In this document: positions 1 to 64,000 of the stretch, in pieces
Layout: the number at the start of each line of letters is the position of its first letter
How positions within the stretch are numbered: the first letter of the stretch is position 1
NCBI GenBank assembly: GCA_963971535.1
Contig: OZ020593.1
Span: 21,353,721 to 21,417,720 of the forward strand
DNA from: Notolepis coatsorum
Lineage: Eukaryota > Chordata > Actinopteri > Aulopiformes > Paralepididae
Direction of reading: 5' to 3'
Length of the DNA stretch: 64,000 nt
The notes under the pieces: model-generated
The model's input: only the letters and a program-made list of their open reading frames with translations
The model's database searches: none
Told to the model about the DNA's origin: nothing
Made by a program: the position numbers and the translations under genes

Positions 1-1126
1 CATCTGCAAGGTTGAGATGGTATGGTCCTGTAGGGGTGTCTGAAATAGTTGGTTAATATAGTTACAGGTAAGAAGGTTATATAAATGTTTTGCCCCCCTT
101 ATTTTTTTTTACCTCTTTCGGGGAGGGGGTTGTCTTTCATATTAGCTATATCTTTTGAGGGGGACACATTTACCTCTTCTCAATATTAAGTGGGGCATGT
201 CCCCTGCAACCCCCCCCCCAAATCTATGCATTCTATCTATTCTATTTAGTATCACATTTGATCACATTTAAGTCCTGGCTAAATATTTATCAACAACCCA
301 GAAACAATTCCATCTACTCAATACATTTGATCTATCAATATTGCAATATATTCATATTCATCAGAGAGCTTTAGAGTTTGTACTGCTTTTTGTTTTTACA
401 TTTGGAAATAACCATAAAAATAATAATAATATATGAATTAAAAAATTCCACAACAGAAAGAGCCTGGCTGTTTGAGTAAAAAAAAACATCTGGATTTTAA
501 ATTGAGGACATCATCTCTGCCAGTATATTCCTTTCAGAGAGAAGTAATATGTAGATATTCCAGTTAGTCAAAGTCAGTCTGTATTCATCACATACTCATC
601 ATAAAAGTACAATGTACAAACAATGACAGTATAATGTTTTTAAGTCTGATGTTATTACAAATATGTTTGCCTTCAATGAAGCCAGATTGACAGTGGTCAA
701 TAATCTGATCAAGACCTTCCTTTAAGTCTCTCTGCAAATAAGTAAACAGTTTACCATCATTATTGATGATTGGTTCAGTCAAAATGGGATCTTTGTTGGA
801 TTTTGGAAGTTAATAGACTAGACCAGTGCCATATAGATTCAGGTAAATTTCCTAGCTATTATGGCTTCACCAAAACGTACGTGACTTTGAAAAAACTCAC
901 CAGTAAGGGCATCATTACCTGGAGATCTATTTAGGCTAATTTCAGTAACAGATATCAGTTGATTTACACATTATTCTTATCTTAATCTGTGAATTTTGTA
1001 TTATATTTGACCATCCCAAGAAAAGAAGACAACTATCACTAGTACGGAGGACATGGTGATTTGAGAGGACCGTGTTTTGAATATGGTGTAATACTTGCTT
1101 ATAAACACACATTACGTATATGATAA

Positions 1127-1262
1127 ATTGAAAATGGGGGACCCTGATGTAAACAAGACGGAAGTCTTTCTCTGGGCTGCATCCCCTTAACAATTGTATG
1201 TATTGAGCTGTACTGTACTGTACCCATTCTGCAATCTGTTAATAAAGTTCAATCAATCAATC
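1127..1262 (+). mobile_element. CAAT-tailed interspersed element, 3' end
   Basis: This is a copy of a repeat found about ten times in the window. It starts near 'gaaaatgggggaccctgatg' and ends in a polyadenylation-like 'aataaagtt' followed by a short (CAAT)n run. A fixed 3' end with a simple tail is typical of LINE or SINE retroposons. Other copies lie at about 10400-10710, 50318-50475, 51275-51575, 56320-56660, 61010-61348, 62120-62302 and 62303-62442 (+), and at 29191-29270 and 33218-33300 (-). A further minus copy spans 57271-58430 and is split by another transposon. The exact family is not identified. Confidence 0.7.
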
Positions 1263-2129
1263 ACGTTAATGCACAACAGACGAGAGAGAGCTTGCAGACA
1301 TGCATCGCTGTGGCAGAGGCTGGTGTTGTGCTTGTCGTCTGCCCCACACCTGGTGTAAACTATAGCAGTCAAGTTCAATGGCTACTCTTCAAGTAGGCAG
1401 TGTGATTCTGGCAGACACAAGATTTGAATATTCAGGATGTTGGTGCATAGTGGATGCATGTATCCTTTTAGTATGATAATTTGTGTAAGATGTAAATTGG
1501 ATGTGGGTGCTTGTTGCACCGGGGGGGGGGGGGGGGGGGCACCTGGGTGTGGGCATGCATTGTTTTGTGGTGTAAATAGGTGTCTGCAAAGCCAGACAGT
1601 ATTGTGTGGCAATATACATATTGCATTGGGCAAGTAAAAACAAAATGGCCACTTTTCTGCCTGTCTGTTTTTAAGAGGTTCATAGAGTCAGAGGTTGGGT
1701 ACTTTATAATCTGGTAACCATGTAACTGTGATTTGGATTTGAGTTTAGCAACCACAACTACAGCTGTCCAAAATATTCAAACAAAGTTGAATCAAAAAGA
1801 GACCAGGCTTATGCATGTGCTATAAGTATATAAAGTTACACTGGAAAATGGAAAATGGATGAGTGTGCATGGCCACTGACTTGAAAGTAGGAACAAAATA
1901 CATTGTCATAAGGAGATAAAATATGATATTCCTTTATTGATCCCTTGGGGAGATTTCAGGCATCATAGCAGCAAAATATTACCAAACACATGATAGTGCA
2001 GTACAAAAAAAGTAAAATGTTATCTTTAAAAAAGAGACCAGGCTTATGCATGTGTATAAAATTACACTATTCAAAAAACAGTATGCACTATGCAGTCTTC
2101 AAGTTTACTACGCCAAAAAAAAAAAACGT

Positions 2130-2260
2130 TTGTGCGTGTGTGTGTGTGTGAGAGAGAGTAATATATTACATGACTCTGGTGTGTGTATATATATATGCGT
2201 TTGTGTTTGTGTGTATACATGTCTGTGTGTGTGTGTTTGTGTGTATATGGGCGTTTATTT
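2130..2260. repeat. GT-rich microsatellite
   Basis: Imperfect (GT)n and (TATA)n runs are seen directly, interrupted by 'gagagaga' and 'tttgtg'. There is no coding potential beyond simple-repeat frames. Confidence 0.85.
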
Positions 2261-2894
2261 GATTTTGGGCACTTTTGGGAAAATTTATTTATCAAAAAAA
2301 AATCATAAAACCTTAATAATAATAATTGTTAGAGCCCTTCCTATCCCATTTCAAAACCCATATGACTCCATCCAATCTTGGGACCCCATGACCCCCCTCC
2401 ACCCCCTATCTACCTTCATGACACTGCTAGCCCACGCATGGCTAGGGAGATGGCATTGTGGTGGTCTGCTAAGGGTGTTAAATTTACTCTCCATTTTATT
2501 TGTTTTACCATCTGGAAATTACGCTACTAAAATGGAGAGTAACACTTATATTATATATTATTATTACGGTATGTATATATAAAAATATCTCTGTTTTATC
2601 TTTGTTTTATTTTAATTTGACTTCATTTTTCTTTTGCATAGCTTTGTCTGCCACATCTGTACTTTTGTTTAATTATTTAAATGTCTATTTTTTATTTATA
2701 TCTCTTTTTTTCTTTTTCATGTATGTTTGTCGTCGCCCTCACTGGGTGGGATGGGTGGGATTAGGGGATAGGAATGAGGAAGGAAATGGAAGTTGTATAA
2801 TTTTGATAACTGAAATGTATAAATATGTACTAATTCTTCCAATAATAAAAAAAAAAAAAGATAAATCTAATAATAATTGTTAGACTAGAAGTCT

Positions 2895-3336
2895 TTATTT
2901 GTCATGCAGTTTTTAACACACACACACGCGACATGGGCGACCCACAGGAACACACACACACATGCACTGAGTCGCCGATGAAATGTCTCTCTGCACTTTT
3001 CCCATCCCGTTGTCCTTCCCCCCATGGGCAGCCGGGAGCAGATAGGGCGTCAACGTGAGCCGCGCCCCGGGGACCAATCCAAGTGCTCCTGTCCGTCTTC
3101 GTCAAGGACGCCACAACGTTAGCGATCTGTTGTGCATGTTTTTCCATTGGGTTTATCTTATCGGGGGCGGAAACCCTGGCGAGCACGGGGAGAACATGCA
3201 AACTCCACACAGAAAGGCCCAGGAGATACCCCACCTGAGTACCTGGCATCATGGAAACCTGGTCCCCAAGGGGGAATCGAACCCTGGACCTTCTTGCTGT
3301 GAGGCGACAGTGTTAACCACTACACCACCATGCCGC
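2895..3336 (-). mobile_element. tRNA-derived SINE (type 2), minus orientation
   Basis: In the minus direction the head reads 'gcggcatggtggtgtagtgg' and is followed by a box-B-like 'ggttcgattcc'. The body has the fish-typical 'tgtggagtttgcatgtt' motif. Related copies lie at 23380-23670 (+) and, split by another element, at about 21470-22305 (-). The head resembles an RNA polymerase III promoter of tRNA type, but this is a retroposon and not a tRNA gene. Short open frames inside it are not genes. Confidence 0.75.
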
Positions 3337-5685
3337 TACTTAAATGATCAATTAAGCTTTATAGTCATTTAGTCAGGAATCATAATATGAACATTGTTGT
3401 AAACATCAATTTATGGAATTTAATATATTTAACACTTTTCCTAGAATGTCAGAGAACATTGTCATTACCATCACGTTACCAAATAAAGCGTAAAAGAAAA
3501 AGTTTAAAATGTGTGCTTTTAAGGCATTTATGTAACATTATACCTTACTTCTGATGTATTAGTGGTTTGAAATATTTTACTTGAATTTAAACATGCTTTA
3601 GACCTTTAGATATGCAGCCTTTTAAATATATTGCTAGATCCTGTCAAGAAAGATACAATTACTACTATTCATACATTTAGGGAGGTTTGCCCTGGGTGGG
3701 AGGTTTGAAGGGTCAAAGTGGGTATCAAACAGGAGGGAAGACTGTCAGGTTTTAAACTGTGGATACCAAACAGAGAAGGTAAAGACGACTTTGAACTGTT
3801 GAACAGTAATCCAGAACTATTGTGTAAAAAAAATGATTTGATCTATTCTATTCTACTATTTTATTGCACTGCACTACTATTTTACTCCGTCTATTTTATC
3901 TTACTCTTTTTATTATTGTCTATTTAAAACTGAATCAAACCATGAACAAGGTGGCCTGTTGGGATGTTAGATCCTAATGTGAAAAACTGTGATTTTATAT
4001 GTCTGCACTTTATGTGCTCATTTTATGCATTTATGTCTTTTTTCTGTTGTGAAGCACTTTGAGCTGCAGTTTCTGTATGAAAGGTGCTATATAAATAACG
4101 TTTATTATTATTATTATTATTATTTAATGCCTTTTTGAAATGCCTGAATTAATGCCTGAAAACCTTTTTTTTAAGATTATTAGTGACTATCACATACCAT
4201 ATTGATGTCTTTTTAATAATTTTGTATCCAATACAGACACACCTATTGTGAGAGTTTGTTATTGAAGGGCGGGGTTTGGCTTAATCATCTTTATCAGATG
4301 CAGGGAATGAACTGGCTGGGTCACCTCAGCTAAAGCAGTCCTCGGTACAATGAGCCAAAAAAAACATAGAATCACACAGCATTTAAAATCATAACAATAA
4401 GACAACAACACGAGGCAAAAAGTAAGGATAACAAATCGATTGAAACACGTAGAACTTCATTGACAAAGGTTGGAGATGAAGGTTTTAAACTCTGCAACAG
4501 AGGGGAGAAGAAGCTTTAAGGACCGTTGGAGTTCATTCCATGAGCTAGAGGGGCATCATATCAACATGCAGATTTACTCTGTGTAGATATTACGATTTAC
4601 AATAGGTTCAGAAAGTTCCAGATATCTTATTTTCCATCAAGGTAGAGTTAGTATGGAGTACTGTATATATTGCACAGGATAGACTTATATTTATAATTAT
4701 AGTTACAGTATATATATTGTACCGGGAGTAGACATAACATAGTTAGTTGTACCGGGGGTAACTTAGCAGTTATTTGTATATTTATAACAGGGTGGGCTGT
4801 ACATACACACATATTTGTATTATTGATACTGTAGAGTATACTTATGTTTCTATGAACTCTAACTCGTTTAATTTGAACACTATTGGATTTCAATGGTAAT
4901 GTTAGATTTCGACAGCATATCTCATGTAGCACATGGAAATAGTGAGTTCAAGTCAATTCCTCTGCGTTGTGTTCAAAGTTCTATATTGAGGTTCAGTCGG
5001 TGAAACGGCAAGTTTCAAGCAAATATCCACACAGGTCCTTCTGGGTTTAGATGTCCACGTTTATTTAGTGAGAATACAAGAACAAAAGACAAAATGCACA
5101 ATATTCAATGAATGGTCATTCTTCCTAAACCAGCTTCTATCTAGGTCTGTCTCCCTCAAAGTCGGCCACCAGAAGAACAACTCTCTCTCTCTCTCTCCTT
5201 GAGCTCTTCTGATAACGCAGATGGGTCTGTTCTGAAACTAAATAGTTGCATTTACGACTGACCCATGCCCCACACATCTGACAAATCAACTCCATGGAGG
5301 TCCGGCCCCCACATTGATACCAACTTGGAACAGAGAGAGGAGAGACGGACCCAAATCACACAGTAATTCAAAATGACCAAAGGTGATCAAATACAGATAC
5401 AATGGTTGCATATTGTTGTCCAGCCTATCCTGAGTATGAAAATAAAGATTTTGACTCCCCTGCATGCAAAGGGACAGAAACTAGAAAAAAGTTAAACATA
5501 GTGTGTGTGTGTGTGCGTCCCTCAGAACAACATAGTGTGTTTGTGTGTGTGTCCTTCAGAACAACAATAGAGTGACTGCATGAATGAATGTAACTCCTAA
5601 TTACCTCATCTTTCACAACTCAGAATATTCAAGATCAATTTAAATCCCAAACCCTGGTTAGAGGAGCTGTGAATGTCACTGATCG
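3337..5685. other. Gene-free stretch with repeat fragments
   Basis: A TTA-tailed repeat end occupies about 3830-4125; its signature is 'gctgtgaagcactttgagct' followed by (TTA)n. Near 4955-4975 the sequence 'tcaattcctctgcgttgtgt' begins a segment that recurs near 44325. A short CT run at about 5180 and GT runs at about 5500-5555 precede the TRIM gene. I see no exon. Confidence 0.55.
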
Positions 5686-7374
5686 CTACTTCAGCTCACA
5701 GAACTCAGCCTTCCCAGGGTTGTGTCCAAGGATTCCATATTGAAGCCCAAGTCGAGGATAGAGAGGCTGAGTGAATGTGGTGTTGACTCTGTGCAGGAGG
5801 GTCATGGTGTCAGAGACGCTGTAGAAGCACAGAGTACCTGCCCTGTGATCCAGGTACACTCCTATTCTGGAGGACCGGGGGCCCGGTACTCTTATGTCCT
5901 CGTTATTGTGGCATAAGCTGTAATCTCTTTGTGTGCACAATAAAGCCCAGGATTTGGAATTGAATCCAAACCCACTGTCATCCCCGGTGCCTGTTCTACT
6001 AATGTCTTTGTAGGAGGCTGCTACAGAAACCCCTCCACTCCACTCCACCTCCCAGTAACAGCGTCCAGTCAGACCTTCTGTACCCAGAACCTGAGGCCAT
6101 TCAATAAATCTTTCTGGGTGATTAGGATATGACTGCTCTTGCTGCACCATTGTTGCTTTTCTGTTCCCCTCAGACAAAGACAGATATCTGTTTGCTGTGT
6201 TCTGGTCCAGTGTGATCTGAGAGGAATATTGTAAGAAGTCAGCTCTGGTCTTGGGCTCTGGTGGTGGCAGTAAAACATCAACTGCATTCACTGGTGTTGA
6301 GATTCTGGGCCACTGCTCTTCCAGAACGTCCTGTAGTTTGTCTCTCAGCTCAGACACAACCTCAGTCACGTCTGCAAAGTACGGTCGAGGAAGGACACTG
6401 ATGCTGGGTAAGTCTGTAGACTCACTGGGACTGGTGGAGAGGGGGGGGTAACTCTGTAGAAAGTGGATGTGGTCATCTGTGTGTGAGAGCTGCTCCAGCT
6501 CAGTGTCTCTCCTCCTCAGGTCCGCTATCTCCTGCTCCAGTCTCTTCTGCAGTTCTTCAGCCTGAGTCACTGTGGTCCTCTGTCGGGCTCTGATGACCTT
6601 CTTCAGCTCAGAGCGCCTCGTCTCCAAGGAGCGTATCAGCTCAGTAAAGATTCTCTCACCGTCCTCCACTGCTTTATCAGCAGAGCGATTGAGAGAATCA
6701 ACAACCTGTTGGGCCTCTTTGAGTCGCTTCTCTCTCTCCTGGACTCTCTGGTGGACTTTCTGCTGACTCATGCCAAGCTCTTTCTGTCTCTCCGTCCTTT
6801 CTGCTGCAGCTGAGACTGTATCATGGCCTTTATGTTCATCCATGGAACACAAATAACAGATGCACTGCTGATCAGTACGACAGAAAACATCCAGAATCCT
6901 GTCATGACGAGAGCAGGTGTTCTCCTGAAGCCGTGTGGAGGCTTTGATCAGCTTGTGTTTCTTTAACGGAGGTACAGTATGATGAGGCTGGAGGTGAGTT
7001 TCACAGAAAGAGGTCAGACATACCAGGCAGGACTCGAGGGCTTTCCGCTTTCTCCCAGTGCAGAAATCACAGACCACATCTGCAGGTCCAGCATACCAGT
7101 GATCAGGAGGAGCAGCTTGGAGTCCTGTCTTCATTAGTTGTTCCATCATTTCAGCCATTATATTGTTTTTCTTCAGAACAGGCCTCGGAGTAAAAGTCTC
7201 CCTGCACTGGGGACATGTGTAGATCCCCCTCTGATCATCGTGATCCCAGCAGTCTGTAATACAGCCCATACAGTAGCTGTGTCCACAGGGAATAGTTACC
7301 GGATCCTTCAGTAGATCCTGACAGATAGCACAGCAGAACTGGTCCCGGTACAGATCAACTCCTTGCTGCGCCAT
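5686..7374 (-). CDS. TRIM family E3 ubiquitin ligase (finTRIM/TRIM16/25-like), single exon
   Basis: Predicted RING-type E3 ubiquitin ligase of 562 residues encoded without introns. The domain order is classical tripartite plus B30.2. A RING finger at about residues 15-58 has the C3HC4 pattern beginning CAIC and ending CPQC. A B-box 1 lies at about 102-131 and a B-box 2 at about 152-190. A long charged coiled coil follows at about 190-300, and a PRY-SPRY domain fills about 375-560 with the motif CYWEVEW. Such proteins ubiquitinate partners chosen by the SPRY domain, and in fish they form large, fast-expanding sets often tied to antiviral defence. The start codon is the first ATG and lies about 90 bp from a TATA box. 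Which fish TRIM paralogue this is cannot be settled by eye. Its target is unknown. Confidence 0.9.
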   Translation of the reverse strand: MAQQGVDLYRDQFCCAICQDLLKDPVTIPCGHSYCMGCITDCWDHDDQRGIYTCPQCRETFTPRPVLKKNNIMAEMMEQLMKTGLQAAPPDHWYAGPADVVCDFCTGRKRKALESCLVCLTSFCETHLQPHHTVPPLKKHKLIKASTRLQENTCSRHDRILDVFCRTDQQCICYLCSMDEHKGHDTVSAAAERTERQKELGMSQQKVHQRVQEREKRLKEAQQVVDSLNRSADKAVEDGERIFTELIRSLETRRSELKKVIRARQRTTVTQAEELQKRLEQEIADLRRRDTELEQLSHTDDHIHFLQSYPPLSTSPSESTDLPSISVLPRPYFADVTEVVSELRDKLQDVLEEQWPRISTPVNAVDVLLPPPEPKTRADFLQYSSQITLDQNTANRYLSLSEGNRKATMVQQEQSYPNHPERFIEWPQVLGTEGLTGRCYWEVEWSGGVSVAASYKDISRTGTGDDSGFGFNSKSWALLCTQRDYSLCHNNEDIRVPGPRSSRIGVYLDHRAGTLCFYSVSDTMTLLHRVNTTFTQPLYPRLGLQYGILGHNPGKAEFCELK

Positions 7375-7462
7375 TTTATTCTACAAAGACAAACGACACT
7401 CTTAGTTTAGTTTTCTCAGGAAGAGTGAACTCTGATTGTGTTTGGTGAGAGGTGCTTCCTGG

Positions 7463-7469
7463 TTATATA
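7463..7469 (-). promoter_or_regulatory. TATA box of the TRIM gene
   Basis: On the minus strand the sequence reads 'agctatataaccagg', about 90 bp upstream of the ATG. That predicts transcription starting near 7435 and a short leader of about 60 nt. This is inferred from spacing only. Confidence 0.6.
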
Positions 7470-7509
7470 GCTGTCCATGGGAGGAGTCGCTTTAAAGAGG
7501 CAGTGTCTA

Positions 7510-7585
7510 TAGGGAGGAGGAGTCTGACGTCACTGGTTGTTCCACCCGTATAGGGAGGTGTAGTCTGACGTCACTGGTTGTTCAG
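7510..7585. promoter_or_regulatory. Tandem CRE-like block upstream of the TRIM gene
   Basis: A block of about 41 bp occurs twice in tandem, and each copy has a perfect CREB/ATF palindrome TGACGTCA, at 7525-7532 and 7566-7573. Both copies continue as 'ctggttgttc'. The block lies 55-110 bp upstream of the TATA box, a plausible distance for proximal promoter elements. Confidence 0.6.
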
Positions 7586-7694
7586 GACTTTCTATCGTCA
7601 TCAACTACCTCTAATTAGTTTACTTTGACAAGGAAAACCCACTAAAACTCATAAGCACAAAGAGAGACATAGAGAAAATGGTATACATACTCAA

Positions 7695-7803
<109 letters not shown>

Positions 7804-8026
7804 TACTTTCTCTCTCTCTCATTTAGGCCATGTCCAGACTAAAACGATTTTGGTCGTTTTAGGCAAAGTATTTGATCGTTTGCACCTTTCTGCCACACGG
7901 AACTGCGTTCTGGCAGCCTGAAAACGCTACTTTCTGATACCAGCTCCCAGAGTGTGCAATTCTGAAGACACCCCCCATTGCGTCACCATCTTTACAAGCG
8001 ATACACGTCTTCTCCTGAACCGAGAA

Positions 8027-8147
8027 GGAGGGTGGACTGCCTCCCCTCGCCGGAAGTCAACTATAATTTCCTTTGTCTTAGAGATGTTCAAAAGCAGGTC
8101 GTTCTCCTTGCACCATACAGCAACAGTGGCGAATCCTTATGGAAGCC
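8027..8147 (-). mobile_element. Inverted 121-bp L2 fragment
   Basis: Read on the minus strand, this is base-for-base the same as 8859-8979, the start of the L2-like fragment to the right. The two arms form a perfect 121-bp inverted repeat around a 711-bp spacer. Confidence 0.85.
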
Positions 8148-8720
8148 GTGGGACACTTTTCCGTTTCGGCGAGTTTATTCCACGCTTTCTGTTTTCCTTT
8201 TCTAAGCATTTTCGGGGCTACATGTGAATGAGTAAAAGTTGCGGGACGCCCAGATGTTTCCACGATAGAAAGCTCGCGTGGATCCCATAATAGGCTCACT
8301 TAATACAGCGTTTTTAAAATCACGCGACATTTTCAGGGTCGCGAGCCGACCTTTTCCCCTCGTTTCCGATGATGGAAGTGATTTAGGAAAAGCTTCGGCA
8401 CGCCGAGAGGTCCCCGTGGATTTAATCTCGCGAGGATCGGGGCAATATTCGGCCCGTGGGAACAGTTACGGGTTAATACAATGTTCAGAGTGCAGAGGGG
8501 AAAATATGCTGAGTGTCTTCCTCTCGGCCCCGTTTTAAACTTTTAGGGTGTGGCAGTCAGCTCGAATCTGATTGGCTAGGATCGGATTTGGACTCTATAA
8601 TGCTGGAAGCCTGGAGAAAGAGACCTACCCCCTGCCTCTCTCCTATACTAGCTGCAGTGAGCACAGTGAGTCTGACAGTGTGTTAGAGGGAGTGAGAAGG
8701 AGAAGAGGGAGACATTTAAA
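8148..8720. other. CpG-rich, promoter-like segment between inverted L2 arms
   Basis: This segment is clearly richer in CpG than its surroundings, with several 'cgcg' and 'tcgcgag' words. Near 8565-8600 it has 'tgattggct' (an inverted CCAAT box) and 'ctctataatg' (TATA-like), followed by purine-rich sequence. No long reading frame starts downstream. It may be a captured promoter, an LTR or the internal part of a transposon; I cannot decide. Confidence 0.4.
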
Positions 8721-8858
8721 AAAAAATAAAAAATTATAACACAGATGCACAGATAAAAAGAATGTAAACTATATTAAAAAAGATTTTTTTTTTTTTTTTT
8801 CATATTTCATATTTGATATTAATTCATATTTTAATATTAGGGAGGCATGGCTTCCGTT

Positions 8859-9812
8859 GGCTTCCATAAGGATTCGCCACTGTTGCTGTATGGTGCAAGG
8901 AGAACGACCTGCTTTTGAACATCTCTAAGACAAAGGAAATTATAGTTGACTTCCGGCGAGGGGAGGCAGTCCACCCTCCTCTGTACATAAACGGCCAGCA
9001 GGTGGAAAGGGTAGACAGTTTTAAATTCCTCTGCATCACCATAATGTGATAATTTAAAATGGGAAGTTAACACCAGCCTCATAATTAGCAAAGCCCACCA
9101 GAGGCTCCACTCCCTGCGCCAGCTTAAAAAGTTTGGTGTGTCCAGGGAGGCGATGCTCAGTTTTTATAGAGCCACTGTAGAGAGTGTCCTTACCTTCTCA
9201 ATGACTGTGTGGTACGGAAACACCACCGTCCATGATAGGGGACATTTAGAACGAACTGTACGCACAGCGTCAAAAATCATCGGCTGTGAGCTCCCCTCTG
9301 TGGCCTCCATTTATGCCACACAAATCCGGCGGAAAGGGGAAAAGGTCTCACCCTGCTTACGACCTCTTTAACCCCCTTCCCTCTGGCAGAAGACTCCAAA
9401 GTCTCAGGTGCAGGACATCCCGTTTTAAAAACAGTACATATCCCGAGGCTGTCCGTCACCTGAACTCGAGTACAAATGTACAGGCACTTTGCACAACAAG
9501 GGCTAGCACCAGCCAACATGCACTTTAAGGCAATATGCACTTTAAAACTGGAACACTGAGCAATTTATTTTAGGTACTGTAGCATTTTTTCTTTTTAATT
9601 GTTTGTGTAAAACTCTTTATTGTGGGGATTGTACTCTTGTGTTTTTATATTGTATTCTTGTGTTTTTATATTGTACTCTTGTGTTTTTATATTGTATTCT
9701 TGTGTTTTTATATTGTATGTTTTTAACATTGTCTGTACTGTACGTGGCACCAAGACAAATCCCAATCAACAGTGTTGAAATGGCAATAAAGTTTCTATCT
9801 ATCTTTCATATA
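8859..9812 (+). mobile_element. 5'-truncated L2-like LINE: reverse transcriptase C-terminal end and 3' tail
   Basis: Frames with small shifts read as the end of a non-LTR reverse transcriptase. One piece contains 'IVDFRR', another from 9138 reads MSREAMLSFYRATVESVLTF, and a third reads 'LPSGRRLQSLRCRTSRFKNS'. The 3' end has four to five 30-bp repeats of 'ttgtgtttttatattgtatt' type and finishes with 'ggcaataaagtttctatcta' at about 9783-9805. The element is dead: the frame is broken near 9070 and near 9330, and everything upstream is missing. Confidence 0.8.
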
Positions 9813-11104
9813 TTGAACAGCAGACAACCAACATGAGGGCAGCAGTTGGTCCACTTAAAAGGGTTGCACTAACACTCTATTACCTGAGCGACCAGGGAAG
9901 GCTACGGAAGACTGCTAACGCCTTTGGCGTGTCGCGACAGTCTGTGTCCGTCATTGTTCGGCAGACATGCACAGCGATCACCACACACCTGGGTCCAAAG
10001 TACATAAAGCTGCCTTTCACGGAGCCCGAGGCTGAGGATCTAGTTGTGGGCTTCCATCGTGCTCATGGCATGCCACAATGTTTTGGAGCAGTCGACGGCA
10101 CCCACATAGAGGTCAAGCAGCCAACTAGCAACTCTATGGTCTACAATACATCAACAGGAAAGGCAAATATTCCCTTAATGTACAGGCAGTCTGTGATTAC
10201 AAGTACAGATTATTGGATGTTGTGGTAAAGTGGCCTGGGAGTGTGCATGCTGCACTGGCCCCTGCAAATGTCCTAACCCAACCCCCTCCAATGTACAGTA
10301 AATGACCAAGTATGGCTTTGTCAATATTCCAATGTACAGTGTACAGTGTGTCCCCCACCCACCCCCTACCCAACCCCCCTCCCCCACCCCACCCACCCAA
10401 CCACCTCCAATGTACAGTTTCTACGTCAAATGTATATACTCTCTTTTCTGGACTCTTTTTGTATCACAAACAGTACTGTATTTGCAAATCTGGTATGTCA
10501 TAAATGTCTGGATGTAGCAGTACTGTCTATCTGTATGTCGTGTGTCATATATGTTATGATGAATTGAAAATGGGGGACCCTGATGTAAACCAGACGAAAG
10601 TCTTTCTCTGGTCTGCATCCCCTTAACAATTGTGTGTATTGAGCCGTACTGTATTGTACCCATACTGCAATCTGTTAATAATGTTTTCAATCAATCAATC
10701 AATCAATCAGGTCTTTGCTAATTCAAATCTAAACTCCTACTTAAAGTCTGGCAAGATCCCTGCTCTCAGAAAACAGATTGTGGATGACGAGGAGGCCGTA
10801 CCAATGTTTCTGCTTGGTGACCCTGCCTACCCACTGCGGCCAGACCTGACGAAGGAATATTCCAACGGTGGCTCCCCACGTGAGGAGCAGTACTACGGGC
10901 TATGTTTGTGTAGAGCACGTATGTTTGTGTAGAGCACGTGTGGCCATTGAGTGTGCTTTTGGACGCCTCAAGGCCAGATTTTCTGCACTTCGAAGGCCTA
11001 TGGACATAAACATGGCTGACCTGCCCTGTGTAATTTACGCCTGCTTTGTCTCAAACCCTGCCCCTTTTCTTGATCCTCCAATCACAGCTGTCGCTTACCT
11101 CTGA
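9813..11104 (+). pseudogene. Broken PIF/Harbinger (HARBI1-like) transposase
   Basis: DDE-type transposase remains are spread over three pieces. The first (9833-10228) has a helix-turn-helix region (NAFGVSRQSVSVIVRQ) and the first catalytic aspartate in AVDGTHI. The second (about 10711-10932) has the second aspartate in LLGDPAYPL. The third (about 10930-11104) has the glutamate in IECAFGRLKARF. Lesions visible are: a frameshift near 10165 (the true continuation reads [12 protein letters not shown] in another frame); a CAAT-tailed element inserted at about 10255-10710 inside the codons for the VH...VFANSN segment; and a tandem repeat of about 21 bp near 10900-10935 that brings in a stop. The L2 end abuts the left side, so the N-terminus is also gone. 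Confidence 0.85.
10255..10710 (+). mobile_element. CAAT-tailed element inserted in the Harbinger pseudogene
   Basis: This is a longer copy of the CAAT-tailed repeat. It begins with C-rich sequence and 'cctccaatgtacagtttcta' and ends in four CAAT units. It separates transposase codons that should be contiguous, so it arrived after the Harbinger element. Confidence 0.75.
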
Positions 11105-11883
11105 CTTCCTCGTACAAACTAGGCTACGGATGATCACTCTGTGTTGGGACCAACACATGGTGAACAGGACTCCCAGCCTCCTACACAGTGCAATGGGTAT
11201 CTTACTGACTGTAATGAGGGCGAGGGAAAGAGAGTGAGGAGAGTGCTCACGCAGTACCTGGAGTGACTGACAGACAGATAATATCATTAGAATATATATT
11301 ATTCTTTTGGTAAAGTTTTATTTCTGCCTAGCAGAAGTTTATGGCCCTCGTAACAGCGGGGCCTTGCCTCCACATAGAGGAAGCAGTGTCTCTCTGGTTG
11401 GTGTTGTACTTCACCACCTTACGTTAGAAAGCTTTATGTCATTGCACAATACAGTACAACAGAATTTGTATATACCTATACATACAGTACCGTATGTATT
11501 ACTATCTACTACCTACTATGCTGCTATGTCTATACTACTATCTACTATGTACTATGCTTAATACTATTACCTACTATGCTACTACAGTATGTCTATACTA
11601 TTATCTACTATATACTACTATGCTACTATGCCTTTTTTTCTTTTTTTGTATTAAGATCTGATGAACATTCTTTGTCACAAGACATGGTGCATTTAGGGTG
11701 TTATGTGCAGCGTCCTGAGGAAGAGGAAAACAGAGAGAATGTTTTTTTTATTTTTTACTTTGCTTGAGTTGTGTGACGTTCCAAATTGAAATGAATAATA
11801 AAACAAATGGCTGCAACCATGTCCAGACCTCTTTCTTACAAAATCAGGTGTAACAAATGTGTGCAAATGCAGTATCACATTAA

Positions 11884-12784
11884 CACTTTGAGTGCCACGG
11901 CTCCGGTGCCCCGGAACCCTGTTGCGTGCCACCACCCACTTCAATGATGTCTTAAATTATGGCTGTGTCTAATGCGACCGTCACTTGTCAATGACTTGTT
12001 TGCAGTCAACATTGTTGAAACGGATTGTTTTTTAATCTGTTAATTTCCGTTTTATACCATTTTGAAAAACCCTCGTTTTTTTAAACTTTCAGAAAAAATT
12101 AAAGATTCTGCAGGAATCACGTTTTACGGTATGTAATACACAAACACGTTGTCATTTTTCAGCCTATTTACGAATCGTTTTCAAATAAACGCTAGATTAT
12201 CGATAGTATATGTGTACTTATGCACGCTATAGAAGCGGGCTGAAAAATCTATTATCTCATTTCCTGATCAGCACACACACACACACACACATATGGCACA
12301 CGCTGATATATAGGTGAAAATAGCTCTGATTATCCCAAGACTGGTAAAATAGATTCCTCAGATCAGATGTTCTCCAAAAAGATTATTCCAATTCCTGATC
12401 GCCATTACAAATATCGATCGCTTTTATTGATCCAACGCTGGGTACTCGAAACACATTATTCTCCGCTGTTCTGATGGTCCACAATGAATCCGATCGGCTC
12501 GAGTTACATGCCTGAGACGTAAAACGTGGAAGCCGGATTTTTTTTTTACATCCGTTTTCATTGACTCCATTCCAAAGGTTGCAATACCACGCGGAGAGAC
12601 GATAGGGGGCGGAATTTTCCCAATGGAGCTCAGAGAGAGCTCCAGACCAAACGTGAGGCTAGATTGATGAATTATGAATGGAAATCGCTAATAAAAAAAA
12701 ACGATTAAAAACGAGATCTCTCGTCGTTGGCACTCAACGTTTGGCATGAACTAACGAGAATTCTCGTCATTGGCACTCAAAGTG
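11884..12784. mobile_element. Non-autonomous piggyBac-like element (about 0.9 kb)
   Basis: The left end reads 'cactttgagtgcca' and the right end 'tggcactcaaagtg', perfect 14-bp terminal inverted repeats. The left flank is TTAA (11880-11883) and the right flank CTAA (12785-12788), which fits a piggyBac TTAA target duplication with one change. There is no transposase frame inside. A second 'ttggcactcaacg' near 12728 forms a subterminal repeat. Confidence 0.7.
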
Positions 12785-13084
12785 CTAATAACTGTCCTTC
12801 ATGACATAAGCATTTATAATGGAACTAGTCAACTTGCGTACAACGCAACAAAGTGAGCGCAGTGCTTTTCCCATTCAAGAAACTTCAGAATGTTATCTTT
12901 CAAAAATGCTGTCAATATGATTAGGTGACTAGGTTCAAGATATTTATTTGTCATATGCACAGTTAAAACAGACTGTTACACAATACATAAAGTAGAAAAA
13001 TAAGGCATGACTAACAGTATTACTACCAGTGTCTTTATACCTGTATCACTGTACTGTACATGGTTTTCTTTGCCGCCATTCATA

Positions 13085-13412
13085 TTGATGAAATGATGAT
13101 GAGAACTGTTTTATTGCACTGCACTATTGCATCATTTTACTCTGTCTATTCTATTTTACTAACTATTTTATTGCACTCCACTTTTTTCCTCTGACTATTC
13201 TATTTTACTCTTTTTATTACTGTCTTATTTTAAAACAGCCATAGAATCAAACCATAAACAAAGAGGCCTATTGGGATGTTAGATCCTAATGTGAAAAACA
13301 ACGTGATTTAATGCTCTATACCTTACCTTGACGTTGTCTATTTTGCTGCTATCTATTTTATGTTCGTTTTATATATATGCACTTTATTTTGTGCTAATTT
13401 TATTCCTGGCTT

Positions 13413-13446
<34 letters not shown>

Positions 13447-13525
13447 GCTGTGAAGCATTTCGATCTACAATTCTTGTATGAAAGGTGCTATACAAATAAA
13501 TGTATTATTATTATTATATTACCTC
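13085..13525 (+). mobile_element. TTA-tailed repeat end
   Basis: The signature is 'gctgtgaagcatttcgatct' then 'gaaaggtgctatacaaataa' and a (TTA)n tail. Other copies in the window are at about 3830-4125, 19150-19312 and 43240-43520 (+), and at 15592-15960, 35944-36420 and 47811-48235 (-). The shared 3' ends with a simple tail suggest a LINE-mobilised element. A poly-T run lies at about 13417-13443. Confidence 0.65.
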
Positions 13526-13559
13526 AGCATTACCCCCCCTCCCCCCCCTGGGAATTTTG

Positions 13560-14582
13560 ATGACGTACGCAAGCAGGACCCCTCCTCCGCTGGTGCAGGA
13601 AGATGGGGGACACCGATCACACACCGAGGAGGATGCACAAACCACGCACAGCAATTACGTTGAAATGGTAAGACAGACAGTTTTATAGCAATTAATTATT
13701 ATCGTAATTGTATTGTATGTAAGTCATTCTCCTAACCATAAGGTATTGCACGTGTATTTAAATGATCACCAAAACATACGCGAACAGCTGGCGACTACAC
13801 GAAGGGCTTCCTGCGACAGAACATAATATACAATAGTACTGTTTCTTTATAATACAGAATTGTTCGCCTACTAATGCGATGTAGGCTATGTTTATACACT
13901 AATAGGGTTAGTAAATACGTGCAATAACATAATGGAAGATGAAATACAAAATACAATACACGATTCCTCTTCATTTACAATCCAGTAAGGTTTTGAATAA
14001 CTGGACAATGAAGCATTGACTTCATCATTGTCTAGTAGCATTTGTTTATATCAGAGTTATATATATATAGCCGATATATCCATGAGCTATACTTCTATTT
14101 TAGTAGGTTATGTAAAGTTGGTCCTGCTGTTGGCATCATAGGCCTCGCCTGATATGACAAGAGGTGCAATCTCATTATTATCAGAAGTCGTTTTGAATAT
14201 GTCTCTACACTCAGGTATGACGATGACAAACAGTCAGATAAACTGTGTGGCAGCACAGCTTGACCAGCAAGCATGGGACTCAGGCTGACTGACAAGGTAA
14301 GGCAGACTCGGCAACTAAAATTGAGTAGAAAACGCTTCCAAGGCCTGCTGTCAATGCTCCACAGTGACAGCCATGCATGAGTCAGATAACAGGGAGGCAC
14401 CCATATACAGTACAGTACCACTGCTCTACTGCTGAGCCTCCTCTGATACAGAGAGTACTGATGATCCAATACATCGCTTTCACTCAAAAGTATAAACATA
14501 AGCCATTATAGTTTGGCATCATTGGACAAAAATGTTGCCATAATAAATATATATTTCTACATTACAGAGACCTAACATAAAT

Positions 14583-14616
<34 letters not shown>

Positions 14617-17600
14617 GGCGGCTGGGTGGCGCAGCGGACATTGCGCTCGTCACCAACGCAAGAGACACCGGGTTCGACTCCGGTCTGTCGGCGTTGCCTC
14701 CGGCTTGGGCCGGCCGTCATACTAACTCAATTGGCAGAGTTAGCGGGTGGAAGTCGATGGGTGGTAATCTGGACGTTGTGTGGACAGCGACTCCTACAGG
14801 TCGGTTGGGGGACGCCTGTACAGCAGAGACAGGAAATGGCGGGGGTAGTGTGAGCCTCCCACACGTTACACCTCGCCAATGAGAGTCCACGCTGGCAGGT
14901 GAAAAGATGTGACAGGCTGCCTCCTCGTGTATCGGAGGGGACACGTGATGCAAGGCTTCTATCCTCCCTACAACCGGCCAGTGGGGGGCATATGCGAGCA
15001 ACGTTCAAGACGGGAGGGGAGAATTGGCACAATGGAATTGGGATGGGAGAAAAAATAGAAAAAGAGGAGAAAAAAGTGGATATAAAAAAATATATAATAA
15101 TACACTTTATTTTTTTGTATCCACTTTTTCTCCCATTTTTTCTATATTTTTCTCCCATCCCAATTTCGTATCATCCAATTCAACCCTCCCCTGTCACGAA
15201 CGCTGTTTCTTGCCTCCCACAAGCCGGCTGCAATGTGGACTAAGTCATACATAGCACAAGTCCCCTCCGGTACTTGAGGTAACAGCAGTCGCATCTTTTC
15301 ACCTGCGCAGCTCGATCTCTCAGTGGCGAGGAGTAACGCGTGGGAGGCTCACGCTGCCCCCGACACTTCCTGATTCTACTGCGCAGGCGCACCAACCGAC
15401 CTGTAGGAGTCGCTGTCCACAACGCCCGATCCCCACCCATCAGTTTCCCACCCCCTAATACGGCCAATGTGTATTAGTACGGACGACCAGCTAAACTGAA
15501 AGCAAATGTGGAGCGCTGGGCTCGAACAGGCAAGCCCAGCGTCTCCAGATTTCGTGGCGAGCGCCTTGCCCACTACGCCACGTAGCCGCCCTAATAATAC
15601 ACTTTATTTATAGATCACCTCGCATACAAGAATTGCAGCCCAAAAGTGCTTCACAGCAGTAGACATAAAATAGACGTAAATAGGCGTAAAAAGAGCATAG
15701 AATTGGCATAAATAGACAGGCATAAAATCTGCAGAAAATCTACTAAATAAAAAGTGCAGCCATACAATTTGCATAAAATAGACTGAATAAAAATAGTGCA
15801 ATAGTGCAGTGCAATAGAATAGCTCTCATTTACAGTACAGTAATCATAGTGTGTGGATGTAATGAGTCTTAAGTAGCAAGAGTGTATTAAAAGGCTAAGG
15901 TGAAGAGGTAAGTTTTTAGCTTACCTTTGAAAATATTTAGTGATAAATATTTGCTGACATATATTTGCTGACTTGGCTGACAGGAGGAGCATGTTCAGTG
16001 CTAGGCTCACTGTCTAAATGCAGCACAGGAAGTCCTTCATTCAGACAGCCATCCGACAGTCATCAGACTACAATGCATCACTGTGCCTCACTGCATCACT
16101 GAGCACAGAGTGACAGTTACCATCTTCCTGGACTCTTACTTTTGAAACAACACTGTGCAATATTACACCTATACTGTAGACTTCAGTATATTTTTACTGT
16201 ATTTATTTACTGTATATTTTATTCTATTCTTATTCTTAGGCAATTTGTTATTCTTATTCGTGACTTGTTCTGTCTATATGTTTAATGTGAGTGATTTGCA
16301 GTGTCAAATTTCCCTCTGGATAATAAAAGTATTTCTATTCTATAAATGTCAACATATAGACCAGTGGAACACGGATCCTGGAAAAGGATCTTTATCTTAT
16401 CTTTATCACAGATAATGAGGTGACTGCTCTGTGATGATTGGATATTATCTACATTTTCAAAAGTCAGTGAAGCATCAACAACTAGTTTTCTATCATTTTA
16501 GTCATTTTAGTTTATTTATTTAGCACATTATTTAAAAAACAGTGCTAGGAGGGAACGAAGCCCAAAGGGCTTGTATAAAGTTCCACCCCCGTCCCATCAA
16601 TGTCCATAATCAAATATGAACGTAATACATGTAAACATGGTCAAGAAAATAACACAAAACAAGATCAGAGACATAAGGCAAACACTATAACGAAAAAAAG
16701 ATAGACAAGGATAGATATCATGTTCAAAACACAAGAGCCAATAACAAGAAGAAAACGTTGAAAATCATGACACTTTGGTTCGATTTCTGACATATCTTTT
16801 TTAGTGTTAGATATCGGGGTCCCAGCTCCTCATTGCCTCGAAAGTCTCTGTCTCTGCGTTGTGTGTTTCTTTCAAAAGGCCTTTCGTACCAAGTGGAATT
16901 CCTGTCATTCTACCCTAAGTCTGGATCCCTCACTATTTTCCGGGTGCAAAAATGAACGTGTGCACGGTCCAGTTAAATGTATAATAGAAGGACGTTTATT
17001 TAACTACAGAGGATTCTAAACAGAATGAAATGCAAATAGAATGTCTTCAGATTAGCTAAATGAAACGAAAGATTTAGCAAAGCATAAATTGGGTCTCATT
17101 CTCCAACGGACTTACGACAAAAAGGGCTTTCTCTTATAGGGCCATTTGAGACCTTTTCGGGCAAGACATGAATACCCTATATAGACAATATATTATAATA
17201 TAATATTAATTATATATGTTTTATTGGGACGGTTGGTGAATCCCAAAATCGGCCCGAAAAGGTCTCAAATGGCCCTAAGAGAAAGCCCTTTCTGTCGTAA
17301 GACCTTGGTGAATGAGACCCATTGTGTCTCTTCTCTCTCTCTGTGCCCTCTCTCTCCATTATCTCATCGAACTGGCAAAGTTTGAATGAAACAGAGAGCT
17401 TTTCTGTCATTCGTCATGCGGCCCAATCCCTGAGATGCAGCCATCCGTTCCCTCTAAATCTTGCCTAAGGCCCTTATCAATGTTGAGATGTCAGCAGGCC
17501 TGGCTGGTTGCCTAGCAGCCTCACCTCTACCCTAGAAAAGAGGGCCCTATAACCTTTGCATCGGAGGCAGCAGCATCTATCCAAAGGGCTTTACACCTTA

Positions 17601-20600
17601 TGCCTCACATCCACCCGTTCAGTCACACATTCACACACCGACAGCGGAGGCGACAGTGCTGCAAGGTGCCGACCTGCTCACCGGGAGAGCGGATATAGGG
17701 ATTATAAGTGTGTTGCTCAAGGACACTTCGACACGTTGCCCGCCGGGAGGAGCCGGAATCGAACCGAGAACCTTCTGATTACCTCGGGAAAAAAATCATT
17801 GAGAGCAGGCTCTCGTTTACAATGACGTTGAGAGGAGCAATACGTAATACAAAAACAATATAAAAAACGGAAAGGTCAATCAATTAAACAATAAAAAAGC
17901 CAATCTAAACGATTACAGACTGAGGTGAAATGGTTGGCCATTATAGATCTTTTTATTTTATTTTTTGATCAACTTTTTCTCCCCATTTTTCTGCCATTAT
18001 AGATCTAAACTGACCAATGGATATATTAAGGGATACTGTTCCCCCCAATTTTGTGCTATGCGATACTAGTATCGGTATTAACGCGTGTGTGTGGTGTTAT
18101 TCTGTATTTCTACCAGCAGGGGCAGCATAGCCAGAGGATGGTGATCTTCGGGGCCGTCTTCCTCCTGACCACGCTCCTCATCCTGTACGGGTCCAACACG
18201 GGGAACGACTATATCTACGGGCCCTTCCGTGTCGGCAAGAGCCACCGTAGCAACCGGCTCACCGACCTGAAGAAATGGGCGGGTAAAGAAGGCTATGTGT
18301 CCGTCTACGGCAACAAGGTATTCACCCTTTCACCGCCACACTACCAACGGGTTAACCCTTTCACTGCGACAGTACAGCAGGTTAACCCTTTCACTGTCAC
18401 ATGACAAAGGGTTAACCCTTTTTCACTACCACACTACAGAAGGTTAACCCTTTCACTACCACACTACAGAAGGTTAACCCTTTCACTACCACACTACAGA
18501 CGGTTAACAGTCTGTAGTGTGGTGGTTGAAAGGTCAACCTTCTGTAGCGTGGTAGTGAAAGGGTTAATAATTATTAATGACTCTTATTCTGTCTATTTTA
18601 TACTTTATGCATTGCTTTTTTTTTGGTCAGAAACCTGCTAATAGTCTTTTCAGAATCAGAATCAGAAAGGTCTTTATTGCCAAGTAAGTTTGCACATACA
18701 AGAAATTGTGTTTTGGTCGTTTGGTGCGACAACCAAACTAAATAAAAATAAAAGTACAATAGAATATAATGTAGGACAGGGCTGTACAATTGTGCACAAC
18801 GTAGTTGAATATATACACTAATTAGAATAAACATTTAAATACAGTGGGATGGAATATTTAATAGGGAGAAGTATTGTGCAAAAAGTATGAAAAGTGAAGT
18901 ATGAACAAGTATGAAGAGTTTTGAGTGTATATACAAATATATAGTCCAGTAAGGTAAGGGTGTGTGGGGGGTGTCAGTGGGGGTCCAGAGCCTTGTTGAT
19001 GAGGCCCACTGCAGAGGGGTAGAAGCTGTTCTTGTGGCGTTAGGTTCGATTTTAATGTCAGAAATCTATCATAATCAAGAAGAAATCTATTACAATCTTT
19101 TCTTTATAGAGATTTTAATTGTTAGCAATCAGTTTCCGGGAGGTTTTAATATCAATTCTCTGCTCATTTTATGCCTGTCTATAATTATGCAGATTTTATG
19201 CTAATTGTATGTCTATTTTGTGTCTACATCACTGCTGTGAAGCACTTTGGGCTGCAATTCTTGCAGTATGAAAGATGCTATACAAATAAAGTTTCTTATT
19301 ATTATATTATTACTACGCTGTTCATACAAAGAGTTCAACACAGCTGGGAAATCCCAGCGAAGCTTGGCCATTTTCCTATGTAAGAAGTTGACACAGTCAA
19401 ATGTCAGTACAGTCACTTGATCTCTGTTGTCCAACTCTCAGGTCATAACACTGGTATAGAAATAGCCTGCATGCATGTGTGCTTTGTGTGGTGTGACATA
19501 CTCTTATGTGTCTTCAGTATCGGTAGAGTAGGCCGGGCAATAGTTGAGTAAAAGGAGCCGACATCAGACAAGTGGTATTTTTTTGTAAAAATTAGTGGTC
19601 AACATGTTAAAATAATAACTCTACATTCCAAAAGCCATCACTGATATAGTGTTTGGTCAGTAACATGGGTCTCCCAGGCGCTCTGCTCCGCAGTGAACAG
19701 AAAATAAATGTCCTGTTATCCCGTTCCCAAAACTCCACATTTCACAAATTATCTTACAAAAATAAAAAAAATACAAAATTGATTTAAGCAAATATGTGCT
19801 TAAGTACAATTATCTGCCAGTGCAGTAAGCACATTTGGCTTGGCGAGCTTTCTTGAAATAAGTAAAAATGTCTATGGTTCTCTCTCCTGATTGGATAAAG
19901 TGGGACCAGACACTCTATATCAGTGATGGCTGTCAGAATGTAGAGCTATTTAACACTTATTTATACAAAATAATACCACTTACAGCTCCTTTAAAGCCCT
20001 CGTTTGCATACACCTTGAACCTCATTCCCACGGTGGTGGTTATGGGTCTGCTGCAATGTCTATAGGTTAAAATGGTAAATGGTAACAATGGTGCATTTAT
20101 TCACACACCGACGGCAGAGGCAACCATGCAAGGTGCCAACCTGCTCATCAGGAGCAGTTAGGGGTTAAGTGTCTTGCTCAAGGACACTTTGACACGCTGC
20201 CCGGGAGGAGGGGGAATCGAACCGGGAACCTCCGGATTACTAGATGACCGCTCTACCTCCCGACCGCTCGCCTCCAGGTTATCGGACGTGTGTAAACATT
20301 GTACTTTGAGGTTTTGCATGTGTTTTTTTTTTTTTATATATCTTTTTCCCCCTCCATTTTTCCTCAGATTTTTCTCCCATCCCAATGTTAGTCGTTATGC
20401 CAATTCCCAATCCCCTTCCTGGTCGCTGCGCACTTACCCCCCACAGTCAGATCATCTGGGAGAGTGGAGGCTATCACGTGCTTCCTCCGACACACGTCTA
20501 GCCAATCAACCGCTTCTTTTCACCTGGCAGCGTGGATCCTCCCTGAGAGGGCGTAGCGTGTGGAAGGATCACACTATCCCACTCAGGTCCTATCCGCGCT

Positions 20601-23600
20601 TAGCAGGCGCCCCGACCGAACTGTAGGAGTCGCTGTTTACAACGACCCGGACCCACCCCGCCAGCTTCTCCCACCCTCTAATACAGCCAATTGTATTAGT
20701 GTGAACGGCCAGCCAAGCTGGTGACAACCCCGGAGCTGTGAGCTGGATTCGAACAGGCGAATCCAGCCCACAGCTCCGGGGTTGGTGACGAACGCAATCT
20801 CCGCTACGCCACCTAACCGCCCTCATGTATTTTAATCTCCAGAGTATGACCCTGCATTGCGGCTACTGTGCCCTGGTGACGAGCTCCAGCCACCTCCTGG
20901 GCTCCCGGGCGGGGGAGGAGATCGACCGGGCGGACTGCGTGATACGGATGAACGACGCCCCCACCACCGGGTACGAGGCCGACGTGGGGAGCCGGACCTC
21001 CTTGCGGGTGGTGGCCCACTCCAGCATCTTCCGGGTGACCCGGCGGCCGGGCGAGTTCCTGAACCACACGGGGAGCGGCTCGCCCCCGGTGGTCATCTAC
21101 TGGGGGCCTCCCACCAAGATCGGGAGGGACGCCAAGGGGACCCTGTACAGACTGATCAAACGGGTCAGCATGACCTACAGCAACCTGTCCTGCTTCACCC
21201 TCACGCCCGGCAAGATGCGCAAGTTCGACACTCTGTTTCAGAAGGAGACGGGGCGAGACAGGTGGGTTTAAGTTTATGTTTTTTTATTTATTTCTTTTAC
21301 CCAGGGACAGTGCACATTAATTAATCAACATCTTCAGTTTCCACATGTGCCAGAATTAGCTAATGAGCTAGTTTTCATCTGTAGTCCCTGCCTACCATGC
21401 ATAATAATGTCTTGGATTTATATAGCGCTCTTCATGACACCCAGAGCGCTTCACAGAGTCCATTATTCGTTCATACACAGTCATACCGCTGGTGGTAAGC
21501 TACAATTGCAGCCAGAGCTGCCCTGATGGTGTCTTTATTGCATGTCTTTATGGTGTGGGAGGAAACCAGAGTACCTGGAGGAAACCCACGCGAACACAGG
21601 GAGAACATGCAAACTCCACACAGAAAGGCCCCTTGCTGGGGTTCGAACCCAGGACCTTCTTGCTGTGAAGGCACGGGCACACTGCTAACGAATGAATTTC
21701 ACGCGCGGCTCCCTCGTGAGATCGCGCGCCTGGTCAGGCACACTGGACCTACGACTTGAGCGCGCGGAAACGCACAGAGGAAGGCACATTTACATTGGGA
21801 CAGCTGTAAATGCCTAGTCTATATGCGAAGTCAGTCATTTTAGAATGATGATCAGTGTGACTGTACTCCTGAAAGAGCAGCGTGTAGCCCCAGCAGCAGC
21901 AAGAGCTTATTATTATTATTATGCAACATTGTAATAGTTATAGGTATAAACAAACATACAGACAAACATTCGAGGCGTTTATTTGCAGATACAGACACAG
22001 CTGGTTGAACAACATCTATATCTGTGGTAAGAATGTAGATATTCAATTGTATTTCTGTGACAATGCGCGTGGCGCACGCCTCCCGCGCCGCCTCAAATAG
22101 GATGGAAGCGAAAAGATAGCTTGCCGCTCGGGAGCCGCTCGCGAGGCGCGCTCCCGCTCGCGGCCAGTGTGCCTACTATCGTCCGTTAACATGGGAGCGG
22201 AAGTGAAGAGGCAGCCGCCCGTCCGTCCGTCCGTGTTCATTCGTCAGCAGTGAGCCCGTGCCGTCACGAGCAGCAGTGCTAACCACTGTGCCACCGTGCC
22301 GTAGTAATTACAGGAAATACTAAGTATAATATTTGATTAGATTCAAATGTATTGTCATTATGCAGCACAAGTACAGTACAACGAAAATAAGTTTGGCATC
22401 CAACCAGAGTGCAAATGTGACAGTAAAGTGCAATTGTGAATATAATGGCACGCATTAAACACCTACTGACAATCCGTTTCACATGCCATGTATTTGTAAT
22501 TACAAATGAGTCAATGAACGATTAGTTAATCAACTGTACTGCTCGTTACAGAATCCGTAGGCACGGTTATCTTATCAACTTGACCTCTCGAGCTCTGCCC
22601 TCTTTTCTTTTTTAGATTAGATTAGATTCAAATGTATTGTCATCATGCAGCACAACAAGTACAGTACAACGAGAAGTTTGGCATCCAACCAGAGTGCACA
22701 TGTAACAGTAGAGTGCAATAGTGATATACAATGTACAGGTGATTACACTGGGTATAAAATATATAAATTAGTACTACGGAGTATAGTGCTAATCAGGTGT
22801 ACAGAGTTGTAGTATTAACAGTGTACAGTGATACAGGTATAAAGGTAGTAAGACTAAGCAGGGTAACTAGTAAGAGTAGGTAAGGGATATGTACAAGCAA
22901 CATAAATGGACACAAACAACCAAGGTCAAGTTTAAACCAGAAATTACATATTTATTAATACAACTAGTGTGAATAAAGGTCTCGTGTCACGCTTAGCTTT
23001 GGGATTCCTTTCCACCCTCCTGGTCAATTTTGGTTCTGGTTACCCTACTTCTGGTTACCCTACTTCTCACCGTCTTCCTTCCCCTGCTTTGTTTGCTTTC
23101 CTTTCAAATTCTCTCTCAGGGCCAAGTCTCAGTCGTGGCTGAGCACAGGCTGGTTCACCATGGTGATGGCCATCGAGGCGTGTGATAACATCAGAGTCTA
23201 CGGCATGGTTCCCCCCAGCCACTGTGGGTGAGTTATGCCTCAGTGAATATAACGGCACGCATAAACACCTACCGACAATCACTCCTGTTGGCAATAAGAT
23301 ACAAAAGGAATCATAATATACAGTATCTTTCAATGTGACATCTTTGCAATATTGATTACACAACATCAATTCTTTGTCAAGCGGCACGGTGATGTAGTGG
23401 TTAACACTGTCGCCTCACAGCTAGAAGGTTCGATTCCCGCTTGGGGACCAGGTTGCCGCGTTGCCAGGTATCCAGGTGGGGTATCTCCTGGGCGTTTCTG
23501 TGTGGAGTTTGCATGTTCTCCCCGTGCTCGCAAGGGTTTCCCCTCCCGATAAGATAAACCCAATGGAAAAACATGCAGAATGCTGTCGCGTCCCTGACGA

Positions 23601-24189
23601 AGATGGACAGGAGCACTTGGATTGGTCCCCGGGCGACGGGATGGGAAAAGTGCAGAGAGACATTTCATAAAAGGGACCAGTTAATCATAGTTTTCCCTCA
23701 AGGATCATGTAAAAAATATATTGTTCAGACACAGGGATACTTTTTTTTAGCAGAAGAGAATATTTATTGGAGACCAAAATGAGGAAACCAGAGAATCATC
23801 TTGGCTGCTGCTCTGCTGACAAAGGGTGTGGTCTAATAATATACAGATAGACTAACAGACTGAGCCAACACTGACTATTACATCATGGTAAGGTTTAATG
23901 TCAGTGACGTGGCTGGGGGGAACCATTAGGCTGGTTCCATTGGCTTCCTGTCACAGAATCCGTTTATTGAAAGACATCTGAACCCAACTCTTTTGGTATA
24001 GATATCTAAATTAAATAAAGAAAATAATACAGATGTATCAGGTAATTATACCTATATACCTAACCTGGTCACGGCCATTAGTACATTAGCATGTAAGTAC
24101 ATGAAAATAATTGTAAATGAGTGAGGTAACTGAAGAAACAGTATAGAAAATAGTACAGATGTATCAGGTAATACAAAAGCATGCAGACA

Positions 24190-24242
<53 letters not shown>

Positions 24243-26174
24243 TGGACATAAACGTTCAGATCTGCTGTAGCCTCCCAGCTCGGATCACCTTGACACAGGT
24301 AAGGCTCAGTGCAAGGGGCCCTGGCTCCACTGAGAGTAGGTCAGAGACTTTGTTTTTGTGTGAAATGTTCCATAACAACTATTGGTTTCTCTCTCGATTG
24401 TCACTATTGTTTTTCACACAGAATTGAAAAAAAAAAAAAAATGAAATCTATAGCAAGTCTATCCCTTATTCTACAAATAATTAAGCCCCACAAAAGACGG
24501 TTGCTTCCTATACACCATTTCCTGGTATGTTATCAACATAGTCATGTTAAAACCATCCTATTGTTATGGATGCATGTTCTCCCCGTGTTTGCGTGGGTTT
24601 CCTCCCATAAAGACATGCATGTACACCACCACAATGGATTTGAAATGAAACAATCAAGATGTGCTTTAAGTGCAGACTTCCAGCTTTAATTTGAGGGTAT
24701 TTACATCCAAATCGGGTGAACGGTGTAGGAATTACAACAATTTGTATATGTGCCTCCTCCCTTTTTTTTTTTTTTATCCACTTTTTCTCCCATTTTCTAT
24801 ATTTTCTCCCATCCCAATTTCGTATCATCCAATTCAACCCTCCCCTGTCACGAACGCTGTTTCTTGCCTCCCACAAGCCGGCTGCAATGTGGACTAAGTC
24901 ATACATAGCACAAGTCCCCTCCGGTACTTGAGGTAACAGCAGTCGCATCTTTTCACCTGCGCAGCTCGATCTCTCAGTGGCGAGGAGTAACGCGTGGGAG
25001 GCTCACGCTGCCCCCGACACTTCCTGATTCTACTGCGCAGGCGCACCAACCGACCTGTAGGAGTCACTGTCCACACCGCCCGATCCCCACCCATCAGTTT
25101 CCCACCCCCTAATACGGCCAATGTGTATTAGTACGGACGACCAGCTAAACTGAAAGCAAATGTGGAGCGCTGGGCTCGAACAGGCAAGCCCAGCGTCTCC
25201 AGATTTCGTGGCGAGCGCCTTGCCCACTACGCCACGTAGCCGCCCCTTATGCCTCCTCCCTTTTTAAGGGATAGTTTCGTTTCAAGTCCATTGTGGTGGT
25301 GTACAGAGCCAAAATTATCAAAATTGTGTAAATGTCACAAATAAATAGGCTGAGTAGGCTGGCCCTCTCTTAAGTATTCGCAGGTTGAGTCACTGGTACC
25401 TTTTCATATATAAGTCCATACTGAGACTCCCATCTTACCTGTGTTCTTTCATCACTCTGCAGGAAAACAGCATTTACCAGTTACGCTCACAAGACAAGGT
25501 ACTGCTGACCGAACCCTCCTCTAGGACTCTGCACGGAGAAAAAGCCTTCCAGTTTTCTGCCCCTAAGGCCTGGAATGAGCTTAAAAAAAACATGGGTCTG
25601 GAGGAGCTCATCTCACTAGCATGTTTTAAAGCTAGGATAAAAATCATGGAGGAAGATGAACTAGTCTGTAAATGCTATGTTACGTAACAGGTCACACTAA
25701 ATTAATCTTGCCTGCCTTCAATGTACAACTCTGATGTGGTCCCCCTTTTTATTTCTTTTAATGTTATACTGTGAATTTTATGAAATTGTGATTTGTAATT
25801 ATCTTAATTGCTGTCTTCTTGGCCAGGTCTCTCTTGTAAAAGAGGTTTCTAATTTCAATTAGACTAACCTGGTTAAATAAAGTACAAAGAAAATCAATAT
25901 GGGCCGACTACATTGTGGCGAATTTTGGGTATATGTAAAAAAGAAAAAAAAAAAAAAGTGCTTGATTCTATTCCTTTTAATTTTTTTTAGAAAGAAACAG
26001 CCTAAAAAGATGCCCTACCACTACTACAAGCCCAGGGGCCCTGATGAATGTGTGACGTACATACAGAACGAGAGAGGTCGCCGGGGGAACCACCACCGCT
26101 TCATCACAGAGAAACAGGTGTTCTCACGCTGGGCGAAGCAGTATAACATCAGCTTCACCCACCCTACCTGGTGA
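13560..26174 (+). CDS. st6galnac6: Alpha-N-acetylgalactosaminide alpha-2,6-sialyltransferase 6 (five exons)
   Basis: Golgi type II membrane sialyltransferase (GT29 family) that adds sialic acid in alpha-2,6 linkage to GalNAc or GlcNAc of glycolipids and glycans. Exons: 13560-13667, 18117-18317 (or from 18120), 20843-21261, 23120-23227 and 25991-26174; all phases join, giving about 338 residues (human about 333). Exon 2 encodes a hydrophobic anchor (VFLLTTLLILY). Exon 3 holds sialylmotif L from CGYCALVTSSS to TTGYEADVG. Exon 4 holds motif S (WLSTGWFTMVMA). Exon 5 holds MPYHYYKPRGPDECVTYIQN and motif VS (HHRFITEK). The last two segments match the ST6GALNAC6 paralogue better than 3 or 5. Exon 1 is inferred: its frame is open, its donor is good (gtaaga), and it ends with an ATG right at the junction, much as the human long form is arranged. 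If exon 1 is wrong, translation could start at 18138. The introns are full of transposons. Confidence 0.9.
14617..15088 (+). mobile_element. tRNA-headed SINE (type 1), subfamily 'cgcagcgg'
   Basis: It begins 'ggcggctgggtggcgcagcgg' after an ATA run. Box A is tRNA-like ('tggcgcagcgg') and box B ('ggttcgactcc') lies about 50 bp in. The body is about 450 bp with the conserved 'gactcctacaggtcggtt' and ends in an A-rich 'agaaaaaatagaaaaa' tail. It is one of about 11 related copies in this window. Confidence 0.85.
15113..15590 (-). mobile_element. tRNA-headed SINE (type 1), subfamily 'cgtagtggg'
   Basis: A full copy in minus orientation runs from a T-rich tail to the head at 15590. It is flanked by matching 'taataatacactttattt' at 15095-15112 and 15592-15609, a target-site duplication. 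It landed immediately next to the previous SINE. Confidence 0.85.
16560..17090. other. st6galnac6 intron 1 segment, no gene seen
   Basis: Apart from repeat scraps, including 'tctctgcgttgtgtg' near 16851 that recurs near 4961 and 44329, I find nothing interpretable here. No splice-flanked frame is apparent. Confidence 0.5.
17091..17320. mobile_element. MITE with about 70-bp terminal inverted repeats
   Basis: The left arm starts 'gggtctcattctccaacgga' and the right arm is its inverse with few mismatches, ending 'ggtgaatgagaccc'. The arms span about 17091-17162 and 17250-17320 around an AT-rich core. The flanking bases are ATT on both sides, which would fit a 3-bp target duplication. The superfamily is not certain. 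Confidence 0.75.
17560..17790. mobile_element. Fish interspersed repeat, 'ccaaagggctttacacctta' type
   Basis: The same layout recurs at 20085-20275 and 27300-27515: 'tttacaacttatgcctcac', then 'cacacaccgacagcggagg', then a tRNA-box-B-like 'ggaatcgaac'. This suggests a tRNA-related SINE in minus orientation. It is non-coding. Confidence 0.65.
18340..18566. repeat. Foldback array of 30-bp TTAACCC units (st6galnac6 intron 2)
   Basis: About six direct copies of a unit 'ggttaaccctttcactacc' + 'acactacagaa' are followed by two inverted copies, so the end can fold into a long hairpin centred near 18510. Related arrays are at 48735-48917 and 49025-49172 in kyat1. Confidence 0.8.
18645..19045 (-). 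mobile_element. LINE 3' end, minus orientation
   Basis: It begins 'aggtctttattgccaagtaa' and ends in 'ttgatgaggcccactgcaga', words common at the ends of fish non-LTR elements. There is no intact frame. Confidence 0.6.
20325..20822 (-). mobile_element. tRNA-headed SINE (type 1) abutting st6galnac6 exon 3
   Basis: A minus-oriented copy runs from a T-rich tail at about 20325 to its head at 20822. The flanks 'catgtgtttt' and 'catgtatttt' look like the target duplication. It ends only 20 bp before the first base of exon 3 (20843). Its internal sequence resembles the copy at 62898-63385. Confidence 0.8.
21470..22305 (-). mobile_element. Type 2 tRNA SINE split by a DNA transposon
   Basis: The body (about 21470-21669) and the head (about 22263-22305, 'ccactgtgccaccgtgccg') belong to one minus-oriented SINE, as comparison with 2895-3336 and 23380-23670 shows. 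The interruption is the element at 21670-22262. Confidence 0.75.
21670..22262. mobile_element. Non-autonomous DNA transposon (593 bp)
   Basis: The terminal inverted repeats are about 27 bp: the left end 'ggcacgggcacactgctaac' pairs with the inverse of the right end, 'ggcacgggctcactgctgac'. A subterminal 'ggcacactgg' is also inverted. The ends are CpG-rich. There is no transposase. An 8-bp target duplication is only weakly visible (gctgtgaa / gtcacgag). Confidence 0.75.
22320..22910 (-). mobile_element. Two LINE 3' ends, minus orientation
   Basis: 'agattcaaatgtattgtcat' starts at 22339 and again at about 22625, each followed by 'ttggcatccaaccagagtgc'. A plus-strand relative lies at about 34080-34310, and paralogous pieces lie at about 56175 and 60870 in the surf6 duplication. 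Confidence 0.65.
23380..23670 (+). mobile_element. tRNA-derived SINE (type 2)
   Basis: The head is 'gcggcacggtgatgtagtgg' with box B 'ggttcgattcc', then the 'tgtggagtttgcatgttctc' body. It lies in st6galnac6 intron 4. Confidence 0.8.
24190..24241. repeat. TAA microsatellite
   Basis: About 17 uninterrupted TAA units are seen directly. Confidence 0.95.
24762..25244 (-). mobile_element. tRNA-headed SINE (type 1)
   Basis: A full-length minus copy with 'tgcctcctccctttt' on both sides (about 24751 and 25250), a clear target duplication. It is nearly identical to the copies at 15113, 37746 and 45674. Confidence 0.9.
25430..25890 (+). mobile_element. LINE reverse-transcriptase C-terminal fragment with 3' end
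   Basis: The frame at 25450-25687 contains 'FSAPKAWNELKKNMG', the conserved C-terminal segment of fish LINE reverse transcriptases, then a stop. It is followed by a 3' end with 'ttcaattagactaacctgg' and 'ttaaataaag'. The fragment lies within st6galnac6 intron 4, and its acceptor-like 'ctctgcag' is coincidental. Confidence 0.75.
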
Positions 26175-27290
26175 AGAAGAGCCCTGGACAGAACCTGACG
26201 AGAGGAAACGCCAACCAACCTCACAGCTGTGGACTGTATCGACCCTGTGGACCATAATCATGTGACACAAACGATCCTTTTCATATACTGTGTGCAGTGT
26301 GCACACACATACATAGTGGTTGTCAAATGATCTTTCTGTTTATGCACCTTCTTTTAACGGTAGCCAATTTCAACAGGAGCCGCCACCGGGATGATTTGGA
26401 GGTTTTGGCAAAGATTTGGTTTTGGAACAAGTGATCAAGGAGATCTCTTTTGAAGAATGTTTTTCTTTGGCAAAAGCGATTGAAAGAATTTGGAATCTAT
26501 TATTATTATTTTTGTATTCCTTTAATGCTCAGCATTGTTATTATGGCAGCCAACTAACAAGTGTTTTTTGTAAATAGAATCAAAATGAATTTAAAGATGT
26601 ATTTTTACATGTTTATAATGTTTTACTTTGTTAAAAAAAAGAATGCAATTACATATATAAGTGTCCCATTGCCCACATTGAAGGGGTGGGGGGGATTGTA
26701 TTTGCCAAGACATTTAAATTGACGCAGTACTGAATTTAGGTGGCCTATGAAATATTCCCCATTGAATCGTCCTTGAACAGTTTTCTGTCTACATTGTATA
26801 AGATCTGAGAGCACTGGTTACAGTGATCTCTATCATGTCTAGTGTAATGCACTAAAGTTTAATCACTGAACGGCATATGGATGTTTATGACATTTCGATT
26901 TGATCACCTCTGCTGCTGCTGCTACTCTTGAAAATGCCCCCGTAGAATTTAATAGTATTGTTACAGGAACACGATAAAATGCAAAAAATAATTGACTGAA
27001 AGGGTATCTGAAAATTAAGAGTCTGGTGATGTCTTTGTGTAACACTCGAAAAAATATATACCGATTTCCCTTTTTGCTAGCACTTCATGTCATATTACAT
27101 AAATTACAGGGTAATAATTACCATATAATAACATAACTTAAAGCCGTTATATGTACGATTTTTGATCGTTTGGAATGAGGACCGCGTTGACTCAACCGTT
27201 AAGTTGACTAATTAAGTTCTTATCGATTCCCTTTCGGCTTCTCCGATTGGTTAGAAGGGAGAGACTCGCTGTGCAACCTTAGAATGTAAT
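26175..27290 (+). other. Probable 3' UTR and downstream region of st6galnac6
   Basis: The sequence after the stop is unique and AT-rich to about 27290, without transposon signatures. It is likely 3' UTR at least in part. I cannot place the polyadenylation site. Confidence 0.5.
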
Positions 27291-27682
27291 ATAAATGAAA
27301 TGGTAAATGGACTGCATTTATATAGCGCTTTTATCCAAAGCACTTTACAACTTATGCCTCACGTTCACCCATTCACTCACACACCGACAGCGGAGGCGAC
27401 CATCCAAGGTTCAGTGTCTCGCTCAAGCGCTGCCGGGAGGAGCCGGAATCGAACAGAGAACCTTCCGATTACCAGACGACCGCTCTTACCTCCTGAGCCA
27501 CTGTCGCTCCAATATAATATCTCTGCACTGCTACACCGGTCAATGACTCTCCGTAGATCAGATCTATATTATTATTACACAATAGTAATAATTACCCTGT
27601 AATCTATGTACCGTTATTTGAAGTACTACCTTCTTATTTCCCCCCCTGCGTCATCAAATGTGTATGGAAATACCCTCAAGTT

Positions 27683-28164
27683 AGGCGGCTACGTGGCATA
27701 GTGGGCAAGGCGCTCGCCACGAATGACGGAGACGCTGGGCTTGCCTGTTCGAGCCCAGCTCTCCACATTTGCTTTCAGTTTAGCTGGTCGTCCGTACTAA
27801 TACACATTGGCCGTATTAGGGGGTGGGAAACTGATGGGTGGGGATCGGGCGTTGTGGACAGCGACTCCTACAGGTCGGTTGGTGCGCCTGCGCAGTAGAA
27901 TCAGGAAGTGTCGGGGGCAGCGTGAGCCTCCCACGCGTTACTCCTCGCCACTGAGAGATCGAGCTGCGCAGGTGAAAAGATGCGACTGCTGTTACCTCAA
28001 GTACCGGAGGGGACTTGTGCTATGTATGACTTAGTCCACATTGCAGCCGGCTTGTGGGAGGCAAGAAACAGCGTTCGTGACAGGGGAGGGTTGAATTGGA
28101 TGATACGAAATTGGGATGAGAGAAAAAAATATAGATAATGGGAGAAAAAGTGGATACAAAAAAA
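27683..28164 (+). mobile_element. tRNA-headed SINE (type 1)
   Basis: A full-length plus copy with a perfect 17-bp target duplication 'ggaaataccctcaagtt' at 27666-27682 and 28165-28181. The head 'ggcggctacgtggcatagtg' and box B 'tgttcgagccc' are seen. It lies between st6galnac6 and spout1. Confidence 0.95.
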
Positions 28165-28860
28165 GGAAATACCCTCAAGTTGAGGCTGCCTGTACTTTAA
28201 CCTCATGGATGATGCAGTATTGGACTTAGAGAAGAGCGGAGATCCAAAATAGAAAAAAATTATTATGGTTATGGAGACTTCTTAATCGTAAAGTATTACG
28301 TGAGCCACACGAAGCTAGGAGGCCTTGCCTCTGTGGAAGCACGCGTCACCTGTTGAATGTGGGACGTGGAGACGATGGGTTCTCTCTTTAGACGGTACGG
28401 CTGGAGTAAAGCCCTCACTCGCACCACTGTACTGTGCTGTGCTGTACTAGATGTGCTCAGTTCTGGTTCATGTGTTTTCTTCTGGACATCACACAGTTCT
28501 GCCGCCTCGTGATTCTGAACCTCTCTTACCTCCGTGACACCCCCGAGGCATGCAGCTATAGAGATCAAGTCATACAGAATAATGTATTATGCTACCGTTA
28601 TACGATATTGTGTTGCTATACCCGTTTAATTCTTCATGAATGTTCTGTAATGTCTTGTCTAAAAGAAATTACATGCATTTGAAAGCTGGTACTTGTTTCT
28701 TTATTTATGTTCTGTATTTATGGCAGTTGTAGTATTAAGTGTAGACAATTATTTAAATGTTTTATTTTATTTTTTTTTACATAAAAAAAAAAAATCTCAA
28801 AATGTACATTACCAGGAATGCCAATTGACCGTGTACAAAAAAAGTATTGTATTATAGGCA

Positions 28861-28966
28861 ATCTCAAACCCTGCCCTCTTTTCTTGATTCTCCTATCGCA
28901 CAACTGTTGTTTCCCTAAGCAACAGTTGTGATTGGAGGATCAAGAAAAGAGGGCAGGGTTTGAGAT
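28861..28966. repeat. Near-perfect palindrome derived from Harbinger sequence
   Basis: Arms of 46-48 bp at 28861-28908 and 28921-28966 are inverted copies around a 12-bp loop. Both match the end of the Harbinger transposase frame at about 11048-11090 ('tctcaaaccctgcc', 'cttttcttgatcctcc'). Confidence 0.85.
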
Positions 28967-29030
28967 CGGTCAATTATCTAGAGACGCAATGTTACACTAC
29001 AATAGAAGGTGCTCATAATATGTTACTGTG

Positions 29031-29444
29031 TAGGGATGGGCAAAACTCACAAACTTGCTATTCGATAAGTCACCGGGAACTATTTGAATACTAATCGAAA
29101 AAAATCAAACTTAGTGAAACAACATGGCTAACATACTGTTCTCCCAGCTGTTACCAGACCAGCTATGCCACATGGCTAGCTAGCAAGCTTGATTGATTGA
29201 TTGAAAACTTTATTAACAGATTGCAGAATGGGTACAGTACAGCTCAATACATAGCTGTACATAGCTGTACCTAGCATGTCGTTCAGCGGTGTAACAGTTA
29301 ATAGGGTCCCCTCTCAATACACTAAACAGTGTAGGTGCTGGTAAAAAAACAAGGGAAATATATTTTTTGAGACAAAACAATATTCAAACTATTCGATTTT
29401 CTTCATAAATGAACCACGATTAGAATATTCGATGCCCATCCCTA
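29031..29444. mobile_element. hAT-like non-autonomous element
   Basis: The ends are 'tagggatgggca' and 'tgcccatcccta'. The flanking octamers 'ttactgtg' and 'atactgta' match at 6 of 8 positions, as expected for a decayed 8-bp duplication. A CAAT-tailed element end (29191-29270, minus) is nested inside. Confidence 0.7.
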
Positions 29445-29654
29445 ATACTGTAGTAATAAGTCATACTGGGAAAACAGTTGGCTTCACAAAAGACATTAAT
29501 AACAGATGATGATCCATTAGGGAAAACAATGACAGTATGTCATACTGTTCTCTGATAACCAGTTCATATGGTAAACCCAGACTGGAGGAGTAGACCTCAG
29601 AACTCGGTCTTACTACAGTCTCTCGTGTTCATGTTCTGTCCGTCACAGTTTCTG

Positions 29655-32600
29655 TCATGAAGCGTTGGAGACATGTGAGAAAGCAGCTGTGATCTTCTCT
29701 CTCAGTCCCGCCATGGAAATCAAGATGGCCTCCTGTGGACGACAAACACTTGAATGAGAACAAGCATGAAAACAGTCCAGACCCACGGCACAAACTAACG
29801 TTCTGCACAGCCAGTTGTGGAACATGCACGTTGTTTGGTTACACTTATGCCTCATCCGGTTGCTAGGCAACCTTTCAAAATTCACACCAACAACTGTAAC
29901 TAGGAGGGATATGAGGACTGTGTATGTGTAACTAGGAGGGATATGAGGACTGTATGTGTAACTAGGAGGGATATGAGGACTGTGTGTGTGTAACTAGGAG
30001 GGATATGAGGACTGTGTGTGTGTGTAACTAGGAGGGATATGAGGACTGTGTATGTGTAACTAGGAGGGTTATGAGGACTGCGTGTGTAACTAGGAGTGAT
30101 ATGAGGACTGTGTGCATGTGTAACTAGGAGTGATATGAGGACTGTGTGTATGTAACTATGAGGGATGAGGACTGTGTATGTGTAACTATGAGGGATGAGG
30201 ACTGTGTATGTGTAACTAGGAGGGATGAGGACTGTGTGTATGTGTAACTAGGAGGGATATGACTGTGTGTATGTGTAACTAGGAGTGATATGAGGACTGT
30301 GTGTATGTGTAACTAGGAGGGATGAGGACTGTGTGTATGTGTAACTAGGAGTGATATGAGGACTGTGTGTATGTGTAACTAGGAGGGATATGAGGACTGT
30401 GTGTATGTGTAACTAGGAGGGATGAGGACTGTGTGTATGTGTAACTAGGAGTGATATGAGGACTGTATGTGTAACTAGGAGTGATATGAGGACTGTGTAT
30501 GTGTAACTAGGAGGGATATGAGGACTGTGTGTGTAACTAGGAGTGATATGAGGACTGTGTATGTGTAACTAGGAGGGATATGAGGACTATGTGTGTGTGT
30601 AACTAGGAGGGATATGAGGACTGTGTGTATGTGTAACTAGGAGGGATATGAGGACTGTGTATGTGTAACTAGAAGTGATATGAGGACTGTGTGTGTAACT
30701 AGGAGTGATATGAGGACTGTGTGTGTAACTAGGAGTGATATGAGGACTGTGTGTGTAACTAGGAGTGATATGAGGACTGTGTATGTGTAACTAGGAGGGA
30801 TATGAGGACTGTGTATGTGTAACTAGGAGGGTTATGAGGACTGTGTGTGTAACTGGGAGGGATATGAGGACTGTGTGTGTGTAACTAGGAGGGATATGAG
30901 GACTGTGTGTATGTGTAACTAGGAGGGATATGAGGACTGTGTGTATGTGTAACTAGGAGGGATATGAGGACTGTGTATGTGTAACTAGGAGGGATATGAG
31001 GACTGTGTGTAACTAGGAGCATATGAATTAACTGCAAATGTAAGGCCTTTTAAGCTAATTATGAATTCCATACGTTTGAATACCCTGTCGAAGTCTTTTA
31101 GAGTAGTTTCCCCCCAAAATACTGAACGTGACTCAACGGACTCTCCCCTCACCTCTGTACGTATGGTCCTGCTGCCCTGAGAGGGGCAGGTGTTGAGGTA
31201 CAGATCAAACAGAGCGCTGGGATCAGTCACGTCCAAGTTCGGGTCGGTATCTACGCTGGCCTCCAGTCCCTGTAGACCTCCAAAGACCACTAGGAGGTGC
31301 CTGAAAAGTGAAGAATAAAGACGTGTGTACATAGTCTCGACGTGCAGGCCACGTACATCTTTCATAGTCCTGGCGTACCAGCGCTATGATCAGCGTGCGC
31401 GCTGAGCCATCATTTCAGTACATGTATGCAGTGGTGGAAAGTAACTACCGTACGTATTTTTTTTTTAACTCAAGTACTGTACTTGAGTATAATATTTTTT
31501 TTGACCTACTTATTCTCCTCCTTTTTCTGTGCTTTTTTCTCCCATCCCAATTTTCCTCTCGTGCCAATTCTCCCTCCCCTGTCCTGATCGTTGCTCGCAT
31601 GTGCCCCCCCACTGGCCGGTTGTAGGGAGGATAGAAGCCTTGCATCACATGTCCCCTCCGATACATGGAGGCAGCCAGTCACTTCTTTTCACCTGACAGC
31701 GCGGACTCTCATTGGCGAGGTGTAACGTGTGGGAGGCTGTCTTTGCTGTGCAGGCGCCCTGACCGACCTGTAGGAGTCGCTGTTTACAACAACCAGACTA
31801 CCACCCATCGACTCCCATCCCGCTGACTCTGCCAATTGAGTCAGTATGATGGCCAGCCCAAGCAGGCGGCAACGCTGACAGCCGGATTCGAGGTACTTGA
31901 GTATCATTTTTAAGTACTTGTACTTTACGGGAGTATCTTAATTTTAGGGAAATGTGTACTTTTACATTGTATTTTTTACTCCACTACATGCATCTCTAAC
32001 CCCATCAGCTACTAGTTACTTTGAAGAGAAAGATTTTGCATAGAAAACATGGCAAGAATTGATTAAGTACTTTCAAATTTGAAGCCTGCCAACTTCAAGA
32101 GTTGTTGAATGTAATCAGAGCAGTATAACTGGACTACATACCACTTTAACCTTTAGAGGTCAACGGTTCGAGGATGGAACCCACTGGAATACACAAACAT
32201 CATGTAGAACACATTCTTTTACTTTCGATACTTAAGTACATTCAATATCAAATACTTCTCTCTTTGTACTTAAGTATGATTTTGAATGGAGGACCTTTAC
32301 TTTTACTAGAGTACTATTTTATCTGGGTCTGGGTATTTCTACTTTTACTTAGGTAAAGGAAATGTGTACTTCTTCCACCACTGTGTGTATGCTAGGTACA
32401 TGAGGACAGAAACATAGAGTTCCACATAGGCTGTCCATGCACCACTCTATGTGGTCTGATGTTACTGCATCTTTTTTAATCGACATGGACCCTAGTGGAC
32501 TCCAGTCCATGTATAATGCTACATCTGGACAATGAAATGGTCTTAAAGGAACGTTATGGGAAATGCGCTTAGTCTTACAGTCTTCTCCAGAGACAAGATT

Positions 32601-32814
32601 TCCTCTGTGCATTCAGTAAAAAGCTATCCGGCTGCAAGCTAGCTTAGCTTAGCACAAATGAACGGAAGTGGATGCGTAGCGGCTAACCTAGGTGTTAGCT
32701 TTCTACTGAACGTACAGAGAGGAAATTGGTATCCATCTTCTTATCCGACTCTGGAGAAGATGGTAAGCGCATTTCCCATAATGTTGGCAACAGTAGTTTA
32801 CGATATAATAATAA

Positions 32815-32849
<35 letters not shown>

Positions 32850-35800
32850 GGTTAAAGGCCCTGAACTCACCTGAATGACGAGAGTGTACTTTGGTCAATG
32901 CAGCTTCCTTTTTCTGATGTGCCGATTGTCAGATCGTAGCCTTCTTTATAAGGACCTTCTGTGAACACAGTACCTGCAATCCACACAAGGACAGCAAAGA
33001 GGGTCAGGTTAATTCGAGGAGGGCCGATACCGGTATCGGTTACGGTTATCAAGCCGATAACAGGCTAAAATAAAGTATTGGTATCGGGACAATTTCCCTC
33101 AATACTGAAACTCAACACCAAGAGAAGAATGAAGGCATGGAAATGAGAGAAAGATGGTAGAAAATGTATCATATCTCAATGATTTTTCTCCAATGACCCC
33201 AAACTAATGGTTGACGTCTATTGATTGATTGATTGATTGATTGAAAACTTTATTAAAGACAATACAGTACGGCTTATACTATTCAGTAAAGTTATTGGAT
33301 CAGATCAGTAATCGATATCGGACGATAATTAAAAGTATGGTATGGGTGCATCCCTGACAGGAACGGGTCACAGGTTCGTGGCGTCACTACATGGTGGACC
33401 TACTGAGACTGGAGGCCAGGCGGACGCTGTAGCCCCAGTAGAGACCTCCCTCTGTCCTGGGCAGGTGAGGAGCCACCACCACCCCTTTATGTGGTCTGAT
33501 CTCTGTGGAGATAAGACACTTTTGTTAAAGATCCGTACACACTTAGGGGCATTTTGTAGATCAGGGGATCTGCAGGTTTCAACAAGTTCAATTTAACACT
33601 TTTTAATAGCACTTAGAGCTAAATTAAATACCAATCTCACGACCATACTAGCAAAAAAAACATTTGTTCCATACAAGCTCTCGCCAGATGCACCTCACTC
33701 TCAGTAACCCCACATAAAAAAAAATTAACTTCAATACAAAAACATGTCATATATTTAATATTATTTCATCTGCCGACAGCCAGGCTCCCCTCCCCCCACT
33801 TTTTAATACCCCGTAGATACCCTGTAGATGTTTAACCTGAATCCTAATGTTCTGTTTCGAGGTCATGTGATAATCTTAAAACTCTAAATATAAAACCTAC
33901 CAACCTGTTCTGTGTCTTGAGAGCTCTCGATACACGGAGGTCAATTTTATGTCTCAATTATTACGTCATCCTCACGACTGAACAATAGGATCCATGTTAA
34001 AAATCACCAAAATGCCTCTTTAACTGCTATGACATTTAGAATGTTATGTCTAGTTACGCTGCTGGCCAGTATGACTACTACCATACCTGCATCATTCACT
34101 GTACATTAATACTACAACTCTGTACATACATATGATTAGTACTATTACTCAGTAGTACAAATGTATATATTTTATACCCAGTTTAATCACCTGTACATTG
34201 TATATTACATTTGCACTCTGGTTGAATGCCAAAACGTATCTTTGTTGTACTGTACTTGTGACAATTCAAATGACAATAAACGTGAATCTAATCGAATCTT
34301 AGAATGTCAATCTGCTCAAAAATACCTAGTCAAAACAGACGCCTTACAAATTACACACATTACCAAAAAAAATTTAAGAAGAAACTGAAATGGTTGTATT
34401 CCGATAGGTGGAGAAATACCTGAATACTGTGTATGATCGAGGCGTACAGTGACTCGTAACCCAGCCTGCAGCTGCTTGTCAATCTGGACCTCCTGGAGGA
34501 GCAGACGGATGTGGTTAGAACCTTTATTCATACAGCAACACCAATACTATCAGTTATACAACTATCGCACACTGGGTAGCACATGCAACATTAGCAACAA
34601 CTGCTCTTTTCATGACAAAAAAGCCCAACGGTTCCGACTGTGGGAGAATTTGGAAATGCTGGTGGTTATTCTGTCCTTCCCAACGACGTAAAGGATTCTG
34701 TGATTGTGTAGGTTGGGAGGTGTAACCCAATACCCACTATGTTATTTCCATGGCCTATAGGAAAGTGAATCGATCAATATTTGTGAACATGAGCTACTCT
34801 CTCTTAAAGCCAGAAAACTTACGAATCAAAACATGTGATGTCATAAAGTCTGCAGCGGCTCCATTGACAATTAATGGGAGACTGATTTTGTGGAGCCACA
34901 GAACATTTGTTTGATTTTTTTGTATGTCCAAATGGGCTGTATTCTACAGTAGTGATCTCAGTTCTGAAACTGAAAATGTACCTATGAACTCGGAACATTC
35001 TCTTGGGTGTCTCTCAGTGTCATCTGTCAAATATTTCCCAATTCATCATCTATGGAGCAGTTTCACACTTTATACAAGTTTGACTTTTAGCACTCTAGTT
35101 TTTGGGTTTGGCAAAGAGTTGCTAGTTTTCACTAATGTTATTATTATTATACCAGAGAAATAACATGTGTGAATTCTTAAATAAGGTGTAGTCCCCCTGT
35201 AACAGTGATGTGATATTCATTCATTCATTACATTTATATATTGCTTTTCTAGACACTCAAAGCGCTCCCCACAATGTAGGGTGGAAATTGCCTCCTTCAC
35301 CACCACTGGTAGCACCCAACCTTGGGCTATGCAGGCTCAATGGCTGCCGCCTGCCATACAATGGCACCCGGCACACATCACACTACACAATGGCTGAACG
35401 GCTCAGGAGACAGGGATTGATATCAGCCAATTAAGGGGAAGGGATGATTAGGTGGCCTTGATGTCAGAGACCTGATTGGGAATTTGGCCAGGAACGTCGG
35501 GGAACCCCCTACTCTTTGCGATAGGCGTCCTGGGTTCTTTAACGACTGAGATTCAGTCAGGACCTCGGTTTAGCGTCTCATCCGAAGGACGGCACGCGCA
35601 GCTATAAAGTGTCCCCATCACCGGAACAGGGGCATTGTTACTGACTAGTCCAGAGGACAGAGTGCCCCCTGCTGGACAACAACACCACTTTCCGACAACG
35701 GCCTTGACCGGGGCTCGAACCGGTGATCTTCCGATCATGAGTCCAGAGCTCTACTGATGTAGCCACGCTGCCGGACATCCGATGCTTACCTTCCTCATTC

Positions 35801-35941
35801 CACAGTTGACTAAGGAACCTTTCCCTGGCTTGGTGGGCCTGTCCAGAACTATTCCCTCCCGATACTCAGACTCCTCATCTATCCTCATGTGATGAGGACT
35901 GTCCAGAGGATTGAGCAGACCTGGTGAAACAAGCACCAGAG

Positions 35942-35991
<50 letters not shown>

Positions 35992-38900
35992 ACTTTATTT
36001 GTATAGCACCTTTCATACAAGCCCAAAGTGCTTCACGGGAGTAATGTAGACATAAAATAGACATAGGCATAAAATGGCAATAGAATTGGCATAATTATAG
36101 ACAGAGAAATTAGCAGAGAATTGATATTAAAACCTCCTGAAAGAAATTGTAATAGATTTATGACATTGAAATCTATAAAAAGACTATTAGCAGGTTTCTA
36201 ACCAAATAAAAAGCAATGCATAAGAATATACATAAAATGAGCATAAAATAGACAGAATAAAATAGTGCAATAGTGCAGTGCAATAGAATAGCTTTAATTT
36301 ACAGTACAATAATCATAGTGTGGATGATGTAATGAGTCTAAGTAGCAGAGTGTATTAAAAGGCTAAGGTGAAGAGGTAAGATTTTAGCTTACTTTAGTGA
36401 GGAGGAATAATTAAAAAGCACAATATACAATGCTATCACTTTAAAAGAGAGAAAGAAGAAGTGTCAGAAGAGTAGTTCATATTTACCAGCATATTGTAAA
36501 TCCTTATGTTTTGGGAAAAACCACTTGCGTAAATACCTGGTAGAAGGGAAAGATTATCATCAGAACTATATCATAAAAGAAGATGCATCGATTTGATATT
36601 GGGGTCAAAGGTCAGTACTCACTGTGGACATTCTAGGTACTGCAGGATCCTGGCGAGCTGAATACAGGCTTGACCTTTCTTCCCAACACCATTGAACTCT
36701 CCCTCCACGGTCCTAGACATAAGACATAATAAATGTAGTTGCCGTTTTAATAAGTTGGTTTTGAGCCGATAATTATTTATATCACTTGAAGCATTCGTGT
36801 GTATCGGCACGCCCCTTAAAATGATACTTTTCTTGAGTCACTTGTGCACTCAAAATCATATTTAGCTTGATGTCTCGAGGGTGCGTTGGTGAACCAAGTG
36901 TGCCCTTACATGACATCATCTTCCTCTTCGTCAAATATGACGATCTCGTCGACGCAGAACACGGCACACGCCCTGGCTATCTGCCCCGCCAGGTACGTCC
37001 GGAGTTCTGTGGACTGGGCGTTGTCCAGGACGGAGCCGGGCAGGGCCACGCTCACCGTGTACGGCCGACCTGGGAAACACATTGACCCGTTACTCTATTT
37101 CTACACCACACACCGCTGGAAGTGATCCAAGGAGGCGCGTGGGGAAGGCGTGTAGTGGTGGCAGTGAGGTTACCTTTGTTCTGGCTTGGTTGCGGCGCTT
37201 TCTCCTTGGCTTTCTCCTTGGCCTCCTCCTTGGCCTCCTCCTCTAGCTGCTTCTCCTTGTCCAGCTGTTTTATAAACTTGGCCTCTTTAATTTGCTTCTT
37301 AGCCTCTTTCGCTGTCCATCGGGAAGAAACACTGGTTAATTTAGTTAGATAGATAAGATACTTTATTCATCCCCTTTGGGGTACCTTATGTATAATAATA
37401 ATAATAATAATAATAATTCATTTAATTTATATAGCGCTTCTCAATAACCCGAAGTCGCTGACAATAGTCGGGAGCAAAAGTAAAAACAAAGAAACAAAAA
37501 GGAAAGAAACAAAAACAAAGAAACAACAAATCTCTATCTCCAAAGTTTTTAAGCTTGGATGTCGGGACAGTGAGGGAGGCAGTGGAGGAGGACCGGAGGG
37601 AACGAGTGGGGCGGTAGGGAAGAAGGAGATCAGTCAGGTAGGGGGGGGCCAGGCTGTGGAGGGCTTTGAAGGTGAGGAGTAGTGTTTTAAAGTTTATGCT
37701 GTTTTCAACCTTATCTAAATACGGTTCACGTTCTTACTGTTCTTTTTTTTTTATCCACTTTTTCTCCCATTTTCTATATTTTCTCCCATCCCAATTTCGT
37801 ATCATCCAATTCAACCCTCCCCTGTCACGAACGCTGTTTCTTGCCTCCCACAAGCCGGCTGCAATGTGGACTAAGTCATACATAGCACAAGTCCCCTCCG
37901 GTACTTGAGGTAACAGCAGTCACATCTTTTCACCTGCGCAGCTCGATCTCTCAGTGGCGAGGAGTAACGCGTGGGAGGCTCACGCTGCCCCCGACACTTC
38001 CTGATTCTACTGCGCAGGCGCACCAACCGACCTGTAGGAGTCGCTGTCCACAACGCCCGATCCCCACCCATCAGTTTCCCACCCCCTAATACGGCCAATG
38101 TGTATTAGTACGGACGACCAGCTAAACTGAAAGCAAATGTGGAGCGCTGGGCTTGAACAGGCAAGCCCAGCGTCTCCAGATTTTGTGGCGAGCGCCTTGC
38201 CCACTACGCCACGTAGCCGCCACGTTCTTACTGTTCTTTATATCGGCTGCACGTCTTCCTTCAGTGAAACAACATCCAACTCGCCGCTCTTAAGAGTCAA
38301 ATTAGTTCAAATGTTAAAGAAGGAGCAAAGCAATGAGGTGAACAAACAATAAAGTCAGAACTTAGTTAAAAAGCAATGAGGTGAACAAACAATAAAGTCA
38401 GAACTTAAGTTAAAAGATCAATAAATTAAGATAAATTAGCATTATTGCACATTCGCTAGATGCATGGTGATGTGTGTATGATTATGTAGGCTAATATCAT
38501 CATGAATATTGTTTGGGCTCTTTGTAATTTAAAAGGAGGCAATTTGTTTACTTCAGAAATGCGTGTGAATTTGGGTGACAGTTCTAAAACACCTACATAT
38601 TTTCCCCCTTACCCGGCCGGAGTAATATCTATCCATCCAGATGGTCGGAACTCGGATTGTAGTTCTCAAAGCACGAGCAAGAAATCTTTTCAAAGCAATG
38701 TCCCTTATTTCGAGAAATCATGACCCGGTTACTCAAGATAATCCACAGACCTGGTTGTGAGTAGTCTCACCCTCACGTAGAACCATTTTCTACAGAACTA
38801 CAGCCCCACAATAATGAATATAGAAGCCATTCCGCTCCATTGTATTGGAGTGACTGCAGATAGGTTATCTCCAAAAGTAAGTGAATCACACCAACAACAA

Positions 38901-39538
38901 GATGGATTAGTAGCACTCTGGCTAAGGGGGGATTTTGGGTGAACTGCACCTTTAACTATAGCCTATAATATAGCTAGAACTTCTAGAGGCATAATGCCTC
39001 CACGTTTCCCATTTGAGGGGCACTGTTTCTCAATCTCCACACTAAACAAACTAAGATAAGATGTTCCTTTATTACATAAACATAACTCAACATTTAGAAG
39101 AGCTTGTGCAAAGAAGCCTATTGTTGTATATATTTTCTTTTTGCTGGCTTAAACAGATGTAGAGGCAAAGGTGCACCCAAACTAAGAGTATCCAGTGTGT
39201 GCTGCGACTATCTCTCTGTTGACAAATTGAGAATGACCAAAATAACATTGAATGGACGCATGAAGGACGTTGAAATAATAATTGTCAAATTTGAAAAACC
39301 TACTTGAACCATCAAACTTTTGGTAAAGTAAGTTATGTTGTTGTTTTCACATGTTACTCACATTCCGCTTTACGTTTCTTCCAATTCACCTTATCATCGC
39401 CCTGTAAAAACGGTGTCATTGAATGTACAGTGTGATAATAATAATAATAATACAATACCAAACTACAACAACAGAATAATAATACTATAACGTTAATACC
39501 TGAGAAAAGGCAGATTTGGGGCTCTTCGCTTCAGACAT
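29655..39538 (-). CDS. spout1: SPOUT domain RNA methyltransferase 1 (C9orf114/CENP-32), 12 exons
   Basis: Putative SPOUT-fold, SAM-dependent RNA methyltransferase; the human protein is also known as CENP-32 from its link to kinetochores and the spindle. Exons in gene order: 39538-39500, 39401-39362, 37311-37174, 37069-36910, 36712-36623, 36536-36487, 35920-35790, 34492-34420, 33502-33404, 32973-32871, 31300-31153 and 29732-29655. All phases agree and give 382 residues (human 376). The N-terminus is a Lys/Glu-rich coil (KEAKKQIKEAKFIKQLDKEK). The core follows: RPYTVSVALPGSVLDNAQS, then VGKKGQACIQLARILQYL, LLNPLDSPHHMR, GLYWGYSVRLAS and GYDLTIGTSEKG. The C-terminal SAM-binding part has LLVVFGGLQGLEA and CPSQGSRTIRTEEAILISM. 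The methionine at 39538 is in good context, with no upstream alternative. Convergent with st6galnac6; same strand as kyat1, as in human. Confidence 0.95.
29896..31018. repeat. Minisatellite of 28-36 bp units in the last spout1 intron
   Basis: Roughly 35 head-to-tail copies of 'gtaactaggagggatatgag' + 'gactgtgtgtatgt' are seen, with unit-length variation in the GT part and g/t variants ('gagtgat'). The array ends 135 bp before exon 11. Confidence 0.95.
31429..32383. mobile_element. hAT-type non-autonomous element with nested SINE
   Basis: The left end is 'cagtggtggaaagtaact' and the right end 'tacttcttccaccactg', the inverted ends of a very common fish hAT-like element. The octamers 'catgtatg' and 'tgtgtatg' flank it. 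A truncated type 1 SINE (about 31510-31891, minus) sits inside. It lies in spout1 intron 10. Confidence 0.85.
31510..31891 (-). mobile_element. Type 1 tRNA SINE, truncated at its head
   Basis: The body and tail match the copy at 14617-15088 in inverse orientation. The match stops at 'gccggattcgag', so the tRNA-like head is missing. Confidence 0.75.
33012..33355. mobile_element. hAT-like element remnant with nested CAAT repeat
   Basis: The left side has 'ccgataccggtatcgg' and the right end 'gggtgcatccctga', a combination typical of fish hAT elements. A CAAT-tailed end (33218-33300, minus) is nested. The left terminus is decayed. Confidence 0.55.
35215..35775. mobile_element. Fish interspersed repeat with tRNA-like end
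   Basis: It contains 'ggacctcggtttagcgtctc' + 'atccgaaggac' and ends with a box-B-like 'ggggctcgaaccggtgatct'. These words mark a widespread fish repeat. It lies in spout1 intron 7, ending 15 bp before exon 7. Confidence 0.65.
35944..36420 (-). mobile_element. TTA-tailed repeat, minus orientation
   Basis: A (TAA)n run of about 47 bp precedes 'cactttatttgtatagcacc', the inverse of the 3' end seen at 13525. It lies in spout1 intron 6. Confidence 0.75.
37400..38239 (-). mobile_element. LINE 3' end interrupted by a type 1 SINE
   Basis: The LINE part (about 37400-37726) has 'atttatatagcgcttctcaa' and 'gccaggctgtggagggcttt'. The SINE (about 37746-38220, minus) carries a perfect 19-bp target duplication 'cacgttcttactgttcttt' at 37727-37745 and 38221-38239. 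It lies in spout1 intron 2. Confidence 0.9.
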
Positions 39539-39660
39539 GTTTCCAAGCACGTGAATGCGTTCGAATTACTTCCGGGTTCAGTATTTCAAAGTAAAGGTTT
39601 TTCTCTACAATGTTTGGAAAAAGCCAGTCTTCTTCTACTTCTTCTTCTTGTGATTTCCGG
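39539..39660 (-). promoter_or_regulatory. Probable spout1 core promoter
   Basis: Just upstream of the ATG lie an E-box CACGTG (39548-39553) and an ETS-type site 'cccggaagt' on the minus strand (39568-39576). The same pair of motifs occurs in the surf6/surf1 promoter. A LINE begins only about 130 bp upstream, so the promoter must be compact or lie partly in it. Confidence 0.5.
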
Positions 39661-39667
39661 CAGTCGA

Positions 39668-40441
39668 TCTTCTTCTTCTTCTTTAATGTCGGGTCGCAAC
39701 GACAGAAAGGCGCATACCGCCACCTCCTGCCGCTGGGCCAATAAGGCAAGATTCCGGCAAATAAAAGAAAATAATAACAAAACAAAACAAAAACATAAAC
39801 CCAGGATAACAAACACTACCCAGCCCTAACCTCACCTCCCTATCCTACCTAATAAACTTAAACCTAACCACAACAAAGAAATTAACTCACTCCTGTCCTA
39901 CCCCCCAACAATTCTGTGGCCTTACACCTTAGGATGTAGGCCTGTGTCCACAAGAAATTCCATGACAGCTTTCACCACTGCCCTTTGCTGTTCCTCAGGT
40001 CCTAATATACTCCTCAGTGAGATGCAAGGCAGCCCTGCATCCAGTACTGCAGTGAACAGCACCCTCCTCTCTGATGCATATTTCGCACATTCCATAAACA
40101 CATGTTGCACAGTTTCCTCTGCCCCACATTCACACAGTCCATTTTCATACTTCCCAATGCGGGCCAGTCCCCCGCTAGTCCACAGTGTCCAAACCTCAGC
40201 CTTGTCATTATCACCTGTTACCTTCTGTTGTTCCCCAGAGTGACGTTCCCTCCCCTAACACTATTCTGCAAGCTGTAATAAAACCTTCCTCTCTTTTCTC
40301 CCTCCCATTCCTTCTGCCACCTTCTGGTAATCTCCGCCTTTATTTCACTGCGGTATTCTGATACCCCCAAGGCTATGCCTACATCCACCTCCTCCCTCCT
40401 CAGGGCCTCTTTGGCTGCCAAATCCACAGCCTCGTTGCCCT
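39668..40441 (-). mobile_element. RNase H-bearing LINE (I-group-like) C-terminal fragment
   Basis: On the minus strand the frame from 40441 reads GNEAVDLAAKEALRREE, the end of an RNase H domain. It is followed, after frame changes, by 'TRLRFGHCGL' and a zinc-knuckle-like 'VQHVFMECAKYASERR'. The element ends in a (GAA)n tail near 39668-39685. Frameshifts show that it is dead. It sits immediately upstream of spout1. Confidence 0.75.
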
Positions 40442-40484
40442 AAAGCCAAAGTCAAAGTTTTACATCCTAGTAAATATGAAATAA

Positions 40485-40967
40485 GGGTGGCTAGGTGGTG
40501 TAGTGGGCAAGGCACTCGCCACCAGTGTGGAGACGCTAGGATTCGCGTGTTCGAATCCAGCTCTCCACATTGTTTTTCAGTTTGGCTGGTCGTCCGCAGT
40601 AATACACATTGGCCGTATTACGGGGAGGGAAAACTGAAGGGTGGGGATCGAACGTTGTGAACAAGCGACTCCTACAAGTCGGTTGGTGCGCCTGCGCAGT
40701 AGAATCAGGAAGTGTCGGGGGCAGCGTGAGCCTCCCACGTGTTACTCCTCGACACTGAGAGATCGAGCTGCGCAGGTGAAAAGATGCGACTGCTGTTACC
40801 TCAAGTACCGGAGGGGACTCGTGCTATGTATGACTTAGTCCACATTGCAGCCGGCTTGTGGAAGGCAAGAAACAGCGTTCGTGACAGGGGAGGGTTGAAT
40901 TGGATGATACGAAATTGGGATGGGAGAAAATATGGAAAAATGGGAGAAAAAGTGTATAAAAAAAAAA
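40485..40967 (+). mobile_element. tRNA-headed SINE (type 1)
   Basis: A plus copy with a 16-bp target duplication 'agtaaatatgaaataa' at 40469-40484 and 40968-40983. It is more diverged than the other copies of this subfamily. Confidence 0.9.
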
Positions 40968-40983
40968 AGTAAATATGAAATAA

Positions 40984-41640
40984 ATACAAGTGAAAATATT
41001 TGTTAGATACATGTAATGGAGTGAAAAGGTGTATCATTTCTTTCCAATTAATTAACACCCAATACATTTATGAACTTAACACAATGCCCTTATTTGCACA
41101 AAGTCATTCATTCCAATGCATTATGCCCTTATTTGCACAAAGTCATTCATTCCAATGCATTATTCATTTACTTTTATTTCCCAAGTAAATCAGTACAGGT
41201 GTGTCATTGTAATTGTGAATTTCAGAATAAAAGATTGTCTGCCTGATGAAGGTTGACAGACCCAAAGTCATTATATTAGTATTAATTCATAGTTTTTAAC
41301 CTGACAGAGTGTAGCTCTTCCTACCCACTGGAATTAAAATTGTGCAACTTACTGTATTATACATAAAAACTATTGATCTATAGAAAAATATGTAAATGAA
41401 AAGAAATTTCACAGGCAAACATTTTCAGTCATGAGTGTGTGAGGACAACGAGCTGTCCTCAACAACACAGAATTAGCAGCTGTGCTCCCTGAGATTGCAT
41501 TTTACCGTGCAGTTCTCATACACCCCTCACATAATCATGAACACAATTATTAATCTAGTATTATTATGACAAAAGAATGAAATGCTGAATATGGCTTAGT
41601 TCAACTGATGAAGAGACAACATAGACCAGTTTGACTGGTT
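40984..41640. other. Intergenic sequence between spout1 and kyat1
   Basis: A 43-bp direct repeat with 'cccttatttgcacaaagtca' is visible at about 41087-41165. Otherwise I see no gene or transposon signature. Confidence 0.5.
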
Positions 41641-41651
41641 TGATAAAGGTT

Positions 41652-42258
41652 GGACGGATCAATAGATGGATGGATGTCTAGCTGGATGGATGGATGAATG
41701 GATGGCTAGCTGGATGGATGGATGGCTAGCTGGATGAATGGGTGGATGGCTAGCTGGATGGATGGATGGCTAGCTGGATGAATGGATGGATAGATGGCTA
41801 GCTGGATGAATGTGTGGATGGCTAGCTGGATGGATGGATGGATAGATGGCTAGCTGGATGAATGGGTGGATAGATGGCTAGCTGGATGAATGGGTGGATG
41901 GCTAGCTGGATGAATGAGTGGATAGATGGCTAGCTGGATGAATGGGTGGATGGCTAGCTGGATGGATGGATGGATAGATGGCTAGCTGGATGAATGGGTG
42001 GATGGCTAGCTGGATGAATGGATGGATAGATGGCTAGCTGGATGAATGGGTGGATGGCTAGCTGGATGGATGGATGGCTAGCTGGATAGATGGCTAGCTG
42101 GATGAATGGATGGATGGCTAGCTGGATGGATGGATGGCTAGTTCGATGAATGGATGGATATCATATCATGGCTAGCTAGATGGATGGATGGATGGCTGGC
42201 TGGCTGGATGCCTAGCTGGATAGATGATGGATAGATGGCTAGCTGGATGGAGGGATGG

Positions 42259-42262
<4 letters not shown>
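41652..42262. repeat. GGAT/GCTAGC minisatellite
   Basis: About 600 bp is made of 'ggatggctagctggatgaat' units of 20-32 bp, built from GGAT tetranucleotides with a GCTAGC palindrome in each unit. A (TA)n run follows at 42265-42293. The array ends 65 bp from the kyat1 stop codon. Confidence 0.95.
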
Positions 42263-42294
<32 letters not shown>

Positions 42295-42326
42295 CAGAAC
42301 TGTGTGAGCGTCACATTGTTGGGTCT

Positions 42327-45300
42327 TCACTTCTCACTGCTCCACTTTTTCAAGATGTCCACTGCAGCATTCAGTGTAGCGTCCTCCTGTGGGGAGCAGA
42401 GTACAGGTGAATGAAGGTCTACAGGTAGTTATGTACAGCTGGTTATGAGGTGAATGAAGGTCTACAGGTAGTTCTGTACAGCTGGTTATGAGGTGAATGA
42501 AGGGCTGCAGGTAGTTATGTACAGCTGGTTATGAAGTGAATGAAGCTGGTTATGAGGGTCACAGAAATCAACAGAGTTTTGAAACTCTATGGAATTCTAA
42601 TTTGTGAAGATGAATGACACCATCTTCTCATCTATGACAATTTACCTTGACAAAACAGAACCGTATATAGTTTTCAAACTCTTTGCCGTGCTCTGGGCTG
42701 TAGAACGCTGAGACGGGGATTGTTGCCAAACCCTGCAGGTAAAATAATGACAACGTAAAGAAATAGATCAGTTCAGTTCATCGTTTGAAAAATACAGAAA
42801 GCTTCCAAAATGAAGCACTAACTACATCACACCAGTTAGATTATGGTGTTTCAAGAGTAACGAAAACACTATGCTTGTGTTGTGTAGAACGAATTAATCC
42901 TGAATACGTACCTTCTCTTTAATAAGCCACTTCACAAATCTATGGTCGAAGGCTTCACCCTGAGTGCTTGAGTCACTCAGGTCAATCTCTGTTAAAAATT
43001 CAAAGCCAAGGATGTTACAATTAAACCTAAAGGACAGTCACAAAACAGAAAGCACTCAAAGAAGGGGGGCACATTCACAGTCAAAGTGGAACTAGAACAC
43101 TTATACTAAAGCCTCAAGTGCTCGCATACAGCTACACAGGAAGTTCAGGGTCATGTCACCTCCTGAACGTAACTCCAAGGCAGGGCAGTTGCTGCAGCAA
43201 TATGATTGAACATGCACCACCAGCAGAAAAGGTTGACATGTTTGCATTATGCATTATGCATTATTATTGCATTGCTCTTATTCTGTCTATTCTATACTCA
43301 TTTTATGTATACACTTAATGCATTGCTTTTATTTAGTCAATTCTATGCTCATTTTATGCCTGTCTATATTTATGCCAATTCTATGCTCATTTAATGTTTA
43401 TTTGATTGCCTAAGACTTCTAAGACTAAGAAGTCTACATTACTGCTGTGAAGCACTTTGGGCTATGGAAGGTGGCGGTGCTATACAAATGCAGCTTGTTG
43501 ATATTTATTATTATTATTATTAATAAACTACTGACTTTTCAATCATGGATGTCACGTGTCAATTTGTATTCTTCTTCAGTAGCATGTGACAACCTACATT
43601 TCCAACGGAAAGATAACCAGTCTAGTGATACTCACTGACGGAGGAGATGTCAGCGATCATGAAGTAGCCTCCCTCTGGCAAGATGGGCTGTAAACCCACA
43701 CTCTCCAGACACAGGGCCAGCTTCTTCCTGTTGTGGAGCAGCCTCTCTGGCAGCTGCTGGAAGTAGCTCTCTGGAGTCCCAAAGTGCTCGTATTCCCTCT
43801 CGAAACCACGGGCCACTGCCTCCTGTGGGATGCAGGAGGATTGGATGAAAAGGCAGAAGATTTTAATTTCAGTGGTTTAGATAAGATAAGATAAGATATT
43901 CCTTTATTGATCCCCTTGGGGAAATGCAGCATGGGGGGGGGGGTACAGGTAGTAGAGGACATGGTACAGGTCATAGAATTATAGTACAGTGGAGAAGTAA
44001 AAATCTAAATAGGCAGTGTAAACAATATAATGAACTCTGGACATGTGCATAAGGGCAAGTAGGCAGTGTAAAAAGGTCAAGGTGCAAGATGAGGGTATGT
44101 ATGCCCTCAGTTATATTTGCCCTATAATAAATATAGTTACAATATATACGGTACATACAATCTAATAACTAATATCTAATCTATAATATATATAATCTAA
44201 AAATGCTAAATGCTAAAAATGCTAAATATATGCTCTGATGAAGTATGTATACAGTGTAAGATTCTGATCAAACTGGCCAGTATCACGTCTTCGTCTGTTT
44301 GGCCCTCCATCCAATTCCTCTGCGTTGTGTACTTTTAATGGTCCTGACGTCTCCGATACTGGTAGATAAGATCCTTATCTTCCCCCGTTAGTGCAATCCA
44401 TAAACCATAATACTTCCCCACCTCCGTAAGAATTCGACACTTCGACAACGTGAAATACCTTACAAGGAAAAGCGTGGTTTTATTTCTCTAAACAGAAACC
44501 TCAGCTCAGATGTTAACAGATGTTATTGTCCTTGAAGAGTCTATTCTAATGATCTTTCGGTGTGTTCAGATTATCGTCCTTTTGCTGTTCAGTCCAATAG
44601 TGTTCAGGCCTGTTCGTTAGCCGAACCCTCCTCGTGTTAGCCGAAGCTACTGTAATGATGATGTGGCATTCTCCCTCCCCCCCCCCTCCGTGGTGGAGGA
44701 GGAAGAGTCTCTCCTCTGTGTGATCTCAGTCCTACTCGCTCTTGGTCAGATTCTGGTCTGCCTTACACCCGGAAACACCGTTCGACTTATAGAGGTTCGT
44801 CGTCGCAACGACGGCCCCGCCTTCTGGTTGTCATGCGATGTGTTGTCATGACAACTGCATAACCTTTAACACTAATAAACTCACGTTTCATTAAGATGAA
44901 CCTCTCTCCCTCCTGTCCTGGGAGACAGTACACTCTAATCTCAGATGTTCTTCTAAGGAATTCATAACAAAACCCTTGCTGACGCGGCCTGTGCCTGTGA
45001 AACCACTGGTTCCACCACCGTTCTATCACCGTCTCCTGCTTCCATGCACATTTCGATCTACCATTTTAGCTGTGGTCATCTCTCCCCAATCTATACATCA
45101 CATACATTGAAAAAGCACCGTTTTCTCTCAACAGTATACACATAAGGTGCAGTATGCATAAAGTATGTATGACGTTTCCACTGAACCAGAATAATATGTG
45201 TGTTGTCTTGAGGAGCTTTTATAACTCTACATATTAGATTAGATTGAGTAAAATGACTAATTATATTTATATTGTTCGTTAACCTGAGCAGCTGTTGCAC

Positions 45301-47231
45301 AGTGGTACACAGAGTTCTGATGGACGGTTTTCAGGTGTTTCAGGATGTGCCCAGATCCGATAGCCCAGCCGACCTAGCAAACAAGATGTAAGCGGTCAAC
45401 CACATGACTCTCTAGAGCAGAAGGCTAATGTAAAACATTGAGTGCTGCTAAAAACATGAATAAAACAATTACCTTCCACCCCGTGGCACTAAAGGTCTTC
45501 CCAGCGCTACCGATAGTGATGGTCCGTTCCCACATGCCAGGAAGGCTGGCTACATGGGAAACACAATCAAACAAGAGCCAAGAGGTAAGCTGAGGTACGT
45601 TCCTTTTTAACGCGTCTACTGAGATGACGACTCCCTTTTGCGGAAGTTTCATTTCATCCGTTTTAACTGTTTTTTTTTTTTGATCCACTTTCTCCCATTT
45701 TCTATATTTTCTCCCATCCCAATTTCGTATCATCCAATTCAACCCTCCCCTGTCACGAACGCTGCTTCTTGCCTCCCACAAACCAGCTGCAATGTGGACT
45801 AAGTCATACATAGCACAAGTCCCCTCCGGTACTTGAGGTAACAGCAGTCGCATCTTTACACCTGCGCAGCTCGATCTCTCAGTGGCGAGGAGTAACGCGT
45901 GGGAGGCTCACGCTGCCCCCGACACTTCCTGATTCTACTGCGCAGGCGCACCAACCGACCTGTAGGAGTCGCTGTCCACAACGCCCGATCCCCACCCATC
46001 AGTTTCCCACCCCCTAATACGGCCAATGTGTATTAGTACGGACGACCAGCTAAACTGAAAGCAATGTGGAGCGCTGGGATCGAACAGGCGATCCCAGCGT
46101 CTCTCAGCATTCGTGGCGAGCGCCTTGCCCACTACGCCACGTAGCCGCCCTCCGTTTTAACTGTTTTAATGTAGAAACCTTTTTTTTTCTTCTTTTTTTA
46201 CATTTGATAAATGTTCTTCAAATGTGATTGTAAAAGTGAGTCACAATTATGTGGTCAAATACTCTGTACTAGGACTTATGCATTGCAGGAACATTATTAT
46301 TTGATCAATATCAATTTAGTTAGCTGTTCAATTAGGCGTGTATGTACAAATGTGTGGGCATATAGTTGTGTACAGTATTCTTAGCTATTTCACATAGTTT
46401 GATTATTGGATATTGGATTATTGGATATTGGAGCTTGTCTTGTGTGTGTAGTGTACTACTGTGTCATGTTTACTTGTAACGCCATGTTATGATGCAAGTA
46501 TTACATCTGTGTATGTGTGTACTAATCCTTTGTTACGTTTACTTATGTTATGTTATGATGCAAGATTGAACCTTGTGTGTTGCGGGGTCGTTGTGCGTGG
46601 GGTGGGGCTCTCGGTGACATGGGAGGTAGCAGGCTTGGCTCAGTGGGGGGGGAGTCTCCTTCCCTCCCCTCTACTGGGCCTGGCCCAATTAATTCAAGGG
46701 ACCCGTGTCGCTGGGGGCCCGGCTCCGCGCATATCGGCCTGGGATATGGGGGAGTTCTACGGGCTTAGCTCAGGGGGGGGGGGGGGGCATCGTTTCCGCG
46801 GTTTGGCCCGGGAGAGTGGGGTCTTGTATGTTGTGGGGTCGTTGTGCGTGGGGTGGTGTGCTTGGTGACATGGGAGGTAGCGGGCTTGGCTCGGTGGGGG
46901 GTGGGGGGGGGGGGGGGGAGTACCACCCCCTCGCTCCTCTACTGAGCCTGGCCCAATTAAATTCAAGGGACCCGTGTCGGGTGGATGGTGGGAGGGGTCC
47001 CTCTTATGGGGGTCTGGGAGGCTGAACGCAGCCGTATTCAAGGAGCCCATGTTGGTGTATTGTTGTGTTATTGATGTCGTTGTAAGTGTTGTCTGGGTGT
47101 TGTGTGTCTGTGTATGTTAATAAAAAAAATTGTTTAAAAAAATAAAATAAAAGATTGAACCTTGACCTTGTGGTTTCCCTCCAACAGGTGGGTGATGATT
47201 GATGAACGGTTTCAAGTACTACTACCCCTAT

Positions 47232-47326
<95 letters not shown>

Positions 47327-47806
47327 ATACTACTACTACTACTACTAATAATGTCATTCTGCATCTGTGTGCATTTTTCAATGTAATTGAATCTGTTCTC
47401 GGTCCTCACCTATCTTCACATGCTTGGCTCCATCGTATGTCAGCCACTCATATACCTCATCACTGAAGCAGACCACGTCATGCTTGATACACAGGTCAGC
47501 AATCATCTGCAGCTCTTCAGTCTTGTACACCTGTGCAAGACACGGACGGACGTGTAAAACTGGTTCACAGAGACACACACTGACGTGTTGGGACTTGGAC
47601 GAAAGAAAGTCTAAAACAGTAGTTCTTGATCTACATTTATATTATACAGACAAACTCTGGTGAAACAAACCAAAAGCTTAATCAAATTATTATTAGCTGA
47701 CGATGTGAAATGCAAAGCCTTCACTGAACACCAAAGAAGGCTAGCAAACACAACAAGAAACCTTTGTATAGAATTTACAAAAGTATAAAAGTAATAATTT
47801 AGTTTG

Positions 47807-47894
<88 letters not shown>

Positions 47895-50800
47895 ACTTTA
47901 TTTGTATAGCACCTTTCATTGCATCCCAAAGTGCTTCACAGCAGTGATGTAGACACACAATAGACATAGGCATAAAATGAGCATATAATTGCCATAATTA
48001 TAGGCAGGCATAAACTGAGTAGAGAATTTACAAAATAAAAGCAATGCATGAAGTGTAGACCGAATAAAAGCAGTGCAATAATCATAACAATAGACATAAA
48101 ATGAGCATAAAATAGATAGAATAAAATAGTGCAACAGTGCAATAAAATAGCTCTAATTTACAGTACAATAATCATAGTGTGGATATAATGAATCTAAGTA
48201 GCAGAGTGTATTAAAAGGCTATACGGTGAAGAGGTTATGTTTTCACTGCTGACTTTTGAAACGATCTCAAGGCACATGACGGCACTCACTCCATGGCAAC
48301 TGGTTGAGGACCACTATAGTCTAAAACACACTGGCAGACGTCTGACCTTTCCTAATGGGTTGTTGGGAGTGTTGATGACGATGACTTTTGTGCGTGGGGT
48401 GAATTTACTGGCCAGCTCCTCGGGGCAAAGCACCCAGTCCCCGCTGGAGAGCGCCCCGCTGCCCCCCACCTTCTGGAAGCAGCCCAACAGGGGATACAAT
48501 CAGCCACATGTATGAACTAAGACCATAGAATGAACAATACATTATTCTATTTATATGACTGAGACCGTACGATTCACACTTTATCAGTCAGTATCGTAGA
48601 AGAGACAACAGCTATGTAAACAAACACATATTTATCTGCAGCAATGCATTTATAGCCAAAAGATAAATACATCAACAACAAATTATAACTGGTATTATTA
48701 ACTTTTCTCACTGATACGTTTTTTTCTGCACCAGTTCTTTAACCCTTTCACTGCGACAATACGGAAGGTTAACCCTTTCAATGGCACATGACAAAGGGTT
48801 AGAACCCTTTCACTATACCACACTACAGAAGGTTAACCCTTTTACTATCACACTACAGACGGTTGTAGTGTGATAGTAAAAGGTTAACCTTCTGTAGTGT
48901 GGTAGTGAAAGGGTTAGGAGAATCAATCCCAGAAACAGAGTCAAAATGATCAAGCTTTATTGACAACGCCACCAAAGTCCAGCAACCAGGAGACTATATA
49001 GCATGCTGGGAATTCCATTTTGTCATTTGAACCCTTTCACTGCCGCACTACCAAACGGTTAACCCTTTCACTGCGACAATACACAGAATGTTAAACCTTT
49101 CACTGCCACACAGCAGCAGGTTAGTGTGATGGTAAAGGGTTAACCTTCTGTAGTGTGGCAGTGAAAGGGTTAAACCATGCAGTGATGCTGGTGATGTAGG
49201 TGTAGGTTGGTGACTACACCTCTGTTGCTCTATTCAAGGAGGATACACTTTGATAACTCGGAAGGAAAGAGAAGGGGGGTGAACACTCACTGGCCTGAGA
49301 GGCACATAGACAGCCTTCCCCCCGGCCATTTTCACCATTGGCTGGTAGCAGTCAAAGAAGGGTTCAACAATTATGACCTGAAAAACAAACTGCTGTTAGA
49401 TTTAATTTTATTATTATATATATATTTATTTATATACACAAAGCCTTTGTTTACGTTTAAAAAAAAGAAATTTACAAAACATTTTTATACACATGAGAAA
49501 AAGACACGCAAAAACAGTTATGTATTATGTATTTATTTATTATTGGGTTGAGTTCATAACCAACCATTCTTGGCCTGTAGTCTGGTCACTATATAGGCAA
49601 TTTTCTCAAAGTCAAATTAATTTCACTTTCAATGTGTTACTTATTGTAAAATAAAAGGGATAAAGTCTTCACAACTTGCTTGAATGCTCAAACTGTAGGT
49701 AATTACCTTCACAGACGGAAGCCTTCACAAGTAAAATATTTCACAGTTAAGACTGTGTCCTTATTCTTGTAGATGGATCCTAGTTTGAATTTAGCTTCTC
49801 AATGTGAAATGTGAATGTCATCTAGTCTTTAATCCAAATGCCTAGATATTTCTATGCTGGCTATATGGACTGAACTCTAATTTTTTTTTTATCCACTTTT
49901 TCTCCCATTTTCTATATTTTCTCCCATCCCAATTTCGTATCGTCCAATTCAACCCGGTACTTGAGGTAACAGCAGTCGCATCTTTTCACCTGCGCAGCTC
50001 GATCTCTCAGTGGCGAGGAGTAACGCGTGGGAGGCTCACGCTGCCCCCGACACTTCCTGATTCTACTGCGCAGGCGCACCAACCGACCTGTAGGAGTCGC
50101 TGTCCACAACGCCCGATCCCCACCCATCAGTTTCCCACCCCCTAATACGGCCAATGTGTATTAGTACGGATGACCAGCTAAACTGAAAGCAATGTGGAGC
50201 GCTGGGATCGAACAGGCGATCCCAGCGTCTCCGCATTTGTGGCGAGCGCCTTGCCCACTACGCCACGTAGCCGCCCTCGGACTGAACTCTAATTTAAGGG
50301 ATTGGATCTCAAACCATTGTGAGCATTTATGATGAATTGAAAATGGTGGACCCTGATGTAAACAAGACGAAAGTCTTTCTCTGGTCTGCATCCCGTTAAC
50401 AATTGTGTGTATTGAGCTGTACTGTATTGTACCCATTCTACAATCTGTTAATACAATTTTCAATCAATCAATCAAACAGCATATTTCTTATTGTTCTGAA
50501 TAGTTCTAAGGATCACAAGTGAATATAATTAATATGTTAGGTAGGGATGCACAATTAATCAAAGTTTTATCAAAATCGCAATATGGCCTTGTGCAATTTC
50601 TAAAAGGAGGCTGCGATATTTGATACAGGTCAAATATGTGTCAAAATAGCATTCTAAATTATGTATTGTGGTGTTGCAGAGAAACAGGTCTACAAATCAT
50701 TACACTTTTTAAGGAAATGTTTTTGTTTGGTACAGACCCCTGCAAGAATCATGAGCATTTTAATACTTGACTGGGGTGGTCTTGCAATTGATATTGAAAC

Positions 50801-51658
50801 AGTGGAGATACTTACCTCATCTCCCTCATCAACCAGAGCTTGGAAGGTACAGAAGAGAGCCTGGTAAGCTCCAACTGTAACAAGAATGTCCTCCAGAGGA
50901 TCAATCTCTCGTCCCACAATCCTACTAAAGAATTTTGCCAGAATCTTCACAAGAGGGGGGTGGCCCTGGAGAGGAACAGTTAAATGGTGAGACGAGGCTC
51001 TCCCTCATACAAAGCAAACTGTGCTTCTCATTGTATGTAGTGATCAAATGTATTTTTCTTACAAAAGCACGGGTATACTGGTGCATTTCACACCCCCCGC
51101 TCACGGCTTTGCAGAAAGCCTCTTGGAGGTAACTTGGAGGGGAGAAATCAGGAAAACCCTGTCCGAGATTTACTGCTTTGTAGTCGGCCGCCAGTTGTGT
51201 GAACTCAACCCTGTTGATTGATAATAATCCATGATCAAGCAGTTCCAAGCAGCAACTCCACCCCCCCCCCCCCCCCCACCTCCTCCAATGTAGTTTATTC
51301 ATTAATGTATACTATTTTTCTTTTTACTCTTTTTGTATCAAACAGTACTGTATTTGTAAATCTGGTATGTCATAAATGTATAGATGTAGCAGTACTGTAT
51401 CTGTATGTCATGTATGTCATATGTTATGAATGATGAATTGAAAATGGGGGACCACCCTGATGTAAACAAGACGAAAGTCTTTCTCTGGTCTGCATCCCCT
51501 TAACAATTGTGTGTATTGTATTGTATTATTGTACCCATTCTACAATCTGTTAATACAATTTTCAATCAATCAATCAAAACTTGTTTTCAATACCACCTGA
51601 CTTACCATATATTTTTGTCGACACCATCTAATCTGCGTGCATGAAGTTGGCGTGACAT
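42327..51658 (-). CDS. kyat1: Kynurenine aminotransferase 1 / cysteine conjugate beta-lyase, 12 exons
   Basis: PLP-dependent class I/II aminotransferase that transaminates kynurenine to kynurenic acid, uses glutamine and other amino acids, and cleaves cysteine S-conjugates. Exons in gene order: 51658-51606, 51210-51063, 50965-50816, 49377-49291, 48472-48347, 47530-47410, 45549-45473, 45373-45284, 43822-43636, 42988-42912, 42732-42646 and 42386-42327. All phases agree and give 420 residues (human KYAT1 422). Key motifs: [19 protein letters not shown] (Asn184), SDEVYEW (Asp212, Tyr215), [16 protein letters not shown] with Lys246 as the PLP lysine, and YIRFCF for the substrate carboxylate arginine. 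The start [18 protein letters not shown] has no mitochondrial presequence, so the product should be cytosolic. The exon 5 donor (gtcaga) is weak. KYAT3 is the main alternative; adjacency to spout1 favours kyat1. Confidence 0.95.
43866..44260 (-). mobile_element. LINE-type end, minus orientation (kyat1 intron 8)
   Basis: 'gatattcctttattgatccc' starts the element, followed by a G run and 'gtacaggtagtagaggacat'. It is a typical fish retroposon 3' end in the inverse orientation. No reading frame is seen. Confidence 0.55.
45674..46150 (-). mobile_element. tRNA-headed SINE (type 1)
   Basis: A minus copy with a 17-bp target duplication 'tccgttttaactgtttt' at 45657-45673 and 46151-46167. It lies in kyat1 intron 6. 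Confidence 0.9.
46575..47155 (+). repeat. G-rich tandem duplication with poly-A-like end
   Basis: Two copies about 249 bp apart start near 46582 and 46831 with 'ggggtcgttgtgcgtggggt' and share 'tggcccaattaa' and 'caagggacccgtgtcg'. Long G runs occur at 46642, 46771 and 46895-46918. The right end 'tgttaataaaaaaaattg' looks like a retroposon 3' end. It may be the end of a LINE with internal repeats. Confidence 0.6.
47218..47346. repeat. TAC (CTA) trinucleotide array
   Basis: About 40 nearly perfect CTA units lie 64 bp from kyat1 exon 6. The poly-Ser, poly-Leu and poly-Val frames across it are artefacts. Confidence 0.95.
47811..48235 (-). mobile_element. TTA-tailed repeat with long TAA array
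   Basis: About 27 TAA units (47811-47893) are followed by the inverse of the TTA-tailed repeat ('cactttatttgtatagcacc'). It lies in kyat1 intron 5. Confidence 0.85.
48735..49172. repeat. Two foldback TTAACCC arrays
   Basis: Arrays at 48735-48917 and 49025-49172 are made of the same roughly 30-bp unit as the array at 18340-18566. Each ends in inverted units. They flank a 107-bp unrelated segment. Location: kyat1 intron 4. Confidence 0.8.
49884..50278 (-). mobile_element. tRNA-headed SINE (type 1), internally deleted
   Basis: A minus copy with a 17-bp target duplication 'ggactgaactctaattt' at 49867-49883 and 50279-50295. About 80 bp of the body between 'aattcaaccc' and 'ggtacttgag' is missing compared with its sisters. 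Confidence 0.9.
50318..50475 (+). mobile_element. CAAT-tailed element
   Basis: A copy of the repeat described at 1127-1262, ending in (CAAT)n. It lies in kyat1 intron 3. A longer copy at 51275-51575 lies in intron 1. Confidence 0.8.
51275..51575 (+). mobile_element. CAAT-tailed element (long copy)
   Basis: It includes the upstream part 'cagtactgtatttgtaaatc' and ends 'caatcaatcaatcaa'. It fills most of kyat1 intron 1. Confidence 0.8.
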
Positions 51659-53636
51659 GATTATCTGAAAGTTTGTGAAGATGTGTCAGCTGACAGTCCA
51701 TATGCACGGTGTTAATCATTCACCATGAAAGTACTGCGGTAGGCTACGACACACACACTCACCTTGTGTCTTAGGGTTATTTCTCTGCTCTGACAAATTA
51801 TTACTGCTGCAGATATTCTTCTTAATATACAACTCGGATCTTCTTGATAAGGCTCCGGTGTTCAGACCTTACAGATGGTGAGAACAGTTCAGACTTCACA
51901 GTGCATGCATGCATACTGTCACAATACATTTCAGAGAAGTGTCACTACGAGCAGACTGCACTGTGACATTTGCCTGAAGTAGGCGACACATACTATGATC
52001 TGAACAGAAACTATAATGAAACACTTTGCCCCAAATATTAGTTTTTTTTACTGTAGTAGTAAGTATGGCACTTTACCCCGAAGACGCCGTCAGGATCACT
52101 CCCCCCCCGCTATGCAATCAACTGCAAGACAGTTGAAATAAATAATTCTATTTCCGGTCTGAAATTTACTATAATGTCAAAATAAAGGTCACCATATTTC
52201 TGTGTCAAATGTATTAACAAATTAAAAACAGTGAAAGGTTTTAAGAAATTATAGTGGAAGCTCTCCTCTTGAGTAAACGGAGTAGGCCTACCCAGAGTAA
52301 AATTTGACTGCAGCGTTTGCCCTGGACCCTCTTTGCTTCTGACTGGCTTTACATAGCAGTAAAAACCATAATATCCATGGAGAGCTTCCTGTATCATTTG
52401 GTTTATGTATTCTATCAGTCTTTTTCCCCTATATATATATATAATGAGGCTTATACATGTAGCCTATAACAGTATTTTGATGATTGTTTTGTGCCGTGCT
52501 GCCAAGACACTTGATCAAAATCTTAACGTTTACATTTTCACTTTTATTTTGAAGGGAAACACTTCTCCACAGGAAATCTTTATACTAGTTTCAGCAAGTC
52601 TCCCTTGAACCAAATAAAAGAGGCAACCTTATGGCAACCTCCTTGTGTTTTCATTTCAACTTCCTGTGTAGGCGGGGCTAGTGATAAAGGGCACCAGTCT
52701 CTGCAGGAGAAATAAGTATATGATTTATGAATGTGAATGAATGTTCCATTAAAAATCCAACAAAAATATTAAAAAAAATGTGGGCTCCTTGAGGAAAATC
52801 TAATCAAATGGGGGTCCATGACCTAATGTACCTGTTCCGGTGACATGAAACGGTTGGTGAATTCCTGATGAAGGCAATAGTCAGTATAAACATTGCAATT
52901 ATAAACACCAAAATCATTAGTATGGGACAAATTGGACGATAAATGTAATATTTGATGAATAAATACACAATACGTGTGACATCAGAATTAAAAGTTTGAC
53001 AAAGTACTAGAACCAGAAAATTCTTCAAACCTTTCTGATCAAAAGGGTTCGGAATTAAGCCTCCTATTTTATTGACCATGGTGTACAAAATAGTGGCAAT
53101 GGCATCACTCAAAGACAGGTCTGAGGACAGAATACATACAATATATCAGCACAAGGGTGTTTTGTCCATCATTTATATAGCCAAACTAAGGTACTCCTGT
53201 ACCATAAAAGATAAAAGCATCCTCCTTTCCTCTGCAACGCGGAAACCGATGTTCACGCCACCATGTTACCTGCTGTCCCAATAGATGAGAGAAGCTGAAG
53301 TCTCCCGTGTGTATCCTCTCCAGGAAGTCAATGGCATGCTAGGCCAATCAAATGCCATGTTTCTCAGACACAACACAACTTTTATATTATGAAAATGATA
53401 AACCTTCTGGCATTTGATCTTAAAAGATCATAAACTCATCTTTGTACACGTCGACTAAAAAGCTCCGGACATAAAATGACATTTATTGGCCATCATCATC
53501 AATCGGCGTCTCATCCTCCCTCTCTTTTCTCCGTCCTCCCTTCCCGTTTCCTTCCGGGGGACGGAGAGGAGCAGCGGTGAGGAAGACTGACGGGACGCGG
53601 CTCCGGCTCGGCCCGCTCCTCCTCCTCCTTCCCGGC
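51659..53636. other. Intergenic region upstream of kyat1 and downstream of surf6
   Basis: No recognised gene. It should contain the kyat1 promoter, but I see no clear core motif. A 102-codon AT-rich frame on the minus strand (52804-53112) with one hydrophobic segment, and a splice-flanked 69-bp frame at about 53272-53340, are visible. Their phases do not join, and neither resembles a known family to me. Confidence 0.5.
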
Positions 53637-56600
53637 TCACAGCGTGACCTTCTTCAGGTCCTCCGGCAGCACTCGGCCCCTCTTCCTCGCCCTGTCCTTC
53701 CTCTTCTCCGTCTTGTTGTCCTTGGACTTCTTGATGTTCCGGCGCCGCTTCTCCTGCCGGCGGTGCATCTTATCCGCCACGGTCTCGGAGCGCTCGTCCC
53801 ACTGCTTCTTCCTCTGGGTGCGCATCTTCTCCTTCCTCTTCAGCGAGGCGCGCAGCATCACCTCGTCGTCTTTGATCTTGATGCCCTCGGCCTTGTAGAG
53901 CACGTTGGTCCACTTCATCTTGTCCTCCATCTCCTTGGCCTTGCCCTCGTCCGTCTCGCGCAGCTTCTCCAGCTTGGCGTTGCGCGCCTCCACGCGGGTC
54001 AGCAGCTGCTTGTAGTTCTTGCCCGTGAGCGGCGTCAGTTTGCCCTTCACCCTCTTCTTCTTCTCCAGTTTCTTCTGGATCTTGTTCACGTAGCCGTCTT
54101 CCACCGTCTCCACCGTGTTGAAGATGATGGCCGTCTCGTCTCTCTTCTTGAGGGGGACAGGGGCCGGCGCTTCCTCTTCTTCCTGTTTGACCTCCTGCTC
54201 TTCTTTGGCAGCTTCGTCCTCCGCCAGCTTCTTCAAGCGGAATTCCTTTCTCTTCCTCTTCTTACGCTCCCTTTCCACCTTGCGCTTCGCTCGCTTCGCC
54301 TGAACCTCTTCCGATAATGGGTTCTTTGGGGTTCCCTGCTGAAAAAGGAACATCGTATACTGAGTTACATGTGTCATTATGGTGGTTATAAGGATAAATG
54401 TGTAACATGGATCAAGGCAACTGGTCTCCTGGCCTTTACAGACAGAGGTGGTGCTGTTTTTAGATGAGACACACCTCATAGACTTGCAACTGGTGAACGG
54501 TTCTGATCTGAATCTTAATAGTAAACATTGTTAGGACTATCTGACTCTTAATAAACACTGTGAGGACTTGCTATTTTTTTTTTTTAAACTTTGACCAGTC
54601 AGCTGGTTCTTTTAGCGTTTATCGCTTTTTCATCGCATTTATACTTGGTCAAGTTCGACCGACAGAAGCAGGCTGAAAGGGTTCAGATGGGGGGGGAAGA
54701 CACTCTGGGAAAGGCACGGCTGCCGTCCGGGATTCGAACGCGCTCAGCCCCAGATCCGTGACGAGCACGGTTGTCCACGGCGCTGAAATAGCACTCGCGG
54801 TACGTGGTGAGCTACTGGAGCTCCCCTAGAGGACTTACTATTTAATAATAAACACTGTTAAGACTATCTGACTCTTGATAATAAACACTGTGAGGACTAC
54901 GACTCTTAATAATAAACTATCTGACTCTTACTAATAACCACTGTTAAGACTATCTGACTCTTGATAATAAACACTGTGAGGACTACGACTCTTAATAATA
55001 AACTATCTGACTCTTACTAATAACCACTGTTAGGACTATCTGACTCTTAATAATAAACACTGCACGGACTCTGGTACAGTGTGTTACTACGGTTTTGGAC
55101 CATGTATACCATTATCACTATTACAACTGTCTGGCTGAATCCTGCCACTCACTACTGTTCACTACTACTACGGTCATCACTATTATCATTATTACTTTGC
55201 GCTTTGTTCTACAGTATGTTCTATTATTATTATTACTACCTATCCTACCTGTACCCCAGCAACAACACATTGTAAATAGCCTACCTACTATAACACCACC
55301 CAACTATAAATGTAATTGAATTGTCTCATCTTTTGTTGAAGACAGTAACAGCCACAGGTCCTTCTTCAAATTACTCACCCATTGCTTTTTATTCAGGGGC
55401 TTTGACACATTCATTTATCAATTATATTATTATAAAAAGTCTACTGCAGTCTGTACAGAGTCTACAGTTTTTACAGAGCTACTGCAGTCTGTACAGAGCC
55501 ACTGCAGTCTATACACTGCCTACCCTTCCATAAGCTTTGAAACCATTGGCAAACATCCATACCTTCCCTCTCGACTCTTCGATCTTCTCATGAAGTCTCT
55601 GGCGTAGAACATCTACTGCGGAGAAGGTTGTTTCAGCCTTTCCCCCTTCGACACAAAACATACAAATCATACATTAGGATAGAGTAACAGTGTATTTTTA
55701 AAAACAGTACGAGATGTGTACGATACGATGGTTTAAAACAAATGCGTTATCAATTGAGTAAAAACGAGACAGCCATGACCCATTACAGTGCATCAAAACA
55801 AATATGTTATTGATCTGGGCTAACTGTGAGAGATTAGTAAATGTACCTTTAGAGTTCTGTGTTTTGTTCTGTGTTTTAGCTACTGTTGTTCCGTTGGTAA
55901 TCTTTGCTTTGGGGGCAGCATTCTGCTCTGCTGTACCAGGTCCTTTCGATGCTGCAGGACTGGGTGACGGTTTCTGGTGCTTCTGCGGGTGTTTGGGAGC
56001 CGGTTTGTTCTTATTGAGGCCCTTTCCTGCGGCCTGTTTCAGTTTGCGTTTGCTCTTCTTTGAAAGACCAGTATCAATACATCCACTCCTAAAAGGAACT
56101 TCACATAATGATGACAGATAGAAAAAAAACATGTAACTTTTAGAGTCTCTTACAGAACTTACATTAGATTATATTTTAAAATGTTAAATGTATTATCATA
56201 CAGCACAGGTACAGTACACCGAAAAGAGGTTTGGCATCCAACCAGAGTGCAAATGTAACAGTAAAGTGCTAATAGTGGTAATCAGATGTATGTGCAGAGT
56301 TGTACCCCCCCCCCCTCCAATGTAGTTCCCCCCTCCACCCCTCCTACCTACCAACCTCCTCCAATGTACAGTTTCTTCGTCAAATGTATATACTCTTTTT
56401 TTAGACTCTTCTTGTATCACAAACAGTACTGTATTTGTAAATCTGGTATGTCATAAATGTAGCAGTACTGTCTATCTGTATGTCGTGTGTGTAAATCATA
56501 TATATGTTATGATGAATTGAAAATGGGGGACCCTGATGTAAACAAGACGAAAGTCTTTCTCTGGTCTGCATCCCCCTAACAATTGTGTGTATTGAGCTGT

Positions 56601-56861
56601 ACTGGTACAACTGTACTCATTCTGCAATCTGTTAATAAAATGTTCAATCAATCAATCAGTTGTAGTATACAGTGATACAGGTATAAAGACACTACTAATG
56701 GTAGTAAGTCATACTGTCCAGCATTTGACTACATGCACACACATTAGACACTACATCATCCACTTACCAAATGATTTCTTCCACGGTTCTTGGTTTTGTT
56801 TAGCACAGACCTTAGTGCCTAGTTTCTGAAAATATGAATCCTTGGCAGCGAGACTTTCCAT
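53637..56861 (-). CDS. surf6: Surfeit locus protein 6, intact copy A (four exons)
   Basis: Nucleolar ribosome-assembly protein of the SURF6/Rrp14 family, which acts in pre-rRNA processing. Exons in gene order: 56861-56768, 56098-55847, 55645-55563 and 54338-53637, giving 376 residues (human 361). The start reads MESLAAKDSYFQKLG, close to the human start. Exon 3 has FSAVDVLRQRLHEKIEESRG. Exon 4 is very Lys/Arg/Glu-rich and holds the conserved C-terminal domain: KGKLTPLTGKNYKQLL, KWTNVLYKAEGIKIKDDE and the ending RVLPEDLKKVTL. The exon 2 acceptor at 56098 (gtgaag) was chosen because it alone keeps the phase. Everything except the last 128 codons is repeated in copy B. It is divergent from a surf1 first exon with a 297-bp gap. 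Confidence 0.95.
54576..54828 (-). mobile_element. Copy-A-specific SINE insertion
   Basis: This insert is absent from the matching site in copy B (about 59094-59107). The duplicated target is 'gaggacttgctatt' / 'gaggacttactatt'. It starts with poly-T and has a box-B-like 'gggattcgaacgcg' in inverse sense, so it is a minus-oriented tRNA-type SINE. It lies in surf6 intron 3. Confidence 0.85.
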
Positions 56862-57158
56862 CTCGAGGAAGAAATGGAGCTCCAACTACCAGCTAACGTG
56901 AGGTCAAGCTGTTTCCAACCAGCTAGCTGGTAAATAAGACTTCTACACAAAGAAAATATATCAAATAAGAACAAGGCTAAAACATAACACGCAGAATAAG
57001 TAATCCCAACATGCACCACGTGTGTAGACAACGGGGCGGGGCTTAGACGTGAAGGTTTGAACCGGAAGTAGTAGCACCCTAAATATTCCCCCTTTTATTA
57101 AAATAATGTGAGTCGCTGCCCTGTCCGTCAAACTGCTCCACTCAAATTTTCATTTATT
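56862..57158. promoter_or_regulatory. Bidirectional surf6/surf1 promoter, copy A
   Basis: The 297 bp between divergent start codons hold an E-box CACGTG (57017-57022), a GC box 'ggggcggggc' (57033-57042) and an ETS-type 'accggaagt' (57061-57069). There is no TATA box. ETS control is known for the mammalian Surf1/Surf2 bidirectional promoter; its role here is inferred. Confidence 0.7.
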
Positions 57159-57221
57159 ATGACCACTCTGAAGTTCATGTTGTCATGCTCCACCAAGGCC
57201 CTCTACATAATAAGAAATAAC
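57159..57221 (+). CDS. surf1: surf1 first coding exon, copy A (distal, possibly alternative)
   Basis: 21 codons ([20 protein letters not shown] + N) end in a good donor 'gtaagt', identical to copy B at 61894-61956. No surf1 exon 2 lies within copy A, so a transcript from here could only reach the exon at 63643. That would give the same protein through a 6.4-kb first intron. It may instead be a dead relic. Confidence 0.7.
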
Positions 57222-57298
57222 GTAAGTTTTTATTGATCACATTTTACAATACAGGTTGTTGTGAATGACATGAATGAATGAATGAAAACTTTATTTAA

Positions 57299-58348
57299 GG
57301 GGAGACACTACAGGTGAATAGGGTAAAAAAGTTAACTAATAGATATCACAATGAAACTTCCCCAGTTGATTACTTATATTAAGACAAGACTTTTTTGTAT
57401 TACAAGTTTTCTGAAATTGTAAGTTTAAATATGCAAATGAGGCATTATGTACTTAAATATGCACTAATTTGCATATAATTCCAGGACAGAAATCTGAACA
57501 TTGGATAAAGCCATTTTCAAAATTATAGTTTAATTTTGTTGACATATTAGAGCCAAAGGTTATTACAGAGGGGATTTTGGATATCTCTTTTTATCACTCC
57601 ATAAATCAGAAAATACTCCATTCAGTCCATTTTTATGGTAAAATTCCATATTTTGCCATGTTTTTAGGAATGAAATGTGATATAAATCAGGGTATGAATG
57701 CGATATCAACAAACCCTTCTGTAAATACCTTCAGAACATAGATATGAATAGAACTGGAAGGTTTGGTGTATGTGAGTGCTACTGAAGTGGAGATTTCTGG
57801 CTCAGAGTATGAGGAAAAACTCTTAAAACTCATTTTTGGGAAAACGCCTTCAAAGTTCTGTATTGTAAAATGCTATACTTTTTTTTTAAACAGATATTTA
57901 CAAACACAATATCTAATCAAACCATTAGTAATAGACAACCTAAACACATGCCTGATAACTGAATAATAATAATAATGATGTTATTGAACTGAACAGAACT
58001 ACACACAGGCTACACACAGTGTAGTACCCCCTAATAGGCAAAAAATATTTAAATAGATATCACTATGAAACTTTCCCAGTTTGTTATGTACATATAAACT
58101 AAGAAAAAATATATTGCAAGTTTTCTGAAATTTATGTTTATATATGCAAATGAGGCACTTCCCCATTAAATATGTGCACATTTATGGATGCAATAAGGCA
58201 AAATGAAGTAAAATAAACAATTAAATGTGTGTTATTGACGTTTTATTGTCACTAGTTTCATAGAAGACATGTTTAGGAAGCAAAATATAACAAAATCTCA
58301 AAATCAACAAAAAAAGTATATTTGCCTATTCACCTGCAGTGTCTCGCC
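57299..58348. mobile_element. piggyBac-like non-autonomous element with exact TTAA duplication
   Basis: The ends are 'ggggagacactacaggtgaa' and the inverse of 'ttcacctgcagtgtctcgcc'. TTAA flanks both sides (57295-57298 and 58349-58352). The insertion is inside a CAAT-tailed element; other copies of that element show the uninterrupted sequence with one TTAA. Inside is a diverged direct repeat of about 140 bp (about 57335-57480 and 58045-58180). There is no transposase. Confidence 0.9.
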
Positions 58349-58548
58349 TTAACAGATTGCAGAATGGGTACAATACAGTACGGCTCAATACACACAATTG
58401 TTAAGGGGATGCAGACCAGAGAAAGACGTTTGACAGACTTCGAGAGGACAGGTTTAAAGGGATATTTCACTTCAGTATGTACAGTTTCTTCCCCTTCGGA
58501 TGTATATATTTTTTATGATCTCTTTGTACGTCATAAATGTCATAAATG

Positions 58549-61546
58549 TCATGATGCCGTGAGCGGCGTCAGTTTGCCCTTCACCCTCTTCTTCTTCTCC
58601 AGTTTCTTCTGGATCTTGTTCACGTACCCGTCCTCCACCGTCTCCACCGTGTTGAAGATGATGGCCGTCTCGTCTCTCTTCTTGAGGGGGACAGGGGCCG
58701 GCGCTTCCTCTTCTTCCTGTTTGACCTCCTGCTCTTCTTTGGCAGCTTCGTCCTCCGCCAGCTTCTTCAAGCGGAATTCTTTTCTCTTCCTCTTCTTACG
58801 CTCCCTTTCCACCTTGCGCTTCGCTCGCTTCGCCTGAACCTCTTCCGATAATGGGTTCTTTGGGGTTCCCTGCTGGAAACGGAACATTGTATACTGAGTT
58901 ACATGTGTCATTATGGTGGTTATAAGGATAAATGTGTAACATGGATCAAGGCAACTGGTCTCCTGGCCTTTACAGACAGAGGTGGTGCCGTTTTTAGACG
59001 AGACGCACCTCATAGACTTGCAACTGGTGAACTGTTCTGATCTGAATCTTAATAGTAAACATTGTTAGGACTATCTGACTCTTAATAAACACTGTGAGGA
59101 CTTACCATCTAATAATAAACACTGTTAAGACTATCTGACTCTTGATAATAAACACTGTGAGGACTATGACTCTTAATAATAAAACTATCTGACTCTTACT
59201 AATAAACACTGTTTGACTATCTGATTCTTAATAATAAACACTGCACTGACTCTGGTGCAGTGTGTTACTACGGTTTTGGACCATGTATACCATCATCACT
59301 ATTACTACTGTCTGGCTGAATCCTGCCACTCACTACTACTACTGTCATCACTATTATCATTATTACTTTGCGCTTTGTTCTACAGTATGCAGTTCTATTA
59401 TTATTATTACTACCCATCCTACCTGTACCCCAGCAACACCACATTGTAAATAGTCTACCTACTATAACACCACCCAACTATAAATGTAATTGAATCGTCT
59501 CATCTTTTGTTGAAGACAGTAACAGCCACAGGTCCTTCTTCAAATTACTCACCCATTGCTTTTTATTCAGGGGCTTTGACACATTTATTTATCAATTATA
59601 TTATTATAAAAAGTCTACTGCAGTCTGTACAGATAGTCTACAGTTCTACAGTTTTTACAGAGCTATTGCAGTCTGTACAGAGCCACTGCAGTCTATACAC
59701 TGCCTACCCTTCCATAAGCTTTGAAACCATTGGCAAACATCCATACCTTCCCTCTCGACTCTTCGATCTTCTCATGAAGTCTCTGGCGTAGAACATCTAC
59801 TGCGGAGAAGGTCGTTTCAGCCTTTCCCCCTTCGACACAAAACATACAAATTATACATTAGGATAGAGTAACAGTGTATTTTTAAAAACAGTACGAGATG
59901 TGTACGATACGATGGTTTAAAACAAATGCGTTATCAATTGAGTAAAAACGAGACAGCCATGACCCATTACAGTGCATGACCCTCTTTGCGCCGCCCCTGT
60001 GCCTCAAATAGATCCGCTATCAGCTCTATCTTCAATCTTCCAAATGTTCAGTTGCTATCGCTATTAGCTCTATCTTTAATCTTTCAAAATGTTCAGTTGC
60101 TATTGCATGCACTCATCTGTGTTTCACTACACACTTGAGTGCATGCTTATCAACTGCTAGTCTGCAACACTACTATCACCGACATCTAAGAAGGGAGATC
60201 CCCCCTTGAATGGCCCTTCTAAGGTTTCTCTCCTCCACACTGCCTGTGGAGCTTTTCCCCCTATTGTTAGGTTTTAGTGAGTTTTTCCTTACCTTCGCGT
60301 GGGGTATGTCTGGGAGTGCTTGCATTCTTTCATTTATTTGCATTCATCTTAAATGTTTTGGACCTTATGGTGTTCTTGTTCTGTTCTTGACTTATTGTTA
60401 TGTTTTCTTCTTGACTTGTTTAAAGAAGACCTGTACGGCCCATGGGGAAATTAACGTGTGTTGTCGGGCCTTATAAATAAATTTGATTTGATTTGATCAA
60501 AACAAATAGATTATTGATCTGGGCTAACGGTGAGAGATTAGTAAATGTACCTTTAGAGTTCTGTGTTTTAGCTACTGTTGTTCCGTTGGTAATCTTTGCT
60601 TTGGGGGCAGCATTCTGCTCTGCTGTACCAGGTCCTTTCGATGCTGCAGGACTGGGTGACGGTTTCTGGTGCTTCTGCGGGTGTTTGGGAGCCGGTTTGT
60701 TCTTATTGAGGCCCTTTCCTGCGGCCTGTTTCAGTTTGCGTTTGCTCTTCTTTGAAAGACCAGTATCAATACATCCACTCCTAAAAGGAACTTCACATGA
60801 TGATGACAGATAGAAAAAAAACATGTAACTTTTAGAGTCTCTTACAGAACTTACATTAGATTATATTTTAAAATGTTAAATGTATTATCATACAGCACAG
60901 GTACAGTACACCGAAAAGAGGTTTGGCATCCAACCAGAGTGCAAATATAACAGTAAAGTGCTAATAGTGGTAATCAGATGTGCAGAGTTGTACCCCCCCC
61001 CCCCCCCCACCTGCAATGTAGTTCCCCCCTCCACCCCTCCTACCTACCAACCTCCTCCAATGTACAGTTTCTTCGTCAAATGTATATACTCTTTTTTAGA
61101 CTCTTCTTGTATCACAAACAGTACTGTATTTGTAAATCTGGTATGTCATAAATGTATAGATGTAGCAGTACTGTCTATCTGTATGTCGTGTGTGTCATAA
61201 ATGTTATGATGAATTGAAAATGGGGGACCCTGATGTAAACAAGACGAAAGTCTTTCTCTGGTCTGCATCCCCCTAACAATTGTGTGTATTGAGCTGTACT
61301 GTACCCATTCTGCAATCTGTTAATAAAATGTTCAATCAATCAATCAATTGTAGTATACAGTGATACAGGTATAAAGACACTACTAATGGTAGTAAGTCAT
61401 ACTGTCCAGCATTTGACTACATGCACACACATTAGACACTACATCCACTTACCAAATGATTTCTTCCACGGTTCTTGATTTTGTTTAGCACAGACCTTAC
61501 TGCCTAGCTTTTGAAAATATGAATCCTTGGCAGCGAGACTTTCCAT
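58549..61546 (-). pseudogene. surf6: surf6 copy B, C-terminally truncated
   Basis: Exons in gene order: 61546-61453, 60790-60551, 59829-59747 and 58872 onward. All splice sites and frames are kept. Exon 2 lacks 12 bp in frame compared with copy A. Exon 4 runs to KGKLTPLT, after which the junction supplies two new codons and a stop (58549), giving about 246 residues. The lost part is the conserved C-terminal SURF6 domain. Its promoter copy looks intact, so transcription is possible. I call it a pseudogene because the family-defining domain is missing, but a stable N-terminal product cannot be ruled out. Confidence 0.85.
59977..60496 (+). mobile_element. Copy-B-specific LINE 3' end insertion
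   Basis: This 520-bp insert is absent from copy A, where 'cattacagtgca' joins directly to 'tcaaaacaaat' (about 55780-55802). It ends 'aataaatttgatttgattt' + 'ga', a LINE-like tail. It lies in surf6-B intron 2. Confidence 0.85.
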
Positions 61547-61893
61547 CTCGAGGAAGAAACGGAGCTCCAACTCCAACTACCAGGTCGGACAGCTAACGCG
61601 AGGTCACGCTGTTTCAAACCAGCTAGCTGGTGAATAAGACTTCTACACAAAGCAAATATACCAAATAAGAAAAAAAAAAACTAAAACATAATAACACGCA
61701 GAATGACAATGAATCGGTACAAAATAATATAGGTAATCCCAACATGCACCACGTGTGTAGAGACGACGGGGCGGGGCTTAGACGTGAAGGTTTGAACCGG
61801 AAGTAGTAGCACCCTAAATATTCCCCCTTTTATTAAAATAATGTGAGTCGCTGCCCTGTCCGTCAAATTGCTCCACTCAAATTTTCATTTATT
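61547..61893. promoter_or_regulatory. Bidirectional surf6-B/surf1 promoter, copy B
   Basis: The E-box CACGTG (61750-61755), GC box (61768-61777) and ETS-type 'accggaagt' (61796-61804) are all kept at the same spacing as in copy A. Small insertions near the surf6 side make it 347 bp long. It is the nearest promoter to the body of surf1. Confidence 0.7.
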
Positions 61894-63929
61894 ATGACCA
61901 CTCTGAAGTTCATGTTGTCATGCTCCACCAAGGCCCTCTACATAATAAGAAATAACGTAAGTTTTTATTGATCACATTTTACAATACATACATAGGTTGT
62001 TGTGAATGACAGACTTCGAGAGGACAGGTTTAAAGGGATATTTCACTTCAGTATGTACAGTTTCTTCCCCTTCGGATGTATATATTTTTTATGATCTCTT
62101 TTTACTACACAGTTCTGTATATCTGTTTGTCGTGTATGTCATAAATGTCATGATGAATTGAAAATGGGGGACCCCGATGTAAACAAGACGAAAGTCTTTT
62201 TCTGGTCTGCATCCTCTTAGCAGTTTGTTTTGTATATTGAGCTGTACTGTATTGTACCCATTCTGCAATCTGTTAATAAAGTTTTCAATCAATCAATCAA
62301 TTCCGAATTGAAAATGGGGGACCCTGATGTAAACCAGACAAACGTCTTTCTCTGGTCTGCATCCCCTTAACAATTGTGTGTATTGAGCCGTACTGTATTG
62401 TACCCATTTTGCAATCTGTTAAATAAAGTTTTCATTCATTCATCCCAGTGTCAAGCTCCTCATTCACTTCCATTAATTTCGAGGACCATGTCTAAATAGC
62501 ATATACTTCTGAAGTTTAAACAAACTATACAGCAATATTATACAATATCTTTTTCTCAGTCAAATGTTCTTTTTAGCTAATGTTGCCATTTTCAAAATAT
62601 CAGTAAAGGAACTATTTCTCACTTGAGGTTTAGTTTGACCAACTGTTGACCTGCCCTCCCTTTTACAGAATGTTTAGAATCTTTCTTTCAGCAAGGCATC
62701 ACATAACCATGGGTAACCACTCCCATCCACATCCCATGCAGGGAAAAGATACACGGTACATTCAAAGCTTCAAAGCTTGCCCGGATCTGCTTTTATTTTT
62801 CAAAGGTAGTAAATCTGTAAAGACACACCAAATACCAAAATAAACATGTGCCTTTGACTCAGAATTATCAGTTTTATTGAAATATGCACAGCAGTAGCGT
62901 CAGGTGGCGTAGCGGAGATTGCGTTCGTCACCAACCCCGGAGCTGTTCGCCTGTTCGAATCCAGCTCACAGCTCCGGGGTTGTCACCAGCTTGGCTGGCC
63001 GTTCACACTAATACAATTGGCAGTATTAGAGGGTGGGAGAAGCTGGCGGGGTGGGTCCGGGTTGTTGTAAACAGTGACTCCTACAGTTCGGTCGGGGCGC
63101 CTGCTAAGCGCGGATGGGACCTGAGTGGGATAGTGTGATCCTTCCACACGCTACGCCCTCTCGGAGAATATCCGCGCTGCCAGGTGAAAAGAAGCGGTTG
63201 ATTGGCTGGACGTGTGTCGGAGGAAGCACGTGATAGCCTCCACTCTCCCAGATGATCTGACTGTGGGGGGTAAGTGCGCAGCGACCAGGAAGGGGATTGG
63301 GAATTGGCATAACGACTAACATTGGGATGGGAGAAAATCGGAAGAAAAATGGAGGGGGAAAAAGATAAAAAAAAAAAAAAAAAAATATGATGTTTAGACT
63401 AGGTCCCCAAAATGAATGGAAGTGAATGTGGAGCCTGACACCTGGGAGGAATGGTGGTGTTGACAGCGGACAATGAGGAACAGTGGTCACTAGCTTACTT
63501 GTAAATGGACGTACATAGAGGTACGTTTTTTGGAGCTGTTTTAGTCGAACTACTAACGTTAACTAACTACTGAATATAGCAACTTAGTTATCTATCTTGC
63601 CACAAAACATTGTCTGTATTAAACGATCTGTTGTTTTTTCAGACACATGTGATTTACATCAAGAGGACTCTCCTTCTCCCCAGAGTGCCTCTCCCCAGAC
63701 GTGCAGATGGTATAACTAGATGATGTTCAACATAATGATGGCATTACTGCATTCAGCTGTCCTTTCTTCAGATTCACACCTGCTTTCCTGAATGTCTCTA
63801 GGCAAGTTCAACCCCTTTTGGCGGCGGTCAAGTTCCACGGTTACCGCTGTGGCGAAAGGAGAGGACGCCTTCCTGAAATGGCTCCTGCTTCTGATTCCTG
63901 TCACCACATTTGGCCTGGGGACATGGCAG
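61894..63929 (+). CDS. surf1: Surfeit locus protein 1, cytochrome c oxidase assembly factor (5' part)
   Basis: Inner mitochondrial membrane protein needed to assemble cytochrome c oxidase. Exons seen: 61894-61956, 63643-63709 and 63802-63929, phases matching; the rest lies beyond the window. The N-terminus is rich in Arg, Lys and hydroxyl residues and lacks acidic residues for about 40 residues, as expected for a mitochondrial presequence. The third exon reads [20 protein letters not shown] and then the first membrane segment [18 protein letters not shown], nearly the same as human SURF1 at this point. The final donor (gtatga) is at 63930. The exon 1 choice is duplicated (see 57159-57221). 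It is head-to-head with surf6 copy B. Confidence 0.9.
62120..62442 (+). mobile_element. Two CAAT-tailed element ends in tandem (surf1 intron 1)
   Basis: One copy ends at about 62302 in (CAAT)n, and a second starts immediately ('gaattgaaaatgggggaccc') and ends at 62442 in (CATT)n. The right duplication breakpoint at 62155 lies inside the first. Confidence 0.75.
62898..63385 (+). mobile_element. tRNA-headed SINE (type 1), 'aggtggcgtagcgg' subfamily
   Basis: Box A is 'ggtggcgtagcgg' and box B 'tgttcgaatcc'. It shares the body with the copy at 20325-20822 and ends in poly-A at about 63367-63385. It lies in surf1 intron 1, about 260 bp before exon 2. Confidence 0.85.
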
Positions 63930-64000
63930 GTATGATTTAATTTATACAGTTCTACCAACAGTACACCTTCTATGGAGTGTTAACACTATTAGGATCCACT

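Follow-up and report, generated by a model that had tools for sequence, protein, structure and literature searches.

A probable tandem duplication of the shared surf6/surf1 promoter in the surfeit gene cluster of Notolepis coatsorum

Does the surf6/surf1 locus of Notolepis coatsorum carry a genuine second copy of the promoter that the two genes share, and, if so, are the two genes now controlled separately? We studied a window of 64,000 nucleotides (assembly GCA_963971535.1, contig OZ020593.1, 21,353,721-21,417,720, forward strand), and positions below are those of the window. Sequence comparison identified, in the assembly, two colinear direct copies lying head-to-tail in the layout of a tandem segmental duplication: copy A at 54023..58556, including the insertions found only in A, and copy B at 58557..62155, with an insertion of about 520 bp that A lacks. 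Each copy contains surf6 exons 1 to 3, a portion of surf6 exon 4, the shared promoter, and surf1 exon 1. At the novel junction (58556..58557), the end of the unit is fused to its start within surf6 exon 4, with no microhomology and no N. An earlier sequence-only reading had placed the outer limits at 54023 and 62155 and the junction at 58556|58557, and had held that the shared promoter was copied with at least one exon of each gene; both claims were confirmed, the first in the assembly and the second by the exons just listed. The copies differ at 59 of 2,908 aligned letters, with 82 ambiguous tandem-repeat letters excluded, and the differences in the four aligned pieces before that exclusion were 10/547, 25/873, 28/1,444, and 4/126. 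Such likeness, colinear across 3 kb, greatly exceeds what chance would give.

Insertions further distinguish the copies, each with a matching empty site in the opposite copy. Copy A alone carries an insertion of about 267 bp (54563..54829), SINE-like by eye, with GAGGACTT on either flank, and another of about 1,160 bp (57271..58430), which on visual inspection resembles the 3' end of an inverted LINE with a nested TTAA-flanked element; a minus-strand AATAAA at 58242 sits within the latter. The B-only insertion spans 59977..60496. The remaining indels are smaller, the largest being 85 bp and within a tandem repeat.

The first matter to weigh is whether A and B are separate loci or a pair of alleles set end to end during assembly. 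Between fish alleles, a divergence of about 2% together with insertion differences is possible, and the divergence observed here, with its insertion differences, falls within that range. The coding differences are nearly all synonymous (7 versus 1), as they would also be between two alleles, and one end of the junction falls in a dispersed repeat. Against this, the window contains no N and the join has no shared sequence, unlike contigs merged by overlap or scaffolding; in the surrounding 304 kb, runs of N occur only at C27:21535221-21540220 and 21545464-21545663. In searches of the 3.42-Gb assembly, in which scores were given only to the best first-look candidates, two matches were obtained for the promoter/surf1-exon-1 stretch and two for the surf6 exon-2 stretch, all at the surf6/surf1 duplication, while the surf6 3' end (381 bp) and surf1 exon 7 each had a single match. 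Two copies of the 5' parts versus one copy of the 3' parts support a real duplication, and these searches detected no spare copy elsewhere in the assembly. Further, rpl7a (with SNORD24/36) and surf1 show older partial duplications downstream, within 30 kb, at about 75 to 97% identity, the lower end of which is too divergent for alleles. These neighboring partial duplications make a genuine event more likely than mis-joined haplotypes, short of proof. We thus regard an allelic artifact as unlikely, and the locus is probably the product of a real and fairly recent local tandem duplication within a surfeit cluster that duplicates repeatedly.

Under this preferred explanation, the duplicated unit would extend from within surf6 exon 4 to a repeat downstream of surf1 exon 1, an extent by which the bidirectional promoter would have been doubled along with 5' exons from each gene. 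A variant compatible with it is that an unequal exchange fused two diverged alleles, so that most of the differences are older than the duplication. Such an exchange would account for the synonymous bias without constraint on the truncated copy of surf6, and for the uneven density of the differences. On the other hand, the junction lacks the homology that a repeat-repeat exchange would use, and the sequence of one assembly does not separate this variant from later divergence; we consider it rather improbable.

The duplication left one complete and one truncated surf6, both on the minus strand. The coding part of exon 1A lies at 56768..56861, exon 2A at 55847..56098, exon 3A at 55563..55645, and exon 4A, with the stop codon, at 53637..54338, its 3' part (53637-54022) being beyond the duplicated unit. 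Their counterparts are exon 1B (coding part, 61453..61546), exon 2B (60551..60790, which exon 2A exceeds by 12 nucleotides, in frame), exon 3B (59747..59829), and exon 4B (58549..58872), which is cut by the junction and continues into two new residues (AS) and an in-frame stop. The end of surf6 and the SURF6 domain are present in copy A only, and this domain was single in the genome search. Copy A scored 142 bits for SURF6 (PF04935; curated cut-off, 23.1) over positions 2-195 of 196, while the product of copy B scored 21.0 bits, below the cut-off, over positions 2-86. Splice sites of exons 1 to 3 are retained in copy B, and joining exon 3B to exon 4A is in frame and gives a predicted full-length SURF6 protein.

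Across 243 codons compared between the two surf6 copies, 7 differences are synonymous and 1 is nonsynonymous; the final codons of surf6 B and the 12 nucleotides by which exon 2A is longer were left out of this count. If drift were allowed in copy B alone, one or fewer nonsynonymous differences in 8 would have a probability of 0.004 to 0.012, and a dead surf6 B in simple drift is therefore poorly supported by this count. As far as the sequence goes, the synonymous excess fits constraint, allelic origin, or conversion alike, and the count cannot separate them. Coding and intron divergence did not differ significantly (8/730 versus 37/1,818; Fisher P = 0.13), which gives no signal of constraint. 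A gene-conversion tract was likewise unsupported, the longest identical run between A and B being 269 letters (permutation P = 0.17).

On the plus strand, surf1 is intact apart from its doubled first exon. The coding part of exon 1A (57159..57221, with donor GTAAGTTT) is identical to that of exon 1B (61894..61956) at 63 of 63 letters, and the GTAAGT donor is kept in 1A. Exon 2 (63643..63709) and exon 3 (63802..63929) follow within the window, and exons 4 to 9 lie past its end, reaching extended coordinate 69147. The joined nine-exon model matched SURF1 (PF02104) over positions 1-205 of 205 with 170.7 bits (curated cut-off, 23.4). A Pfam SURF1 search of the genome exon by exon gave zero matches, most likely because exons were scored separately, as the joined model does match.

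Start codons of the two genes face away from each other at a spacing of 297 bp across promoter A and its 5' untranslated regions (UTRs) (56862..57158) and 347 bp across promoter B and its 5' UTRs (61547..61893), so at both the pair is head-to-head with start codons less than 1 kb apart. Between the two promoter cores, 2 of 135 letters differ, and all three motifs (CACGTG, GGGGCGGGG, and CCGGAAGT) are shared. The surf6 side is the most divergent stretch of the duplication (12/162 versus 37/1,818 letters; Fisher P = 0.0004, for a stretch picked after looking), and the densest 200-letter window of differences had a permutation P of 0.001. Those 12 differences, plus indels, fall in the surf6 5' UTR (56862-57023), while the surf1 5' side has a single-letter difference at 57133/61868 (C in A, T in B).

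From the exon map, the complete surf6 is beside promoter A and the start nearest the remaining surf1 is beside promoter B, just as the sequence-only reading had described. Each gene would thus have near and far alternative promoters: A near and B far for surf6, B near and A far for surf1. Proximity may favor the nearer promoter for each gene, and we infer that the near promoter dominates because transcripts from the far one would run into candidate poly(A) signals and long introns. The intron from surf1 exon 1A, for instance, is 6.4 kb long with 16 candidate poly(A) signals, and another candidate lies 0.3 kb past the truncated surf6 B stop; such signals on the far paths favor nearest-promoter use. 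Promoter A could still feed surf1 by skipping exon 1B, because exon 1A and its GTAAGT donor are retained; exon 1B, being a first exon, has promoter sequence before it and lacks an acceptor. The surf6 and surf1 transcription units would overlap between A and B, head to head and in opposite directions.

The earlier reading went further and held that the partners were separated and could be controlled independently, each gene mainly using its nearest promoter. In its full form, promoter A would drive surf6, promoter B would drive surf1, and their control would be diverging. The near/far geometry, the candidate poly(A) signals facing transcripts from the far promoters, and the divergence of the surf6 side (12/162, in a stretch chosen after looking) are in its favor. 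However, each promoter retains the first exons of surf6 and surf1 together with their donors, and the cores, with 2/135 differences and three common motifs, offer no visible sequence basis for divergent control on the surf1 side. Full decoupling was rejected on these grounds, and we find the uncoupling model decidedly unlikely. Judged by their sequences, promoters A and B are a near-identical, interlaced pair rather than a separated one; given such cores, one would expect the same signals to reach surf6 and surf1 even under nearest-promoter use. The locus is explicable without any new regulation.

The product of surf6 copy B would then be mainly a truncated protein of 246 residues, if there is a product at all. 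The human S6N fragment comprises residues 1-182 and binds NPM1. It is conceivable, though highly improbable, that the two interlaced promoters, with outward transcripts overlapping by as much as about 4.7 kb (about 3.5 kb should those of surf6 B stop near 58.2 kb), are accompanied by a working truncated SURF6, promoter B giving an S6N-like N-terminal protein of 246 residues that ends after exon 4B, at the poly(A) signal from the A-only insert, with its coding frame kept by selection.

In zebrafish, the listed order is surf5, rpl7a, surf1, surf6l, and ccbl1 (PMC2654907, Table 3). As there, surf6 adjoins surf1 with rpl7a beyond in N. coatsorum; in contrast, that table gives a single surf1 beside a single surf6l, without orientation, while the 5' halves are doubled in N. 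coatsorum, and this single-copy arrangement speaks for a real duplication. The human RCCX module is also a partial tandem duplication beside a head-to-head pair, DXO-STK19 (RP1), and there, too, RP1 is intact and RP2 is a partial copy (PMC6769589). In that account, however, RP2 is placed upstream of every succeeding C4 gene and promoter doubling is not described, whereas in N. coatsorum the first exons of surf6 and surf1 are doubled along with their promoter. Human head-to-head genes on opposite strands can overlap at their 5' ends through alternative promoters, with alternative starts and possible transcript overlap as proposed here, but tandem copies of one promoter are not part of that description (PMC8076222). 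Within open-licence literature searched by titles and abstract openings, no doubled bidirectional promoter was described.

The duplication is a neat yet fairly ordinary local event. If it is real, nature has here doubled a bidirectional promoter along with the first exon of each partner while leaving complete surf6 and surf1 in place, a clean case in which the outcome could be separate control, competition between near and far promoters, or nothing. It would also mark the surfeit cluster of N. coatsorum as a site of repeated local duplication.

A point against a real duplication is that, outside the surfeit cluster, the surrounding 304 kb contains other direct repeats of at least 0.5 kb, several spaced 1.1 to 5.4 kb apart and one 28.9 kb, which may be transposons. 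Short-period arrays are likewise present in these 304 kb.

The window (positions 21353721-21417720 of the 134-Mb contig C27 in the 3.42-Gb assembly G000) contains a duplicated unit that runs from 54023, inside surf6 exon 4, to 62155, downstream of surf1 exon 1 and within a dispersed repeat. The two copies, A (54023-58556) and B (58557-62155), lie head to tail, with a new join at 58556|58557 at which comparison of the junction with both flanks found no bases common to the two parents. The sequence-only reading had described this duplication, and the observation was right and precise; both limits and the join hold. There is no N in the window, and in the 304 kb read (with 100 kb before and 140 kb after the window) the only N runs start 117.5 kb past the window end. 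The dispersed repeat that contains one end of the unit has a (TCAA)n-type tail, resembles a LINE 3' end by eye, and recurs in the region (50310-50476, 51339-51578, 56420-56660, 61115-61350, and 62131-62447). Other direct repeats, unclassified, also occur in the surrounding 304 kb.

The surf6 gene of copy A has four coding exons on the minus strand (56861-56768, 56098-55847, 55645-55563, and 54338-53637). Its product of 376 residues matches the Surfeit locus protein 6 chain in PDB entry 8fkp, which we take to be human (residues 1 to 374; E = 1.6e-72), and covers positions 2 to 195 of the 196 in Pfam SURF6. Copy B carries surf6 exons 1 to 3 and the start of exon 4, followed past the join by two new residues and a stop; the resulting 246-residue product falls below the Pfam SURF6 cutoff (21.0 versus 23.1). 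The splice sites of exons 1B, 2B, and 3B are intact, and together with exon 4A these exons encode SURF6 at full length, with differences of one substitution and four residues. On the plus strand, surf1 has nine exons (exons 4 to 9 lie past the window end), and joining them gives a 305-residue protein that aligns with the whole of Pfam SURF1. Exon 1A (57159-57221) does not differ from exon 1B in a single letter and shares its donor; spliced to exon 2 (63643), a transcript starting at promoter A can therefore give the same protein. In genome searches, whose copy counts are among the best candidates of a first look, the SURF6 domain was found once, 381 bp of the surf6 3' exon and surf1 exon 7 had one match each, and surf6 exon 2 and surf1 exon 1 with the promoter each had two matches, both at the present locus.

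Across four aligned pieces, the copies differ at 67 of 2,990 letters, or at 59 of 2,908 when 82 letters of an ambiguously aligning tandem-repeat stretch are excluded. The latter count comprises introns and other sequence (37/1,818), surf6 coding sequence (8/730), surf1 exon 1 coding sequence (0/63), the promoter core with the surf1 5' UTR (2/135), and the surf6 5' UTR with its upstream side (12/162). This last stretch diverges more than the introns (Fisher P = 0.0004; permutation P = 0.001 for the 200 letters densest in differences), although it was picked after viewing the data. Insertions of about 267 bp and 1,160 bp are specific to A, and one of about 520 bp is specific to B. Of the eight differences in surf6 coding sequence (243 codons compared), 7 are synonymous and 1 is nonsynonymous, a bias unlikely under free drift of copy B since the duplication (P = 0.004 to 0.012, depending on the assumed transition bias) or if both copies drifted (P = 0.00015 to 0.0006). 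This pattern would fit constraint acting on B, two old alleles that were fused, or an assembly artefact in which two alleles were placed as copies. Fish alleles can reach this level of divergence, which speaks for the artefact. In favor of a real event, the join has neither gap nor overlap, each copy has its own insertions, and a spare haplotype copy was not found in the assembly.

The neighborhood, moreover, is clearly prone to duplication. Beyond the window, 22 Rfam snoRNA matches at gathering scores (14 SNORD36 and 8 SNORD24) lie at 71.5-89.3 kb in extended coordinates (window numbering carried on past its end), where an array of partial rpl7a copies occupies the minus strand (71550-89290) with 5 sites holding one rpl7a exon word; the exon pieces are presumably rpl7a, named from short sequence words. 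The snoRNA copies have multiplied together with pieces of their host gene. Pair identities among the duplicated rpl7a and surf1 pieces range from about 75 to 97%, and the lower-identity pairs are too diverged for alleles. On balance, we regard the A/B duplication as probably real. A second, decayed surf1 piece also lies beyond the window, with an exon-5-like stretch near 81.3 kb and a segment, 82189-83019, that shares about 75.6% identity with 68908-69726 (extended coordinates); it points to an older duplication of later surf1 exons.

A zebrafish table lists the gene order surf5, rpl7a, surf1, surf6l, ccbl1, with one surf1 and one surf6l (PMC2654907), which is consistent, as a gene list rather than a sequence test, with a single-copy ancestral state. 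The kind of event is already known: STK19 (RP1/RP2) in the human RCCX module is likewise a partial tandem copy adjoining a head-to-head pair (PMC6769589). Among the papers listed by a literature search, titles and abstract openings revealed no published case of a doubled bidirectional promoter, which is a weak sign of rarity.

Most likely, a local partial tandem duplication within a repeatedly duplicating cluster left surf6 and surf1 each with one near and one far promoter copy. Both promoter copies contain the motifs CACGTG, GGGGCGGGG, and CCGGAAGT, presumably bound by USF/MYC, SP1, and ETS factors, respectively. Because surf1 exon 1A is usable and surf6 exons 1B to 3B can be joined to 4A, each gene keeps both promoters. 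Thus, while the duplication stands, the separate control of the two genes that had been proposed from it exceeds the sequence, given near-identical cores and usable first exons for both genes. Exon 4B skipping could be favored because a G interrupts the pyrimidine tract of its acceptor, unlike that of 4A. Candidate poly(A) words would argue against free use of the far promoters: a minus-strand AATAAA at 58242, within an A-only insertion and about 0.3 kb beyond the truncated surf6 B stop, is followed by T-rich sequence, and the plus strand from surf1 exon 1A to exon 2 carries 16 AATAAA or ATTAAA words. AT-rich DNA commonly contains words of this type. In the boldest reading, promoter B may yield a working truncated SURF6. 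By alignment of the copy A protein, this putative product spans the part matching the human N-terminal fragment S6N (1-182), and more; S6N binds NPM1 and phase-separates with it (PMC6265330).

The window also holds a tandem array of about 1.1 kb that resembles a minisatellite (29895-31026) and a repeat of ∼490 bp, SINE-like by eye, in many copies and both orientations with pairwise identities of about 67 to 99% (14617-15595, 20317-20826, 24763-25250, 27682-28168, 31492-31891, 37729-38235, 40481-40968, 45659-46165, 49954-50278, and 62899-63389). Exon-like frames on the minus strand (47378-47641 and 50690-51311) resemble what we take to be kyat1/ccbl1, which fits the zebrafish neighbor ccbl1. 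Of three such frames scanned, 47378-47641 scored below the Pfam Aminotran_1_2 cutoff (18.8 versus 19.7), and the other two had no Pfam match.
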